Shown here in pieces: positions 1 to 64,000 of a DNA stretch of 64,000 bases. Within the stretch, counting starts at the first letter, position 1; every line of letters begins with the position of its first letter. The position numbers were made by a program, and so were the translations under genes. The notes under the pieces were generated by a model that worked only from the letters and a program-made list of their open reading frames with translations, did no database searches and was not told the DNA's origin. Origin of the DNA: Branchiostoma floridae (lineage: Eukaryota; Chordata; Leptocardii; Amphioxiformes; Branchiostomatidae); the NCBI RefSeq assembly GCF_000003815.2, contig NC_049983.1:10510699-10574698 (forward strand), read 5' to 3'.

Positions 1-1715
1 CTCTGGGCTGAACTTTCTGGAACAGCGTGATCATGTCACAGTGCACAGGGAGGAGGTGACAGGACGGGGGGTGACAGCGAGCCGTACCTCTGTGTGTACC
101 GGACAGTTAGGAGTGCAGGGGGATTCAATACTCGCTAGGATACTTGGAGCGTTAGTGGCCACTCTCTGTGTCAAAGCACAGCGGAGGTGTCAGGGTGTCA
201 GTGTCGAAAAAACAGAGATACATGGAATATACATCATGCACATATGCATCTTGCAAGACAAAGAGAAACAGAATATCAACTACATGTACATCATGATTAG
301 TATGAAGAATATGTCTACTACACTACTACATTTCTTATGAATGTTCTTTCCTACAGGTTTCAAACATGTCACTTTTTAAGTGCAGAAATTAGTAAGGTAT
401 CACATTCTATGTGATGGTACATTATTACTTGTTACATGCTTTTTCACATAACTACAGAATGTGATAGCTCTGTTCTACTTTTAAATGCTTTATCTACCTT
501 GCAAGTTAGTTTATTCTAGAAACATTCTACTGGACAAACTATAATAAAGCATAAGCAAGACAAGGACATGATGAAAAGATACATGAAAGTCACATTGAAG
601 TTCAGGCAAAACATAATTTACCAATCTACAAGCTACAACATGCAACAGGTCTATACAATAACATGACACAAGTGAATACAAGTGTGAGAAAGAAAGTAAG
701 CCACTTTGGCATACTAAAGTTTGTTGGCTTTTTACTTTCACTGCACAATATGACCAGGGACTATTAATATCAAGTTTATGGAGATTGGTAGGGAATTAAT
801 TCTTGTTCTAAATTATTCAAGAGAAAAGGGAAGCTTCTATTCTACCATGTATTTGTATCAAAGAGCACATTATAGTGGAGAGTAGCAGAGGGAATAAAAG
901 CAGGACAGAGAATGAGTGTACAGGATGTGCCTTGTATACTTCAAAAGGGTATGAAAAGAGAAATCTGCATTCTACTGGGGAGACTGTGTTAGAAGAGCTG
1001 TATCTATGCTTAAATTTATCTGACTCAGGGTTGACTTGAGGAATGAACAAGGGACATTCTAGAACTTTAGGTTTTCTTAATGAGGTACAGACTGAGGAGA
1101 TGAGTTATTTGGGTGGGAGGGGTCATGAGTTATTTGGGGGGAAGGGGCATGAGATATTTGGGGGGAGGGGGCACTGTCACGTTCTACCCTTTACAATAGG
1201 CACCAGCACAAGCTGGGTGAGGAGAGTACCTGTGAACCACACACTTGCAATTGGAGATCTTGCTGTTGTCAACGGGTGGAGGTAAGATTTTAGAGTCAAT
1301 GCTGTGAGGAACTCTATAAACTAAGATATCGTATCAAGAGGATATTGATAACAAAAAGCTTTGTTACAACTTAAAATCTTATGCTAGACTTAATGGCTGA
1401 CAAATACATTCATTGGTGTTAATCTGCAAAAAAAACCTTAGCCAAGTATGAAGACACAATTGAACTTTAATTACAAAACAATGATCAGTAAAACACACAA
1501 GAAACAAATTTCAGCAATAAACAGATTTGAATCTGTATTAAGTATAGTGATGAATCTATGCTATCTAATCTTGTTTCTTATATTCAAAATACTGTTAGGA
1601 AAAATTCCAAAATAGCGTATATATGATTCTAATCATGAGTGCTTCCAAATTTTGTGTCTATTATTACTGTTTGTGCTGATAAACCATAATGAAGATAACA
1701 TCCTTTCCAACTTAC
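1..1715. other. Probable IMPDH intron 3, no exon recognised
   Basis: The next IMPDH exon should begin with a codon for Asp in a DLTSAL-like segment; I do not find it on the minus strand here, so intron 3 is at least 1.7 kb. A short degenerate G-rich tandem (unit like CATGAGTTATTTGGGGGG) lies at about 1100-1175. Nothing else supported. Confidence 0.4.
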
Positions 1716-4700
1716 CACTTCCTCTGCTGTGAAGTCTATAAATCCTGGTAAGATGAGGAAATCACTGGAAAATACACATAAGAAAGAATGTTTATTTTAG
1801 TAATACTAATACTAACTACATTCTGTGCCTGAGTGATATAACCAAGATGCTATATGTGGCTCAGAAGTCTTTGAAACAGAATGTGGGACACACTATAATA
1901 AAAAATTACTAAAAATGTTCAAGGTAAATACAAGTTTCTCCTCATATTGATTAGCATTGAGACTACTAGTACAGTAACAGGGGCCTCTGTGTCTGAGAGT
2001 CAATCTGTGTAAGTATAATTATGTTTTCAAGTACATATACACCAAGTTAGTTACTCATTTTGATTAAGAAACTACATAGGAAGACACGGATACACAGGTT
2101 GTATAATGTCTTTGCTGATTGCGCAAGCCACGCAGCCAGTTATTTCACAATCAGCTGAGGTTCCTATAAATAACCCATAGATGTATCCAGACTTCGGGGT
2201 GTAACCGCTGCTATGTGCTACGCTTGGGGGTCTGCATGCCTTTTTCCACAAGATGTAATCAGTTTTGATTCTACATTACATGCTGGCAACTGCTCTAGCT
2301 TTAAATGTTCAAAATGTGACTGATAAATCTGCACAATATATATAGGAAGATTTCAATTCTACTGTAAAATATATTTGAACTGGATTGAGTTGACCATTAA
2401 TTTCAAGTGTAGTGGTGTCCCCTTGTGCTAGCCACTTCACCCAACCTAAAATAGCACAACCTGATTAGGTGACCATCATGTCAGACTGGGTCATGGAAAA
2501 CGTGGAGGGAGACATGCTGTGATCAAGGAGGTCCTTTTCTAGAAAAGGCTGAGGGCCCAGACATGTACTCTAGTCTAGAACTCTACAAGAACTCTACTTC
2601 TACTCATGTGGCTGAAGTGCTAGCCAAAAATATAACATATTAATCTAACATTATTTTTACATGTTAAATTTTTCTTATGTAAAACTACACTTGGATACAT
2701 TTCTTATTTCAATTATATAGCTTGCCAGTTGCCAGTAGGAATAGACATTATTACTGCAATATTCTGTTCTGATCATATAAATTTTGCCAGCCTTACCCCA
2801 CCCCTTTCCTCAAGGCTGTTCCATAACTTGTGCAAAGATTTCACAGAACGTAACAGGGGAAAATAATTTGAGGGGGAGGGGGGCAAATAATTTGTTAGTC
2901 TGTATGGTACCAAAAGAAAGGAATATAGAAGTCGTGCACAGACTAGATGATGGAGGTATAACGTAGTTCATCTATTCTGGTCCATATTTTCCAACCCAAT
3001 CACGTTAGTCATAATGAGTAGCTACGCATGTATGAAGATTCTTGGCATTCTTCCAACGCATGGTGTTTTCATGTGCCAGTGGGCCAACCTCACCACGCTG
3101 GACAGCACTTCGAAGATATCAATACCACTAAAGAGGACGTGAGCAACTGCTTGAAGCCAATGATGGTGGTTGCGCAACGGTGGTTTATGAATCTGTACTC
3201 ACTTGTAGGTCAGCCCTTCTCCGGTCCCGAAGAGCTGCGATGCGGTCATGCCGTCGTCAGGAACGTACCCAGTGCCGCCGCTGATGAGATAGTCTGCCAT
3301 GCTGCGGGAATGTGCGGAAATCAGACGATATTCCGGTACAATTTTGGTCACTTCTCAATCGAACCTACCTACAATGGTCTCCCCGCCAAAACTGGCCGAC
3401 GGCAGAGAATGGTGGGAATGAAAGCGATCAGACTATACCAATATTTAATATAGGGGTACACTTTATCACAATTTAGAAGGTAAAAGAAAAAGAAGCAGTT
3501 ATTCTATTATCTAAAAGTTAAATCTATGTATTTTATATTTTTGTACACTATATTGAAGTGATAGGTAAAATGATGTAGCATCGGCGTCAACATTAGCGCT
3601 CTATTTCTTTGTACACCCCTACATTGTAGTTGACAAGTCAAAGGATCCTCATAGGTGATTGGTCGGAAAATGAAGGCCACTGCGTAGCGGCTAAATATAC
3701 ACGGGCTTCCTCGTATATAACGTTACTTCTTACACAGAGCTTTTCTAGGAAAGCACGATATAGTATGCAGTAATTAGTTGTTTTGCCTTGTCGGTAGAAG
3801 CAACGTAGCTAAAGCGCAATGCGTGAACAAAACACGCCCAGTAGAGATGGGCCCATATTCTAGATGCCCAGCTCTCTCCGGTGACTTACAACAGTACTCC
3901 AATTAATTCCAAACCTAAAATTGGATGAAATATACTACAAACAAAAACATATCAGTTGGTTAATTCACTCGATGTGTACTTATCCTTTGTTGCCGTTGAT
4001 TTCTCACTTAACGCTTCTTTTACCAATGAGATTATACTCTCTGACAAGAGAATTTTTACTAGTTTACAGGAGGCATTCAACTGAAAGGAAAGTCGCACAG
4101 GTCGACGTCTTACATCTGCTTGGAGACCGCCGTGTTTGTGTGCACGTATTACATAGACACAGGAGCTTTTATAACAAGGCTAGGTTGGCCTCAATCAGGC
4201 GGGGTAAATGAGATCAAATGACAGTCAGTTCACGTGGATGACGAAACGCTTTTACTTTGGTGTGTTGGTCTCATCATATACCTTGAGTACCATCCCCCGT
4301 AGTGTACGTATTTAGTAGTTAGTAATCAAAAGGATTGAGCCAACGGTCGCTACGGAGGACCGATGATGGTACTCAGGCTACTCATCTTATGGGAAGGAAA
4401 GCCGCACCCAAGGGACACAAAAGAGTCGACACCACACATCTGCTCGGAGGCAGATGTGCTTGTCAGTACCTATTAATATAGACCGGTCGCAAAACCTAAT
4501 ATTTGACGGATATGGAGGTCATCATTTCAATGGTCTCTCATTGCAACATTGCAATTGGTAGAACCTTGGATTATTTGGATGAACAGTCAGGGTCCGTCTA
4601 GAGTCTAGACCCAGAAGCTTTGTATGACCAAAGAGGTACCCTTGGTATGACAATAGGCCCAAATTAATTGGTACAACTTGGGACCCTTTGCAGTATAGCA

Positions 4701-5264
4701 GGCAGATAAGGCCACAGAAAAACATGTTTGTTTTCTCATCGTGGCACTGATAATTCGCCCTGACCTCGGCGTCTTGTTACATAGCAGGAGCAGTGTCCGG
4801 ATAGTGTATATACGGCAGTGCGTGTTGCGTTATGTTATGACCGGACATTGGCTTCCACATCGAATATTCAATTTCAAAACATCAATAATCTGACGGTTAC
4901 TGAACCATGCGCCAAAGTGTTGTCAAGCACAGCTAACCAAATCGGCGCGAAGAACTTGAATGTCTTGGTGGGTGCGGCCAATAACGTTGGCGCTGCATAT
5001 CAGACAGTTTATATGCAAAAAAAAGTGTTTACCGTGTGTCCTTGCTGTCATCAGAAAACGAGGTATGTCATCAGAAAACGAAGTACGGTAGAACCAAGGC
5101 ACAACACACATACACAATAAACATCTCTTGAAGCAGTGAGAACCAGTACAGTCTTACCACCTAGAGTCCTCCTCTGTCATAGTGACTGTGGGATCCTCTG
5201 TACTCCTCTCTGAATCAGATCGATTCATGTCTGCGGCTTGTGCCATTCTGCGACGACGGGACAT
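1716..5264 (-). CDS. IMPDH: Inosine-5'-monophosphate dehydrogenase, N-terminal exons only (runs off left edge)
   Basis: IMPDH oxidises IMP to XMP with NAD+, the rate-limiting step of guanine nucleotide synthesis in the cytosol. Three minus-strand exons are visible: 5264-5158, 3301-3203 and 1764-1716, joined in phase with AG acceptors and GTAAG/GTGAG donors, giving 85 residues. Exon 2 begins at [17 protein letters not shown] and ends at GEGLTYK/N. Exon 3 reads [17 protein letters not shown]. Both are near-identical in pattern to the vertebrate IMPDH1/2 N-terminus. Catalytic and CBS domains are beyond the window. Exon 1 ([14 protein letters not shown]...) adds about 36 charged residues before the usual MADYL start and has an in-frame stop upstream of its ATG. 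The exon-1 donor could be GTGGTA or, better, GTAAGA three bases later; both keep frame. Identity is secure; use of the upstream start is inferred. Confidence 0.9.
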
Positions 5265-6309
5265 AAAGACCTGTATACAGCACGACTACCTACACAGGTG
5301 TTGATAGATCTGATGACTGGACAGAAGCTGTAGAGTGGGCGCACACTCAGTAACAGACGGAGAGATACTGACAGGCCTTACTACCCAGGGCGGAGTATCA
5401 ATTCGACGGGCGTTATCATGTCGATGGTGTCTTTCACGTCAACAAATTAACTCCAATCTGTAGCCCGCGTTTATCCATTTCACCGCAAGGGGTTGCACTT
5501 TTCTCAGCACGATACGCAAGTCAGTGAGCAATGTTGATGCAAGAACACCAGTACCTGTATACAACATGACAAATTCTAATTCCGTTTACTGCCGTTTGTA
5601 ATTGTAGAATAGTGCGTCGAACGTAAAAGAAAAGACAACAGAGTCGTATTAAATTTCAATATAAAGAGTACGGGGTGCAATATACTGGTTTAGGGACGCC
5701 TGGGAATAAGGAAACATACAGCAGGTGCATCGTCAAATAAACCCCCTAAGTAGTGATCATCCTACAATTTACGTTCATTCCTCCAAATCGTTGTATCCAA
5801 GGAAACAGACATGTGGTCCGAAAATCTGCATACGGGGATGAGCTATGTCATCAATCCCCAAATTCCTGGGCCAATCACGGTTGATTCTGTATCGTATACT
5901 TTACATTGGTAACAAACTTTGGCCACATCTTGAGCATCTATAGAAATTGCTGTAAACTTGGCCCGTTTTGCGAATAGAAATGAAAGGGGTTCTCTTTTGG
6001 TTGTCCATTCACAAGTAATGACACTTTTAATATACTCTTATCATGTCATGACTCTATATCTATGTACATAGGTCAATACATTTATCACGCTATGCAAAAA
6101 AGAAACTGTACCATTCCTAAATAACTTTTGACAAATATTATGTCGCTAGTAGCTTAGATATACCCAACTGATGTATGTTATAGTTCCCTTTAATACCTAC
6201 CGTAGATTCCACTAGTATTGTAGTAACCGAAATTGTAATGCCTGCCGTATTTTCCACTAGTATTTTAGTAACCGACATTATTGCAATATAACTTATATGT
6301 GTAGTGTTA

Positions 6310-6400
6310 GACTGTACCTTTTACTGTATATACATTGCCATACATTGTCACTGATACAATTGTTGCGCAATAAACCATCTATCTATCTATCTATTCATGT
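6310..6400 (+). mobile_element. Possible LINE 3' end with (CTAT)n tail
   Basis: The sequence ATTGCCATACATTGT...GATTGTTGCGCAATAAA followed by a (CTAT)n run resembles the segment at 11525-11575 (CCATACATTGTACC...TTGTTGAGCAATAAAA). Two dispersed copies ending in AATAAA plus a simple tail are typical of non-LTR retrotransposon 3' ends. No coding part is attached, so family assignment is open. Confidence 0.35.
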
Positions 6401-8089
6401 TTTCAATTCTTTGCACCACCTCCGTTGTCGATCTCCACCTGCGCTTAAAGTCTAAATGAACCGTATTGAAATTTTCCCTTTCAGTCCTTAGATCGTCCAC
6501 GCCTGTTTGATGCAAAACCAAGTTCACACACAGTCGGCACTGTTCTTCAATGTTCACTTTAATGCGAAGGTCGTGCACCGAGCTAGTCAGTCATGCTGTT
6601 TGATTGCTGTCATTACAATTTTCGGAGCAAGGATTACAAAGCGCACTGGGAATGTATCCAAAGTACAGTCACAGATGTATTGCTATATTTGCCATTGAAC
6701 CAGCTGACGACAGTCTTTGGGTACAAAAATGTTAGCTGTGTGCTATTCTGGTAACATGGCAACAGTACTAAATCATAGGTATTGCTTTTTCTACAGCGAT
6801 CCGAAAATAACAACGCACAAAAGACGTGGCCATGGTCTGCAAATGTATGGCTTGCATGATAGCAATTCTTATCTTGCAGTTACCTATTGGCAGATATTGT
6901 TATATCTGGCTTGCAGATAGCATATCACCACTACACCGCGCAATAATGAGGGCGTGGCCCCAACATATCAACATGTCGTAATGATGTCACACTAAAGTAT
7001 TTTTGGCACTTTTACTCACTATAACAAGTGCAATGTCGGGCGACCCCCAAAGGACGTCTTTCTTCCGTCGGTGAACACTGTTGCGTACTGATGCCTTGCA
7101 CATTATAACATCAGAACCATATCAACTGCCGCAAATGTTCACATCTTAATCAACTTCCCAAACAAATCTTTTATTACTTGGAATCCGTGTATGAGAAAAA
7201 GTATTAAGGTCCTATTCTGAACTCCGATCATCCGAAAACGTAAGGGGGTCCTGTCAGGTTCCGTCCGGATATTTCCGGATATATTCAGAACTCCCTTATC
7301 AGGACGTATATATATATACATGTATACAAACATAAAAATGTCCGAAAATCACATGTGCACCCTTTCGCACATTTCACCCTTTACCAGGTCCTCACTCAAC
7401 ATGGCCCATGTGACAAATAATAAGCTCTTTGAACGGGTCATCCCTGGATCATCCCTGCGTACTTTGATGTATCAACAACCCATTAAAGTCTCAAACACAT
7501 GACACGTCCATTCCCGGGAGCAGATAGAAGGACACCATACTGAAGGTATTAGCCTGGTAATACGATGGTACAGAACCCTTTCCCAGACGGTTTCATGTGA
7601 TGATCACCCCGGGAAAGCCTAAAGCCTTTGCTATTAGCGGACCATTAGAACGTTTGGCTATGGCGGCTTGCTCAATGCAGCTGGGTAATTATGCATCGTG
7701 TAGGAAGGAGCAATTGCTATAATGATACTTTAGAAATCAAGACAAATACAACATTGCCTTCTAAGTACACTTAAAACCAAAGAGACTCGTAGTACAGTGT
7801 TTGTGTGTCTTGTGTTTTTCTATCTTTATTTGATGAGTGAAATGTAGATTGCAAAATGATTACTCTGTGTATCTCGTCCGCAATGTGAACGGTTTCAGGG
7901 TGCAAAATAAACGTTTTTAAAAACGAGTAGCTACTCACTAATAGCAGGTAGAAACCGTTGAAAGAGAGGTCCAGTCATTGAATCACGCGAACAAATTGAG
8001 TGGTCGAACTGATTGAAGGAGGCAACAAAAAATACATAATTAAGGCTCAGAATATAAAATATAATGCCCTCGCTATCATTGTTTTAATC

Positions 8090-8560
8090 TTTTAATACAA
8101 CTATTCCTTACAATTTCCGGATCCACCGATTGCAAACGATACAAATCTATAAGATGAAAAAAAACATACCAAAAATCATAACAATCCGTTAACCCCTTCT
8201 TGAGTTATTCCCTTTCAACGTCTGACACTAAACCTGCCCTGCAGTTCCAAAACAAGTCGCTAGGGGGCCAAAACCTATACCACTTACTCTCGGCATCAAG
8301 ACCTGTCTACCACTCAAAAATTATAGCCACAGCATGTTCAGAACTCGAGATATCCAACCCGGAAGTTCCGCTGCAGTACCATAGCAAGCCGCTAGGAGGC
8401 CTAAAATCTAATCATTTCTAGGTCTCATCAATACCTACCCACATACCAAATATCAATACAATCCATTCATGCGTTCTTGAGTTATGGTGTTTTCCTACAA
8501 ACATACACACACACACACAAACGCTACCCAAAATATAACCTTCTTGGCGAAGGTAATAAA
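8090..8560 (-). repeat. Interspersed repeat family A, copy 1
   Basis: Contains two internal copies of a block with CGCTAGG(G/A)GGCC, CTCAAAAATTATAGCCACAGCATG and CTTGAGTTATxxxxTTTTC, and ends in a short palindrome (AACCTTCTTGGCGAAGGTAA). The same blocks recur at 12095-12370 and, in the opposite orientation, at 57600-57960. It explains the frames in this stretch; no coding signal. Confidence 0.6.
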
Positions 8561-10439
8561 AACGTAAAGCTACCATATATTTTGGGCAGGCCAGAATCGT
8601 GATCAGAACCGCCGAGATCCATCTGTACACCATCGAATCCTCCGCTGGATGATCCCATCAAATCATCCACTTAAAAACATGCTGTGTCATCACAAGGTCA
8701 TTTGGAGCGTGGTTTTCATAACATCTGTCACTCGAGATTAGCGGTGTGTGTTCCCTACAGATGGAGGCTATGTCCGAGGTTTCGAGTGCATACTTTTCCT
8801 TTTCATCTAAGGTTACAAAGGGTAACAGCTTTTAACTTGGGATGCTCATATTGCAGTGACACTGACTCGAACTGTGCGTGAAACTTTGTGATGAGATCAT
8901 CAGTGTAAATGAGTTTTGTTTGATTACACATGGCTCTGTTCATAGAAATAGTAATCTATCCCCCCACAACTAAAGCATATCGTTACATCTCTCGCGTGGA
9001 TTTCGAAGTCACATATATCGTTGCTATGTCACTGCACTGCCAATGCCTGGGTTCTTCCGGTGTTTTACTGCGGTTGTTACGTGACACGGTTGTTGGTTCG
9101 TGACAGAATGGCGTGCATTCCAGTATGTTTCTTTAATTTACCGACGGTAGAATAGCATGTGATTGGGACAAAGCACCACAAGCACTATCTTTCACTTACA
9201 CATGACCGAATCAACAACTCGAGTCGTGTTGTTGTTGCATAAAGACTACTCTAAAACATAGTTTAAGTTTCATCCATATATAACTATGACTGCAGGGACC
9301 TGTGTGTCAAAATTCATATGACAATATTGTACATATAGTACATCGATCTGTGATGAACGTATGAAAGTGTCCAGACCACCTGTTACCGTCAAATCATTAG
9401 GACTGCTCCAAAATGTTCTTGGGGGTGATATCCTTTCCTTATTAGCAAATAAGAGAGCTAACACGGAGAAAACAAACTTTTATGGAAATGAAAATCATTA
9501 AATATAAACGTCAACAGTACGTTGTTTTGTCAAATAGTCGTTGCTACAGAGAAACATAAGAGCAGCAGCAAAACACCCTTTCTGTGTTTCACACAATGCA
9601 TATCGTAATGTGTGTTGGCTACGGTTAAATTTGTAAAGAGAAAAGAATCGTATGCAATATTGATAAATAAACCCCGTGCAATCCATCCGCCGTTACCCAG
9701 TCCATAAAGTGAGCATGCGCGAACACACACACACACATACACAGGCGCGTAATCATTGTAGCTACACACACGAACATAGGCATAGTAATTGCAACATTTC
9801 TTCTATGTAACTCTGTAGCTGACTTTCCTGCGGGGGCAAGGCGACCACAACGATAGCTAGAAAGCCGTCTTTGCACATGAGCGCTTAACTGTTACATAGT
9901 CTTCGCTTAAGCACTCTTTCTAAAACCCACAAACGCGGAATCATTACATAAATTATCAATCTAGAATTCTAGATAATAGGCCATAATAGTCTGTCCGGTT
10001 AGCAAAAGTGTTGGATGTAGCATGGAAATCATAGATCAATGGTGGCAAAACTATCAAATACAAATGTGTACACTTTTCGGCCGTTGAACAAATGATTCTC
10101 AATGCCATACCGTCGCCCTGCACCTGCACGTGTCATGATATGCAGATTCAAATCATCCAGGTGATTAACGGTGGGCAGTAATTTTTACCTTTCCTGGGAG
10201 CAAAGGTTAGGTGCGATATGTGGCACAATTGGGTCTTGCACAAATAGATGATAACGCGTGTTTTACAACAATCATGTGAGCTCAAGATAGCTTAGTGTCC
10301 TACCATTGGATGAGACAGGCTTTGGGTCAGGTTTGTTTACAAAATGCTCGGTACCGTATCGGTCTGCTGCTACGCGCCCTGGATAGAAATTCACACACGC
10401 GAACGTAAAAACAATAGAACGATGTTTTTTCCTGTCTGA

Positions 10440-10830
10440 GTGTCAACTTGACTCAGGGTCACACGCCCCACTCACCTCTCTTGTTTACATCCGGCCTGGA
10501 TCATGGAGTCGTTGCACCGCTTGCCTACGCTCTCGTGGCCGCGGCCTCGCGCATTTTGCATGCTCGTGGCGTACCCCTTCCCCGCCTCGACTCTCGGCGG
10601 GACAGCCCTTTCTTTGATCGGCCGGTGGTACCGTTTGCACGCCCGTGCTACCTCGAAAGCCGGAGAAAACGTCGATGATTGAGAGGAGGAGAGAGGGAAT
10701 GCGGACCTGACCGGAACCTCAGCTCACCCAGCCGCCAACAGCCGTCTGCAACCTGACCTGTGTGACGTCATCACCTACCCGGTTTGAATATGATGATCAC
10801 TGGTCGCCATGGCAACGGGGCATGTACTGC
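10440..10830. promoter_or_regulatory. GC-rich island with CRE and RFX X-box
   Basis: This stretch is markedly richer in G+C and CpG than its AT-rich surroundings. It carries a perfect CRE palindrome TGACGTCA at 10763-10770 and a full X-box GTCGCCATGGCAAC at 10803-10816. It could be a distal promoter or 5' noncoding exon for the NEMO/optineurin-like gene, or a free enhancer. The 76-codon open frame at 10448-10678 has no family resemblance and is probably a by-product of the base composition. Confidence 0.35.
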
Positions 10831-13330
10831 AGAATGTTGCATACCTCCTGTATGCTACATCCGATGAAATCCTCATCCGTCAATCAATTGTTATTATCAG
10901 AAAAATCTATATTTTGTCTGACATGCCTCCTTTTGTCTAATATGATCGACAGGACTGATACCATTGTTTATGAATTTTGTTCACAAATCTTTAAAAAGCG
11001 ATAGATGAATTATAAACCAGTTTATGATTCGAAACTTCAATATAGCGTGAGGCTGGCGTATTCTTCGTACGTGCTAACTTGACATTATATATGTACATAT
11101 CAATTACGCGCTGGGTTCAAGGCCACACATTAACCTGCAGATATGTAGAGAGACTCAGTTCGTTGACTCCGGGACGATATTGAACAGAGAGGGTGACGTA
11201 ATCAAAATATAGAATCCTAAAGAAACCGTTATGAATTGTTTTCAATGTAATTTGACAGACCTCAGGATCGTGTATTGTACTGTTTTTTTTTTTTCAAATG
11301 AAAATGACATGACATAATTTAGTGAGATTAACTTCCTATAGAAGTTACATAGTGACAAGGAAAAATGGGCCAGCTATACGTGGAGACAAAGTGCTATATA
11401 TAGCTATACATCAAACATGTTGGAGAGAGAAAGAGTCGACCTCATTTGTTGCAAATCCTTCTCAAGCAATATTCTTCAGATAACATATCATATTTCATTG
11501 TCTGTATAGCTATTAGTTGTTATTATTTGCCATACATTGTACCCTGTGCGATTGTTGAGCAATAAAATTCATTCATATTTCAATTCCTTTCTGCAAGGAT
11601 CTTTTTCAGAGAAAAACTCGTCTGCCCAATTTTTATCTTTGACAACCTCCAGTCTTCGAAAGTAGGATCCTTTGATATAACTTGATTTCTTTCTTTATTT
11701 GTGATATATTCATTTCTTTATTTATCAATTTACCAAATTTGTACAAGTAGTGTCATATACATACGTACGTGTGGTATGTGTGACTATCATCACAAGTATT
11801 GTTTACGTACATGCTGCTCGAGCGTTATTTCGGAGAACATGAATATCTCCTCTTTCATATAAGACATGGCAAGTGAAAGAATGCATACCAAACAGATTTA
11901 ACAGGAAGACACAAGATCTGGGCCCAGGGGAATCACCAGCGCAGCGGGGCAGCTAATAAGTCTCTCAGGTCTCTTCGTCTGAAGGATTAGGCTCCAACTA
12001 CACCTGCTACTTCCGGAGTACCATGACTTACCGGTCCCTAGGGAGACTGTAACGCCACACTGTTATGTAAAGGCTTTCTTAAGACTATTACAGAGATAAT
12101 GTCTATATCGTGTGTCCTTAATCTTTTACAGTCCCTTTCACAACATGTGGGATATCAAAACGGGAACGTCCGCTGCAGTACCGAGAATAGTCGCCAAGGG
12201 GCCAAACATCTGATGATTTTTTCTGTGGGATATAACGTTAACTTCATTACATACCAAACTTCAACACAATGCAGCCATAGCTTCTTGAGTTGAAGGTGTT
12301 CAACCACACACACATGCAAACATTCATAAATGCTATCAAAAACATAACCTTCTCGACGAGGGTAATCATACGTAATCATTGTATTCGGTATTTCACCACT
12401 GTCAGGTTTGACAAGAGCAAGACTGATACAACATCAGTATACTTGTCAAGCATTGTTTCGAGAATTTGAGCTGATAACGCCAATGACATGTGACGACTAA
12501 GTCGAGTGAGATACAACAACACTTTGGCTGGTGGACTATCCCGGGGTTACATTGATAAGTAAACCAGTACATTAGCGCATGTAGTACATGGCATAATCGT
12601 CTTATTTCACTAAAGATAATCTTGCTCCTGTCTGGTGATGTCGCAAGCAAGTCTACTATGTACATATTACATGTTATTCCCGTCTTATGGTCTCGTAATA
12701 ATATAATAATATGTTCTCTTGCACAGCAGCGCTCAATAATGCATGTGTAATGGTAATATTCCTTACTTTATTTCTTAATCCTAGTCCGCTCAGTCATGTT
12801 TTATACCATGTTCCTCGTCGCGACTCCACTTGAGCCCCTGGGGGATGTGAACTCACACTACTTGCAATACTACAAATGGCCCATCGGTGGCGCTGTTTAG
12901 TGATGACGTCAACAGGCGTTGTCAACAAGTTTCAACGGGGTGGCAGCAAAACGTAACAAGACGATGCTACGCCCTTTGAAATGCATGATATGTAATAATG
13001 AAGTATAAAAGTGTTTTGTAACAACAACATATATCAAATTACATGATTTTAACGAATTATAGATTCTATTCACAGAGGTTGTATACATGGATAGAAAACA
13101 ATGATTTTATTTTTTGCGCTCTTGTGTCGTCATAGGGGATTCCCCTACTTCGGAAATCCCCTCGAAAATGTGCACTATATATTTAGTTTCTTCGAAGAAT
13201 TTATTACAGACGACCTTGATTCCACCTCCAGGAGCAACGTGATGATGTTGAGCTCTTCCACAGTTATCTACAGAATTCCAAGACATTGAGTATACGCCAA
13301 GGTTTTACTTGGAGTAGCACAAAAGCAAGT
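10831..13330. other. Intergenic, no gene seen
   Basis: AT-rich, with a poly-T run near 11282, a LINE-like 3' end at 11515-11575, repeat family A at 12095-12375, and a TGACGTCA CRE at 12904-12911. Nothing coding is supported. Confidence 0.4.
12095..12375 (-). repeat. Interspersed repeat family A, copy 2
   Basis: Shares with 8090-8560 the GTCGCCAAGGGGCCAAA block, the TTCTTGAGTT block, a short CACACACA run and the terminal palindrome AACCTTCTCGACGAGGGTAA. Shorter copy. Confidence 0.55.
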
Positions 13331-13460
13331 TTAGCTTATTGTGTTGCCAAAACTGTAGTTTCACTTCCGCATCTTGTTTTTGCCATTTGAAAAGTTCTTT
13401 CCTGACATCAAGTTTTAATTTCTGATTACAACATAGGAAGACGCTATACTAGGCAACTAG
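13330..13460 (+). other. Candidate 5' noncoding exon of the NEMO/optineurin-like gene
   Basis: The first coding exon starts after a clear acceptor (CTCTGTACAG, ending 14169), so an upstream noncoding exon is required. A perfect donor AG|GTAAGT at 13459-13466 is the best candidate nearby, preceded by an ETS-like CACTTCCG site. This is inference from splice signals only; transcript data would decide between this and the island at 10440-10830. Confidence 0.35.
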
Positions 13461-14173
13461 GTAAGTAAAAATTCAATTTTATCTCCAAATTTGTGCTTGT
13501 AGCTACCTTTAATTTGTTAAAATTGTTGGTTGCTTTGGGGAGGGGGGCAGAGGGTATGAAACTATGACGCAGATCATCATGACCATGAGTCTTATTTCTT
13601 GGTCTGGTATTTGTTCATGGTAATTTTGCAATCAGAAAATTCGCATCTTTGATTAGAATACCATGTCTTATTTTGGATTTTATAACTCTGGATCGTCTAT
13701 GTTTGAATAGAAACTCGCAAATTTAACGGTTACATGTATCTAAAAAGGTACCAAAGGGCATTTCCCCGACAGGTCATGCTAAATCGATTGGGGAGTTTCC
13801 AAAGAAGCAGCCATTTAAAGGAAACCAGATTGAGAAGTGAAACGAGATATAGCTTCACAATGTAGTTGTTTAGGTGTCTATAGAATCACTTGAGACTTTA
13901 CTTCTGATCCTGATCGATGTTGAGGTAAATTAAAGCATGGAGGTTAAAACCTCCTGGATTAAAGCCATGACATTTTTTCATTTCAAAAGTTTTGAGCTTA
14001 CATTTGTGATATTGCATATGTACAAAGATTGATTCATCATATTCTGTTTATATTGATATTTCAAGGATTGCTATTTCATATTGATTTGACTTGAGGTGAG
14101 TTGTGAACTGTTGTACTGCCATCATAACCATGACCTGCTGTAACATTACGACTGATTGTCTCTGTACAGTACC

Positions 14174-17100
14174 ATGTCAGGGACACCCTCACCCAAAGGG
14201 TCACTAGCCTCGTCCCAGAGGTCAGCGGGGAGTGGACAATCCTCCTCGTCAGACTTTGAGATCCTGTCCAGACCACCGTCCTACCAGAACGGTTCCCCCA
14301 CACCCAATGGAGACATTCCATCCGAGTTCTCCATGAACGCAGGGGAGATGCAGTCTTACATGACAGAGCTGCTGAAGGATAACAACAGTCTCAGAGGTGT
14401 GGTAGAGGGAATGTGTTTGATACATGTAATACTATCAAATGTGCTGACAATGTATGTTTAGCACTATACCTTTTTCAGCTATTAGTTGTATATTGGACAG
14501 ATAGGGACTGCTTTCCAACATTGGCACATTGTGATAGATAGTCACTCCATACCAGGAGTATGTGTTGGCATCTATTGGAAACTTAGGGACAAACACAAAG
14601 CCAGCCCATGGGAAAGGTACTTAACATGACGGTCCTCACTTCACTTGGGTAAATATGACTGTGTAACTTCCATCAGTGATCGGACGTCCCTTGGACAGGA
14701 TGTTAAATGGAGGTTACCTGTTTGAGAAGAGCCACACCTCGAAAAAGAACCCATCACACTTATCGAAAAGGGTATTAGTGGGGGATCTTTCTGAACATTG
14801 TGAGTGACTCAATTTAAATCTGTCCAGATATGCAGCTTGTACTCTTCAGTACAAAACTGACATGCAATAAAAAGTGAAATATGCAGACACATGCATACAC
14901 TCGATTGAATTTGATCTAAAAATATGTTCCCACAGATACGATCCGTCAGAACAATGAGGACATGCGGCAGAAGATTAAGGACCTGGAGGTATGGAAGGAG
15001 AAACAGAAGCAGAATCAGGCCCTGATCGTCGGGAAGTTCACAGAGGCCAGGGAGAAGGTCCTGTCTCTGAGGAAGGAGAACTCCAGACTGAAGGCAGACG
15101 TGGCACAGTTACAGAAGACAGGAGCAGGGGATGGGAAGGTCACACAGGGACAGGTCAGTGGTTTCAACTTCTGAAGGATCGGATATTGAAGTTCTTTTGA
15201 AATTCACACATCAAATGTGTTCTTAATTGGACTAAGAAAGCGTATACAGAATGTAAACATATTCAGAAGACACCTCCTTGTACATGATTGTACATGTGGT
15301 GGTAGACTTATTTATACTTATTATAGATTATGGCGGGTATACTGTGCATTCACTACAAAGATGGAATAGAATTGCCAAATATTCTTCAATGTTCTTTCAT
15401 TTAAACCTGATTTTTTTATGGATCTGAAGAATTGTTTTTAGCTATGAGGAGGAGAGAATATAGGAGGCTGTTAATATTGCAGACACTCAAATAGCAGGCA
15501 GTGGTCATTGTTAACAGATTACAGCATATTTGTACAAATATTTGTATCAAGCAAGCATACTTGAAATCACATATCCTGTACATCCAATCCAGGGAGATGT
15601 CAGTCTGTCACAAGTTGTGTCCAAGTTAAGAGAAGAAAATGATCAGTTGCTGACTGAGAAAGAGACGCTGAACAAGACAATACAGATGTTGACTGGGGAG
15701 ATTGGGAAGATGCAGCTTAAACTGGAAGAGAAGCATTCAGAGCAGGAGGTATGTTGTATTCTTAAAGTTTAAGGATTATGGTTGTTCTTTGTCACATGTA
15801 TGCCTCTTATGTTTCTACCATGTACTTGCATTTAGCCTTTGGGCATGAACTTGCAAATAAACTTTCTACATTTGTATATTGTTAAGTTTTGAAATTGTGA
15901 CGGTGGTTTTGTGTCTTGGCATTTGCCCTCACCACTTCAAATTCATGTCTCTGTCAAACGTTTGCACTGTCATACCTTTCCCTGGTGCTGAATGACATTC
16001 ACATGGACACTAACATCTCTGTCCCTGGTGCTGAATGATATTCACACTAACACTGTCATCCCTGTCCCTGGTTCTGCATGACATTCACACTGACATTGCC
16101 ATCCCTGTCCCTGGTACTGAATGAACCAATGACTAACACTGGTATGTCAGGCACAAACCTATATAATAGTCATGTTTTAGGACGTTGAGTTTTGAAGTTT
16201 ATATCATGTCAATGACACCTACTTTTTCCCCACTTCAGATTCTTGTCTCATACAATCTCTGTATTGGAACACATCATTTCATAGTATTTGTGTGCAGTCA
16301 TCCAAAATGGATTCAAATAGTTAAAAAGATGTTGTGTCATGAAACTTTGAATCATCCAAAATACCAAAGAAACATGAGAGCACAGGTCAGCTACTAATGT
16401 TGTCATCAGATGATCTACTGCCCAACCCTGTTTAGGTGGTACTGGTTCAAAGCCCGCCCTCCCAGGGTTCAGACACCAGCACAGGCAGTTCGTTGGCCCA
16501 GCAGGTAGAGGAGTACAGACTGAAGTGTGAGCAGATGTCATCAGAGGTGACCCACTTCCAATCCCTCACTGCCAAACTGCAGGAGGATACCAAGGAGATA
16601 ACTGCAGTTAGAGACCAGCTGGCACAGGAGAACCAGGTTAGAGAGTACTGTAAATCTTGAAACATTTGCAGTACTTTTATTGTTGCAGTTTTTGCTCTAC
16701 TTCTCCATTGCAAAATTAGTAGTAAATATGTGTCTTTGTGCAGTATTTTTTCGATGTGATATTGCAAAGTTAAAATGCAACAAACTTTTAAAAAATCCCT
16801 GCATATACAAATGAATTTACGGTAACACTGTTTAACATTCTCAAGTAAAGTCGCACAACGATTGATGGATATGCTTGTAAGAAGGAGATTACACACTTGA
16901 ATTTTGTCTCAGCCTAAACCAACACTGTCAGCTTATAGTCTTTTCTATTCCCAGACAAAAACAACATATGACTGAAAATAGATTGCACATCATCAATTGT
17001 GCAATGTTGCTTGCTAGAGTCAAAGTGGTAGTTGCTATTCCATTCATGTTGTAATGACTGAAACATCCAACTGCTATTTTGTCAGGTTTTGAAGTCCAAA

Positions 17101-20100
17101 CTTGAAGCTGAACTTGAGCAGATGAAATCTGAGATGAAGACGTTGAAGCAGGCCAATGAGAGACTCCAGCTGGAGAAGGCAGACCTTGTTGCCATGAACA
17201 ATGAGATGCAGGTAAAATTTACAAACCCAGGTGTGGTTTATACTGGATTTAGGAGTACACAGGACTCCACATGCAAAAGATTTTAAGATTGTTAAGAGAG
17301 ACTTAACAAGCACAGTATAGTGCTAAGTCAACAATTTGTTCCACCCTTAGGCCAGTCTCCAGCTGTACAAGGCAGGTACCCCACCGTCCTCCCACTCTAC
17401 TCCTACTGGGTCCTTTGTGAAGGTGGAAGCAGAGGTGAAGCAGGGACCACAGGTGCAGGCAGCCATAGCAGAGGCTGCAGAAGGTATTACTGTTACCTGA
17501 ACTAACTTTGGTGTATATCCTTGATTTGCAATTTATTGACATGTACACATACATGTTCATGTAGTAGTATCAAAGACTAGCAAGTAAGTATAAGATCCCA
17601 TGTTGTTCCCCCACAGCATGAGATTGGTTGTGATCTTAGCAAAGCAAAACATTTTGTACTTAACTTCTCATTCTGTTCTAAAACTCAGCCTGAAAGAAAC
17701 TAGGTGGCTTTAATGAGCAAAATCCTACATGACGTCCATTCACAGTATTGAGGGTCTAGATTGCTGTTTTGTTTTTCTAGTTCAGAGTTTAAAAAAAGAG
17801 TGTCCCTTTGCACACTTATGTGCTGTTATGTAATAGTTACATTCTTCTTAAATTGTATATGAGACCTTTAATTGTGTATGAGACAAAAAAGCTGATTGTA
17901 CAATTTGTTATAATCTCGTCCAGAAGACATCACAGTCAGCATTGAGGAGAGACTGTCCATCCACCCTGAGGAACAGCGTGTCCGGTATGAGGACACCATC
18001 GCACAGTTCACCGCTGTGGCCAGGCAGATCTCAGAGGCAGAGCATCACAAGAAGAAGACAGAAACCACAGTTCATGACTTGCTCATCCAGCTACAGGTAC
18101 ATGTCCATACATATATTATCACCCAGAGGTCAGGACCAGGCTAGTACATATTTCACTCCATGAAGCCCTGTCTAACATTGCTTTTTCTGAGATCAGAGAT
18201 AAAGAACAAATTTTCTTACGTTTTGTGTATTTTTAATAGTTGCCTTTTAAGTCATACCTAATACATAATACGCAATACCTAATTTATAAAAAGTCGGTGG
18301 AAATAACAAAACAGTGCCACAGTGAATAAACCCCGCAGTGCCATACCGGTCCCCCAGGGGCATTGAGATTAAAGCAAACAAGGCTGGACTCCAGGTTATA
18401 CAAAGCATCCTCATATACAAATGTAGTTATGGCAGCTTATTCAAATGGTATAAAAGATAACACTTGCTCCCCACAATGCAGGAGGAGAGAACCCGAGGAC
18501 TGGACATATCAGGACAGCTGGAGACAGCCAGGAAGGAGAGGGAGGAGCTGGAGGCCAGGGTACAGGACTTGGCAGAACAGCTCAGACAGCATAGTGCTGA
18601 CAAGGACAGCACAGTAGAGCAGATGAAACAGCAGCATCAGAGCGAGGTCACTAGAATTCTCTTACTCCTAGTGACAGATCTATAATGCTAATCAGTTCTG
18701 CTTCACGGTAACTTTATAAAATAATGTTCTAAATCTAGTATTTACCAGCATGAATTATCCAATCAAATATTGATTTAGATTTATGCAAAAGGAAAACTCT
18801 TCTCCACTTTGTTCTCAAATTGATGCTTTTACTTTACACATGTAGACTACAATAGGTAGCCATAGAACAAATACATGTAATAGCCCTTCATTTTCTTGAG
18901 ATACACATTGTAACTACATTGTCAAGTATACTGTGAAATGACACAATGAATGAATGAATGATTTGAATAGAAACGATAGATCACAGCCTCAAGCTGAATA
19001 TTTTTTATTGAGTTTACTTAACAAGACAGTTGCATTTAACATTGTCTTAAGAATTCAGTAACAACATGTTTTATATTCCCATTACCCACGTTAGGCAGGC
19101 AGAAGTTTTGATAACTCTAAGTTTGTACTGCCCTCATCGACAGGTGGATAACCTGATGCAGCAGCTGGACGGCATGAAGGCGGCCCTGGAGGCAGCGCGC
19201 ACACCTGGGCAGCAGCTGCAGGTGGGGGAGGACATCCAGGTGCTGAAGTCGCAGGTGCTGTCCCTGGTGGCAGAGCTGAGGGAGACGGAGCGCAAGCTGC
19301 ACGCAGCTACACAGCATGTGGGCAGCTACAAGGACAGGTAAGCTGGGCCGGTTACCTGGACAGCTATAATTGTTGTGAAATTAACATGGCATACAGCACT
19401 ATGCTAGCATTACTGCTGGTATAATGTTTCCAACATTAAGGTAGCACTACAGACCACTTTGGTCAGTGAGTGGAGACAGATAAAATCTTTAAATGAAATC
19501 GTCTTGACTATCATTTTTTAAGGTTAGTCATCCAGAAATGAATGATAAATAACTTGAAGTTCTTGAGTGATCTCAAGAGAAGATTTGGATCACTGAAGAA
19601 GGATGCCAGGCGGCATCTTAATGTCGACTCTGTTCTGACAATTTGTCCAGTGGTATAGATTAAGAGATGCTGTCTTGGCTCTAGTTGTCCCTCACAGAAA
19701 GTTATACATGCATATACAATGTACCATTGGTGGTAAAATGAAGGACAGGTACTGCAATTTACCTTATACATGTTTGGCTTTTTATGAGAAACACCATAAA
19801 GTTACTGTCCTTTTTGGAGGCATCATAAAAGAAGTAAAAATCCTTAATTTCCTTTACTATTAAGAGATGGTGACTAAATGCTACTCAAAAGCTAAAATCA
19901 GAGATATTTGAGCCTTACCGGTTCCTCTCTTGCATTGCCCTCCAGGTCATTGACCCTAGAGCAGAAGCTGAACATGATGCAGGATGAGATGGATGAGCAG
20001 CGTCGCCGTGACGATGCTTTGATTGATGGCTTGAGGATGGAGCTAGGCAACATGGAGTCTGCACTAAACATGGAGCGGCAGGCCTCCCACATGGACAAGT

Positions 20101-23100
20101 GAGTCTGATCTAATGGCTTGTATAATTGTTTCAGAGCAAAGAAGCCATTGAGAAAATGGGACTGATAAAATGATACTGTACAGGATTTTTTTCTTTTAAT
20201 AGATGACAAAAAAATACTATTGTATTCACAGTACATACATCCATAGCAGGCTCTTTGGGGACTATTTTTTTGTCTTTTTTTTGGCTCATAATACACTTTT
20301 GATGGCCATTTCTATGGAGCCGGCAGTCAAGCAACCCAGTACAAAAAGAAATAGCCAAAGTGTATTATGAGCCAAAAAGGGCCCCCAGAGAGCCTGCTAT
20401 GGAGGCTATCCCCCTATAGTCCATACAGTACAAGAATGCATAATCATATTAGTCATAGAATGTACTAACCTGGATAGTATATCCTTCATATGTCATTCAT
20501 TTTGTGAGAGCTTAGTAAAAGTTTAGTACTGCATGTCTTGTCCAAAGACACTTGACTATGAGGATCTGTCACTCATGATCAATGCAAATTGTTGTATACA
20601 TTTTAAAATATGGTTATTTCTGTCTTTCCAGACGCACTATGGCAGAGCTGAGGTCCCGGTATGAGATCCTGTTCCAAGACTACGATGAACTGTTGAAGAT
20701 CAACACAGAACTACAGGCCAAAACTACAGAGCTACAGGCCAAGACTACACAGGTCAGGGTGTTGTCCATTTGATGTTTTGTAAGCATTATCAGAAACAGG
20801 TCTCAAAAACAAAATGAAATTCCCACGCTATGGAGGAGTGAAGACTGAATCATAAGGGCTTTCAGTTAATCGTTTGATTAAATTATAGTCAAATCTGTAC
20901 AAGTGACCACCCTATATATAAGGCCCACCTGGCCAATATGACCACTTTTTGGTGGTCCCGTACATAATTTTTGTCATTTACATAAACACTAAGGATCCTT
21001 TCTATAGTGACCACCTGTCCATATAGACCAGATTTTATCAGTCCCCTGAATGGTCTTCATGCCTGGGCAGTTTTGACAATGTATTGAAATCTAAGATAGC
21101 CATCCTCTATTCTAGCAGCATATTCTTCACTGGTACTGTTTACTACCACATTGATTGACAGAGATGCTGGTCCTGTGGGGACTACCTTGGTGAATGATAT
21201 GAAGGACAAAAAGTACTGTCATGGTAAGAACTTTAGTCTGCTTCACTGAATTAATCCAAATGAACAATGATGATGATACTGAAGGTTTTTTTTATTCCCT
21301 GTCTTGCAGGCTGCTCCACCTGGCCAGGTGAAGGAGATGAGAGAACAGGTGGACAACCTGACAGCACAGGTCATCTCTGCGGAGGACGCCCTCCGAGATC
21401 GGGAGGACAAACTCAAACGTCTGACACAGGAGATCAGCCAGATGAGGAAGGACATGGAGGAGGTACCGGTCCTTAAGGCACAGGTGAGTGTGGTTCAAAT
21501 GATGTATTCAGCATAACATTTGTGTTGGGGAAGTCACAGAAAGGGAGTTCAAAATTTGAGCACAAAGTTTCAAGCTGATTTACATGGCGTTTTTCCACAA
21601 AAAAAGTAGAGATGTTAGATATCCAACAATAACAATGACTATCCATGCTGTGCCACCAATGATGTGCGAGTCACGCGATATGGGAGATGTGTGCTAAGTG
21701 TGAATTTGCAGATTTTATTGGAAATGAAAACAATGGCAGCAGCAAAGCAGCTGTCTGGAAGGCTTGGATCTGTGTGAGTGCCATTCAGCATCAAATTTGT
21801 GTTGGTACAAAGGAAAGTCAGAGTATAGAATTCCGAGCATATGCAACACTTGTAAAAGGGATAAAACTTCAAGATTCTGGAGTTTTACAAATCCAAAGAC
21901 ATTAAGTCAATGTTTCTCTTACCTGTGAGTTTGATAAATCTGTTGTGTCCTCTCCTGTTGTGTCCGGCAGGCCGACGTGTTCAGACAGGACTTCGAGGCG
22001 GAGCGGGAGGCACGACAGAAGGCGCACGGCGACATGCAGACCCTGGAGCAGCAGAACCAGGAACTGCAGCTGGAGAACCAGCAGCTCAGGGATGAGATGG
22101 AAGTCTACACCAGGTCTGTAGCCCTTGTCACATAGTTCAGCAGTTTAAGTGACCCTGCTTCTGGACCAAAAGTTGTGAGTTCAAATCCCGGCTGTTGTTG
22201 CTCACCAAGCGTGCATGCTACTGGAAAGGGATGCGTGGAGTTCTTGTGACTGTAGTAGATCAATGTATACAGTATCATCTGTGTACATTAAGATGTTACA
22301 AGACAGAAGACATTCAGGCATGTCGTTAACGTAGATGATGAAAAGGAGGGGCCCCAGTATTGATCCCTGAGGCACCCTGTACACATGCACTCCCTAGGAT
22401 GGAACATTAGTCCACTTTACTCGTTGAATAGAGCTCTGCACTAGGAAGTTACTCCAGTTCAATGATGTCTAGTTAAAGATTACATTCACTTTCTTTCCTT
22501 GTCAGGAACCTTTCAAAATGTACATTTACTTAATATTTACTTATCTTAGCCTTTTCTGTTCAGCAAGTAGTAATTTTTGAAATTCATGTTATATTTCTAA
22601 ACTGGTGTTTGTAGCTGACAGTATATAAGTGTTGCCTTTTTTGTTCTTGTTTGTCTTCTGTTTTCATACACAGGTACAGTGGGTTAACAAAAGTTGGAAA
22701 GTTGTTGCAAGAAAAGTTTTAAATATTTGATTATTTAATAATGCATTGTTTTATAGCCATGTTTTATAAGTTATGCGATTTATATTTGTCTGCAGGAATG
22801 CCCTTGGTGAGATGCAGCGTCGGCATGGCGGGGCACCACAGATAGGCCCACCCAGCCCGCCTGCCAATGTGCCTCGCGCCAACCCCCCTCCCATGGAGTA
22901 CGCTGGGAACTATGGGTACCCACGGGGGTACCCCTACCCTGGTCCACACGAGGACTTCTTCTATGATGGACAGATGGGGAATAATGACCCCCTACAGCCA
23001 ATGAACATGGCACAGCCCAGAGTGCAGAATTTTCAACAGGCAGTACCGGTAGGTCTGGATGAAATCACCAATATGTTTCTATGTTACAGTTGAATATCTT

Positions 23101-23776
23101 GTTGATTGGAAAGGTCGACATGTAGTTTTGTCTGCCTCTCAGCTTGTTTGCTAGCCTCCTTGGTAGACTTTGAGTGGGGCTGGCTTTTATTTTATGGGAG
23201 GGGGGCGCTGGTGCACGACTTTCAACATTGGCTAAGGTTCACTTATGCCTGGAAAGGGACTTTGTTGAAGAGGGGAGCTTGCTGTGGAAGAGAGTTTGCC
23301 TTTGACGCAAGGCAAAAGTCCCTTCCATGGCAAACTCACTTCCTCAGCAAACTCCCTTTCCTGACATAAGAAAACCTAGTCAACGTTGAAAACCACGAAC
23401 CAGTGCCCCCCTCCCCTAAAACTAAAAGCCAGCCCCACTGGAAATCTGTGAAGGAGGTTAGTGTTTGAACTGTTCAAGTGTTTAGATATTTACCAGTGCT
23501 GTGTATTTTGGGCTAAGTTGAAATGTATAAATCTTATCATGACTAATGGTACACGTAAGTCTATGTTAAGTTAGTCACTGCTGCAACTTGTCAACATACA
23601 GTCAAAAAATGCACAAAAGTATTTTGTGACAAAAGTTGGACACCTGTCTTTTCCTCCAGGCCATCCCAAGACCAGCATCCCCAGACACAGAGGAGAAGAG
23701 CTGTCCCAAGTGTAACAATGTGTTCCCAGACCTGGATACACTGCAGATCCATGTCATGGAGTGTCTGGACAACTGA
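14174..23776 (+). CDS. NEMO/optineurin-like ubiquitin-binding adaptor (849 aa, 15 coding exons)
   Basis: Cytosolic coiled-coil adaptor of the IKBKG (NEMO)/OPTN family, which binds linear or K63 ubiquitin and links it to IKK or TBK1 signalling and, in optineurin, to autophagy. Coding exons: 14174-14396, 14936-15153, 15593-15748, 16436-16636, 17086-17211, 17351-17483, 17924-18096, 18482-18646, 19144-19337, 19946-20098, 20632-20752, 21310-21483, 21971-22113, 22796-23048, 23660-23776; all junctions are in phase. Residues 28-31 (FEIL after SSSSD) fit an LC3-interacting motif. Residues about 60-140 resemble the N-terminal kinase-binding coiled coil. Residues 530-620 resemble NEMO's middle coiled coil (MERQA, LFQDYD). 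The UBAN motif [10 protein letters not shown] is at 686-695. A Pro/Gly/Tyr-rich linker follows (about 738-800), then a CCHC zinc finger C826, C829, H842, C846. Human OPTN is 577 aa and NEMO 419 aa, so the extra length lies in coiled coil. The CCATG context after the acceptor sets the start. Likely a pre-duplication orthologue of both. Confidence 0.93.
14690..14795 (+). mobile_element. SINE/LINE tail fragment in intron 1
   Basis: Shares GAGCCACACCTCG...AACCCA(T/C)C...CTTATCGAAAAGGGTA with the SINE at 31510-31790, so it is the same 3' tail without a recognisable tRNA-like head. Confidence 0.5.
15950..16140 (+). repeat. Minisatellite, unit about 55-60 bp (intron 3)
   Basis: Three to four degenerate copies of a unit with TCCCTGTCCCTGGTGCTGAATGA and CATTCACACTGACA. 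The reverse complement of the same unit forms the array at 26150-26510 inside ATP23. Confidence 0.65.
20238..20405. mobile_element. Fold-back (MITE-like) element, intron 10
   Basis: Two inverted arms of roughly 60-70 bases: CCATAGCAGGCTCT...GGCTCATAATACACTTT at the left, and the complementary AAAGTGTATTATGAGCC...AGAGCCTGCTATGG at the right, with a short loop. No coding capacity. Target duplication not clear. Confidence 0.55.
22195..22390 (-). mobile_element. LINE reverse-transcriptase fragment (intron 13)
   Basis: The minus-strand frame holds the RT core: [20 protein letters not shown] followed by MYTDDT, the catalytic [YF]xDD box with Thr at the variable position. This is the central palm of a CR1/jockey-like non-LTR retrotransposon. 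It is only about 60 codons, so a dead 5'-truncated fragment. The flank at 22130-22200 has a GAGTTCAAATCCCGG box-B-like sequence that could belong to a SINE. Confidence 0.8.
23170..23450. mobile_element. Fold-back element, intron 14
   Basis: Outer inverted arms: GTGGGGCTGGCTTTTATTTT...GGGAGGGGGGCGCTGGTGC (left) against AGTGCCCCCCTCCCC...AAAAGCCAGCCCCAC (right). A second inner inverted pair flanks the loop (GGAAAGGGACTTTG / CAAACTCCCTTTCC). Nonautonomous element, family unknown. Confidence 0.6.
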
Positions 23777-24869
23777 TGGGAAGGCTACCAAACACACCCT
23801 TCCAGTAGCTGTGTTGTTTTGACTTGTTTTCTACACTTTTTTTTTAAGAAACACATTATTCAGTATGTCAGGTTGTATGACAACCAGAAAAAAGAGGAAC
23901 AAAGTGAAGAATAACAATAAGCTAACATTTTTGTTAATATACCCCTAAATGACCATTCCAGAGCAAAAACATAGTTGTATGAGTGTCTGTACATTTTTAA
24001 AAGTCAAGTTTAAGAGCCTGTTGTTGCCATTATTAACAATGAAGAGTGGCTTGTATATGTCACTTCAGCAGCATCTCTTCTTCCTAAGTCAGAAACATGA
24101 AGCTTAGGCAAGCCAGACTATACTGACTCAATAGGGGAAGCAGGAATTATGAAGGCTGCTCAGGCAATTCCTTACTCATAAATAATGTATAGCTTACATG
24201 TATCTTGTGTGATTGAACTCTGAGTTAGTGTTATAAAATGATTTTAGGTGTTAAGTACATGTATGTAAATACTTGCATTATAGAAATCTTGCACAAAAGA
24301 CTTGCCCACTGAGGTGAAATCAATATGATAAGATCTAGCTACAAGTATTTGGATGTTTTAATGATTTTGTGTATATTGTAGATAATTCATTGATCATTTT
24401 ACATTTTTATTTAGTTCAAAGCAAATGTTCCAAGAATTTTCCAACCACACAATTTTTGTTGTCAGATATCCGCATGGATATTATTATTAGATGTGTAGGA
24501 ATGGAGATACATGTAAAGATGGATTAAAGATGAATACCAGGAAAGAGGTAATGTGTTTATAATGTGAATACTAAACAGATTATGAGTGTCTGATTATTGA
24601 CAATGTCAATCATTATAAGGAATGTGCTTGCTTTACAGGAAGCCTCTGGAAACATGGCTGATGTTTCAGAATTCATGTTTATTCTGAAACATGGCTAAAA
24701 TGGTGATAAGTATTATGAATGTGTCAGCTTGTGTACATACATAATGTGTGACTGTCACTGTTAAATGAGACATAAGATTAGTCTCATAGGGCTTTAAGGC
24801 TTACTGTTAATATCTATGCAGAATATGTCGTATCTTTCATTAATGGGTGTATATTTCAGAATTGTGTGA

Positions 24870-24875
24870 AATAAA
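24870..24875 (+). terminator. Polyadenylation signal of the NEMO/optineurin-like gene
   Basis: AATAAA after about 1.1 kb of AT-rich sequence that follows the stop codon and is read as 3' UTR (23777 to about 24890). No earlier canonical AATAAA is evident. Confidence 0.55.
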
Positions 24876-24896
24876 GTGTTGAATGAGTCCAAAACA

Positions 24897-24902
24897 TTTA
24901 TT
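24897..24902 (-). terminator. Polyadenylation signal of ATP23
   Basis: TTTATT on the plus strand is AATAAA on the minus strand, about 340 bases after the ATP23 stop. It lies only about 20 bases from the opposing signal at 24870-24875, so the two cleavage sites should overlap. Confidence 0.5.
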
Positions 24903-25241
24903 CCTTATCAATGATCTTTCCATTGAATCATGAAAAAGAATCATGAAGACAACAAGTTAATCATTTCTGTAAAATCAGAAATATCATAATTCATTGTGTT
25001 TTACTCTACATCAAGCATATATTCACTTAGCTGTTTACCAGGAATATGGTTGGTTATAGCCTGTGTTTACAAAATCTCTCGCTGGCTGAGGTTAATGACC
25101 CCCTCCCCGAGAGCGGCGGCAATTGTAGGGCCGGCCGCTAGGGGTCCAATTTTAGTCTGGCTAGATTGGTCAGTCAAATACATTTGACTAATGCTATAAA
25201 AATTACCTGAGATTGAGAACTACATTTTGTCACCAATCACA

Positions 25242-28200
25242 TTATATGTCATAGTCATATCTAAACCTGGCTGCCCTTATAGCATCTTTCTTGTTCCTCG
25301 GGATCTTGTGGAACGGAGCCAGGTCATTAAAGCAAGTGTCCCAGACTGAGTCCACCGCTCTGGCTGCCTCCTCATCTGTACAGTTTCTCACCACCTTCAC
25401 CGAGTCCTTCGCACGCTGCCACACACAGGTCTGATGAAGAGGAAGTACTGTCAGTGTGTACTCGTATTTGTATGATTATGTGCTATAGTTATTTCATCTT
25501 TACCAAAACGCAAACTGTCAGGTTAGTTGTGATAAGTCATATAGTGTAATATGATGAACACATGCATGTGAAGCTGGGGTGTTATAATGAGCTATCGTCA
25601 TCAGTCACTGCATTTATAGTTTTGGAAAGTCCTATAGCTGCATTCAGTCTTTCTTCATCTTTTTCCGCTGTGCTTTGCATCCTGCAAGCTTTCTCAGCTT
25701 TTGGAGTTTCTTTACTATTGTAGGAAGGGCTCTGTGCTTTAGGCTTGCTTTCAGCAAGCAGAGCAGGTTGACACAATGGGATACATACAGGTACAGATAC
25801 TGTTACCTGGTTATACTGGCTTTACCGATGTCAATATGAGAATGCTCAGTGCTGACCAAAGTGTGCCAGCCGTTTCACAATATATTTCTTTTTATTACAA
25901 GTGTCATGTTATACATGACAAGGACAACATATGAGCAATCTGTGACATGTAAGTTGAACAACATTATACAAGAGTATTCAAATTTTCACATTTACCTGAT
26001 GGTGTTTTTTAACACCTTTGAGCTGCAATCTCCTCAACTCCCCAGAGAAACTGCAGTCCCCACTCAAGTTGGCTGCTCGGATCTGAAGTGGGGAAAAAGG
26101 ATGTGTCATTGACATGATCTAAACTGAAAAATTCATCGTCCTAAAACAATGACTATACGTCTGTGTCAGACCATTGTGAATGTCATTCAGTACCAGGGAC
26201 AAAAATGCCAGTGTCAGCTTGAATGTCATTCAGCACCAAGGACAGGGAAGTCAGTGTAAGCATCAGTCAGGAATAGGAACAACAGTGTCAGTGTGAATGT
26301 CATTCAGCACCAGGGACAGGGATCTTAGTGTCAGTGTGAATGTCATTCAGCACCAGGGACAGGGATCTTAGTGTCAGTGTGAATGTCATTCAGGGACAGG
26401 GATCTTAGTGTCAGTGTGAATGTCATTCAGCACCAGGGACAGGGACAGGGATGAAAGTCAGTGTGAATATCATTTAGCTCCAGAGACAGGGATGGCGGTG
26501 TCAGTGAGTGAACAGTGTGAACATTGGCTTGATGCTACCTTCAAAAGCACACTTTAGTTTTGTCCGTCATTCAACAACAAAAAAGTGTGGGCTGAAGTAT
26601 GCGGGCTGAAGTATCTTTCCTCACCTCGGAGCAGGCGACATGTTGGAGGTTGTTGTACCAGTCCACTTTCCCACGGCAGTGGTCGAAGGCATGGATGAGC
26701 TCATGTGTCAGCACCCTGTTCATCATGCCCTGGGAACTGATGATGTTCTGGCACAGGACAACCTGAGGTGGAAGGATGTAAGGTACACTTTTAGTTAGAA
26801 ATCTAGTCCTTGACAAAGGCTTATAAAATCTTTGGGAGAACAGTCTACTTCCATATGCTTCTGGTTTTATCAGTCACTGTTCTTACCTATACCTATGTCA
26901 ATCCAGGTAGACATCCAGGTAAAAAAATATATGTCAGATGGCAATTACTCAAGCAACCTTTCCCCATTGACACTGTTATATGTCAGTGACAGTGTGACTG
27001 ATTAAAGGTACTGGATGCTACCTGAAACGTATGACCATTTCCAAAATCATATCCAGTTTCTTGAGTAAATGCCATTTGGTGTATTTATCACCTGTGTTGG
27101 ATTTAATGTAACTATCTGTAATGTCTTTCCTGTTTCAGTGTCTTATAAGCCCACATGGGCTGGGCAAACTGCATAAGTGGTCACAAACATGCTACTGCAC
27201 ATTCATTTAATTTATTCATTGTACTTGTTCTTCTTGTTATTGTGTGAATACTGGGTAACACCCCTTAGCGTTGGGGCAATCCACCCAGGGCGCAGTACTA
27301 GTAGTAGTACTACTGTTTTATTGGCCACTCCTCAGGTGGCGTAACACCTCTTCCTTGAACTTAACATGATTAGCTTGAAGGGTGGTTGAATATGGTAGAT
27401 TGTATACTAACCTGATTAGCTTGAGGATCAAATCCTCCTGCCACCTGATAGCTGCAGGGTTCACAGGAGAAGTGTCGGTCCTTGTACATGGAGCTGCGGA
27501 GAAACATGCAGAAAACAACATTCAGAAGGGAAACCATCCTGGGACAAAGGTTAAAGATTCAATTCTCTCAGCAGCATTTTTGCCATATCTAACTAAGATG
27601 TCAAAGCCAATTAAAATGTATTCCTAGGACCTACCAATGATACTGTTTACTAGTCTAGGTACCATCAGGATAGTAGTTCGCTCCGACATTTATTATACAC
27701 TATATACATCACTTCTCGCTCTGACTTTTATTATAATGATAATAATATCGGGTATATTTTGCAGCCAGTAGGTACCCAAAGTGTGGGTAATGAGGCTGTT
27801 TAACCTGGTCGAGGCACCTCCTCGAGCACAGGACCCCCGTTTTACGTCCCTCCCAGAAGACGATTTCATGGAAAGCTTTGTGAGGCTACAGCAATCCGGA
27901 CTTCCTTGGTTGGTTCCCCATCCAAGTACTATCCGGACCGCGCGTTGCTTAACTTCCGAGATAGAGGGATCGGGTGTACCAACGCGCCATGCGGCCTTAG
28001 CATTATAAACAGTCGTTTCTCTGCTATTCCGTCTGGGAACCTTGACATCTCTAAAGTGCCTTTCCCAAGGGCACAACATCGGGACAAATCAGCGGTTTCG
28101 AACCTGTTACCTCTGGGATCTGGGTCAAACACCTTACGGATTGTGCCACACGATACCACTGTACCTAGAAATGATCAGTATACAGAATTTACGACAGTAA

Positions 28201-29690
28201 CATGCATTGGCATAATACCGGTCATAAGCCTTATACCGGTCGATTAAAAATAGTGGAACTTAAAGAGATCTACACATGCAACAATAGTTATTTCTGAGGT
28301 ATGCACACTTCAGACATCTACGTGTCCAATACATAATTTACAAAGCATCGATAACAATACATTCGAAGACAACAAGGCCAAAAGTTTTCAGGTCATTTTC
28401 AGGGCAGGCGAGCTCGTCGTGGGACAAACACACTGTCACGTTCATCGCCAGATTTGTAGATAATAATCACATGTGCTCACGGCACAAGACGAGCATGATT
28501 CAACAGCAATCTTGAATTTCTTTTGGTGACCTACAACTCGTGTAAAAGTGTGAGGAACCGTTGCATTATCGCCCGGATCTACGGCTGAATGGGTCAAATT
28601 GAACGTACGCCACCATTTTCCCGCCATTTTTAATGCTACGGCCAGCAGTAAAGTTTTACGTCATAGCGGTTGTGACGGACCAAAATTAAATGAAAATTCT
28701 TGTCAGTATACGCCCATTTTCTCATGACTTTTTGTATGCTCATGCAGATTTTTGTTTTGTGCAACTACTTACAGGAAAGAAAGGAACAACAGAGGATGTA
28801 TAAAGGTACATAGCGGCAGTTAATTGTGCCGTGTTTCGTTCGGCCGGTATAGTGCACCCCCTTCCAACCACGCGCCCGTTCTCCGTGCAATTCCGCGGTG
28901 TGTTCCAATTACGATATTATGTTTTTAGCAGGACCAGAGAGACAAAATAATTACACAGAAGNNNNNNNNNNNNNNNNNNNNNNNNNNNNNNNNNNNNNNN
29001 NNNNNNNNNNNNNNNNNNNNNNNNNNNNNNNNNNNNNNNNNNNNNNNNNNNNNNNNNNNNNNNNNNNNNNNNNNNNNNNNNNNNNNNNNNNNNNNNNNNN
29101 NNNNNNNNNNNNNNNNNNNNNNNNNNNNNNNNNNNNNNNNNNNNNNNNNNNNNNNNNNNNNNNNNCTTTTCTCTATAACCCTGTTTTTCATCCTTACATC
29201 AATATCTACGTTATGACTGATATCTTAAGCTATTTCCTCACGCCACACAGTCTGGATCTAACTTAGTCGTATTTTCTATGAATGATGACATGACATGAAG
29301 GTTACATCATGCAAAACGACGCTAAAACGTATATGGTAATACAAGCAATCATGTATACGGATTTACAAACACTCGTAGGTTCGTACTCTGGACTTTAAAC
29401 AAAGAAACAGACTTACTAGATTTCAGGGCAACCGTGAGCTTGGTCTTACACCTTGGGTGGTAGGTGTCGAACAGATTCTCGAACTTCCCGTACGGAGAGG
29501 TCATGTTTTCCCGGTACGTTTTGTCCCTCCCGTGGAAGAGATCATAGCCCAGATCCTCACGTTTGGGAGCTCCGTCATCACTCTTTTCATAGTCAAAAAA
29601 TTCTGCCTGTGCATTCTGAGCTGAAGCTGAGGTTTGGTTGGATGTGGAAGGTTCAGATCCAGCAGCATGGTTTCCACCGGCGTGCGCCAT
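25242..29690 (-). CDS. ATP23: ATP23 mitochondrial inner-membrane metalloprotease (XRCC6BP1/KUB3 family)
   Basis: ATP23 is a zinc protease of the mitochondrial intermembrane space; in yeast it processes Atp6 and aids ATP synthase assembly. Visible exons: 29690-29417, 27493-27412, 26762-26625, 26082-25996, 25430-25242 (stop). Exon 2 reads [13 protein letters not shown]...GGFDPQANQ. Exon 3 carries the active site [11 protein letters not shown] (HExxH). Exon 4 has [12 protein letters not shown] and the last exon has [15 protein letters not shown]. All match the family. Exon 1 has a Ser/Asn/Gln-rich extension before the conserved [15 protein letters not shown]. Exon 1 ends in phase 1 but exon 2 starts in phase 2, and the conserved NPYVKLLLDA-type segment is absent. 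So a short exon of 3n+1 bases is missing, probably within the gap at 28962-29165. An in-frame ATG at 29720 could extend the N-terminus by 10 residues. Confidence 0.92.
26150..26515 (+). repeat. Minisatellite, unit about 50-60 bp (ATP23 intron)
   Basis: About seven copies of a unit containing GTCAGTGTGAATGTCATTCA and GCACCAGGGACAGGGAT, with one internally shortened copy. Reverse complement of the array at 15950-16140. Confidence 0.75.
27905..27995 (-). mobile_element. 5S-rRNA-like fragment, possibly the head of a 5S-derived SINE
   Basis: On the minus strand the sequence contains CTATCTCGGAAGTTAAGCA and TAGTACTTGGATGGGG, which match the internal control region of 5S rRNA in the right order and spacing. 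The ends are diverged and the sequence runs on without a 5S terminus, so I read it as a SINE3-type head or a 5S pseudogene, not a working gene. Confidence 0.6.
28020..28165 (-). mobile_element. tRNA-derived SINE head
   Basis: The minus strand has an A-box-like TGGCACAATCCGTAAGG and a B box GGTTCGAAACC, then TGTGCCCTTGGGAAAGGCAC, which is also found in the SINEs at 31510 and 53080. It lies just upstream, in its own direction, of the 5S-like fragment. Confidence 0.6.
28198..28961 (+). repeat. Segmental duplicate D1, copy 1 (ATP23 intron)
   Basis: From TAACATGCATTGGC to TTACACAGAAG this segment is a near copy, same orientation, of 47358-48114. Both keep the CCGCCATTTT, TACGTCATAGCGGTTGTGACGG and CCGCGGxGTGTT blocks. 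The copy here runs directly into the N gap. Confidence 0.85.
28962..29165. other. Assembly gap (204 N)
   Basis: Unknown sequence in ATP23 intron 1. It begins exactly inside duplicate D1 and probably hides the missing ATP23 exon. Confidence 0.95.
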
Positions 29691-29724
29691 GTTGATGTGT
29701 AATAGGTCAAAGGTGAGCAAAATC

Positions 29725-29890
29725 TCGGTGCAGTTCTAAAACTAATCGCCAGGAGTCGCTGCTAAACAGGACATGACGGAGAACATGCAACTGCATGAAC
29801 TGGGACATAGAGCGGCCCACGTACGTACGTACTACCAGTATTAAAGGTAGTCTGTGTTAAAATGACTGTTTTCCAGGAAGGACTATGATG
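29725..29890 (+). repeat. Segmental duplicate D2, copy 1 (ATP23 5' flank)
   Basis: AATCGCCAGGAGTCGCTGCT...ACAGGACATG...AACTGGGACA...CTGTTTTCCAGGAAGG matches 51308-51430 directly upstream of the Shisa-like start codon. Here it forms the upstream flank of ATP23 and contains (ACGT)n at 29819-29832. Confidence 0.75.
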
Positions 29891-29984
29891 TCCAAGGGTA
29901 AAACTACCGAAGTCACGGGTTCCTCTCTCAAACTACCGAGGTCACGGGTAAATTTCTCATCACTCGGTATCCAGTGATAAAGTC

Positions 29985-30078
29985 TTTGAGTGCGGAATAT
30001 TTATCGTCACTAGTTTCGTCCAGTGATGAGGAAACTTCAGCTGGTAATCCAGTGACGACAAATATTCCGCACTCCGGG
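29985..30078. mobile_element. Small fold-back element
   Basis: GAGTGCGGAATATTTATCGTCAC at the left is inverted as GTGACGACAAATATTCCGCACTC at the right, with a loop of about 45 bases. Confidence 0.6.
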
Positions 30079-30079
30079 A

Positions 30080-31505
30080 AACCAACTGCTGGGACCCACC
30101 GTGTGTATTACGCTGCCGTTATTCAGTTTGTACTATCGTCGCCTCTTTTTCCTCGGCAAGTCCCCACACTCCCGGACCAAATCCGGCTATGGCGACATGT
30201 GAATTAGGGTGTTTTTGTTGCATATCAAAGTCAGCACTGAGGGTTCTATTCACCTCTTCTTTCACTGTCTCGAAAATGATGCATTCTACCAATACGTTTT
30301 CCCAAGGTCACTTGTTGGACAATGTCACATTTTGTGTTTTCGGTATACTAAAGTATATACATGCTACGTTGGTCTACACTATTTGTCCGTCCCCTTTCAT
30401 GTTACCTGCAATTAGCCCTAGGACAAGAACCTGTAATAATCATAATAGGCTTGATTGATGCTAAATCTAAGCCCTTTACATTGATTTTTGTATGTTTCGT
30501 TGAATTCTCTTCTTTTTATAATATTATATACGTGTAACGCCAAGGGTCATCTCAGCCATTGACATGTCAAACGATCTCCAACAAATATTATTTTCTCATT
30601 AATGAATTAAGAAATAATGGAGCCGTAGCGAATATTGATAAATGAACATGAAAGAATTCTAGATTTGATTTTGGGGGGCATATGGATGACATCTCCAGGT
30701 TTTATTACCCCTAATATATATTTTTTTTCTATGAGAAAATACAGCACTTCAAATGGTACATACCACTGCAATGAAGCTATGTTTTTCACGTGCATAATGA
30801 TGAAAACTACAAACGCAGTCGTTTGCAGAACTTGATATCGGCAATGATCTGTTGTTATTAAAAAATAATTGTTTTCATCTAATTAAAACGTCTTGTGTAT
30901 TCACGAACATCTGGTACAACTGACGTTACGCCATATAAAACGCACAGATACGCATACACTTCGTTCATATACATACGTGTATGTTTCCCTCCTTGTGTAA
31001 GTTGGTGTCACTGTAAGTTGACGCGTACAGAGAATTTGGAGCTTTTATAGTTTCGTAACTTTCGTTTCAAAGTATACTTTCTCTGCATTCTCTTCTTTGA
31101 GCTGTCGACATGTAAAGGTGGTTAATATAGACGTTCGCATCGCATTGGCCTGTCAACGACCTATAGGATGAGTTACACCACTCTATTTGACTCTGAGCTG
31201 ACGTAACCCATCCTGTCGGTCGTTGACCCCATGCTAAATATCTCGCCATCATATGAGGTCAAAACTCGCTTCGCGCTAGCGGTCGAAACCACTCGGATGT
31301 ACGTAGCATATAAAAGAGCCAGTGTTGCTTTGGTATTACTTTATTAGAGCGCAACTGTTCCTAGAGGAGTTCGTACATGATCATGCAAAGGAGGCTGGCT
31401 TTGTTTTCTTGAACTTTGACCTGTCGTGACCCCACTCTACAGGTTTGATCCTTCGTGAGGACTCGTAAACAACACTGCAGGTAACGTACTGTGTTACTGT
31501 TTTTA
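30080..31505. other. Intergenic, no gene seen
   Basis: AT-rich sequence between the ATP23 5' end and the P450. The short frames lack any family resemblance. Confidence 0.4.
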
Positions 31506-31509
31506 CTCC

Positions 31510-31790
31510 TTTATAACGTGACATAGCGCAATCGGTGGGGTGTTCGACTCATATCCCAGAAGTTCTGGGTTAGAATCCATTGATGTGCCACTAATTTTGA
31601 CCCTTGGGAAAGGCACATTTACACGACTTTCTTCACTTTCACTCAGGTGAAATAAATCCATAGCTCCGGCCTTCCCCAGGGTAGGACGCTAAAGGCAGGT
31701 CCCGTGTTTGAAGAGAGCCACACCTCGGGTACATTAAAGGACCCACCGTGCTTATCGAAAAGGGTAGGTGTCTTTCCCAGCGTGTATGGT
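31510..31790 (+). mobile_element. tRNA-derived SINE
   Basis: A-box-like TAGCGCAATCGGTGG and B-box-like GGGTTAGAATCC at tRNA spacing, then CCTTGGGAAAGGCACATTTACACGAC, then a tail with GAGCCACACCTCGGGTACATTAAAGGACCCACC and CTTATCGAAAAGGG. The tail alone also occurs at 14690-14795 and, diverged, near 41950. Confidence 0.75.
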
Positions 31791-31882
31791 TTAAAACTAC
31801 ATTGCTGTCGTATTGACATAATTGAGGTCACTTTATAGTAGCCCCGAATGGATGCTCGCTCCAGACCCTTGCGATTTAGCCC

Positions 31883-32399
31883 NNNNNNNNNNNNNNNNNN
31901 NNNNNNNNNNNNNNNNNNNNNNNNNNNNNNNNNNNNNNNNNNNNNNNNNNNNNNNNNNNNNNNNNNNNNNNNNNNNNNNNNNNNNNNNNNNNNNNNNNNN
32001 NNNNNNNNNNNNNNNNNNNNNNNNNNNNNNNNNNNNNNNNNNNNNNNNNNNNNNNNNNNNNNNNNNNNNNNNNNNNNNNNNNNNNNNNNNNNNNNNNNNN
32101 NNNNNNNNNNNNNNNNNNNNNNNNNNNNNNNNNNNNNNNNNNNNNNNNNNNNNNNNNNNNNNNNNNNNNNNNNNNNNNNNNNNNNNNNNNNNNNNNNNNN
32201 NNNNNNNNNNNNNNNNNNNNNNNNNNNNNNNNNNNNNNNNNNNNNNNNNNNNNNNNNNNNNNNNNNNNNNNNNNNNNNNNNNNNNNNNNNNNNNNNNNNN
32301 NNNNNNNNNNNNNNNNNNNNNNNNNNNNNNNNNNNNNNNNNNNNNNNNNNNNNNNNNNNNNNNNNNNNNNNNNNNNNNNNNNNNNNNNNNNNNNNNNNN
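31883..32399. other. Assembly gap (517 N)
   Basis: Unknown sequence between ATP23 and the P450. Confidence 0.95.
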
Positions 32400-32679
32400 G
32401 TCCGATTAATTATTTACCGTATTTACAGTGCATAGCGACAGGTTGCCAGCCACCGCACATAAAGAATCTGGGATTGTGCGATCTAGGTAAGACCAAGCTG
32501 AAATGAAAAGAAATATCCCTGCAAAGCCCGCAGCTGTGGACAAAATACAGACCGTTGACAAGAAGTTGAAATGATAAACACCTGTATATATATATTGGAT
32601 TTTCATTGACGTCATAGATAATTTGAATCCCCCACTTGTGCTTATTGGCAGGTTAAGACCGTTGAACTAGTAATAGGGC

Positions 32680-32789
32680 CTTCACACTGAAATAGAATTA
32701 GCAGGAATCAAGCAGAACCAGCCGGAATGAAGTATTTGCAAAAGTCGTGCCACATTCGGGGCCATTCGGTTGGGAATTCAAAATGGACC
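32680..32789. mobile_element. Partial element related to the adjacent Harbinger-type MITE
   Basis: TAGGGCCTTCACACTGAAATAGAATTAGC and later GCCGGAATGA resemble the terminal repeat of the 32793-33269 element. Probably an older copy into which the second inserted. Confidence 0.45.
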
Positions 32790-32792
32790 TTA

Positions 32793-33269
32793 TACCCCCT
32801 TCACACGAGAAAGAATGAGCCAGAATGCTGCCAGAATGTAACTTCTGTTTTATTACTGGGAATTCGTAATGTATTCTAGAAATTCTCACTGCATTCCAGA
32901 TATTCTTTTGGCCACATTCGGATAGGATTTGAAGTGGCTTACCGTTTCGGTTCTCCATCGAATGAGATAAGAATGTTTCGAATAATGTTGGGATGCCGTA
33001 GAATGCGGTCATACTGCAGTTAGAATAGTTAAGATACACTTAAAAAATCCACTTTGGATGCCATTCGATATATCTCCACTTCGAATGCACCTCGACAGTT
33101 TTTAACATGTCAAAAAATTTCGGGCCAGCCAAACGAACGGGCACAAATAGCTGGAATACAGTGAGAATATCTGGAACTCACTACGAATTGGCAGGAATCG
33201 GCAGGAATAGAAAAGAATTTTCATTTTGACGGCATTCCGGCTAATTCTTGCTCTCGTGTGAAGGGGGCT
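32793..33269. mobile_element. PIF/Harbinger-type MITE (477 bp)
   Basis: The terminal inverted repeats are TACCCCCTTCACACGAGA at the left and, reverse-complemented, AGCCCCCTTCACACGAGA at the right. They continue into AAGAAT(G/T)AGCC(A/G)GAATG. Both ends are flanked by TTA (32790-32792 and 33270-33272), the target duplication typical of PIF/Harbinger. The interior is rich in GGAAT/ATTCC words and has no open frame for a transposase. Confidence 0.75.
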
Positions 33270-33362
33270 TTAGCAAAGACATCTTCGTGTGCTTTACGGG
33301 CTTGCACTGTAATCTAATATGGCACAGATGACGTCATATGAATAACATGTATAAGCTCGTTC

Positions 33363-33470
33363 ACACCTCAGAGTACGCATGCGTGGCGATAGAAATTATG
33401 GGTAATGTATACACTCCACACCTCAGAGTACGCATGCGTGGAGATAGAAATTATGGGTAATGTATATGTA
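33363..33470 (+). repeat. Tandem duplication in the P450 promoter
   Basis: CACACCTCAGAGTACGCATG...ATAGAAATTATGGGTAATGTATA occurs twice head to tail, about 100-200 bases before the P450 start codon. Each copy holds the palindrome ACGCATGCGT with a GCGTG core, similar to NRF1 or AhR/ARNT half-sites. Regulatory role is inferred only. Confidence 0.6.
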
Positions 33471-33566
33471 ATTTATGTGAAGGCACCTGCCAACGTGCAT
33501 GCATGCGCACACGGAAGTGTGAAAGACCTTATCCGCCTCCCCCCCCCCCTCCCTTTCCTTAGGACG

Positions 33567-36500
33567 ATGTGGCTGATGACGATTACTGTGGGGTTAGTGA
33601 CCCTGGTTTTGGTCACGTGGTTGAGGGACTATGTAAAACGATGGCGGATGCCCCCCGGACCATTTTTCTGGCCAATCATCGGGAACATTTACTGTAAGTA
33701 TCTTATGTCATGCATGTTTCCTTCCACTGGAACCCGACTGTTTCACAGCAAAAGCTGCCACCTTTTTGTTGATATTCTGTGGGTTTATGCCAATCAAGGA
33801 GGTTTATCAAGCACCTCCTTGTGCTAAATGTAAGTCGTTAGTCGTTCTTCTCTATGACTGTGTTTGGCGGCCAACTCAAAAGTTACATTCATTCACTTGT
33901 TTTTAACTTGTTCACTTGTTCTGAACTCTATTCATTCACTTGTTCTCAACTCTATCCATTCACTTGTTTTTAAATTCATTCATATCGCCCAGTTTTTAGT
34001 GGTAGGATGTACACCACCTGCACCGACCTCGCTAAGAAGTACGGAGACGTTTTCAGCCTGAAGATGGGCATGACGGACGTGGTTGTACTGAACAGTCTGG
34101 ATGCTGTAAAGGAGGCTTTTGTGAAGAAGGGAGTGGACTTTGCAGGCAGGCCTTACATATTGTCAAGTAAGTGATGTACATGTATAGCCATCAGGGTCAG
34201 GTGCGATGAGTGAAAGATAGTATAGCAGTAAAAGTAAAGGCTCAGAACTCTGAAACTACCGACCTTACTCTACAGACGTCTAAGAGGTGACCTCANNNNN
34301 NNNNNNNNNNNNNNNNNNNNNNNNNNNNNNNNNNNNNNNNNNNNNNNNNNNNNNNNNNNNNNNNNNNNNNNNNNNNNNNNNNNNNNNNNNNNNNNAATGA
34401 AGGAGGGAAGAACCAGGGAGCACAGCCTTCGCTTGCAAAGGTGTTCCACCAGGAACAACAGAAGACAGGGCTTCTTCAGCAATAGAGTTGTACCCTGGTG
34501 GTGGAACAAGTTGACGGAGGAGGTGGTGGGCGCACCATCAGTAAACTGCTTCAAGGAAAGGCTTGACAGGCTTTTGGACAACCATCCGGTAGTATATAAC
34601 TACAAAGCCCTGGACAATCCTCACAAACCAGCCATGGCAGTCAACTGACACAGAGTAAAGAAGCGGTCTATGAAGAGCGGTTCCAGGGAGTGCAGACTCC
34701 TACCAAACCGAAGAACTCTACTCTACTTTACTCTAGTATGTCTCATTGTATGTGGCTATGGCATGTAACTGATACTTGAGTTTGCTAGAATCTTGCTCTT
34801 CAGTTTAGCAATGTGTTCTTACTTGCATACCTTCTTCATACTGTTACAGTATATGTTGAGGCCTTGTTGTCATATCCACCCAACGTGACACAAGTTAAAG
34901 CATGACTTGACATCTTTTTCACAAAGTGGCTAATAAAATATGTGATTTTTTTTGCAGTGGACATATTTTCTGAAGGTGGAAAAGACATTGCCTTCACAGA
35001 CTACAGCCCTACGTGGAAACTGCACCGGAAACTGTTCCATGGTGCCATCAGGTATGGTTGAGACAGGGCGTAGCAAACTCTTGGTGATCTGCATCCATTT
35101 TGAATCAGTTTTTGCCTTTTTTTACATCAATGCTGATTCAATTATATCTGCGTGCATAACCTTTCGTCATCTTATCATAGCAATATAGCAATTTAGATTT
35201 AAAAAANNNNNNNNNNNNNNNNNNNNNNNNNNNNNNNNNNNNNNNNNNNNNNNNNNNNNNNNNNNNNNNNNNNNNNNNNNNNNNNNNNNNNNNNNNNNNN
35301 NNNNNNGAAAGAAAGCTTTTTCATACTCAGGGGCGGCGCTCTGGAACTTCCCTTTCGTCCCAATTAAGATCGGCGAGAACACTATCACAGTTTAAACGTT
35401 TATATGATCAGGACTAACGTACTCTGAATGCATATGATAATGGTCTGAAATGTAATCCGTCATGTCTTTTTCTGTTCACATTGGTATGCAAATTCCCATT
35501 ACTTATTTGATTTCACTTATGAGTTGGAGTTCTATTAGGATTAACGCTGTACAATTGATTTGCCTTATCTTGTCTTAGTTAAATTGCGTTATTCTTTGTC
35601 GATTCTTGCTAAGTTACCATTTATTTAATTTTATATTGTCATTGATTATTGTTATGTATGTACGGGGTTTCCCTCCAGGGATCTTTGAAAAACGCCGGCC
35701 AGGCGACATGTACCCCAGGATAAATAAATAAACAAACAAACAAACAAAATCGTATATTTTGCTTGAAATACCCGGAAACCTTATACAAACTCGTGCCCAC
35801 CGAGTTAATTTTATATATAAGTAATGTCAAAGATATGAGAAAGATTGGTAGAACATGCTCTATAACAATGACTTCATAATAGGTACACCATGGACGACGA
35901 AGAATTCAACACCCTGATGAAAATAAACAAAGACACCGAGGAAATTGTCGGGCAAGGTCTCCTTGCTGACGTCTACCCTTCACTTCGGTTCCTGCCTTCA
36001 CCGAGTGAGTGTATTCTCAGGACTTTGTACAGCACCATTGACTCGTCTTCCGTATAAATATTAATAATCTGGACCTATTTGGTGTGAGCCAATCATCGCA
36101 CACTGCCTAGTTTATAAATAGTTGCTTGTAATCAAATGAAACCTTGCTGGTAAATTTTGTACTGTTGTTGTCATTGTATGCCATTGGTGACAAAGGGTAA
36201 CACCCATCTTGCTTATAAATATTCATGAGCTTTCCTTAGTTCGTGTACATCCAATCAGCGTACACTGCCTGGATTTCAAATGGTTGCTTGTAATCAGGAA
36301 CTGTTGTGTTTGTATGCCATCGATGATATTGGTGACACCCGTCTTACTCATAAATAGTAATGAGCATTGCTTAGTTCGTGTACATCCAATCAGCGTCACT
36401 GTCTGAATTTCAATGGTTGCTTGTAATCAAATGAAACCTTGCTTGTAATCAGGGACTGTGGTGTCTTTATGCCATTAATGACATAGCTGACACCCGTCTT

Positions 36501-39500
36501 GCTTATAAATATTTATGAGCGTTGCTTAGTTCGCGTACATCCAATCAGCGCATACTGTCTGGATTTCAAATGGTTGCTTGTAATCAAAATGAAACCTTGC
36601 TTGTAATCAGGAGCTGTTATGCTTGAATGTCATTGGTGACATGAGCACTTTAAAAAGCAACATTTTGTTTTCACCTTCAACAGCCCTAACTACCATCCGA
36701 AAAATGACGAAACAGTATATGGGGATCATGCAGCGTCATCTGGAAGAGCACCGAGAAACGTTTGACCCAAGTAAGAAGACCACTCGTATAAATAATTACC
36801 TACAGGAAACGACTCTGTGTTGTTTGAGTATCCAGGATGAAGCCGCTTTGCAATCCATGTATGGTCAGAAATCATTGGTCTTTGGGACATTCCGATAAAC
36901 ACGGAGAGTTTCTTGGAAGTGGCCTTGGTAGTCATTAAAAAATCTATTATAGTGTAGTACATTGTTGGCCTTGCTAGCCTCGTTTTGGTGCAATGACCCC
37001 GGATCACCCCGGAAAATCCAAAATGGCCGACATAACTGGAATCAGGCGACCGTTGTGGATTGACTCCAAAGATAAGACCTCATACCTCCATTAAATATTT
37101 AGAGATTTTGTACATTTAATTTTAATGTTTTATCTTGTTTAATTAGTACAAATGAGATCGTAATTAGCATGGTCTATTTCAAAAGATTGTGTTCTTCACT
37201 GTAGGCAACCTCCGTGACATCACAGATCACATGATCAAGGCTCAGAAGGATGCTGAGGAGGAGGGAATCCAGGACATCAACTCTCTCACAGACACTCATC
37301 TCAGGCAGACCATCTCCGACATCTTTGGGGGTAAGCAAAATGTTTCCTTCTTTTCACTCTAATCATTACTTTTGCAGTCTAGTCATTAATTCGCATATCA
37401 GACAACCGCTTTGTTCTCCATTTGATAATTTTGTCTAATCTATGAATACCTTTAGCAGGTTGAGAAGGCGTTGAATATTTGTTTATTTATTCATTAAATT
37501 TCACCACTCAAGTGGGAGGGGCGATTGCGCGAGGGAACAGGTGGTGGCAATAACAAGATTCTTTGTACACACCAAAGTATTTCATTCCACTTACGTTTTG
37601 GGGGAGGTGTGTTACATGTATGCATTCCTCATCGCCTGAATGGTTTACCGTATTAAATATTTATGTAAAAAGCATATACAAATACGTTTGGGTCTGCATT
37701 TGTCAGCAGCGGCACCTATGCTGCAGTTCAATGTGAACCAGTCATATTTCCCCGGAGGAATGTGACAGGCGGTGGAATAAGGTACTTGGTTGTGTGCAAA
37801 GAATCTTGATGTTCAACTATTTATGTCTCCTCAGGGGGTACAGACACAACTATCTTTACCCTACGCTGGGCCATCCTGTACCTTGCTGTTTACCCGGAGA
37901 TACAGGAGAAGGTGGCTGCTGAGTTAGACAGTGTGGTGGGCCGTGACAGGCTGCCGGAGCTGTCTGACCGTGAGGCCACGCCGTACACGGAGGCGACCAT
38001 ACTTGAGGTCATGAGGATGGGATCCATTGCTCCCTTATCCTTGCCACATGCTACGACTGTCGACACAACTCTGAGTAAGTTGTAACCTGTTTTCGTATGA
38101 CTTTCTCCTAATCGCATTACAATCTCCAGGCAGATTTACCAGTGGTATAAGATAGTATCAGGCTAAGGAGTATAGCTGACCAAAGGGAGTTATCAGTCAA
38201 ACGCACCCCTAAGCCGGCTTCACTCATCTGGGAGCTTTTGATACAATCTTTTGCTACCGCAGGATCTGCTTGGACAATAATCGCATTAGCCATTTGTACA
38301 GTCCAAACTGGATTCAGAGACTTGGGAAAATGGTTGCTGAGAGTGGAGAGAGAACTAAAATTCAGTGTCAATAATATGCCATCCCCTGAAGCGTCACCAA
38401 AAATGGAGGGTCAGTCTGTTTCAACGTGTTTGCAGGTGGTTGCCTGTACCTGTAACGTTTTCGTGTGACGTTTAACTGCATGATACTAAGCCCAGATCCA
38501 TGGTTCAAATCCTGTCATGCTACCGATCGTGTGCCCCAGGGATATGACATGAGATTGAAGTTTTAGAAGTTAAGCCTCTCAAAAGCAGAATTCTTTGAAC
38601 ATTTCACTTAGGGCCACGTCTTCAGTTTAGTTCAGGTCCACGCCAACACAACACAACACATTCATAATACTTTCTTGAAAATAGTATTTTAACAGGAAAA
38701 TATTGTTATAATTCTATAAATGGTCAATTGTTATAACATGTTCACAAAGTTTGTTATTTGTATGATTGATTCTCGTATACGTCCTCGCAATTCAGCCTCC
38801 CCGGCTGCCAGGAGAACTGCCATACGTATTGTTTGATACACCAGTCTACTACTACTACTACAATTGATTTACATGATTTTCCTCACTCCCGCCAGGCGTA
38901 AAAATTAGTTCCTGTCGGTTGGGGGCATAAAAGGTCTGAGAAGATTGGGCTCCTACTCACTCACTCACTAAATCCTCTTCTGTACCCAGTGGTACGTAAG
39001 GCTTCAGGAAGTTCTTCCATCGTTGTCTGTCGGCAGCAACTCTTGGTGCCTCATCCAAAGAGAAACCCCTCTTCTTCACCTACTTCTCTATGCAGCGCCT
39101 CCATGTCTCTTTCGGCCTTCCTCTCGCTCTCTTCCCATGTGGAGTCCACCGCAAAGCAGTTCTTGGCTCCTACGGCCCATAGTAAAAGGCTATGGGACTA
39201 CCTTTATCATTGTTATAACATGTGTATTACATGTCGCTTAACTATCCAAACCTACACACAACCACAGGAGGTTACCAGATCCCAAAGGGTACTTGGGTCA
39301 TGCCGAATCTGTGGGCCCTGCACCGTGACCCTGACACCTGGGGAGATCCGGACGTTTTCCGGCCTGAACGTTTCTTGGATGAGAACGGAAAACCAGTACC
39401 CAAACCTGCGGCTCTAATGCCTTTCAGGTAAGTAAACCTTTTGAGATATGTAGTAGACTAATTTCTCAAATTCTAAGTATGATCCTGGCTGTTTATTGCA

Positions 39501-40646
39501 TGGATTAACACTATTCAGACCGGAGGGGGAGGGGGGCTTTTGAGGCTCACGCCAAATTTCAAGTTGCATAACATCAGAACGGCGTACGCTAGAGCCACTA
39601 AATTTTGTGAGTTTTCCTAAAATTTAGTTGGCACTCATTTCAAGAAGATTGGACGATTTTCAATTCATTCATGACAACCGTTTGTTGACAGGCGTTTTTG
39701 ACAAAAGATAGAGGCATGAGTTAGACGAGGCGGGCCTCAAAAGCAGAAAATAAGAAATTCAAGTTCAAGTTCGTTTAAGGCCACAAGGTACAGTATTTCT
39801 ACGCGATCACCACAGTCCCTGGTGACGAATAATGGACTTAGCTATATGGTTGTATGAAGGGGTGGGTACCGGTGCAAAAAATTCAGGTCCAGGTCCGGAT
39901 CAGGTTCAAGTCCAGAGGATCAGGTCCAGAGGATCAGGTCCAGAGGATCAGGTCCAGAGGATCAGGTCCAGAGGATCAGGTCCAGAGGATCAGGTCCAGA
40001 GGATCAGGTCCAGAGGATCAGGTCCAGAGGATCAGGTCCAGAGGATCAGGTCCAGAGGATCAGAGAACCTGGACCTGATTCAGTATGTGAGAACTTGTGA
40101 ATGGACGATACTGAAAACAGCGGTCCATTTCGCAACAAAGATATCTGATTTGTGGAGTTTTCAACTCCAACTAGCGTTTTAAAACCTTACTTGGTATAAA
40201 TTACTATAGACTCTACTCTACTTCGCTCTTGTTATTTTCTTCGACCGGTAGTCTCCAAAACGTGTGAATGGAAGAACAATACAATCTGTTCATTTTCCAA
40301 TATTAGGTCCAACATCCGGTCTACCAACTTTTTTCAGGTCCGGTTTTCCTGGACCGGTCCAAAAAGAAAAACCGGTTTTGTACCGGTACATCGTACCCAC
40401 CCCTTGTTGTATGCGTTCTACCACCGTTATGTTCTATCTGTTCCAAACAGTGCTGGACGCCGTGCATGTCCGGGCGAAGCCGTAGGAAAAGCTGACACCT
40501 TCCTCCTACTGGGCGGACTGGTCCAGAACTTCCGCTTCAGCATACCTGAGGGTGAGGGGCCTCCTGATCTCACTCCTGATGATAAGACTGGAGGTGACAC
40601 CTGCATACCCTACCCATACAAGGTGGTGATGACCTGCCGGAAGTGA
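33567..40646 (+). CDS. Clan-2 microsomal cytochrome P450 (CYP17/CYP1/CYP2-like), one exon missing
   Basis: Haem-thiolate monooxygenase anchored in the endoplasmic reticulum. Visible exons: 33567-33693, 33993-34166, 34958-35051, 35883-36004, 36684-36770, 37205-37330, 37835-38074, 39268-39427, 40451-40646. Together they give 441 residues, in phase throughout. An N-terminal membrane anchor (about residues 1-18) is followed by the hinge [12 protein letters not shown]. The C-helix WKLHRK is in exon 3, the I-helix GGTDTT at 244-249 and the ExxR motif E301-R304. FRPERF is in exon 8, and the haem loop [10 protein letters not shown] with Cys383 is rebuilt across the last intron. [11 protein letters not shown] and NLWALHRDP resemble CYP17/CYP21-type proteins. 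The family is usually near 500 aa. About 50 residues between the C-helix and YTMDDEEF are absent, and the flanking junctions are both phase 2, so an exon of 3n bases is probably inside the gap at 35207-35306. Substrate unknown. Confidence 0.92.
34296..34395. other. Assembly gap (100 N)
   Basis: Lies in P450 intron 2; the round size suggests a gap of unknown length. A LINE fragment abuts its right edge. Confidence 0.95.
34396..34650 (+). mobile_element. LINE ORF2 C-terminal fragment (P450 intron 2)
   Basis: A plus-strand frame reads [20 protein letters not shown], then [20 protein letters not shown], then [12 protein letters not shown]. This is the conserved C-terminal segment after the reverse transcriptase of CR1/L2-like elements, and it ends in a stop at 34646-34648. 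The 5' part is lost in the gap. Confidence 0.75.
35207..35306. other. Assembly gap (100 N), likely hiding a P450 exon
   Basis: Located between P450 exons 3 and 4 exactly where about 50 conserved residues are missing. Confidence 0.9.
35307..35745 (+). mobile_element. LINE 3' end (P450 intron 3)
   Basis: Begins with [13 protein letters not shown], then after a one-base frame slip [19 protein letters not shown] and a stop. This is the end of a CR1-like ORF2. About 330 bases of 3' UTR follow (with GTACGGGGTTTCCC... ATGTACCCCAGG) and the element ends in AAATAAATAAACAAACAAAC. Confidence 0.7.
36085..36640 (+). repeat. Tandem repeat, unit about 140-150 bp (P450 intron 4)
   Basis: Four degenerate units share CATCCAATCAGCG, CTGGATTTCAAATGGTTGC, TTGTAATCA(A)ATGAAACC, ATGCCATTGGTGAC and CACCCGTCTTGCTTATAAAT. 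The frames in this stretch come from the array. Confidence 0.75.
39010..39190 (-). mobile_element. Possible LINE ORF2 C-terminal relic (P450 intron 7)
   Basis: The minus strand reads [15 protein letters not shown], with upstream EEEGFLFG and several stops. The DRxxW motif resembles the extreme C-terminus of some RTE/I-type LINE ORF2 proteins. Short and broken, so tentative. Confidence 0.35.
39505..39745. mobile_element. Possible diverged TTAA-type fold-back element (intron 8)
   Basis: Starts TTAACACTATTCAGACCGG, weakly like the piggyBac-type end at 50295, and carries GCTTTTGAGGCTCACGCC near the left inverted as GGCGGGCCTCAAAAGC near the right. Family assignment is uncertain. Confidence 0.35.
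39857..40405. mobile_element. hAT-type nonautonomous element (549 bp, intron 8)
   Basis: Terminal inverted repeats AAGGGGTGGGTACCGG (left) and its near complement at the right end, flanked by a perfect 8-bp duplication GTTGTATG at 39849-39856 and 40406-40413. The 8-bp duplication points to the hAT superfamily. The interior has no transposase; it holds a 14-bp minisatellite and several ACCGGT words. The right end is only 45 bases from the haem-exon acceptor. Confidence 0.85.
39895..40064 (+). repeat. 14-bp minisatellite inside the hAT element
   Basis: About twelve head-to-tail copies of GGATCAGGTCCAGA, almost without mismatch. Since 14 is not a multiple of 3, all forward frames stay open and read as [12 protein letters not shown]-type repeats, which explains the two long frames here. 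Confidence 0.9.
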
Positions 40647-40664
40647 ATGTTGTGACCTACAGGA

Positions 40665-40885
40665 AGTCGAACAATAAGCCCGTTTACAGTTCCAACTGTG
40701 AATTGACAAGTCAAAGGTAAATGCCCCTGATATAAACAAAATCTTGCCTTGATTATATATATATGGCCCACATCGGTCGGTTTGTATTTTAATGTTCAGA
40801 CCTGTTTTGTTTATGTCTCAGTTTTCTTTACCTTTGACATGCGCATGCCCAGTTGGATCCTAGAACGGGCTTATTCCAAAGGCAC
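40665..40885. mobile_element. Fold-back element in the P450 3' UTR
   Basis: AATAAGCCCGTT...CCAACTG...GTCAAAGGTAAA near the stop codon is inverted as TTTACCTTTGAC...CAGTTGG...AACGGGCTTATT, with a loop of about 100 bases. Confidence 0.55.
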
Positions 40886-41057
40886 AGGCGAACAACAATG
40901 CCATACTCTGGTTAAAGATGCCTTTGAAACGAGCCATCAGCGCATACGTATTGCAGGATTTAATTTACTATCACCGGTTTGACTTTGAGTTAGGGGAAAA
41001 TGAGGGATTTTGTAGTGTTTTAAGTTTGTAATTAAAGCAATTGTGTGTACTATATTT

Positions 41058-41063
41058 AATAAA
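41058..41063 (+). terminator. Candidate P450 polyadenylation signal
   Basis: AATAAA 410 bases after the stop codon, downstream of the fold-back element. Confidence 0.4.
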
Positions 41064-42462
41064 ATGAAAAGCTTTTCGCGGTGTAATGATATCGTAGTGG
41101 AGAAAAAATCAAGATTTTCCTGATTTGAATGATTATCAAATTTCGTACTATTTGAATAAGAAAATGCAGGAAAACCATAACATTAAACTGTATATAATAT
41201 AAGATATATGAAGCCTTGGTCTACAACCTTTTAGTAATTTTAAAGATGTCGAATTGAGACTAGATTTTGTTTGAGGTTGTATCTTAAAAGATGGAGCCTC
41301 AAACGAAAAAAGAAGTCTCAATTCACCTAATAGGGTGAATTGAAATAATAAATAAAGAGTATAGTAATACTATTGTTTAATGGATATGGACAAAGGAGTT
41401 GATGGTTAACAACTGTTTCTGGTTTTTGCTTTAATTTAGTGTTTTTTTTTTCGTGTGTGTTGTTAGGTGTCCGTAGCTGCCATGCTATCCTTTTGTTGTT
41501 ACTCTGTGACTGAAGGGTAACCTCCAACAGAGTCTTGTTGTTTTTGTTTTTCAAAAATAAATAACGAATGATTGAAAAAAGTATCTCAAACCCATTGACC
41601 ATTTATGTATGTTCATAAATATCTGGTACAAATAAACTATATAGGGCGCATAGATTGCTGTAATAAAACATTTTTTACTTGATAGTCTATTTTTTAGCTT
41701 TATGCGAGCGTGCGAATAAAAAGGTTTGGCCAAAAAATAATTGCTTTCATTATGAAATCTAAGTAGTCAGGAAGGATTAACAAATGATTAGCAAACAGAA
41801 TATGGTATACTCAACACTAGATTATCCATTTTTTTTCTTTCATGACATCTTGATATTTGACCTTGGAAATCAAGTTGGCATTTTTTGGACATTAGACTAT
41901 ATATTTTCGATGTATTATTTTGCAAGTGAATAAATGTGATGTCAAAGTATACGGGGAGAGTCACAGCTCAGGCACGTTAAAGAACCGGCCACATGTGCGA
42001 TGGTGCGGTGTGAGTGGATCAAACCATTCCGGTCAAAATGGGATAGGGAATCTCCCGAGCAGCCCTCGTAACCCCTGCTTCGCCTGTTGGGTCAGTTAGT
42101 CCTCACTCAGTGAGCAATCGCGCAATCGGGTTGGTCTCAGTCATGATGTTTCTGACCTAGGGCGAAGAGTTGCTGTTACAGTTGCAATGTAACCCGTAAC
42201 CTTGAGTGGCCTTCAGGTCTTGTTACGTGGTGACCATTAAGTAAAAAAAGGTAGCGGTCGAAACCACCGGGGCCTATATATCATTGTTTCAGATGACGTT
42301 AATCGTCTTGGTCATTGTTGAGCTCATTCAAAATTGCACGCACGAGCCACGACGAATTCAACACATGACTGTGGGGTCAGCCGAGCAAACAAAGCTTGCT
42401 ACGCAGCTATTGGTCGAACCACCAGGGGCCATTCAAAGGAGACACTGTGTCTTTGGCGATAG
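41064..42462. other. Intergenic, no gene seen
   Basis: Contains a hairpin at about 41245-41335 (GAATTGAGAC...GTTTGAGG inverted as CCTCAAAC...GTCTCAATTC). A SINE-like tail lies near 41950-42030 (CACAGCTCAGGCACGTTAAAG). No coding signal. Confidence 0.4.
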
Positions 42463-43959
42463 TTCCTAGAGTGGATAATACAATTTCCTAAAGAAGGCTG
42501 GTTCTCTTTCATCAACTTATCGCTCGGAAGTGAACTCACTCTTAGGGTTTGATTTTTCCAGAGGTAGCCTGGCCTGGTAGACAGCCCAGCCTTTTAAGCG
42601 AACCCGTCCGATGCCGCCTCCGACCATTTCCTTCCAAAAAAGATTTTCTTTGATTTTTAACCCTCCTTTATATTTCTCTGCTATCAAACTGAAAATTTAA
42701 CCTTTTGTGGTTTGGTAATTTTGAAAGAGCAAGGCACTTATGAGTACTCTTCCTATCAAAGTTAAGTAAAACAAACACGTGCACAACACATCCGACTTCA
42801 GCATATTTGTTTAATAGCAAAATACAGAAATGCAAAGTGTATAATATATAAACCGCATGAAAAATGAAGATACTCTAGCATACAAAATGAACTTAACATC
42901 TAACCCATTTAGGTTAACAATTACCCTCACTCTAGGACATAGTGGATAAAAAAAGCTAAAATCAGTAAATATTGACATTGTCAGTACATGGTATAGAGGT
43001 AGCGTGGAGCCTTTGTACTTAAAGAATCATAGACTTTTTTCAGTCTAAGGCTAAGGCATTTGCTGATTAGTGTCCGTCAAAAATGTTGCTTGAGTGTGTG
43101 TTTGGTGGGGTTAGTCTGTTAGTGTGTATGTGTCTGTCTTGTGTTGGTGTCAGCGCCATCCTTAGCCTCAGTTACTAGGGAAATTTCCAAACAACTGATT
43201 AAAAGGGCTGCAACCTCTACACAATAAACGGACAATGTTGACATTTACAGAATTCTAACACTTTTCTGCGACAATAAAAAAGTGAAACACAAAAAACAAT
43301 CCAGCGACAGCCACCCCTGTACTGGAATGGCATCAAACAAATACACTAAAAAACAGAGGCTGCTAACAAAAAGCGCCTAAATAACACTACATCTCCAAGC
43401 CTCTTTAAAAAAAAAGACGAGACCTTCACTCAGAAATGGGGGAAACTATACCTAACACCTAACGTAAGTAAGCTTAACTATTATGTTCATGTATCTAACA
43501 TCGTGATATACATGATAACTGTAAAATTGTACACTTTGCATTCTGTTTGTATTGATTCAGTTTCTGTGACTGCGTAGATACCAAGATTTCTAAAGGACTA
43601 AAATTCTTACATAAAAAAAGGCTTTTCAACCACCTGCCTTTCTTTCTGGCCTGTGCCGTTCTCTTGGTTCGGGATCCAAGAAAACAACACGAGGCAGATT
43701 ATGTAATGGTCTAGGTCCCCGACAACCACTGACCATGACATAAAACAGAAATGACGACAGATGGTGAACCAGGGAAAACCCTGTTCATAAAGAACAGAAT
43801 TAACAGTAACTGAATACAATTTCGGCCATCGACACAGTCACAAACAAAATCAGCCACACTCCAAGCTTGTACACCACAAAAACGGGCATTAGCCCTAGCT
43901 GAGAGCAAAAGGAGCCTACATTTACAAAATGTCCTAACGCCCTACTGACTACATCACTC

Positions 43960-44110
43960 AGATCGCAGGGCGCACGAGCACCGATCTTTCTGGACGTCAC
44001 CGTGGAAATGGCGTCGGACAATTTCTCACCAGGATAAGTCCCACCATGAACATTGCAGCTGTGGTTGATCAGGAATTCATGGCATCAATGCGGCCCTGGA
44101 AGATGCTGTG
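43960..44110 (-). pseudogene. Paralogue of the 47091-47261 segment, disrupted
   Basis: Same blocks (TTCATGGTGGGACTTATCCTGG, CGACGCCAT, GTGACGTCCAGAAAGATCGG) but lacking the middle and with a stop upstream. Pairs with 60780-60935 in the right arm. Confidence 0.5.
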
Positions 44111-44468
44111 AGATGTCTCCTTCCCAACTTATGTGACTGCAAGAAAGTGAATTACAGTCAATTATGACGAGCTAGACTTCCATCGTTTTGCTACGTACAC
44201 TAGCTTTCTTATCAAAAATTTTGAAAAGGCACAAGGAAGCCTTATGTACTGCAATGAGTAGAAATGGTGACAAATTATGCAGAGGAAGTTATCAGACTAC
44301 TGTAATGTCTGTTGCGCTAAAGTGTAACGTGAAATAGTCAAATTATAATACTGATTTTAACCAGGTCAAAGTTGGTAGAAACAGTTCAACAACAGTGACA
44401 GTGGCCTGGCTTTTTGAAAAAAATGCAGGAAGGGTCAGGTTGGAACGAGTTGTAGAGGATGCACTCAC

Positions 44469-44558
44469 CTATCAACAGTCTCGTGGTCTGCTTCCTCCCT
44501 CCAAGACAGGTGCAGAAGTAGGGCTGGGCCGGAACGTATACACGCATCTGACTCACAA
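44469..44558 (-). other. Exon-like segment, left arm
   Basis: Bounded by TTAG and GTGAGT, with an open frame reading VSQMRVYVPAQPYFCTCLGG then RKQTTRLLI. The right-arm copy (60320-60412) is 3 bases longer with the frame kept. The KQTTR segment faintly resembles the KQTAR of histone H3, but I would not assign it. Confidence 0.35.
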
Positions 44559-44764
44559 CTAAACTGTTCAACCCAGTCCTAATTTTGAAAAGAAAAAGAA
44601 AACTCTAGTAAGCACTGTTCACCTGAAAATTGTTCACCAACCATTGAAGCTAAGCTTACATTCGCCAAGTTACAATGACATCAGTCATTAACAAAGATTG
44701 CTTTGCTACAACTGCATTCAGACAATATTGTACAACACAAACAACTTATTATATGGAAAAGACT

Positions 44765-44868
44765 GTCCACCTCCTTGGTGATGCACTTGGTGTCGTCACG
44801 AAGCACGATATTGTCATGTCAGTGACGGTGACGCTTTGGACCTCTCCTTCCTTATGACGTCCAGACAT
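44765..44868 (-). pseudogene. Histone H4 fragment, left arm unit 4
   Basis: Starts ATGTCTGGACGTCATAAGG, then has AAGCGTCACCG and GTGCTTCGTGAC in H4 order, then GCATCACCAAGG. This corresponds to about residues 1-32 of H4 with internal deletion and stops. Pairs with 60006-60108. Confidence 0.7.
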
Positions 44869-45174
44869 TTCTAACAAATTGGTAGAAGAAAAAAGACATA
44901 CATCATTTGTCTCAACACCGCTCAACGCCTGTCCAATGGCAAACGGGAATGTGGTGTATAATTAGGACATCTCTGCTAATTCAATCGCTACTATGTCAGA
45001 CTGCCTGAACAATATACAGTGCTACTAATATGGCAGATGCTATTAGCCGACATTTTGATTTCATGCAGCACAGTACAATACCTTCTCAAATGTCCGGTTT
45101 GCAGATCTGATTTACATCCAGTTATGTCATCTCAAGAAGCTACTGAAATCCAGCTACGAGGGGAAACACTAATG

Positions 45175-45250
45175 CGCCTTCCGCCAGGACCACCGTCTCC
45201 TCGGATGTTGTGAAGCGCCTTCGGTGACGGTACCGGCAACGTCCAGATAT
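45175..45250 (-). pseudogene. Histone H4 fragment, left arm unit 3
   Basis: ATATCTGGACG, CCGTCACCGAAGG(C)GCTTC, ACAACATCC and a GAGACGGTGGTCCTGG block resembling the ETRGVL region. Frame lost. Pairs with 59600-59690. Confidence 0.55.
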
Positions 45251-45379
45251 TGCTGTGATATCAGTAAAAGAAAGAGACATGCGTCAGCTGCTCGCTACGT
45301 CAATACCGCTGTAACAAACACAAAAGGTTCAACGCCTGCCCAATGGAAAGTAGGAACTGTACACACAATACCTTGTTTA

Positions 45380-45509
45380 TGTCGGGAAAGACTTGTGCCC
45401 TGGCTTGGTGATGCACCGGATGTTGTCACGAAGCACTTGCAGTAACGGTGACACTTTGAAACCTCCATTCCCCTGTGCCTTTATTTCCTCGCTTACCAAG
45501 CCCAGACAC
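45380..45509 (-). pseudogene. Histone H4 fragment, left arm unit 2
   Basis: Reads GTGTCTGGGCTTGGTAAGCG... to AAGTGCTTCGTGACAACATCC and GCATCACCAAGCCAGGG, colinear with the first third of H4 (MSGRGKGG to DNIQGITKP). The start is GTG and a frameshift precedes the KVLRDNI block. Pairs with 59331-59460. Confidence 0.8.
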
Positions 45510-45819
45510 TTCTAGCAAATCTAATAAACAGACACATGCATAAGCTGTCATACCACCGCTGCCACAAACCCAAAAGGCTCAGGGCAAGTCCTAGAAACGA
45601 CACCCCAAATACTACTATGTACTCCTAGTATACAGTGATATGCAGATGTTCAGGTACGGTACATAAACTGAAATTGAAAATGTAAACTTAAACTAGTGTG
45701 CCAACACAAATGGAATGAAAAGGCTATTCATTGACAAAGACTGTTGTCCTATAGTTGAAAACATGTGTGCTTTCACACAATACGGTGCGGTACCTTGTCA
45801 TAGAAGACTGCGAAGCCCG

Positions 45820-45879
45820 TTCACTCACGTTCGGCACCTTACTTCGCCAGTCCTCGCCTTCCTTTCCGCGGCCAGACAT
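45820..45879 (-). pseudogene. Histone H4 fragment, left arm unit 1
   Basis: ATGTCTGGCCGCGGAAAGG keeps the MSGRGK start, then diverges. Pairs with 58963-59030. Confidence 0.65.
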
Positions 45880-46832
45880 TTCTTCTTACGGTGCGATGAT
45901 CCTCGGGAGAAAAGACGAGACAAAAATTAAACCTAAATCAGAAATATGGAAAGACTATACCTAACACTATAACTAAAAGAAAGCTCAGCTACATCATGAG
46001 TACATGTATTGGCATGGCAGGAAGTTCAATTGTTTTGTCATTGTAATTTCAGTTCTAGTTTTAACATAGAAATAGCGAGAGGAATCATTACCTCTTGTTT
46101 GGTGGCAGGGTGTTGAGTGTGCTTTGATGAAATCCTAAGTAATGCTGCTTTTGGCATAATGCTGCCTTTGTTTTGCTTGAATTTTCGAGAGCAATGGCTA
46201 CTTCTGAACTAAAAGCTTCAGTCTGCTTTTGTGATATACAAGCCCAATGCATAGCTGTTTCAGTTTCTGTGACTATGTCGACGCCGAGATGTCAAGTTTT
46301 ATCTAAACGACTAAACTAGTAATATTAAATAGGAGCTTCAGTCACCTGTCCTCCTTTCTGGCCTGTGCCGTTCTCTTGGTTCGGGACCCAAGAAAACAAC
46401 ACGAGGCAGATTATGTAATGGTCTAGGTCCCCGACAACCACTGACCATGACATAAAACAGAAATGACAACAGATGGTGAACCAGGGAAAACCCTGTTTTG
46501 TAAACAACAGAATTTGACATAATTTACCGAATACCATCCCGACCATCGACATAATCACAGAAACCAAACCAGCCACACACCAGGCCTGCACACCACAGAA
46601 ACGGGCTGAAGCCCTGAATGCAAAAGGAGCCTCCATTTACAAAATGTCCTAATGTAAACCCCTCCCGACAACATCGCTCGGAATGTCAACAGAACACACT
46701 CAAGCACCTTACCTACAACCAAGAGTTCAGTTAACGAAACATCACAACTAATTTACTTCCTATCATGCTGATGAAAAGTAAGTCCCAGCCCATCTCTGCT
46801 ATATGTTTACACCCCATAAGACACAAGAGTAC

Positions 46833-46916
46833 TTAACTTAGTCTCAGGTCCCTTGGCAGGGCGTAACCTCGAGCACCGATCTTTCTGGACGTCACCTTGA
46901 TGGCACCAATAAGGTC
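46833..46916 (-). pseudogene. Short exon-like copy, possibly H4 C-terminal relic
   Basis: Open from a CTTCCAG acceptor: DLIGAIKVTSRKIGARGYAL, then PRDLRLS and a stop. It equals the 47091-47261 copy with the middle deleted. TTACGCCCTG matches the VYAL codons of H4, but protein similarity is weak. Confidence 0.35.
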
Positions 46917-47090
46917 CTGGAAGCAACAAAGCGAAATTTCAATCAGTTAAAGACAGGCTTGCTTTGTTGTAATGTATAGCGCACAAAAGGCTGCACAAAT
47001 TATTTACTTCCTATTATACCGACGACAAGTTAGTCCCAGCCCATCTCTGCGAGATGTTTCCGTTTTACACCCCATAACACACACAAGAAC

Positions 47091-47261
47091 TTATCTTAGT
47101 TTCAGGTCCTCTGGCAGGGCGCACACACGAGCACCGATCTTTCTGGACGTCACCGTACAGCTAGCCGTGGAGATGGCATCGGACAATCTCTCATCCAGGA
47201 TAAGTCCCACCAGGAAGATTGCAGCTGCAGTTAATCCGGACTTGATGGCACCAATAAGATC
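47091..47261 (-). pseudogene. Exon-like open segment, possibly H4-derived
   Basis: Fifty-six codons from an AG acceptor to TAA, including AAAIFLVGLILDERLSDAIS and RVCALPEDLKLR. GLI-x-x-E, DA(V/I) and TVT...V-x-AL fall in the order of the H4 C-terminal half, and related copies at 43980-44100 and 60790-60930 keep GTGTACGCCCTG (H4 VYAL). Origin from H4 is plausible, not proven. It could be part of an unknown gene. Confidence 0.4.
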
Positions 47262-47357
47262 CTGAAAGCAAGAAAGTGAAATAACAATTAGTTCAAGACA
47301 GACTAACGTCAAGAAATGTTTAAGGCAATAGATAAGGCACAGGTATGCCTTGCATGT

Positions 47358-48114
47358 AACATGCATTGGCGTAATACCGGTAGTAAGACTTATACCGGTA
47401 GATTAAAAATACTGGAACTTAAAGAGATCTACACATGCAACAATAGTTATTTCTGAGCTGTGCACACTTCAGACATTTAGGTGTCCAATACATCATTTAC
47501 AAAGCATCGATAACAATGCATTCGAAGACAACAAGGCCAAAAGTTTTCGGTATCTTTTTCGGGGTAGGCAGCTCGTCGTGGGACGAACACACTGTCACAT
47601 TCATTGCCAAATTTATAGATCATAATTACACATGCTCACGGCACAAGACGAACATGATTCAACAGCAATCTTGAATTTCTGTTGGTGACCTACAACTCAT
47701 GTAAAAGTGTGAAGAACCGTTGCATAATAGCCCGGATCTACGACTGAATGGGCAAAATTGAACGTACGCAGCCATTTTCCCGCCATCTACGCTAGCAGTG
47801 AAGTGTTACGTCATAGCGGTTGTGACGGACAGAAGTTAAATGAAAATTCTTGACAGTATACGTCCGTTTTCTCATGACATTTTGTATGCTCATGCAGGTT
47901 TATGTTTTATGCATTTACTGACAGAACAGGAAGGAACATCAGAGGATGTATAAATGTACATAGCGGCAGTTAATTGTGCCGTGTTTCTTCCTACCGGTAT
48001 TTTTTACCCCCTCCCAACCACGCGCCCGTTCGCCGTGTAATTCCGCGGCGTGTTACGATTACAATATTACGCTTTTAGCAGGACAAGAGAGGCAGAAAAG
48101 TTACACAGAAGAAG
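47358..48114 (+). repeat. Segmental duplicate D1, copy 2
   Basis: Near copy of 28198-28961 in the same orientation. Here the sequence continues past the point where the first copy enters the gap. Confidence 0.85.
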
Positions 48115-48768
48115 TGGCAAGGTTAACCTATAACAGCAACATGTAACTGGAGAAAATGATGCGTTGACAATTTGTCAAATCAGTATGGCTAGAGAAATCG
48201 TCGTAAACGTACCGGTATTATGATAATAGATGTTAAGTGCAGCTTGGTCTGCGTTTTTCGTATCATCCGACGGCCATAAAAGAATTCAACGTTTACTGAT
48301 AATAAGTTATACAAAACGTATTAACACACATAAAGGCACTCCGTGAAGAACGACCAAACTAACCTGTTATCAAAGGTAGGACGCCGAACGGACAAAGGCC
48401 TCCGTCACCGAGCGGCCGTGATGTTGTTCTGTACTGGTAAGCTGCGAGGTTTATAAGCCAGTCAACTCAGACACCTGGCAGACATACGGCGCGACAGTCT
48501 AAAAATACCCCAAGGTGTCATTGGTCAAAAGAATGCACTTCTCCGATTGGATATCTGAAATGATGAAATTAATTACAGCACACGACCAGGACCAATGATA
48601 CCTGAGGGATGACTGATTGCTTGACCAATCACAGACCAGTAATTATTTTCACCTGTGTTGGACACACCTTTGTTCTTCTCCCCCAGACAATTCTCATTCG
48701 ATTCCTTTACCATGTGTGACCGTAACGTTATACCCGCTTCTTCTCACGGACTCGCACCGTAACCAGAA
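48115..48768. other. Noncoding, no gene seen
   Basis: No supported gene. The 3' part leads into the H4 relic and ends with an AGAAAT start context like those of the other units. Confidence 0.4.
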
Positions 48769-48930
48769 ATATCTACACACGGCAAGGGCTGCCGAAGGGA
48801 GATGTCAACCGTTACCGCTTCGCGACAACACCCCGGGATCCAGAGATGTCAAGAAATATCCGGGGTCATCTACGAGACGACCCACGGCGTTTTGTACTGT
48901 GAGACTGAGAACAGGCTCTGCTTAGCATTA
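48769..48930 (+). pseudogene. Histone H4 pseudogene (most complete)
   Basis: Begins ATATCT (for ATGTCT), then GGCAAGGGCTGCCGAAGGGAG, CGTTACCGCTTCGCGACAACA, and after a deletion GATGTCAAGAAATATCCGG. The frame then reads ISGVIYETTHGVLYCETEN, clearly H4 ISGLIYEETRGVLKVFLEN. About residues 1-65 are covered with one internal deletion and frame changes. A spacer like that of the arm units follows at 49010-49080 (TTGTTATAACGGTGGCGAGG, CAGCTGATGCG). Confidence 0.8.
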
Positions 48931-49204
48931 GCTATGATTTTGGACATTGAATCATTGCAGTTTATCAAATTTGTCCACTTCGAATTGTGTGGCCCACATT
49001 ATCACTTACCATTGGACAGCTGTTGAGTATTTTGTGTTTGTTATAACGGTGGCGAGGCAGCTGATGCGAGCCTGTCTTTTACCGGAATAAAACCGCACGC
49101 CGAATCGGTCTCTATCTATCTATATCTATACTCTACTGGGCAAAGCCCCATTCAGGGGCATCCCGTCCAGGTGAAAAGAAACGAGGTGCACTGCACTAGT
49201 GCGA

Positions 49205-49232
49205 CCGGTGGTGGTGGTGGTGGTGGTGGTGC
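49205..49232 (+). repeat. (GGT)n microsatellite
   Basis: Eight to nine GGT triplets. Confidence 0.9.
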
Positions 49233-49379
49233 TCCGAAAAAGAAAAATAGTGAGTGCAGAACAAAACAGAAATCGGTGAGTGATGGCCGCCCTAATGAAC
49301 TGTATCTGCATATGGGGGACGGGGAGGCCCATGTGCTGGGTCAGCCCCGTCTTGAAGGTTGTCAGTGATGGTGACGTGA

Positions 49380-49700
49380 CTAGCTGTGGTGGAATGCTGT
49401 TCCATTGTGGTATTGTTCTGGGGATTTAACTAAATCTGTAGGTGTCTGTTCTGCATGAAAATGTAATGTATCTATGTTGATGGCTACCAGCCCATTAATG
49501 GCTTTGTATAGGAGGGTCAGACGTGCCTGTTGTCTTCTTTCACTGAGAGTGGGCCATCCCAAGTTGGTCTTGAGTTGGGGTACACTGGTAGTGATTCTGT
49601 AATCATTGGTCACATACCTAGCCGCCCTATTTTGTACTACTTCGATCTTCGGTCGGTAAAGCTGGCATGGGCTGCGGAAGGGAGTCACCAAGACTGTATT
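49380..49700 (-). mobile_element. LINE ORF2 C-terminal fragment
   Basis: The minus frame reads VQNRAARYVTNDYRITTSVP, then LGWPTLSERRQQARLTLLYK and INGLVAI. This is the region just after the reverse transcriptase in CR1/L2-like elements (QRRAARYV...LGWPTLEERR). Truncated at both sides. Confidence 0.8.
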
Positions 49701-49704
49701 GCGT

Positions 49705-50298
49705 AAGTAGGGTAGCTGAGATCTTTTGGGGCCGTTCTGTATAACTTGTCACCATGTCGAACTTACCCATGCATTGTCGTATATACCGTTATATACGTGA
49801 CTGTTTTTCTAAACAGAGATAATGTTCTGACATGAATTCTTTAGTGGTGTTGTACATACGATAATAGATTAAACAGAAGCAAACACGAAGATTGGACAAT
49901 TTCTTCCCCAACAGGAGATAGTAGGGTGTATGTGAATGTACTAAGTATCATACGTTAGACCACAGCTGGTAAATATTATGACATCTTCTACACACACTAA
50001 AATCTAATGCGAGCGTGCAGCCTGTGTAAAAAAACAAGGTGGACAAAAAACAAGGTGCCTACATTTCTACTTTTAGATAACATAAAGACTTGTAAAAAGA
50101 ACTGAACCGATGAAATTCTTACAACCAACAGGATTTTCGTTCTAATATTAAGTGATACAGTGTATGGTGCAGTGACACAGTCACTGACACTATACTGGTG
50201 TACAGATACAGAAGCGTCGCTTTATTATCAATGCCATTACCAGAGGCGGAAAGATTTTGATTTCCTATCTGCGATTGGCCAACTCAATCATGTATTAA
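49705..50298 (+). repeat. Segmental duplicate D3, copy 1 (5' part; continues 51210-51302)
   Basis: GTAGGGTAGCTGAG(A/G)TCTTTTGGGGCCG onward is repeated directly at 55628-56515. The copy is split by the piggyBac-type element and runs on to TTTACCTTTGTACCATT just before D2 and the Shisa-like first exon. Confidence 0.85.
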
Positions 50299-51209
50299 CC
50301 CTATCTAGACCAGGCTTTTTTGGGATCCCTGGGACCAAGGGGGGGCTCTTTTGACCCCCCCGTCGTATTTTCAAAACGGCTTGAGTTACGATCATCAAAT
50401 TTGAAGGGGATGATGTTCTAGTAGAGTTTTAAATTTTCTGTAATTTTGGTATCGTTATGACGTAATATGACGTAATTATGACGTCATAATGTCATATTTT
50501 GGGCTAAAATCGTCAAAATATTAAATTTCCGCTATACTTAAATGTATTGAGCAAAATGATGACAATAAAGCTTATCTTATTGGTGTCTAAGTCTGCCAAG
50601 TCTTATGTTTCCAATGGCGTCGACACTGACGTCTATGTGACGTCAGAAAATGACGTCATTTGTCCGCCATCTTGGATCGACAACCGTGAATTTTCTAAAA
50701 TACGACTTTTTCCACATATAACCCCAAAACCCAATAGAGATGGACTGAAAATGATCAAATGATTGTGTTTTGTAAGAAAATAAAAGATTTTGACGGTATT
50801 TGAGTAAAAATTACATGTATTTATTGTTGAAAATGGCAATGTCCGCCATCTTGGATTTTGACCCATGACGTCATCAAATTAGCATAAATTATGAATATTT
50901 AAATGAAAATATTACTTAAAATTACACAGGATGTTAATGATATTAATAAACAAGTTTGATCTTGCAATTAAACCATGATATCCCATAATTCAAACTGAAA
51001 TTAGTAAATTTGGGAAAATATGCCTGTCAGAAACCCGTTGCCATGGCAACACGAAAAATCACAAACTAAAACTTTTTTCGTAGAATTGTTGCCAACAATA
51101 TTTTAGGAAAAGTCACCAAGTTTCGTAGTCCTAGCACACGTCGTTCACTAGTTATACGACGTCAAAGTCGACGCGGGCACTTTTAGCCCCCCCCCTGGTC
51201 TAGATAGGG
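50299..51209. mobile_element. piggyBac-type nonautonomous element (911 bp)
   Basis: Terminal inverted repeats CCCTATCTAGACCAGG at both ends, flanked by TTAA at 50295-50298 and 51210-51213. The paralogous empty site at 56416-56419 has a single TTAA in identical context, proving insertion. No transposase frame. The interior holds four TGACGTCA palindromes (50479, 50638, 50651, 50866), two CCGCCATCTTGG motifs (50664, 50843) and a perfect X-box GTTGCCATGGCAAC (51037-51050). Confidence 0.9.
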
Positions 51210-51307
51210 TTAAGCATTATCATTGGTAGGTGCTACTACGTTGACCAATGATAGCGTATCAATTTAACGCCTACCGTGTCTATCAAATTTACCTTTGTAC
51301 CATTCTG

Positions 51308-51440
51308 AAACCAATCGCCAGAGGTCGCTGCTGAACAGGACATGGCGCAGACGCAGAACATACGCAACTGGGACAGTAAGGCCAGCGAAAGGTAGCCTGT
51401 GTCAAATACTGTTTTCCAGGAAGGGCTATCGAAGGCAACG
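51308..51440 (+). repeat. Segmental duplicate D2, copy 2 (Shisa-like 5' flank)
   Basis: Matches 29725-29890 upstream of ATP23. It ends a few bases before the Shisa-like ATG, so it probably includes promoter or 5' UTR. Confidence 0.75.
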
Positions 51441-51448
51441 TCTAAAAG

Positions 51449-52159
51449 ATGGCGTTGACGGCACTGACGTTGACGTGTTTAGCCCTCGTCTCGAAAGGTA
51501 CGTTTCAATATATAGCTAGGGCATATCTAGTTTTATACGCTCCCGATCATCGCCTGGTGTCATTGACCGCGCCCCTTGGTTGAATCAATGGACGTTCCGT
51601 AACAACGGTAATACTACTAATAGGCGACAAAGGGCATTGATGGTTATAGACATAATGAACATTTCGTTGCTTCTGGTCCCTATAACCTCCTCATGGTTCA
51701 TTGATAGTCAACAGCTGGTGTGTTACGCCGAACGGCGGTTATACCGGCTATATAGACATGTAGACGATACAGATACAGAAACATTTGCAATGTCTTTCTG
51801 ATCCTCATAGTCAAGGCGATGTTGTCCTACGATCTAGTTGTGGTACCTGGAATTTGTGACCTAGTCTGGGTACCATCCTATTTCTACCCGGGCTCCTTTG
51901 TATACTCACTGCCTTTTTAGGGAAGCTAGTGTAAGGAGCCCCGGTAGAAATAGGTTGGTACCCAGGCTATTTGTGACCAAGTATTGTTCGTGATTCAAAA
52001 GGCACTAGACTCATCATCAAACTTTTACAATGAGTGTCACGAATCGGTTCGGCAACGTGTGGGTCATTCCGTGCCTTTTGAATTATGCTCAAAGTAATGT
52101 TTTGTATTACGGGAGTAGAAAGTTTGGATTGAGAAGAAGAAACACACTCGCGCACGAAA

Positions 52160-52200
<41 letters not shown>

Positions 52201-52388
52201 CACACAGACACACATGCACACGCACACACACACACACACACACACAAACAAGTATGGATGGAAAGGTCGATCGATAAAAAACGGATGAAAGGAAGAGGAA
52301 AAGGTCACGATTTTTCCACCAACTTCTGCTTGGAGAGTACACGTATGAACACAAATACACACATGCGCGCACACACACAAACACACAT

Positions 52389-52483
<95 letters not shown>

Positions 52484-55060
52484 CACACAAAAACGGAACA
52501 ATTCTAAACGATACCAATACCTATTCATGTTATCCCCCTACAGTGGCTACAGAACACTGTCCATCGTACTTCGGGGAGTCCAGCTGGCTCCTGAACTCTA
52601 CATTTGGCGACATGTACGCTGCCTTTGACTGCCCCAGGCCGCACGACCCACCAGGACACACTCACTGCTGCGGGATGTACTCTTCTAAATTCTGTTGTCC
52701 GGAGAAATGTGGCCGCTATGCCTTTTCCTGCCCGCGACCGGCCCCTAGCTGGCCAGACAACGACAACACAAATTCAAATTCAGGGTGAGGGTCGGACGCA
52801 ATATCAAAACCTCTATCATTATAATCAATTTCCTCTGTTTTGGGATAAACGATTATCGTCTGTGGCGAAGATTTGTTCTAAGAGGGCTATTATCTTCCAC
52901 ATGAGTCTTTTTCCTTCTGGTGCCCACTTGAAATACATAGGTGCACAAATACATAGATAAAGCAGTCTTCGAAAAATACATGTTGCCCATCGCAGGCTTG
53001 ACGCAGTGAAAGAATACAATGATAACGTGAGATGGGATTTGGTTTACTTTCCGGCACGCAAAATAAAATTGTGGCGTCAGGCGTGGCGTAACTGATAGAG
53101 CTTTCGGCTCGGAATCTATGGGTCCTGAGTTCGATTCCCACCGTGCCCCGACGTTGTGCCCTTGGGAAAGGCACTTTACACGACTTTCCTTGTCTGTACC
53201 GTGTATGTGGCATTGTTAATATAAGTTACAAAAACTTGAGTGCAGTGCCACATCGTCCTCGTCTGTCCAAAAGCAAAAATAGAAAAAAATAAAATAAAAT
53301 AAAATCGCTTGACGTCCTGTTTCGTATTTGTCCTCGGTATGTAAATACTTTTGCTCCCTTTCGTCTCAATAGGACCTACGACAGTGGCGACTACTATGAC
53401 ACAAGTGATAGCGGGTGAGTTAATGTCCTTGCAATTGTTTCACTTCAAAGGTTTTTATATTTGGGCTATTATCCTGAGGTGTGCATGTGTTTTGAAAATG
53501 GCGTTCACCTTTCTTTTGTTTGCTACAGTCATGGTTTCTCGTTCGCTGCAATGTTTACCCTGCGTTTTTTTTTAGGCTTCAACTTATGGTAAATTTTACA
53601 AGAAAATATGATTCAAGCATTGTCTGTGGAATCAGTGTCCTTTATTTCTGAAGAAAATTTTCGACTGAGAGCTCTTGTTCATTTTTGACTCATTGATCAG
53701 GATTCACCAGATGCCTCCATCAAAGAATCCATATTATTAATCTTATACCTCTCCGAAAGCTCCAGTTTTGCGGCCAGTAGTGGTGGAATGGCGATCCTGG
53801 CAGTGGCTTTCTTCGCAATTGTGTGCACCGTGGCGCTGTGTTGTTGTAAAAGTGCCTACAAGAGGGAAGAAGGTAAGAAATACATGTACAAAGTTACATG
53901 TCAGACGTAGAACCTTGTGAGTAGGATGTATCATGGAGATAGATTGTTAATCCGCGCAAACACAATCTTCATTTTTTTCTCTAACGTAAGTTTCATGATA
54001 CATTGATGCATTTCTTCTGTCGTATTCTTACCTCCTTGAAAACGGTTATATTACTAGTATGTTCGGTCTATCTGTTTGTTTGTTTGTACTCGTGTGTGTT
54101 CGTATTTATTTGAATATTGTAGAGTGACAGGATGTGAGGCGGAAGAGGGTTGGCCAAAGTTGATCCCACAACTGGCAGGATGGGAAGGTTGGCTTGTCCG
54201 GGTCCAAGTAAAGTTGACTCTGAATAGACCAAACTAGCGGGAAATTGCCCGAAATGAATAAACAAGAAATTCACTAAAACGACTTTGAATGTTTCACGTT
54301 GTTATGAGATCTTCCTTTTTTGCTTTTGACCTAAACACTTCTTTCTGCGTGTTTTGCCATGTTCAGACTTGAGTAGAGCCATGGGGTCGGACGGGTACGT
54401 CGCTACGTACGTTGACGGCACGACGTTGTCATCACCGGGCCGGGTCAGAGGTCGCTCACAAGGTATCATCATTATCTTATCATCAGTTTCTCTTTTGAAC
54501 AAACTAATCTTCCAACGGAACAAAAACGTACCCAGCGGGAACGATATACGTCAGCAAGTAAGTCCTATTTGGTTGTGTACAAGAATTCTCCCATATCCGA
54601 GAACGATATAGTTTTGAAGAATGTTTCACTTGAATCTGTTAGATATAAAAGAAATGATTGTCTCTCCCTGTTTCTAGCCAACGCCGTAGGAGGTACAGTG
54701 GTGCATCCCACAGTGCACGTGCACCCTCGGTCCTCAGACCATCAGCCGAACCGTTCGCCTGCAGAGCCGCCGACCCGGGGCTTCCCTCCTTCGGGCCAAC
54801 CTCCGTTCTCCCCGCCTCCATCAGCCCCGCCCACACAGGGTTTCTCAGACCCGCCTCCGTTCGCCCCTCCTCCGTTCGCCCCTCCTCCGTCAGCCCCGCC
54901 TACACAGGACTTCTCTCCCTCGGCACCACCTCCCTTCGCCCCGCCTAGTCACTACCAAGCAGGGGCGGCTCCAGCAAGTGGACAGCCACCATTCTCTGAC
55001 GAACCCCCTCCTTATGACGTGGCTACCATGTTTCCTACCGTTGATCCACAGAACCGTTGA
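51449..55060 (+). CDS. Shisa-like single-pass membrane protein (301 aa, 6 exons)
   Basis: Shisa proteins are type I membrane proteins with an extracellular cysteine-rich domain; members retain Wnt/FGF receptors in the ER or act with AMPA receptors. Exons: 51449-51497, 52544-52784, 53373-53414, 53778-53872, 54367-54462, 54678-55060, all in phase. Residues 1-16 (MALTALTLTCLALVSK) are a signal peptide. The cysteine-rich domain follows, with C-x-Y-F-x(4)-W, FDCP, and HCCGMYSSKFCC, the hallmark CCG-x(n)-CC spacing. A short acidic YDSGDYYD linker leads to the membrane span GMAILAVAFFAIVCTVALCC. The cytoplasmic tail is Pro-rich with APPTQGF/APPTQDF repeats and a PPPY motif (EPPPYDV) for WW domains. 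Closest subfamily not resolved. It sits in the centre of the palindrome, flanked by direct duplicate D3. Confidence 0.88.
51858..51972. mobile_element. Fold-back element, Shisa-like intron 1
   Basis: AGTCTGGGTACCATCCTATTTC...CGGGCTCCTT is inverted as AAGGAGCCCCGG...TAGGTTGGTACCCAGGCT; arms of about 36 bases, short loop. Confidence 0.7.
52164..52490 (+). repeat. Compound (CA)n microsatellite
   Basis: Long CA runs broken by ATGCACA, CAGACA and a non-repetitive stretch at 52248-52340. It generates long spurious frames (HTHTHT on plus, CVCVCV on minus) next to the Shisa-like exon 2. Confidence 0.95.
53080..53312 (+). mobile_element. tRNA-derived SINE, Shisa-like intron 2
   Basis: A-box-like TGGCGTAACTGATAGAGC and B box GAGTTCGATTCCC, then TGCCCTTGGGAAAGGCAC and an A-rich tail ending in repeated AAAAT. 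Confidence 0.8.
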
Positions 55061-55627
55061 TCCACAAAACCGATAATCACACTATGGAGCAACTGACACC
55101 CGTATTTCCATGCAAGCAAAGCATATCAAATTCTTTGCACGTCTTCCAAACGCGGTTTGAAAATGATAATGTATCCTTAGTTGTAAGCTTGCTGTTGGTT
55201 CACCCGACGAATAACTGTTATCATTGTCTACTATAGACCAGAGCTACCGACGATATATTAGCCTGGAGTCCAGCCTTCTAGCGAATTCTCTTCGGGAGCG
55301 GATCAATTCGAACAAGGCTGGACTCCAGGCTACGACGATGTTGCACAGAGGCCATACTTCGTCTACTCGTCTTCATAGTCTGCAGAATACAAAAATACTT
55401 CTGATTGTATTTGTATATAAGATGTATTTGTTTCATATTTTGTGATAATTTCTCCTGTAAATACGTATACATACATGTTGCATTATATACCCTCTCAGGA
55501 AATATACAATATGGCACAAGTCGGTACCTCAGCGGAGTGGAATACTGTATTACGTCGAAATGATTTCTTTGAGCATCTAACTAATGTGGATTTTGATGTG
55601 GGTTTGGCACATCATAATTTGCGAAAG
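55061..55627. other. Shisa-like 3' flank
   Basis: Probable 3' UTR and downstream DNA. It contains the hairpin listed separately; no canonical AATAAA is obvious. Confidence 0.4.
55260..55335. mobile_element. 75-bp hairpin element
   Basis: AGCCTGGAGTCCAGCC is perfectly inverted as GGCTGGACTCCAGGCT, separated by about 43 bases that themselves contain GCGAATTC / GAATTCG-like complementarity. The same GGCTGGACTCCAGG word occurs at 18382, pointing to a dispersed family. Confidence 0.65.
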
Positions 55628-56515
55628 TAGGGTAGCTGAGGTCTTTTGGGGCCGTTCTGTTTGACTTGTGACCATGTCGAACTTGCCCATGTCGTATATA
55701 CCGTTATATACGTGACTGTTTTTCTAAACAAAGATAATGTTCTGACATGAATTTTTTAGTGGTATTGTATATACGATAATAAATTAAACAGAAGTAAGCA
55801 CGAAGATTCGAGAATTTCTCCCCCAACAGGAAATAGTAGGGTGTATGTGAATGTACTAAGTATCATACGTTAGACCGCAGTAGGTAAATTTAATTTTATG
55901 ACATCCTCTACACACTCCGAATCTAACGCGAGCGTGCAGACTGTGTAATAAAACAAGGTGGACAAAAAACAAGGTGCCTACATTTCCACTTTTAGATAAC
56001 ATAAAAGCTTGTAAAAAGAATTGAACCGATGAAATTTTTACAATCAACAAGATTTATGTTCCAATATTAAGTACTGTAAATGTATTTAAGTTCGCGGGGA
56101 TCAATTTCTTGGTATTGGGACAAAGGACTTTTCGCGGTGGTTTTGATTTCGCAGTAACACGATAGACTGCAGTATAATACCATAATAGAAAAATGTTCGC
56201 GGTGGTTTTAAGTTCGCGGTTAAGTGGTCACCATGAAAACCGCGAACATTAATCCACCGCGAACATTTCTGCATTTACAGTAATACGGTATATGGTGAGG
56301 TGACACTGGTGTACTGATAAAGAAGCGTCGCCTTTGCGGACAAAATTGTTATTGTCATTACCAGAGGCGGAAAGATTTTGATTTCCTATCTGCGATTGGC
56401 CAACTCAATCATGTATTAAGCATTATCATTGGTAGATGCTACTACGTTGGCCAATGATAGCGTATTAATTTAACACCTACAGTACATTTTACCCCATCAA
56501 AATTACCTTTGTACC
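55628..56515 (+). repeat. Segmental duplicate D3, copy 2
   Basis: Direct copy of 49705-50298 plus 51210-51302. It lacks the piggyBac-type element but carries the 207-bp element at 56074-56280. It breaks at ACCATTG, exactly where copy 1 continues into D2. Confidence 0.85.
56074..56280. mobile_element. MITE with TTCGCGG terminal repeats (207 bp)
   Basis: The inverted ends are CTGTAAATGTATTTAAG... at the left and CTGTAAATGCAGAAATG... (reverse-complemented right end), each leading into TTCGCGG. TA flanks both ends. It is absent from duplicate D3 copy 1. The interior repeats TTCGCGGTGGTTTT. Confidence 0.75.
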
Positions 56516-57041
56516 ATTGGAAAGCTTTGGAGCTTTGTCCAATCTTCACACATCAAACCTGCCCAAGACGACCACCCGGGGGACCAGGAAAAACGGTCGA
56601 TTTGGACAGGTGGTCGTTGAGAACGACGGATTGCCTGCATTTTAGGTATGCAGGTAGCTTGGGCAAAGATGTTCATAATGATATGCATTTTATACAAATG
56701 AGGAATTAATTTGCATAATTAATGAGGAAATTGTATAATTCCATTATTTGCAATAACTGGACTTCGATAAATGTAACACTTGTTAATTATAATCGGTGGA
56801 ACATATGCAGATATCAAATATGCAAATGAGGAACTTATTTGCATAATTTATGCAAAAATTGCAAATAACTTAATGATTGATGATCTGAATTGGGAATTTT
56901 ACTTGTGACATGTGTACTGTACGTTATTCAATGATGAACAACACCATGCATAAATCATGTTAATGTTAAGTCATTTGCATGAAATTAACAAAAGCTTTAA
57001 ATATTCATGGAGGTATGAGGTCGCCGAACTCTAGTTTACAA
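56516..57041 (-). repeat. Interspersed repeat family B, copy 1
   Basis: AT-rich with many ATTTGCATAATTAATGAGG and ATGCAAATGA words, ending GAGGTATGAGGTCGCCGAACTCTAGTT. The same words and end occur at 57590-58895. It truncates both duplicate D3 and the right palindrome arm. Confidence 0.6.
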
Positions 57042-57589
57042 AATAGGGTTTTCCCTGCTTCACCATCTGTTGTCATTTCTGTTTTATGTCATGGTCAGTG
57101 GTTGTCGGGGACCTAGACCATTACATAATCTGCCTCGTGTCGTTATCTTGGGTCCCGAACCAAGAGAACGGCACAGGCCAGAAAGGAGGACAGGTGGCTG
57201 AACAACCTATTTAATATTACTAGTTTAGTTGTTTAGATAAAACTTGACATCTCGGCGTCGACATAGTCACAGAAACTGAAACAACTATGCATTGGGCTTG
57301 TATATCACAGAAGCAGACTGAAACTTTTAGTGCAGAAGTAGCCATTGCTCTCGAAAATTCAAGCAAAGCAAAGGCAGCATTATGCCAAAAGCAGCATTAC
57401 TTAGGATTTCATCAAAGCACACTCAAAACCCTGCCACCAAACAAGGGATAATGATTCCTCTCGCTATTTCTATGTTAAAACTAGAACTGAAATTACAATG
57501 ACAAAACAAGTGAACTTCCTGCCATGCCACTACATGCAGCTGAGCTTTCTTTTAGTTATAGTGTTAGGTATAGTCTTCCCATATTTACC

Positions 57590-58895
57590 TTTTCCAGAAT
57601 GGCTAAGGTTATGTTTTGGGCTTGTGAGTCTGTGTGTGTGTCTGTGTGTTAACAGCATAACTCGAGAAGCCTTGGATGGATCCTGATGATATTTGGTAGG
57701 TGGGTAGGGGTCGGGAAAACGAAGGTCAAGTTCGATAATGGGCCCCCTAGCGGCTTGCTAAGGTACTGCAGCGGAAACTCAATTTTTTATATCTCGTGTT
57801 CTGGACATGCTGTGGTCATGATTTTTGAGTGGTAGATAGTCCTCGAGGCAGAGAGTAAGTGCTGTGAGTTTGGGCCCCCTAGCGGCTTTTTTGGAACTGC
57901 AGGCGCCGGTTTCCTTTCAAACTTTGGACGAGAATAACTACAACGTGTTGACGGATCGTCATGATTTTTGGTATGTAGATAGAATGAGTGATGACTTACA
58001 TAATGGTATACTTATTATGCAAATCAACAGGTAATTTGCATAATTAATGAGGAAAATTCATAAATCCACTGCATTCCATGATAGGACTTTCAAACTTGTC
58101 ACATATGTAGCTGGGAAGGAGAGAAATGTCGATAGATATCAATTATGCAAATGATGACCTCATTTGCATAATTAATGAGAAAATATGAACATGTTGACGG
58201 ATCATCATGTTTTTTGGTATGTAGGTAGCGTAAGTGAAGACCTACATAATGAGATACCAATTATGCAAATCAACAGCTAATTTGCATAATTAATGAGGAT
58301 ATTTTATAAATTCACTACATTCATGATAGGACTTTAAAACTTGTCACATATGTAGCTGAGAAAGAGAGAAATGTCAATACATATTTATCATGCAAATGAT
58401 GATCTCATTTGCATAATTAATGAGAAAATATGAACGTGTTGACGGATCGTCATGATTTTTGGCATGTAGATAGCCCAAGTGAAGACTTATATAATGTGAT
58501 ACTTATTATGCAAAAAAACAGGTAATTTGCATAATTGATTAGGAAAAGTTAATAAATCTACTGCATTCCATTATAGTACTTTCATCAAAGTTGTCACATA
58601 TGTAACTGAGAAAGAGGGAAGAGAGTAAGAGGTGTATTTAAAGACTTTGAAAGAGAATGGATCAAAGGATCATCATGATTTTTGGTATGCTGATAGCTTA
58701 AGTAATGCTTGATACAATTTGACATCAATTAATTGTAACTTGGGATCTAATTTGCATAATGAATGCCAAAATTTTATAAACCAACTCCAAGCATATAATT
58801 ATAAAGAAAATGAAATGAGTAACGCATTTGTCTGCAGACATCATTCTACATAACAAACCTGATTTATTTGGCAAAGGTATGCGTTCGTGGAACTC
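57590..58895 (-). repeat. Interspersed repeat families A and B, 1.3-kb insertion in the right arm
   Basis: Absent from the matching place in the left arm (about 45940-45950), so it is an insertion. The 5' part is family A (CCCCCTAGCGGC blocks, as at 8090). The rest is a tandem array ending GGAACTCTAGTT, as at 57040. Confidence 0.75.
57942..58720 (+). repeat. Tandem repeat, unit about 245 bp
   Basis: Units begin AACGTGTTGACGGATCGTCATGATTTTTGG near 57942, 58188 and 58433, with a degenerate fourth near 58650. Each unit contains paired TTATGCAAAT / ATTTGCATAATTAATGAG words, which are octamer (POU) motifs in both orientations. Confidence 0.8.
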
Positions 58896-58962
58896 TAGTT
58901 CTAATTTAGGTTTAATTTTTGTCTCGTCTTTTCTCCCGAGGATCATCGCACCGTAAGAAGAA

Positions 58963-59035
58963 ATGTCTGGACGCGGAAAGGGAGGCGAGGACTGGCGAAG
59001 GAAGGTGCCGAACGTGAGCGAACGGGCTTAGCAGT
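58963..59035 (+). pseudogene. Histone H4 fragment, right arm unit 1
   Basis: AAATGTCTGGACGCGGAAAGGGAGGCG encodes MSGRGKGG, then diverges with a frameshift and stops. Pairs with 45820-45879. Confidence 0.7.
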
Positions 59036-59330
59036 CTTCTATGACAAGGTATCGTACTGTATTGTGTGAAAGCACACGTTTTTAACTATAGGACAACAGT
59101 CTTTGTCAATGAATAGCCTTTTCATTCCATTTGTGTTGGTACACTAGTTTAAGTTTACATTTTCAATTTCAGTTTGTGTACCGTACCTGAACATCTGTAT
59201 ATCACTGTATACTAGTAGTACATCGTAGTATTTGGGGTGTCGTTTCTAGGACTTGCCCTGAGCCTTTTGGGTTTGTGGCAGCGGTGGTATGACAGCTTAT
59301 GCATGTGTCTGTTTATTAGATTTCCTAGAC

Positions 59331-59462
59331 GTGTCTGGGCTTGGTAAGCGAGGAAATAAAGGCACTGGGGAATGGAGGTTTCAAAGTGTCACCGTTACTG
59401 CAAGTGCTTCGTGACAACATCCGGTGCATCACCAAGCCAGGGCACGAGTCTTTCCCGACATA
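59331..59462 (+). pseudogene. Histone H4 fragment, right arm unit 2
   Basis: GTGTCTGGGCTTGGTAAG, then AAAGGCACTGGGGAATGGAGG and GTGTCACCG, then GTGCTTCGTGACAACATCC and GCATCACCAAGCCA. This is colinear with about 105 bases of H4 coding sequence up to ITKP; the start codon is lost and frame shifts occur. Confidence 0.85.
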
Positions 59463-59599
59463 GACAAGGTATTGTGCTGTATTGTGTCTACAGTTCCTAC
59501 TTTCCATTGGGCAGGCGTTGAACCTTTCGTGTTTGTTACAGCGGTATTGACGTAGCGAGCAGCTGATGCATGTCTCTGTCTTTTACTGATATCACAGAA

Positions 59600-59690
59600 A
59601 TATCTGAACGTTAGCGGTACCGTCACCGAAGGTGCTTCACAACATCCGGGGAGACGGTGGTCCTGGCGGAAGGCGTGTTTAGTGTCTCCC
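59600..59690 (+). pseudogene. Histone H4 fragment, right arm unit 3
   Basis: ATATCTGAACG, CCGTCACCGAAGGTGCTTC, ACAACATCCGGGG then GAGACGGTGGTCCTGG. Preceded by the common spacer CCATTGGGCAGGCGTTGA...GCAGCTGATGC. Confidence 0.6.
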
Positions 59691-60005
59691 CTCGTAGCTG
59701 TGTTTCAGAAGCTTCTTGATGACATTCCATAAATGGATGTACCTATGTAAATCAGCTCTGCAAACCAGACATTTTAGAAGGTATTGTACTGTGCTGCGTG
59801 AAATCAAAATGTCGGCTTATAGCATCTGCCATATCAGTAGCATTGAATATTGTTTAGGCAGTCTGTATAGACTGACGTAGTAGCAACTGGAGTAGCATTC
59901 GATATGTCCTAATTATACACCGCATTCCCGTTTGCCATTGGACAGGCATTGAGCGGTGTTGAGACACATGATGCATGTCTTTTTTCTTCTACCTATTTGT
60001 TAGAA

Positions 60006-60108
60006 ATGTCTGGACGCCATAAGGAAGCAGAGGTCAAGCGTCACCGTCACTGACATGACAATATCGTGCTTCGTGACGACACCACGTGCATCACCATATA
60101 GTAAGTTG
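60006..60108 (+). pseudogene. Histone H4 fragment, right arm unit 4
   Basis: ATGTCTGGACGC, AAGCGTCACCGTCAC, GTGCTTCGTGACGACACC, GCATCACCA in H4 order, with an early in-frame TGA. Preceded by GCCATTGGACAGGCATTGAGC at 59933-59953, a CCAAT-box-bearing spacer. Confidence 0.75.
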
Positions 60109-60319
60109 TTTGGGTTGTACAATATTGTCTGATTGCAGCCGTAGCGTAGCAATCTTTGTTAATGACTGATGTCCTTCTAACTTGGCGAATGTAAGCTTGC
60201 TTAGTTTCAATGGGCGAGTGTAAGCTTAGCTTCAATGGTTGATGAACAATGTTCAGGTGAACAGTGCTTACTAGAGTTTTCTTTTTCTTTTCAAACTTAT
60301 AACTGGTTGAACAGTTTAG

Positions 60320-60412
60320 CTGTGAGTCAGCTGATGCGTGCACACGTTCCGGTCCAGCCCTACTTCTGCACCTGTCTTGGAGGGAGGAAGCAGACCACGA
60401 GACTGTTGATAG
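60320..60412 (+). other. Exon-like segment, right arm
   Basis: Bounded by TTTAG and GTGAGT; open frame VSQLMRAHVPVQPYFCTCLG then GRKQTTRLLI. Mirror copy of 44469-44558, which lacks one codon. Function unknown. Confidence 0.35.
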
Positions 60413-60779
60413 GTGAGTGCATCCTCTACAACTCGTTCCAACCTGACCCTGTTTACATTTTTTTTTTCAAAAAGTCAGGCCACTGTCACTGTTGTTTAAC
60501 CGTTTCTACCAACTTGACCTGGTTAAGATCAGTAAGCAATAATTTGACCATTTTGCGTTATACGTTAGCGCTACAGACATTACAGTAGTCTATTAAGTTC
60601 CTCTGCATAATTTGTCACCACTTCCACTCCTAGCAGGACATAAGGCTTCCTTGTGCCTTTTCAAGAATATTTTGATTTTAAAGCTAGTAGCAAAACAATG
60701 GAAGTCTAGCCAGTCATTATTGATTGTAATTCACTTTCTTGCAGTCACAATAAGTTGGGAAGGAGGCATCTCTCAGCAG

Positions 60780-60935
60780 CTTCCAGGACCGCATTGATGC
60801 CATGAATTCCTGATCAACTGCAGCTACAATGTTCATGGTGGGACTTATCCTGGTGAGAGGTTGTCCGACGCCATCTCCACGGTGACGTCCAGAAAGATCA
60901 GTGCTCGTGTGTACGCCCTGTGATCTGAGTGATTT
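60780..60935 (+). pseudogene. Paralogue of the 47091-47261 segment, right arm
   Basis: Mirror of 43960-44110. It keeps TTCATGGTGGGACTTATCC, GTGACGTCCAGAAAGATC and GTGTACGCCCTG but has stops in frame. Confidence 0.5.
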
Positions 60936-62347
60936 AGCCAGTGGGGCGTTAGGACATTTTGTAAAGGAGGCTCCTTTTGCCATCAGGGCTACAGTCCGCT
61001 TCTGTGGTGTACAAGCTTGGTGTATGGCTGGTTTTGCTTCTGTGACTGTGTCGATGGCCGGGATTGTATAGAGTTTCTGTTGATTCTGTTCATTATAAAC
61101 AGGGTTTTCCCTGGTTCACCATCTGTTGTCATTTCTGTTAGAAATTTAGTCCTTTAGAAATGCTAGACTTCTTGGTATCTACGCAGTCACAGAAACTGAA
61201 TCAATACAAACAGAATGCAAAGTGTGCGATTTCACAGTTATCATGTATATCACGATGTTAGATACATGTACATATAGTTAAGCTTACTTACGTTAGGTGT
61301 TAGGTATAGTTTTCCCCATATTTGAGTGAAGGTCTCGTCTTTTGTTTTTGTTAAGAGGCTTGGAGATGTAGTGTTGTTTAGGCGCTTTTTGTTAGCAGCC
61401 TCTCTTTTTGAGTGCATTTGTTTGATGCCATTCCAGTACAGGAGTGGCTGACGCTGGATTGTTTTTTGTGCTTAACTTTTTTATTGTCGCAAAAAAGTGT
61501 TAGCATTCTGTAAATGTCAACTGTCCGTTTATTGTGTAGAGGTTGTAGCCCTTTTAATCAGTTGTTTGGAAATTTGCCTAGTAACTGAGGCTAAGGCTGG
61601 CGCTGACACTAACACAAGACAGACACATACACACTAACAGACTAACCCCACCAAACACACACTCATGCAACATTTTTGACGGACACTAATCAGCAAATGC
61701 CTTAGCCTTAGACTGAAAAAAATCTATGATTCTTTAAGTACAAAGGCTCCACGCTACCTCTATACCATGTACTGACAATGTATATATTGACTGATTTTAG
61801 CTTTTTTATCCACTATGTCCTAGAGTGAGGGTATTTGTTAACCTAAATGGGTTAGATGTTAAGTTCATTTTTGATGCTGGACTATCTTCATTTATCATGC
61901 GGTTTATATATTATGCACTTTGCATTCCTCTATTTTGCTATTAAACAAATATGCTGAAGTCGGATGTGTTGTGCACGTTTTTGTTTTACTCAACTTTGAT
62001 AGGAAAAATACTCATAAGTGCCTTGCTGTTTCAAAATTGATTTACAACTGTTCTGTTCTTACCACATCACCAAACCACAAAAGGTTAAATTTTCAGTTTG
62101 ATGGCAGAGAAATATAAAGGAGGGTTAAAAATCAGTACACACACTACATTTACAACAAAGAAAATCTTTTTTGGAAGGAAATGGTCGGAGGCGGCATTGG
62201 ACGGGTTCGCTTAAAAGGCTGGGCTGTCTACCAGGCCAGGCTACCTCTGGAAAAATCAAACCCTAAGAGTGAGTTCACTTCCGAACGATAAGTTGATGAA
62301 AGAGAACCAGCCTTCTTTAGGAAATTGTATTATCCCCTCTAGGAACT

Positions 62348-62925
62348 ATTCCAAATGAGGCACATGATTGCTTCTGACCGGGTTTCGCGTCGTTAAGAGG
62401 CGACACCTGGTCGGGAGCAGTCCACGTGCTCTCATTAACCACCTGTACATCCTCACCTGTGCATAGAACCTTTTATACGCCCTGCGCCTTTCATTCCCAT
62501 ATGTTGGCCGAGCTACGCCGGAGAGGTCGGGCTTGGTGCTGGTTCGCCTGAGTTCATCGTTTTGGCTAGCTGTGCCCGCCTGCCCTCCCACCCCGCTTCC
62601 CGCCTGCCTGCTCGTACGTCCTGCCGACTCTTTTCAACCCATTCTGCCCGCGTTAGGCGAGGAACTCTACAGGGCCAAGAACTTCAGGAACGCACAGGAT
62701 TTTGGAGCACACATTTGTGAGGTGACATTAGGAGCGTTTGATTTTTCTTTTTCCCTAGTTTGTGCGGTTTTGCCATGTTGACTTCCGTTCGTAAATTGTT
62801 CTCGTTTGGTTGACAGTAGTAGTTTCACGAAGTGAGTGGTATTTTCACAGCCGTGCAGGTATGTTATTTCGGTGATAAATGTTTTCGCATTACTTAGTTT
62901 GATATGTTAATTTGGTGATTGGCAT
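62348..62925. other. Noncoding outside the palindrome, no gene recognised
   Basis: A GC-richer patch at 62500-62700 gives 81- and 82-codon frames on both strands, but neither resembles a known family. Confidence 0.35.
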
Positions 62926-62929
62926 GCTC

Positions 62930-63680
62930 GAAGCTTTGGAGTTAAACACGTTTTCGGGGTAATTAGCTCGTATGATGCAGTCGTTTCGGATATTGGCGAA
63001 TGGGTTGCTCGCAGTGCTATGGTTTTAATGTTATGGGACCACAGAGACACATATAAGAAGAGGAAGACATGTGAATTTGGCGAATGGTTTGCTCGCAGTG
63101 TTTGAGTTTGATATGGTGGCTGGCCCCACATGTGAATTTGGCGAACTTTGTGCTCGTAGTCTTTGGGTTTGATATATGGTGGCCACAGAAACACAAAGAA
63201 GTAGTAGTAGTAGTAGTAGGCATCTTTCCATCTTTGCAGATAATGGAAGTGTTTTTGTTTGATAGGGTGGCCACAGAAAAAAAAAAAAAAAGAAGAAAAA
63301 GAAGACATGTGAATTTGACGAATTTGTGCTCGTAATCTTTTGGTTGGACATGGTAACCACAGAAACGCAAAGAAGAAGGAGAAAACTTGTGATTTTGGCG
63401 AATGGTGTGCTCGCAAAGTTATGGTTTGACTTGGTGCCTGCCAGAACACAAAGAAGAAGAAGACGTGTGAATTTTTATTGGCGCAGATTGTTATTTGATT
63501 TTGGCAAATGCAGTGCTCGCGCCGTTATGATTTGGCATGTGTTTTCGGCAGTTCGACTTCGCATCTTTTACGTAAAACTTGATTTGGATATTGGCCAAGG
63601 GTTTCATTGAAATTTTCATGGTGCAGATTGGCGTGTGAATTTGGCGAAGGGTGTGCTCGCAGTGTTATGAATGATTGCAA
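62930..63680 (+). repeat. Tandem repeat, unit about 75-90 bp with simple-sequence inserts
   Basis: Eight or so degenerate units contain GTGAATTTGGCGAATGGTGTG, TGCTCGCAGTGTTATGGTTTG and GGTGGCCACAGAAACACAAAG followed by (GAA)n, (AGT)n or poly-A. All the long minus-strand frames here come from this array. Confidence 0.8.
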
Positions 63681-64000
63681 CCTTTAGTTGCATTTTTTGT
63701 CGCGCTGGGCTAAGTCGTATCACCTGGCAACATCCATATACTGGTAACGTTGGTAACTTATTCATTTACATTTTTTGTGTGCATTTTTGCGTCTAATCTA
63801 TACTCAAGTACATGAGGATCCATCCTCTCAGTCTTGCTACGGGCACCGGGGTCACTAAGAACCCTTGACGTTGGTCTGCCCCTAACCAGGGGTTGGTGTT
63901 CCGTCCCCGGGCTGACCTTGGTTGGATTGCGATGTGTCGTTTCTAGTAGTAGTCCGGTTAAGCTGCATTGTCATTTTCGTTTGTTTTCTCGTTGGTCGTG
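63681..64000. other. Right end, nothing recognised
   Basis: No open frame or repeat that I can support. Confidence 0.4.

Follow-up and report, generated by a model that had tools for sequence, protein, structure and literature searches.

The sequence analysed, here called the window, is a 64,000-nucleotide stretch of Branchiostoma floridae contig NC_049983.1. Comparison of the window with itself, which the earlier note had proposed as a check, recovered two inverted arms by blastn in three matches: 42459-43615 vs. 62349-61132 (90.3% identity), 43744-45946 vs. 61139-58896 (88.2%) and 45942-46505 vs. 57586-57034 (94.3%). The mirrored arms described before are a real local duplication. Of the 20-kb imperfect palindrome that they had been taken to form, the inverted repeat stands but the palindrome does not, as the two inverted segments lie about 10.5 kb apart. 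By sequence, the locus is two copies of a dispersed family in opposite orientation, and each copy carries its own insertion. The features are as follows:

42459-46505, minus strand (the H4-sense strand): left arm of the inverted pair (self-blastn and tree)
57034-62349, plus strand: right arm, with an insertion at about 57587-58895 (self-blastn and tree)
42459-42765, mirrored at about 62041-62349, no strand: flank common to both arms (flank search, 40 of 202 candidates scored)
42766-49104, minus strand: left-hand copy of the dispersed family (parts of it match all 20 of the 20 loci fetched, which were picked from the genome search with the H4 segment)
47354-48235, no strand: another repeat, inserted in the left copy, with a relative at 28197-28961 (self-blastn and comparison with the fetched loci)
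57587-58895, no strand: insertion inside the right copy, about 2.7 tandem units of 245 bp (self-blastn and repeat analysis)
45812-45919, minus strand: H4 unit 1 left, 5′ UTR and first codons (score reached by 0 of 1000 shuffles)
45402-45508, minus strand: H4 unit 2 left, codons about 1-33 (0 of 1000)
45199-45229, minus strand: H4 unit 3 left, not significant alone (85 of 1000)
44774-44889, minus strand: H4 unit 4 left (0 of 1000)
58923-59025, plus strand: H4 unit 1 right, 37 bp of 5′ UTR and first codons (0 of 1000)
59328-59457, plus strand: H4 unit 2 right (0 of 1000)
59621-59651, plus strand: H4 unit 3 right, weak (5 of 1000)
59985-60096, plus strand: H4 unit 4 right (0 of 1000)
48516-48907, plus strand: central H4 copy, running from a CCAAT-bearing promoter and 5′ UTR through an exon 1 with deletions into the first bases of the intron
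49654-49692, plus strand: second central H4 fragment, weak (0 of 1000; E 0.03)

The count of at least nine H4 coding fragments given in the earlier note holds, with eight units in the arms, a ninth in the centre and a weak tenth at 49654. For eight of the ten units, all 1000 shuffles scored lower, so the chance-level matching that had been named as refuting does not apply to them; for three control stretches, 947, 826 and 263 of 1000 shuffles scored as high. The exceptions are both copies of unit 3, whose weak scores mean that its identification rests on position and spacer. The H4 protein alone gave weak tblastn matches in the window (best E 0.003). Alignment at the DNA level to H4 genes from this genome, a check proposed beforehand, reached E 1.4e-9, and an intron-bearing H4 gene with its 5′ flank as query reached 1.5e-15. 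Five window segments scored at least 51 bits, followed by 31.1, 31.1, 29.7, 25.4, 25.4 and 24.0 bits; among 100 null sequences generated from the dinucleotide frequencies of the region, 78 had a match, with a top score of 26.8 bits. As had been claimed, no unit corresponds to an intact gene, and none of the 34 matches listed in a genome-wide H4 protein search falls in the window. The H4 pieces produce no histone.

Origin of the inverted pair

In a FastTree analysis of 13 sequences, which used 11 of the 20 fetched loci, the arms were sisters with a support of 0.996. They are 92.8% identical to each other; identity to the other copies is 86-92% for nine and 72-73% for two of them. Fragments of the flank common to both arms occur outside the window (locus C9 and many 45-base matches), none of them joined to the family in the scored matches (40 of 202 candidates), and at the junction point the remaining family copies run into different sequence. 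Mutually closest arms with a common flank junction are what a local inverted duplication should leave. Since the arms are sisters and their flank junction is absent elsewhere in the scored matches, the data indicate that one such duplication produced the pair. An assembly artefact, in which one haplotype was joined inverted onto the other, would also give arms that are alike and close together. Yet there is no N run within 42459-62347, the outer flanks are unrelated (39001-42440 has no match to 62361-64000), and the arms have diverged to 92.8% identity with one insertion per copy. The lack of an N run and the unrelated outer flanks give no indication of an inverted haplotype join, which we consider extremely improbable. 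Among the scored matches to units 1 and 2, both orientations were found at only one of 35 loci, the window itself. When compared with the whole gene, locus L024 also has H4 pieces in both orientations, and the mirrored layout is therefore not unique.

Source and dispersal of the H4 pieces

Comparison with 12 H4 genes identified a gene with one intron, at C5:15632300, as the best-matching source. It scored 111 vs. at most 82 for the other genes with unit 1 right, 98 vs. 73 with unit 1 left, 112 vs. 80 with the central unit and 63 vs. 45 with the window promoter stretch. Units 2 and 4 did not discriminate between source genes (95 vs. 99; 67 vs. 68; 66 vs. 72), and neither did the promoter stretch of copy L012 (48 vs. 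48). The central unit can be aligned to the intron-bearing gene from its promoter across exon 1 as far as the first bases of the intron. Exon 2 had no match in the window, and none in one young element and eight further loci that were compared. The candidate source gene keeps intact coding exons in the same genome. It is most likely that the H4 pieces were copied from this one gene, and the promoter-to-intron alignment, together with the best fit, suggests that promoter and exon 1 were probably captured as DNA and then spread. A processed pseudogene (H4 retrocopy) would have neither promoter nor intron sequence. Here promoter, 5′ UTR and exon/intron border are all present, in agreement with the earlier view of DNA duplication and not retroposition. 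The AGAA preceding the ATG, tried as a splice acceptor, is instead homologous to 5′ UTR sequence of the intron-bearing gene.

The H4-bearing segment was found at at least 35 loci on 17 contigs (40 of the 89 candidates were scored, giving at least 58 matches that group into 35 loci). The earlier note had interpreted the units as the relic of a functional H4-only gene cluster preserved as an inverted repeat. Several tandem units and mirrored arms agree with such an origin, but a tandem histone cluster should have units confined to the locus and derived from cluster genes. The observed dispersal to at least 35 loci, the fit of the discriminating units (unit 1 and the centre) to a single intron-bearing gene and not to an array, and the missing exon 2 all argue against it. 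Between the window and the flanks of the 12 H4 genes, all matches were short: the longest, of 77 bases, lies at 38123-38190, and another, of 42 bases in reverse, at 58961-59001. We therefore regard a relic cluster as very unlikely. Instead, the H4 pieces are likely to be captured host DNA within a dispersed family of mobile elements.

The segment could also have been dispersed by recombination and not by transposition, as old segmental duplications of a host locus. Older copies do share stretches of variable length and have other ends, and candidate places are more numerous for the hairpin block described below (142) than for the H4 unit (89). Against this, a young subfamily has identical ends at unrelated sites, and its 3′ end is that of a larger family: the terminal 60 bases gave at least 40 matches (40 of 399 candidates scored), six of these 40 lying downstream of a like-oriented H4 unit at a distance of 3.0-4.7 kb. 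Segmental duplication is accordingly an unlikely explanation compared with spread as a mobile element.

The young elements are about 8.2 kb long, with aligned pieces 90-99% identical and unrelated flanks. Copies C14, C16 and C1 start at one common sequence, and these three and C8, which is one A longer, stop at another. As in Helentrons and HINEs, no target site duplication was found in the flanks of C14, C16 and C1, and a 3′ stem-loop (8-bp stem, 5-nt loop) is located 8 nt from the end. In the three copies for which both ends were read, the borders are TTTT on one side and TT on the other. An exact 8-bp subterminal inverted repeat lies 3 nt from the 5′ end, where its copy is palindromic, and 29 nt from the 3′ end. 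In these features the young subfamily resembles Helentron/HINE rolling-circle transposons; the window copies have no Helentron-like ends, so the class assignment rests on their young relatives. A different class of DNA transposon, either canonical Helitron or undescribed, may have carried the cargo. The young 3′ end is CTTATT and not the CTRR of Helitrons, and older copies (L011, L012, L020) have a different, CTAGTT-like common end. However, the young subfamily does not begin with the canonical 5′ TC either, and T-run borders, stem-loop and subterminal repeat fit the Helentrons described in PMC4067079 better, which leaves another class rather unlikely.

We propose that a rolling-circle element of Helentron type would have taken up the H4 promoter and exon 1 as DNA, and that the captured piece was duplicated inside it. 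The element may then have multiplied with Rep/helicase supplied from elsewhere; the genome holds 79 Helitron_like_N matches, 21 of them (counted by hand) in open frames of at least 1900 aa. At the window locus, one copy would have lost its end before the inverted duplication, and both copies would have decayed afterwards.

Thomas et al. 2014 (PMC4067079) describe Helentron-Cq-32A of Culex quinquefasciatus, which is present in 8 copies and whose H4 fragment has decayed through stops, a frame shift and indels, and document histone capture by a Helentron, as of 2014, in Culex only. Both systems have a decayed H4 fragment amplified in the genome, here in a probably Helentron-type element. The cargo studied here differs in retaining promoter and exon/intron border, in being internally multiplied and in occupying at least 35 loci, and its host has a 513-Mb genome; we infer that the capture was independent. 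The same paper gives the absence of target duplication, T-run borders, a 3′ stem-loop, a subterminal inverted repeat and tandem repeats as features of the non-autonomous HINE/DINE-1 elements. The lack of target duplication, the stem-loop and the tandem repeats are shared here, and the T-run borders and subterminal repeat appear similar. Compared with HINE/DINE-1, the present element is long (about 8.2 kb) and carries gene cargo, and its subterminal repeat is only 8 bp and nearer the 3′ end (29 nt), vs. 12-15 bp and 38-60 nt in Helentrons/HINEs. In the small part of the later literature covered, we saw no further report of Helentron histone capture. The present one would be a second case, in which promoter and exon/intron border serve as the fingerprint of a capture at the DNA level. 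With the candidate source gene still in the genome, the capture can be dated and its route put to the test. The case also cautions against taking H4-like fragments scattered in such genomes for dead histone clusters by default.

A conserved hairpin block as possible second cargo

The family copies contain a further conserved block, which in the window is represented by:

46050-46760, minus strand: hairpin block P1, conserved core 46335-46491
43330-44070, minus strand: hairpin block P2, core 43623-43779 mostly absent from the right arm
57034-57284, plus strand: truncated hairpin block of the right copy, core 57048-57204

Many copies of the block share a long open frame. Peptides holding it had no Pfam match at E up to 10 (among the eight peptides searched, one other gave three matches, all under cut-off), its pN/pS was 0.86, and divergence at codon positions 1, 2 and 3 was 0.050, 0.032 and 0.042; a protein-coding reading of the block was accordingly rejected. 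A scan of viral contigs with the frame yielded no relative, only 12 pattern matches. For a peptide encoded next to the block, the only PDB matches were three with E of 1 or worse.

The block is a palindrome of about 700-770 nt with a tip predicted to form a three-way junction, in which two mutually complementary loops (UCGGG/CCCGA) are invariant in 35 aligned copies. Rfam gave nothing for the block at curated thresholds, the one hit being a 5S gene elsewhere, and matches below these thresholds were all far under cut-off. In the block, 95% of hairpin cells were paired vs. 40-48% when slid. On the H4-sense strand, three copies had MFE z values of -5.5, -6.3 and -6.1; the opposite strand of the window copy had -2.8. 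G-U pairs exceeded A-C pairs 61:11 in L024:8622-9391, and 39:13 (P1) and 15:4 (P2) in majority sequences; further counts of 189:21, 69:20 and 51:9 are biased to G-U, as pairs were picked with G-U allowed. Covariation was not above shuffles (366 of 500 reached it), and an unbiased count among copy variants showed no asymmetry (50 vs. 57 pairs in P1, 36 vs. 25 in P2). Near-complete folding was seen in a single copy of 31 (-0.69 kcal/mol per nt, vs. -0.23 to -0.45 in the others), and this copy differs in the first loop region. Given these mixed results, any selection on the hairpin would seem to be older than the dispersal, with the arms decaying today.

Tentatively, the second cargo could be an undescribed long hairpin RNA whose source was selected as RNA on the H4-sense strand. 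Joined H4 promoter/exon pieces might then give hairpin transcripts, perhaps siRNA precursors, past or present, from many sites, possibly more than 100. Hairpin-RNA (hpRNA) loci of Drosophila are long inverted repeats. The long inverted repeats found here could similarly be transcribed as a single hairpin, and differ in having a conserved predicted three-way junction at the tip.

H4-derived pieces and their probable source gene

At the protein level, matches of the window to H4 were weak (best E 0.003). Comparison of the window DNA with H4 genes of the same genome gave good matches (E 1.4e-9), and an intron-bearing H4 gene with its flank gave E 1.5e-15. The decayed H4 fragments described in the earlier note were upheld, as 8 of 10 units scored above all 1000 shuffles; unit 3 was equalled by 5 of 1000 shuffles on the right arm and by 85 of 1000 on the left.

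The intron-bearing gene, C5:15632300 (from position 801 of fetched locus L040), has intact coding exons and a single intron of ~460 bp after codon 60, both read directly in L040. Among the 34 H4 matches listed in the genome, 22 full-length ones were identical to canonical H4; the intron-bearing gene stands beside at least 22 full-length intronless matches. When 12 H4 genes were compared, C5:15632300 scored 111 with unit 1 right (others at most 82), 98 with unit 1 left (at most 73), 112 with the central copy at 48516-48907 (+) (at most 80) and 63 with the window promoter stretch (at most 45). The source genes could not be told apart with units 2 and 4, nor with the promoter stretch of locus L012. 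These scores identify C5:15632300 as the best candidate source among the 12 genes.

Alignment of the central copy to this gene starts in the promoter, spans exon 1 and reaches GTGAGACTG in the intron, and no exon 2 match was found in the window, the element on contig C1 or eight other loci. This explains where the units end and argues against a processed retrocopy.

Dispersal and ends of the H4-bearing family

The H4-bearing family is dispersed. The window occupies C5:10510699-10574698 in a 513-Mb assembly (431 contigs). Searching this assembly with unit 58896-59500 gave at least 58 matches (a lower bound, with 40 of 89 candidates scored), which, grouped at distances of up to 20 kb, fell into 35 loci on 17 contigs. 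All 20 ten-kb loci fetched, which were picked from matches to this unit, matched parts of the window region, and identity along the element differed between subfamilies.

A young subfamily (copies on C14, C16 and C1, and a shorter C8 copy; aligned pieces 90-99% identical) has ends common to copies at unrelated sites. Read in the H4-sense direction, it starts with TTTTGGCGACGCC and finishes in a stem-loop and CTTATT; it also carries an 8-bp subterminal inverted repeat. Target duplication was absent at the C14, C16 and C1 copies, and the C14 copy has two 163-bp direct repeats near one end. The 3′ 60 bases gave at least 40 genome matches (40 of 399 candidates scored). For 6 of the 40, an H4 unit of the same orientation lies 3.0-4.7 kb upstream, which suggests that the elements carrying H4 form one part of a larger family. 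Three older copies bear a different end, and the window copies have lost their own.

Helitron_like_N has 79 matches in the genome. The element is a gene-capturing rolling-circle-like transposon, ordinary in kind and unusual in its cargo and the clarity of its source; its rolling-circle mechanism and the succession of events are inferred. Among the titles listed on amphioxus histones, H4 introns and pseudogenes, Helitrons in Branchiostoma, Helitron/Helentron capture and hairpin RNA, none reported the family. PMC4067079 describes Helentron histone capture as undocumented outside Culex, and PMC10145014 discusses virus-like stretches in histone genes.

Layout and origin of the inverted arms

The earlier note had placed the H4 pieces in a 20-kb imperfect palindrome. 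Self-comparison of the window confirmed the mirrored arms; a single long palindrome did not hold, as ~10.5 kb separate the arms, which form an inverted pair.

Inverted arms and insertions
42459-46505 (-), left arm
57034-62349 (+), right arm
42459-43615 vs 62349-61132, inverted match pair 1
43744-45946 vs 61139-58896, inverted match pair 2
45942-46505 vs 57586-57034, inverted match pair 3
47354-48235, insertion in left copy
about 57587-58895, insertion in right copy

In a comparison using 11 of the 20 fetched loci, the two arms were sisters (FastTree support 0.996; 13 sequences, 2123 columns), being 92.8% identical to each other; identity to nine further copies was 86-92%, and to the remaining two 72-73%. 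Both share a flank (42459-42766) with an identical junction, which was found at no other place among 40 scored matches (202 candidates); pieces of the flank are present on C9, and a 45-base repeat from it at many places. The arms were duplicated locally, and a single inverted duplication is the simplest account of the pair. The arm interval contains no N and is bordered on its two outer sides by sequences without a match to each other.

The right copy ends at 57034. Most of the hairpin core found at 43616-43743 in the left arm is missing from the right arm, as if deleted, with 8 bases overlapping at the joint (61132-61139). Two repeats adjoin the right copy near 57035 and 58898, each terminating in GAACTCTAGTT; a similar end, inverted, stands at the start of loci L011, L012 and L020.

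A conserved hairpin block and other features

Besides the H4 pieces, the element carries a conserved block of ~157 nt, with 41 copies in the window and the 20 loci. The block forms the tip of a ~700-770-nt palindrome.

Repeated blocks
46050-46760 (-), long hairpin with three-way-junction tip
43330-44070 (-), long hairpin with three-way-junction tip
L024:8622-9391 (+), best copy of this hairpin
47114-47268 (-), second repeated block
46994-47154 (-), second repeated block
46743-46896 (-), second repeated block
43965-44102 (-), second repeated block

A model of the block gave 87 matches at E up to 1. Of these, 43 were strong, including the 35 that built it. Mean majority-base frequency was 0.96-0.97 in the core vs. 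0.78-0.91 in the surroundings, and core identity to the window remains 0.96-1.00 in two C13 copies. The genome has 142 candidate places, the 40 scored matching at 90-100%. The tip is predicted to fold as a three-way junction; its two loops are complementary and do not vary among 35 copies. Evidence on whether the hairpin was selected as RNA points both ways; covariation in the block does not exceed shuffles, and no Rfam family matched. The block is not evidently coding.

The second repeated block has recurring open frames and is moderately conserved, and its peptides gave no Pfam match above cut-off. Elsewhere in the window, a 5S rRNA-like gene (50.6 bits) lies at 27883-28002 (-).
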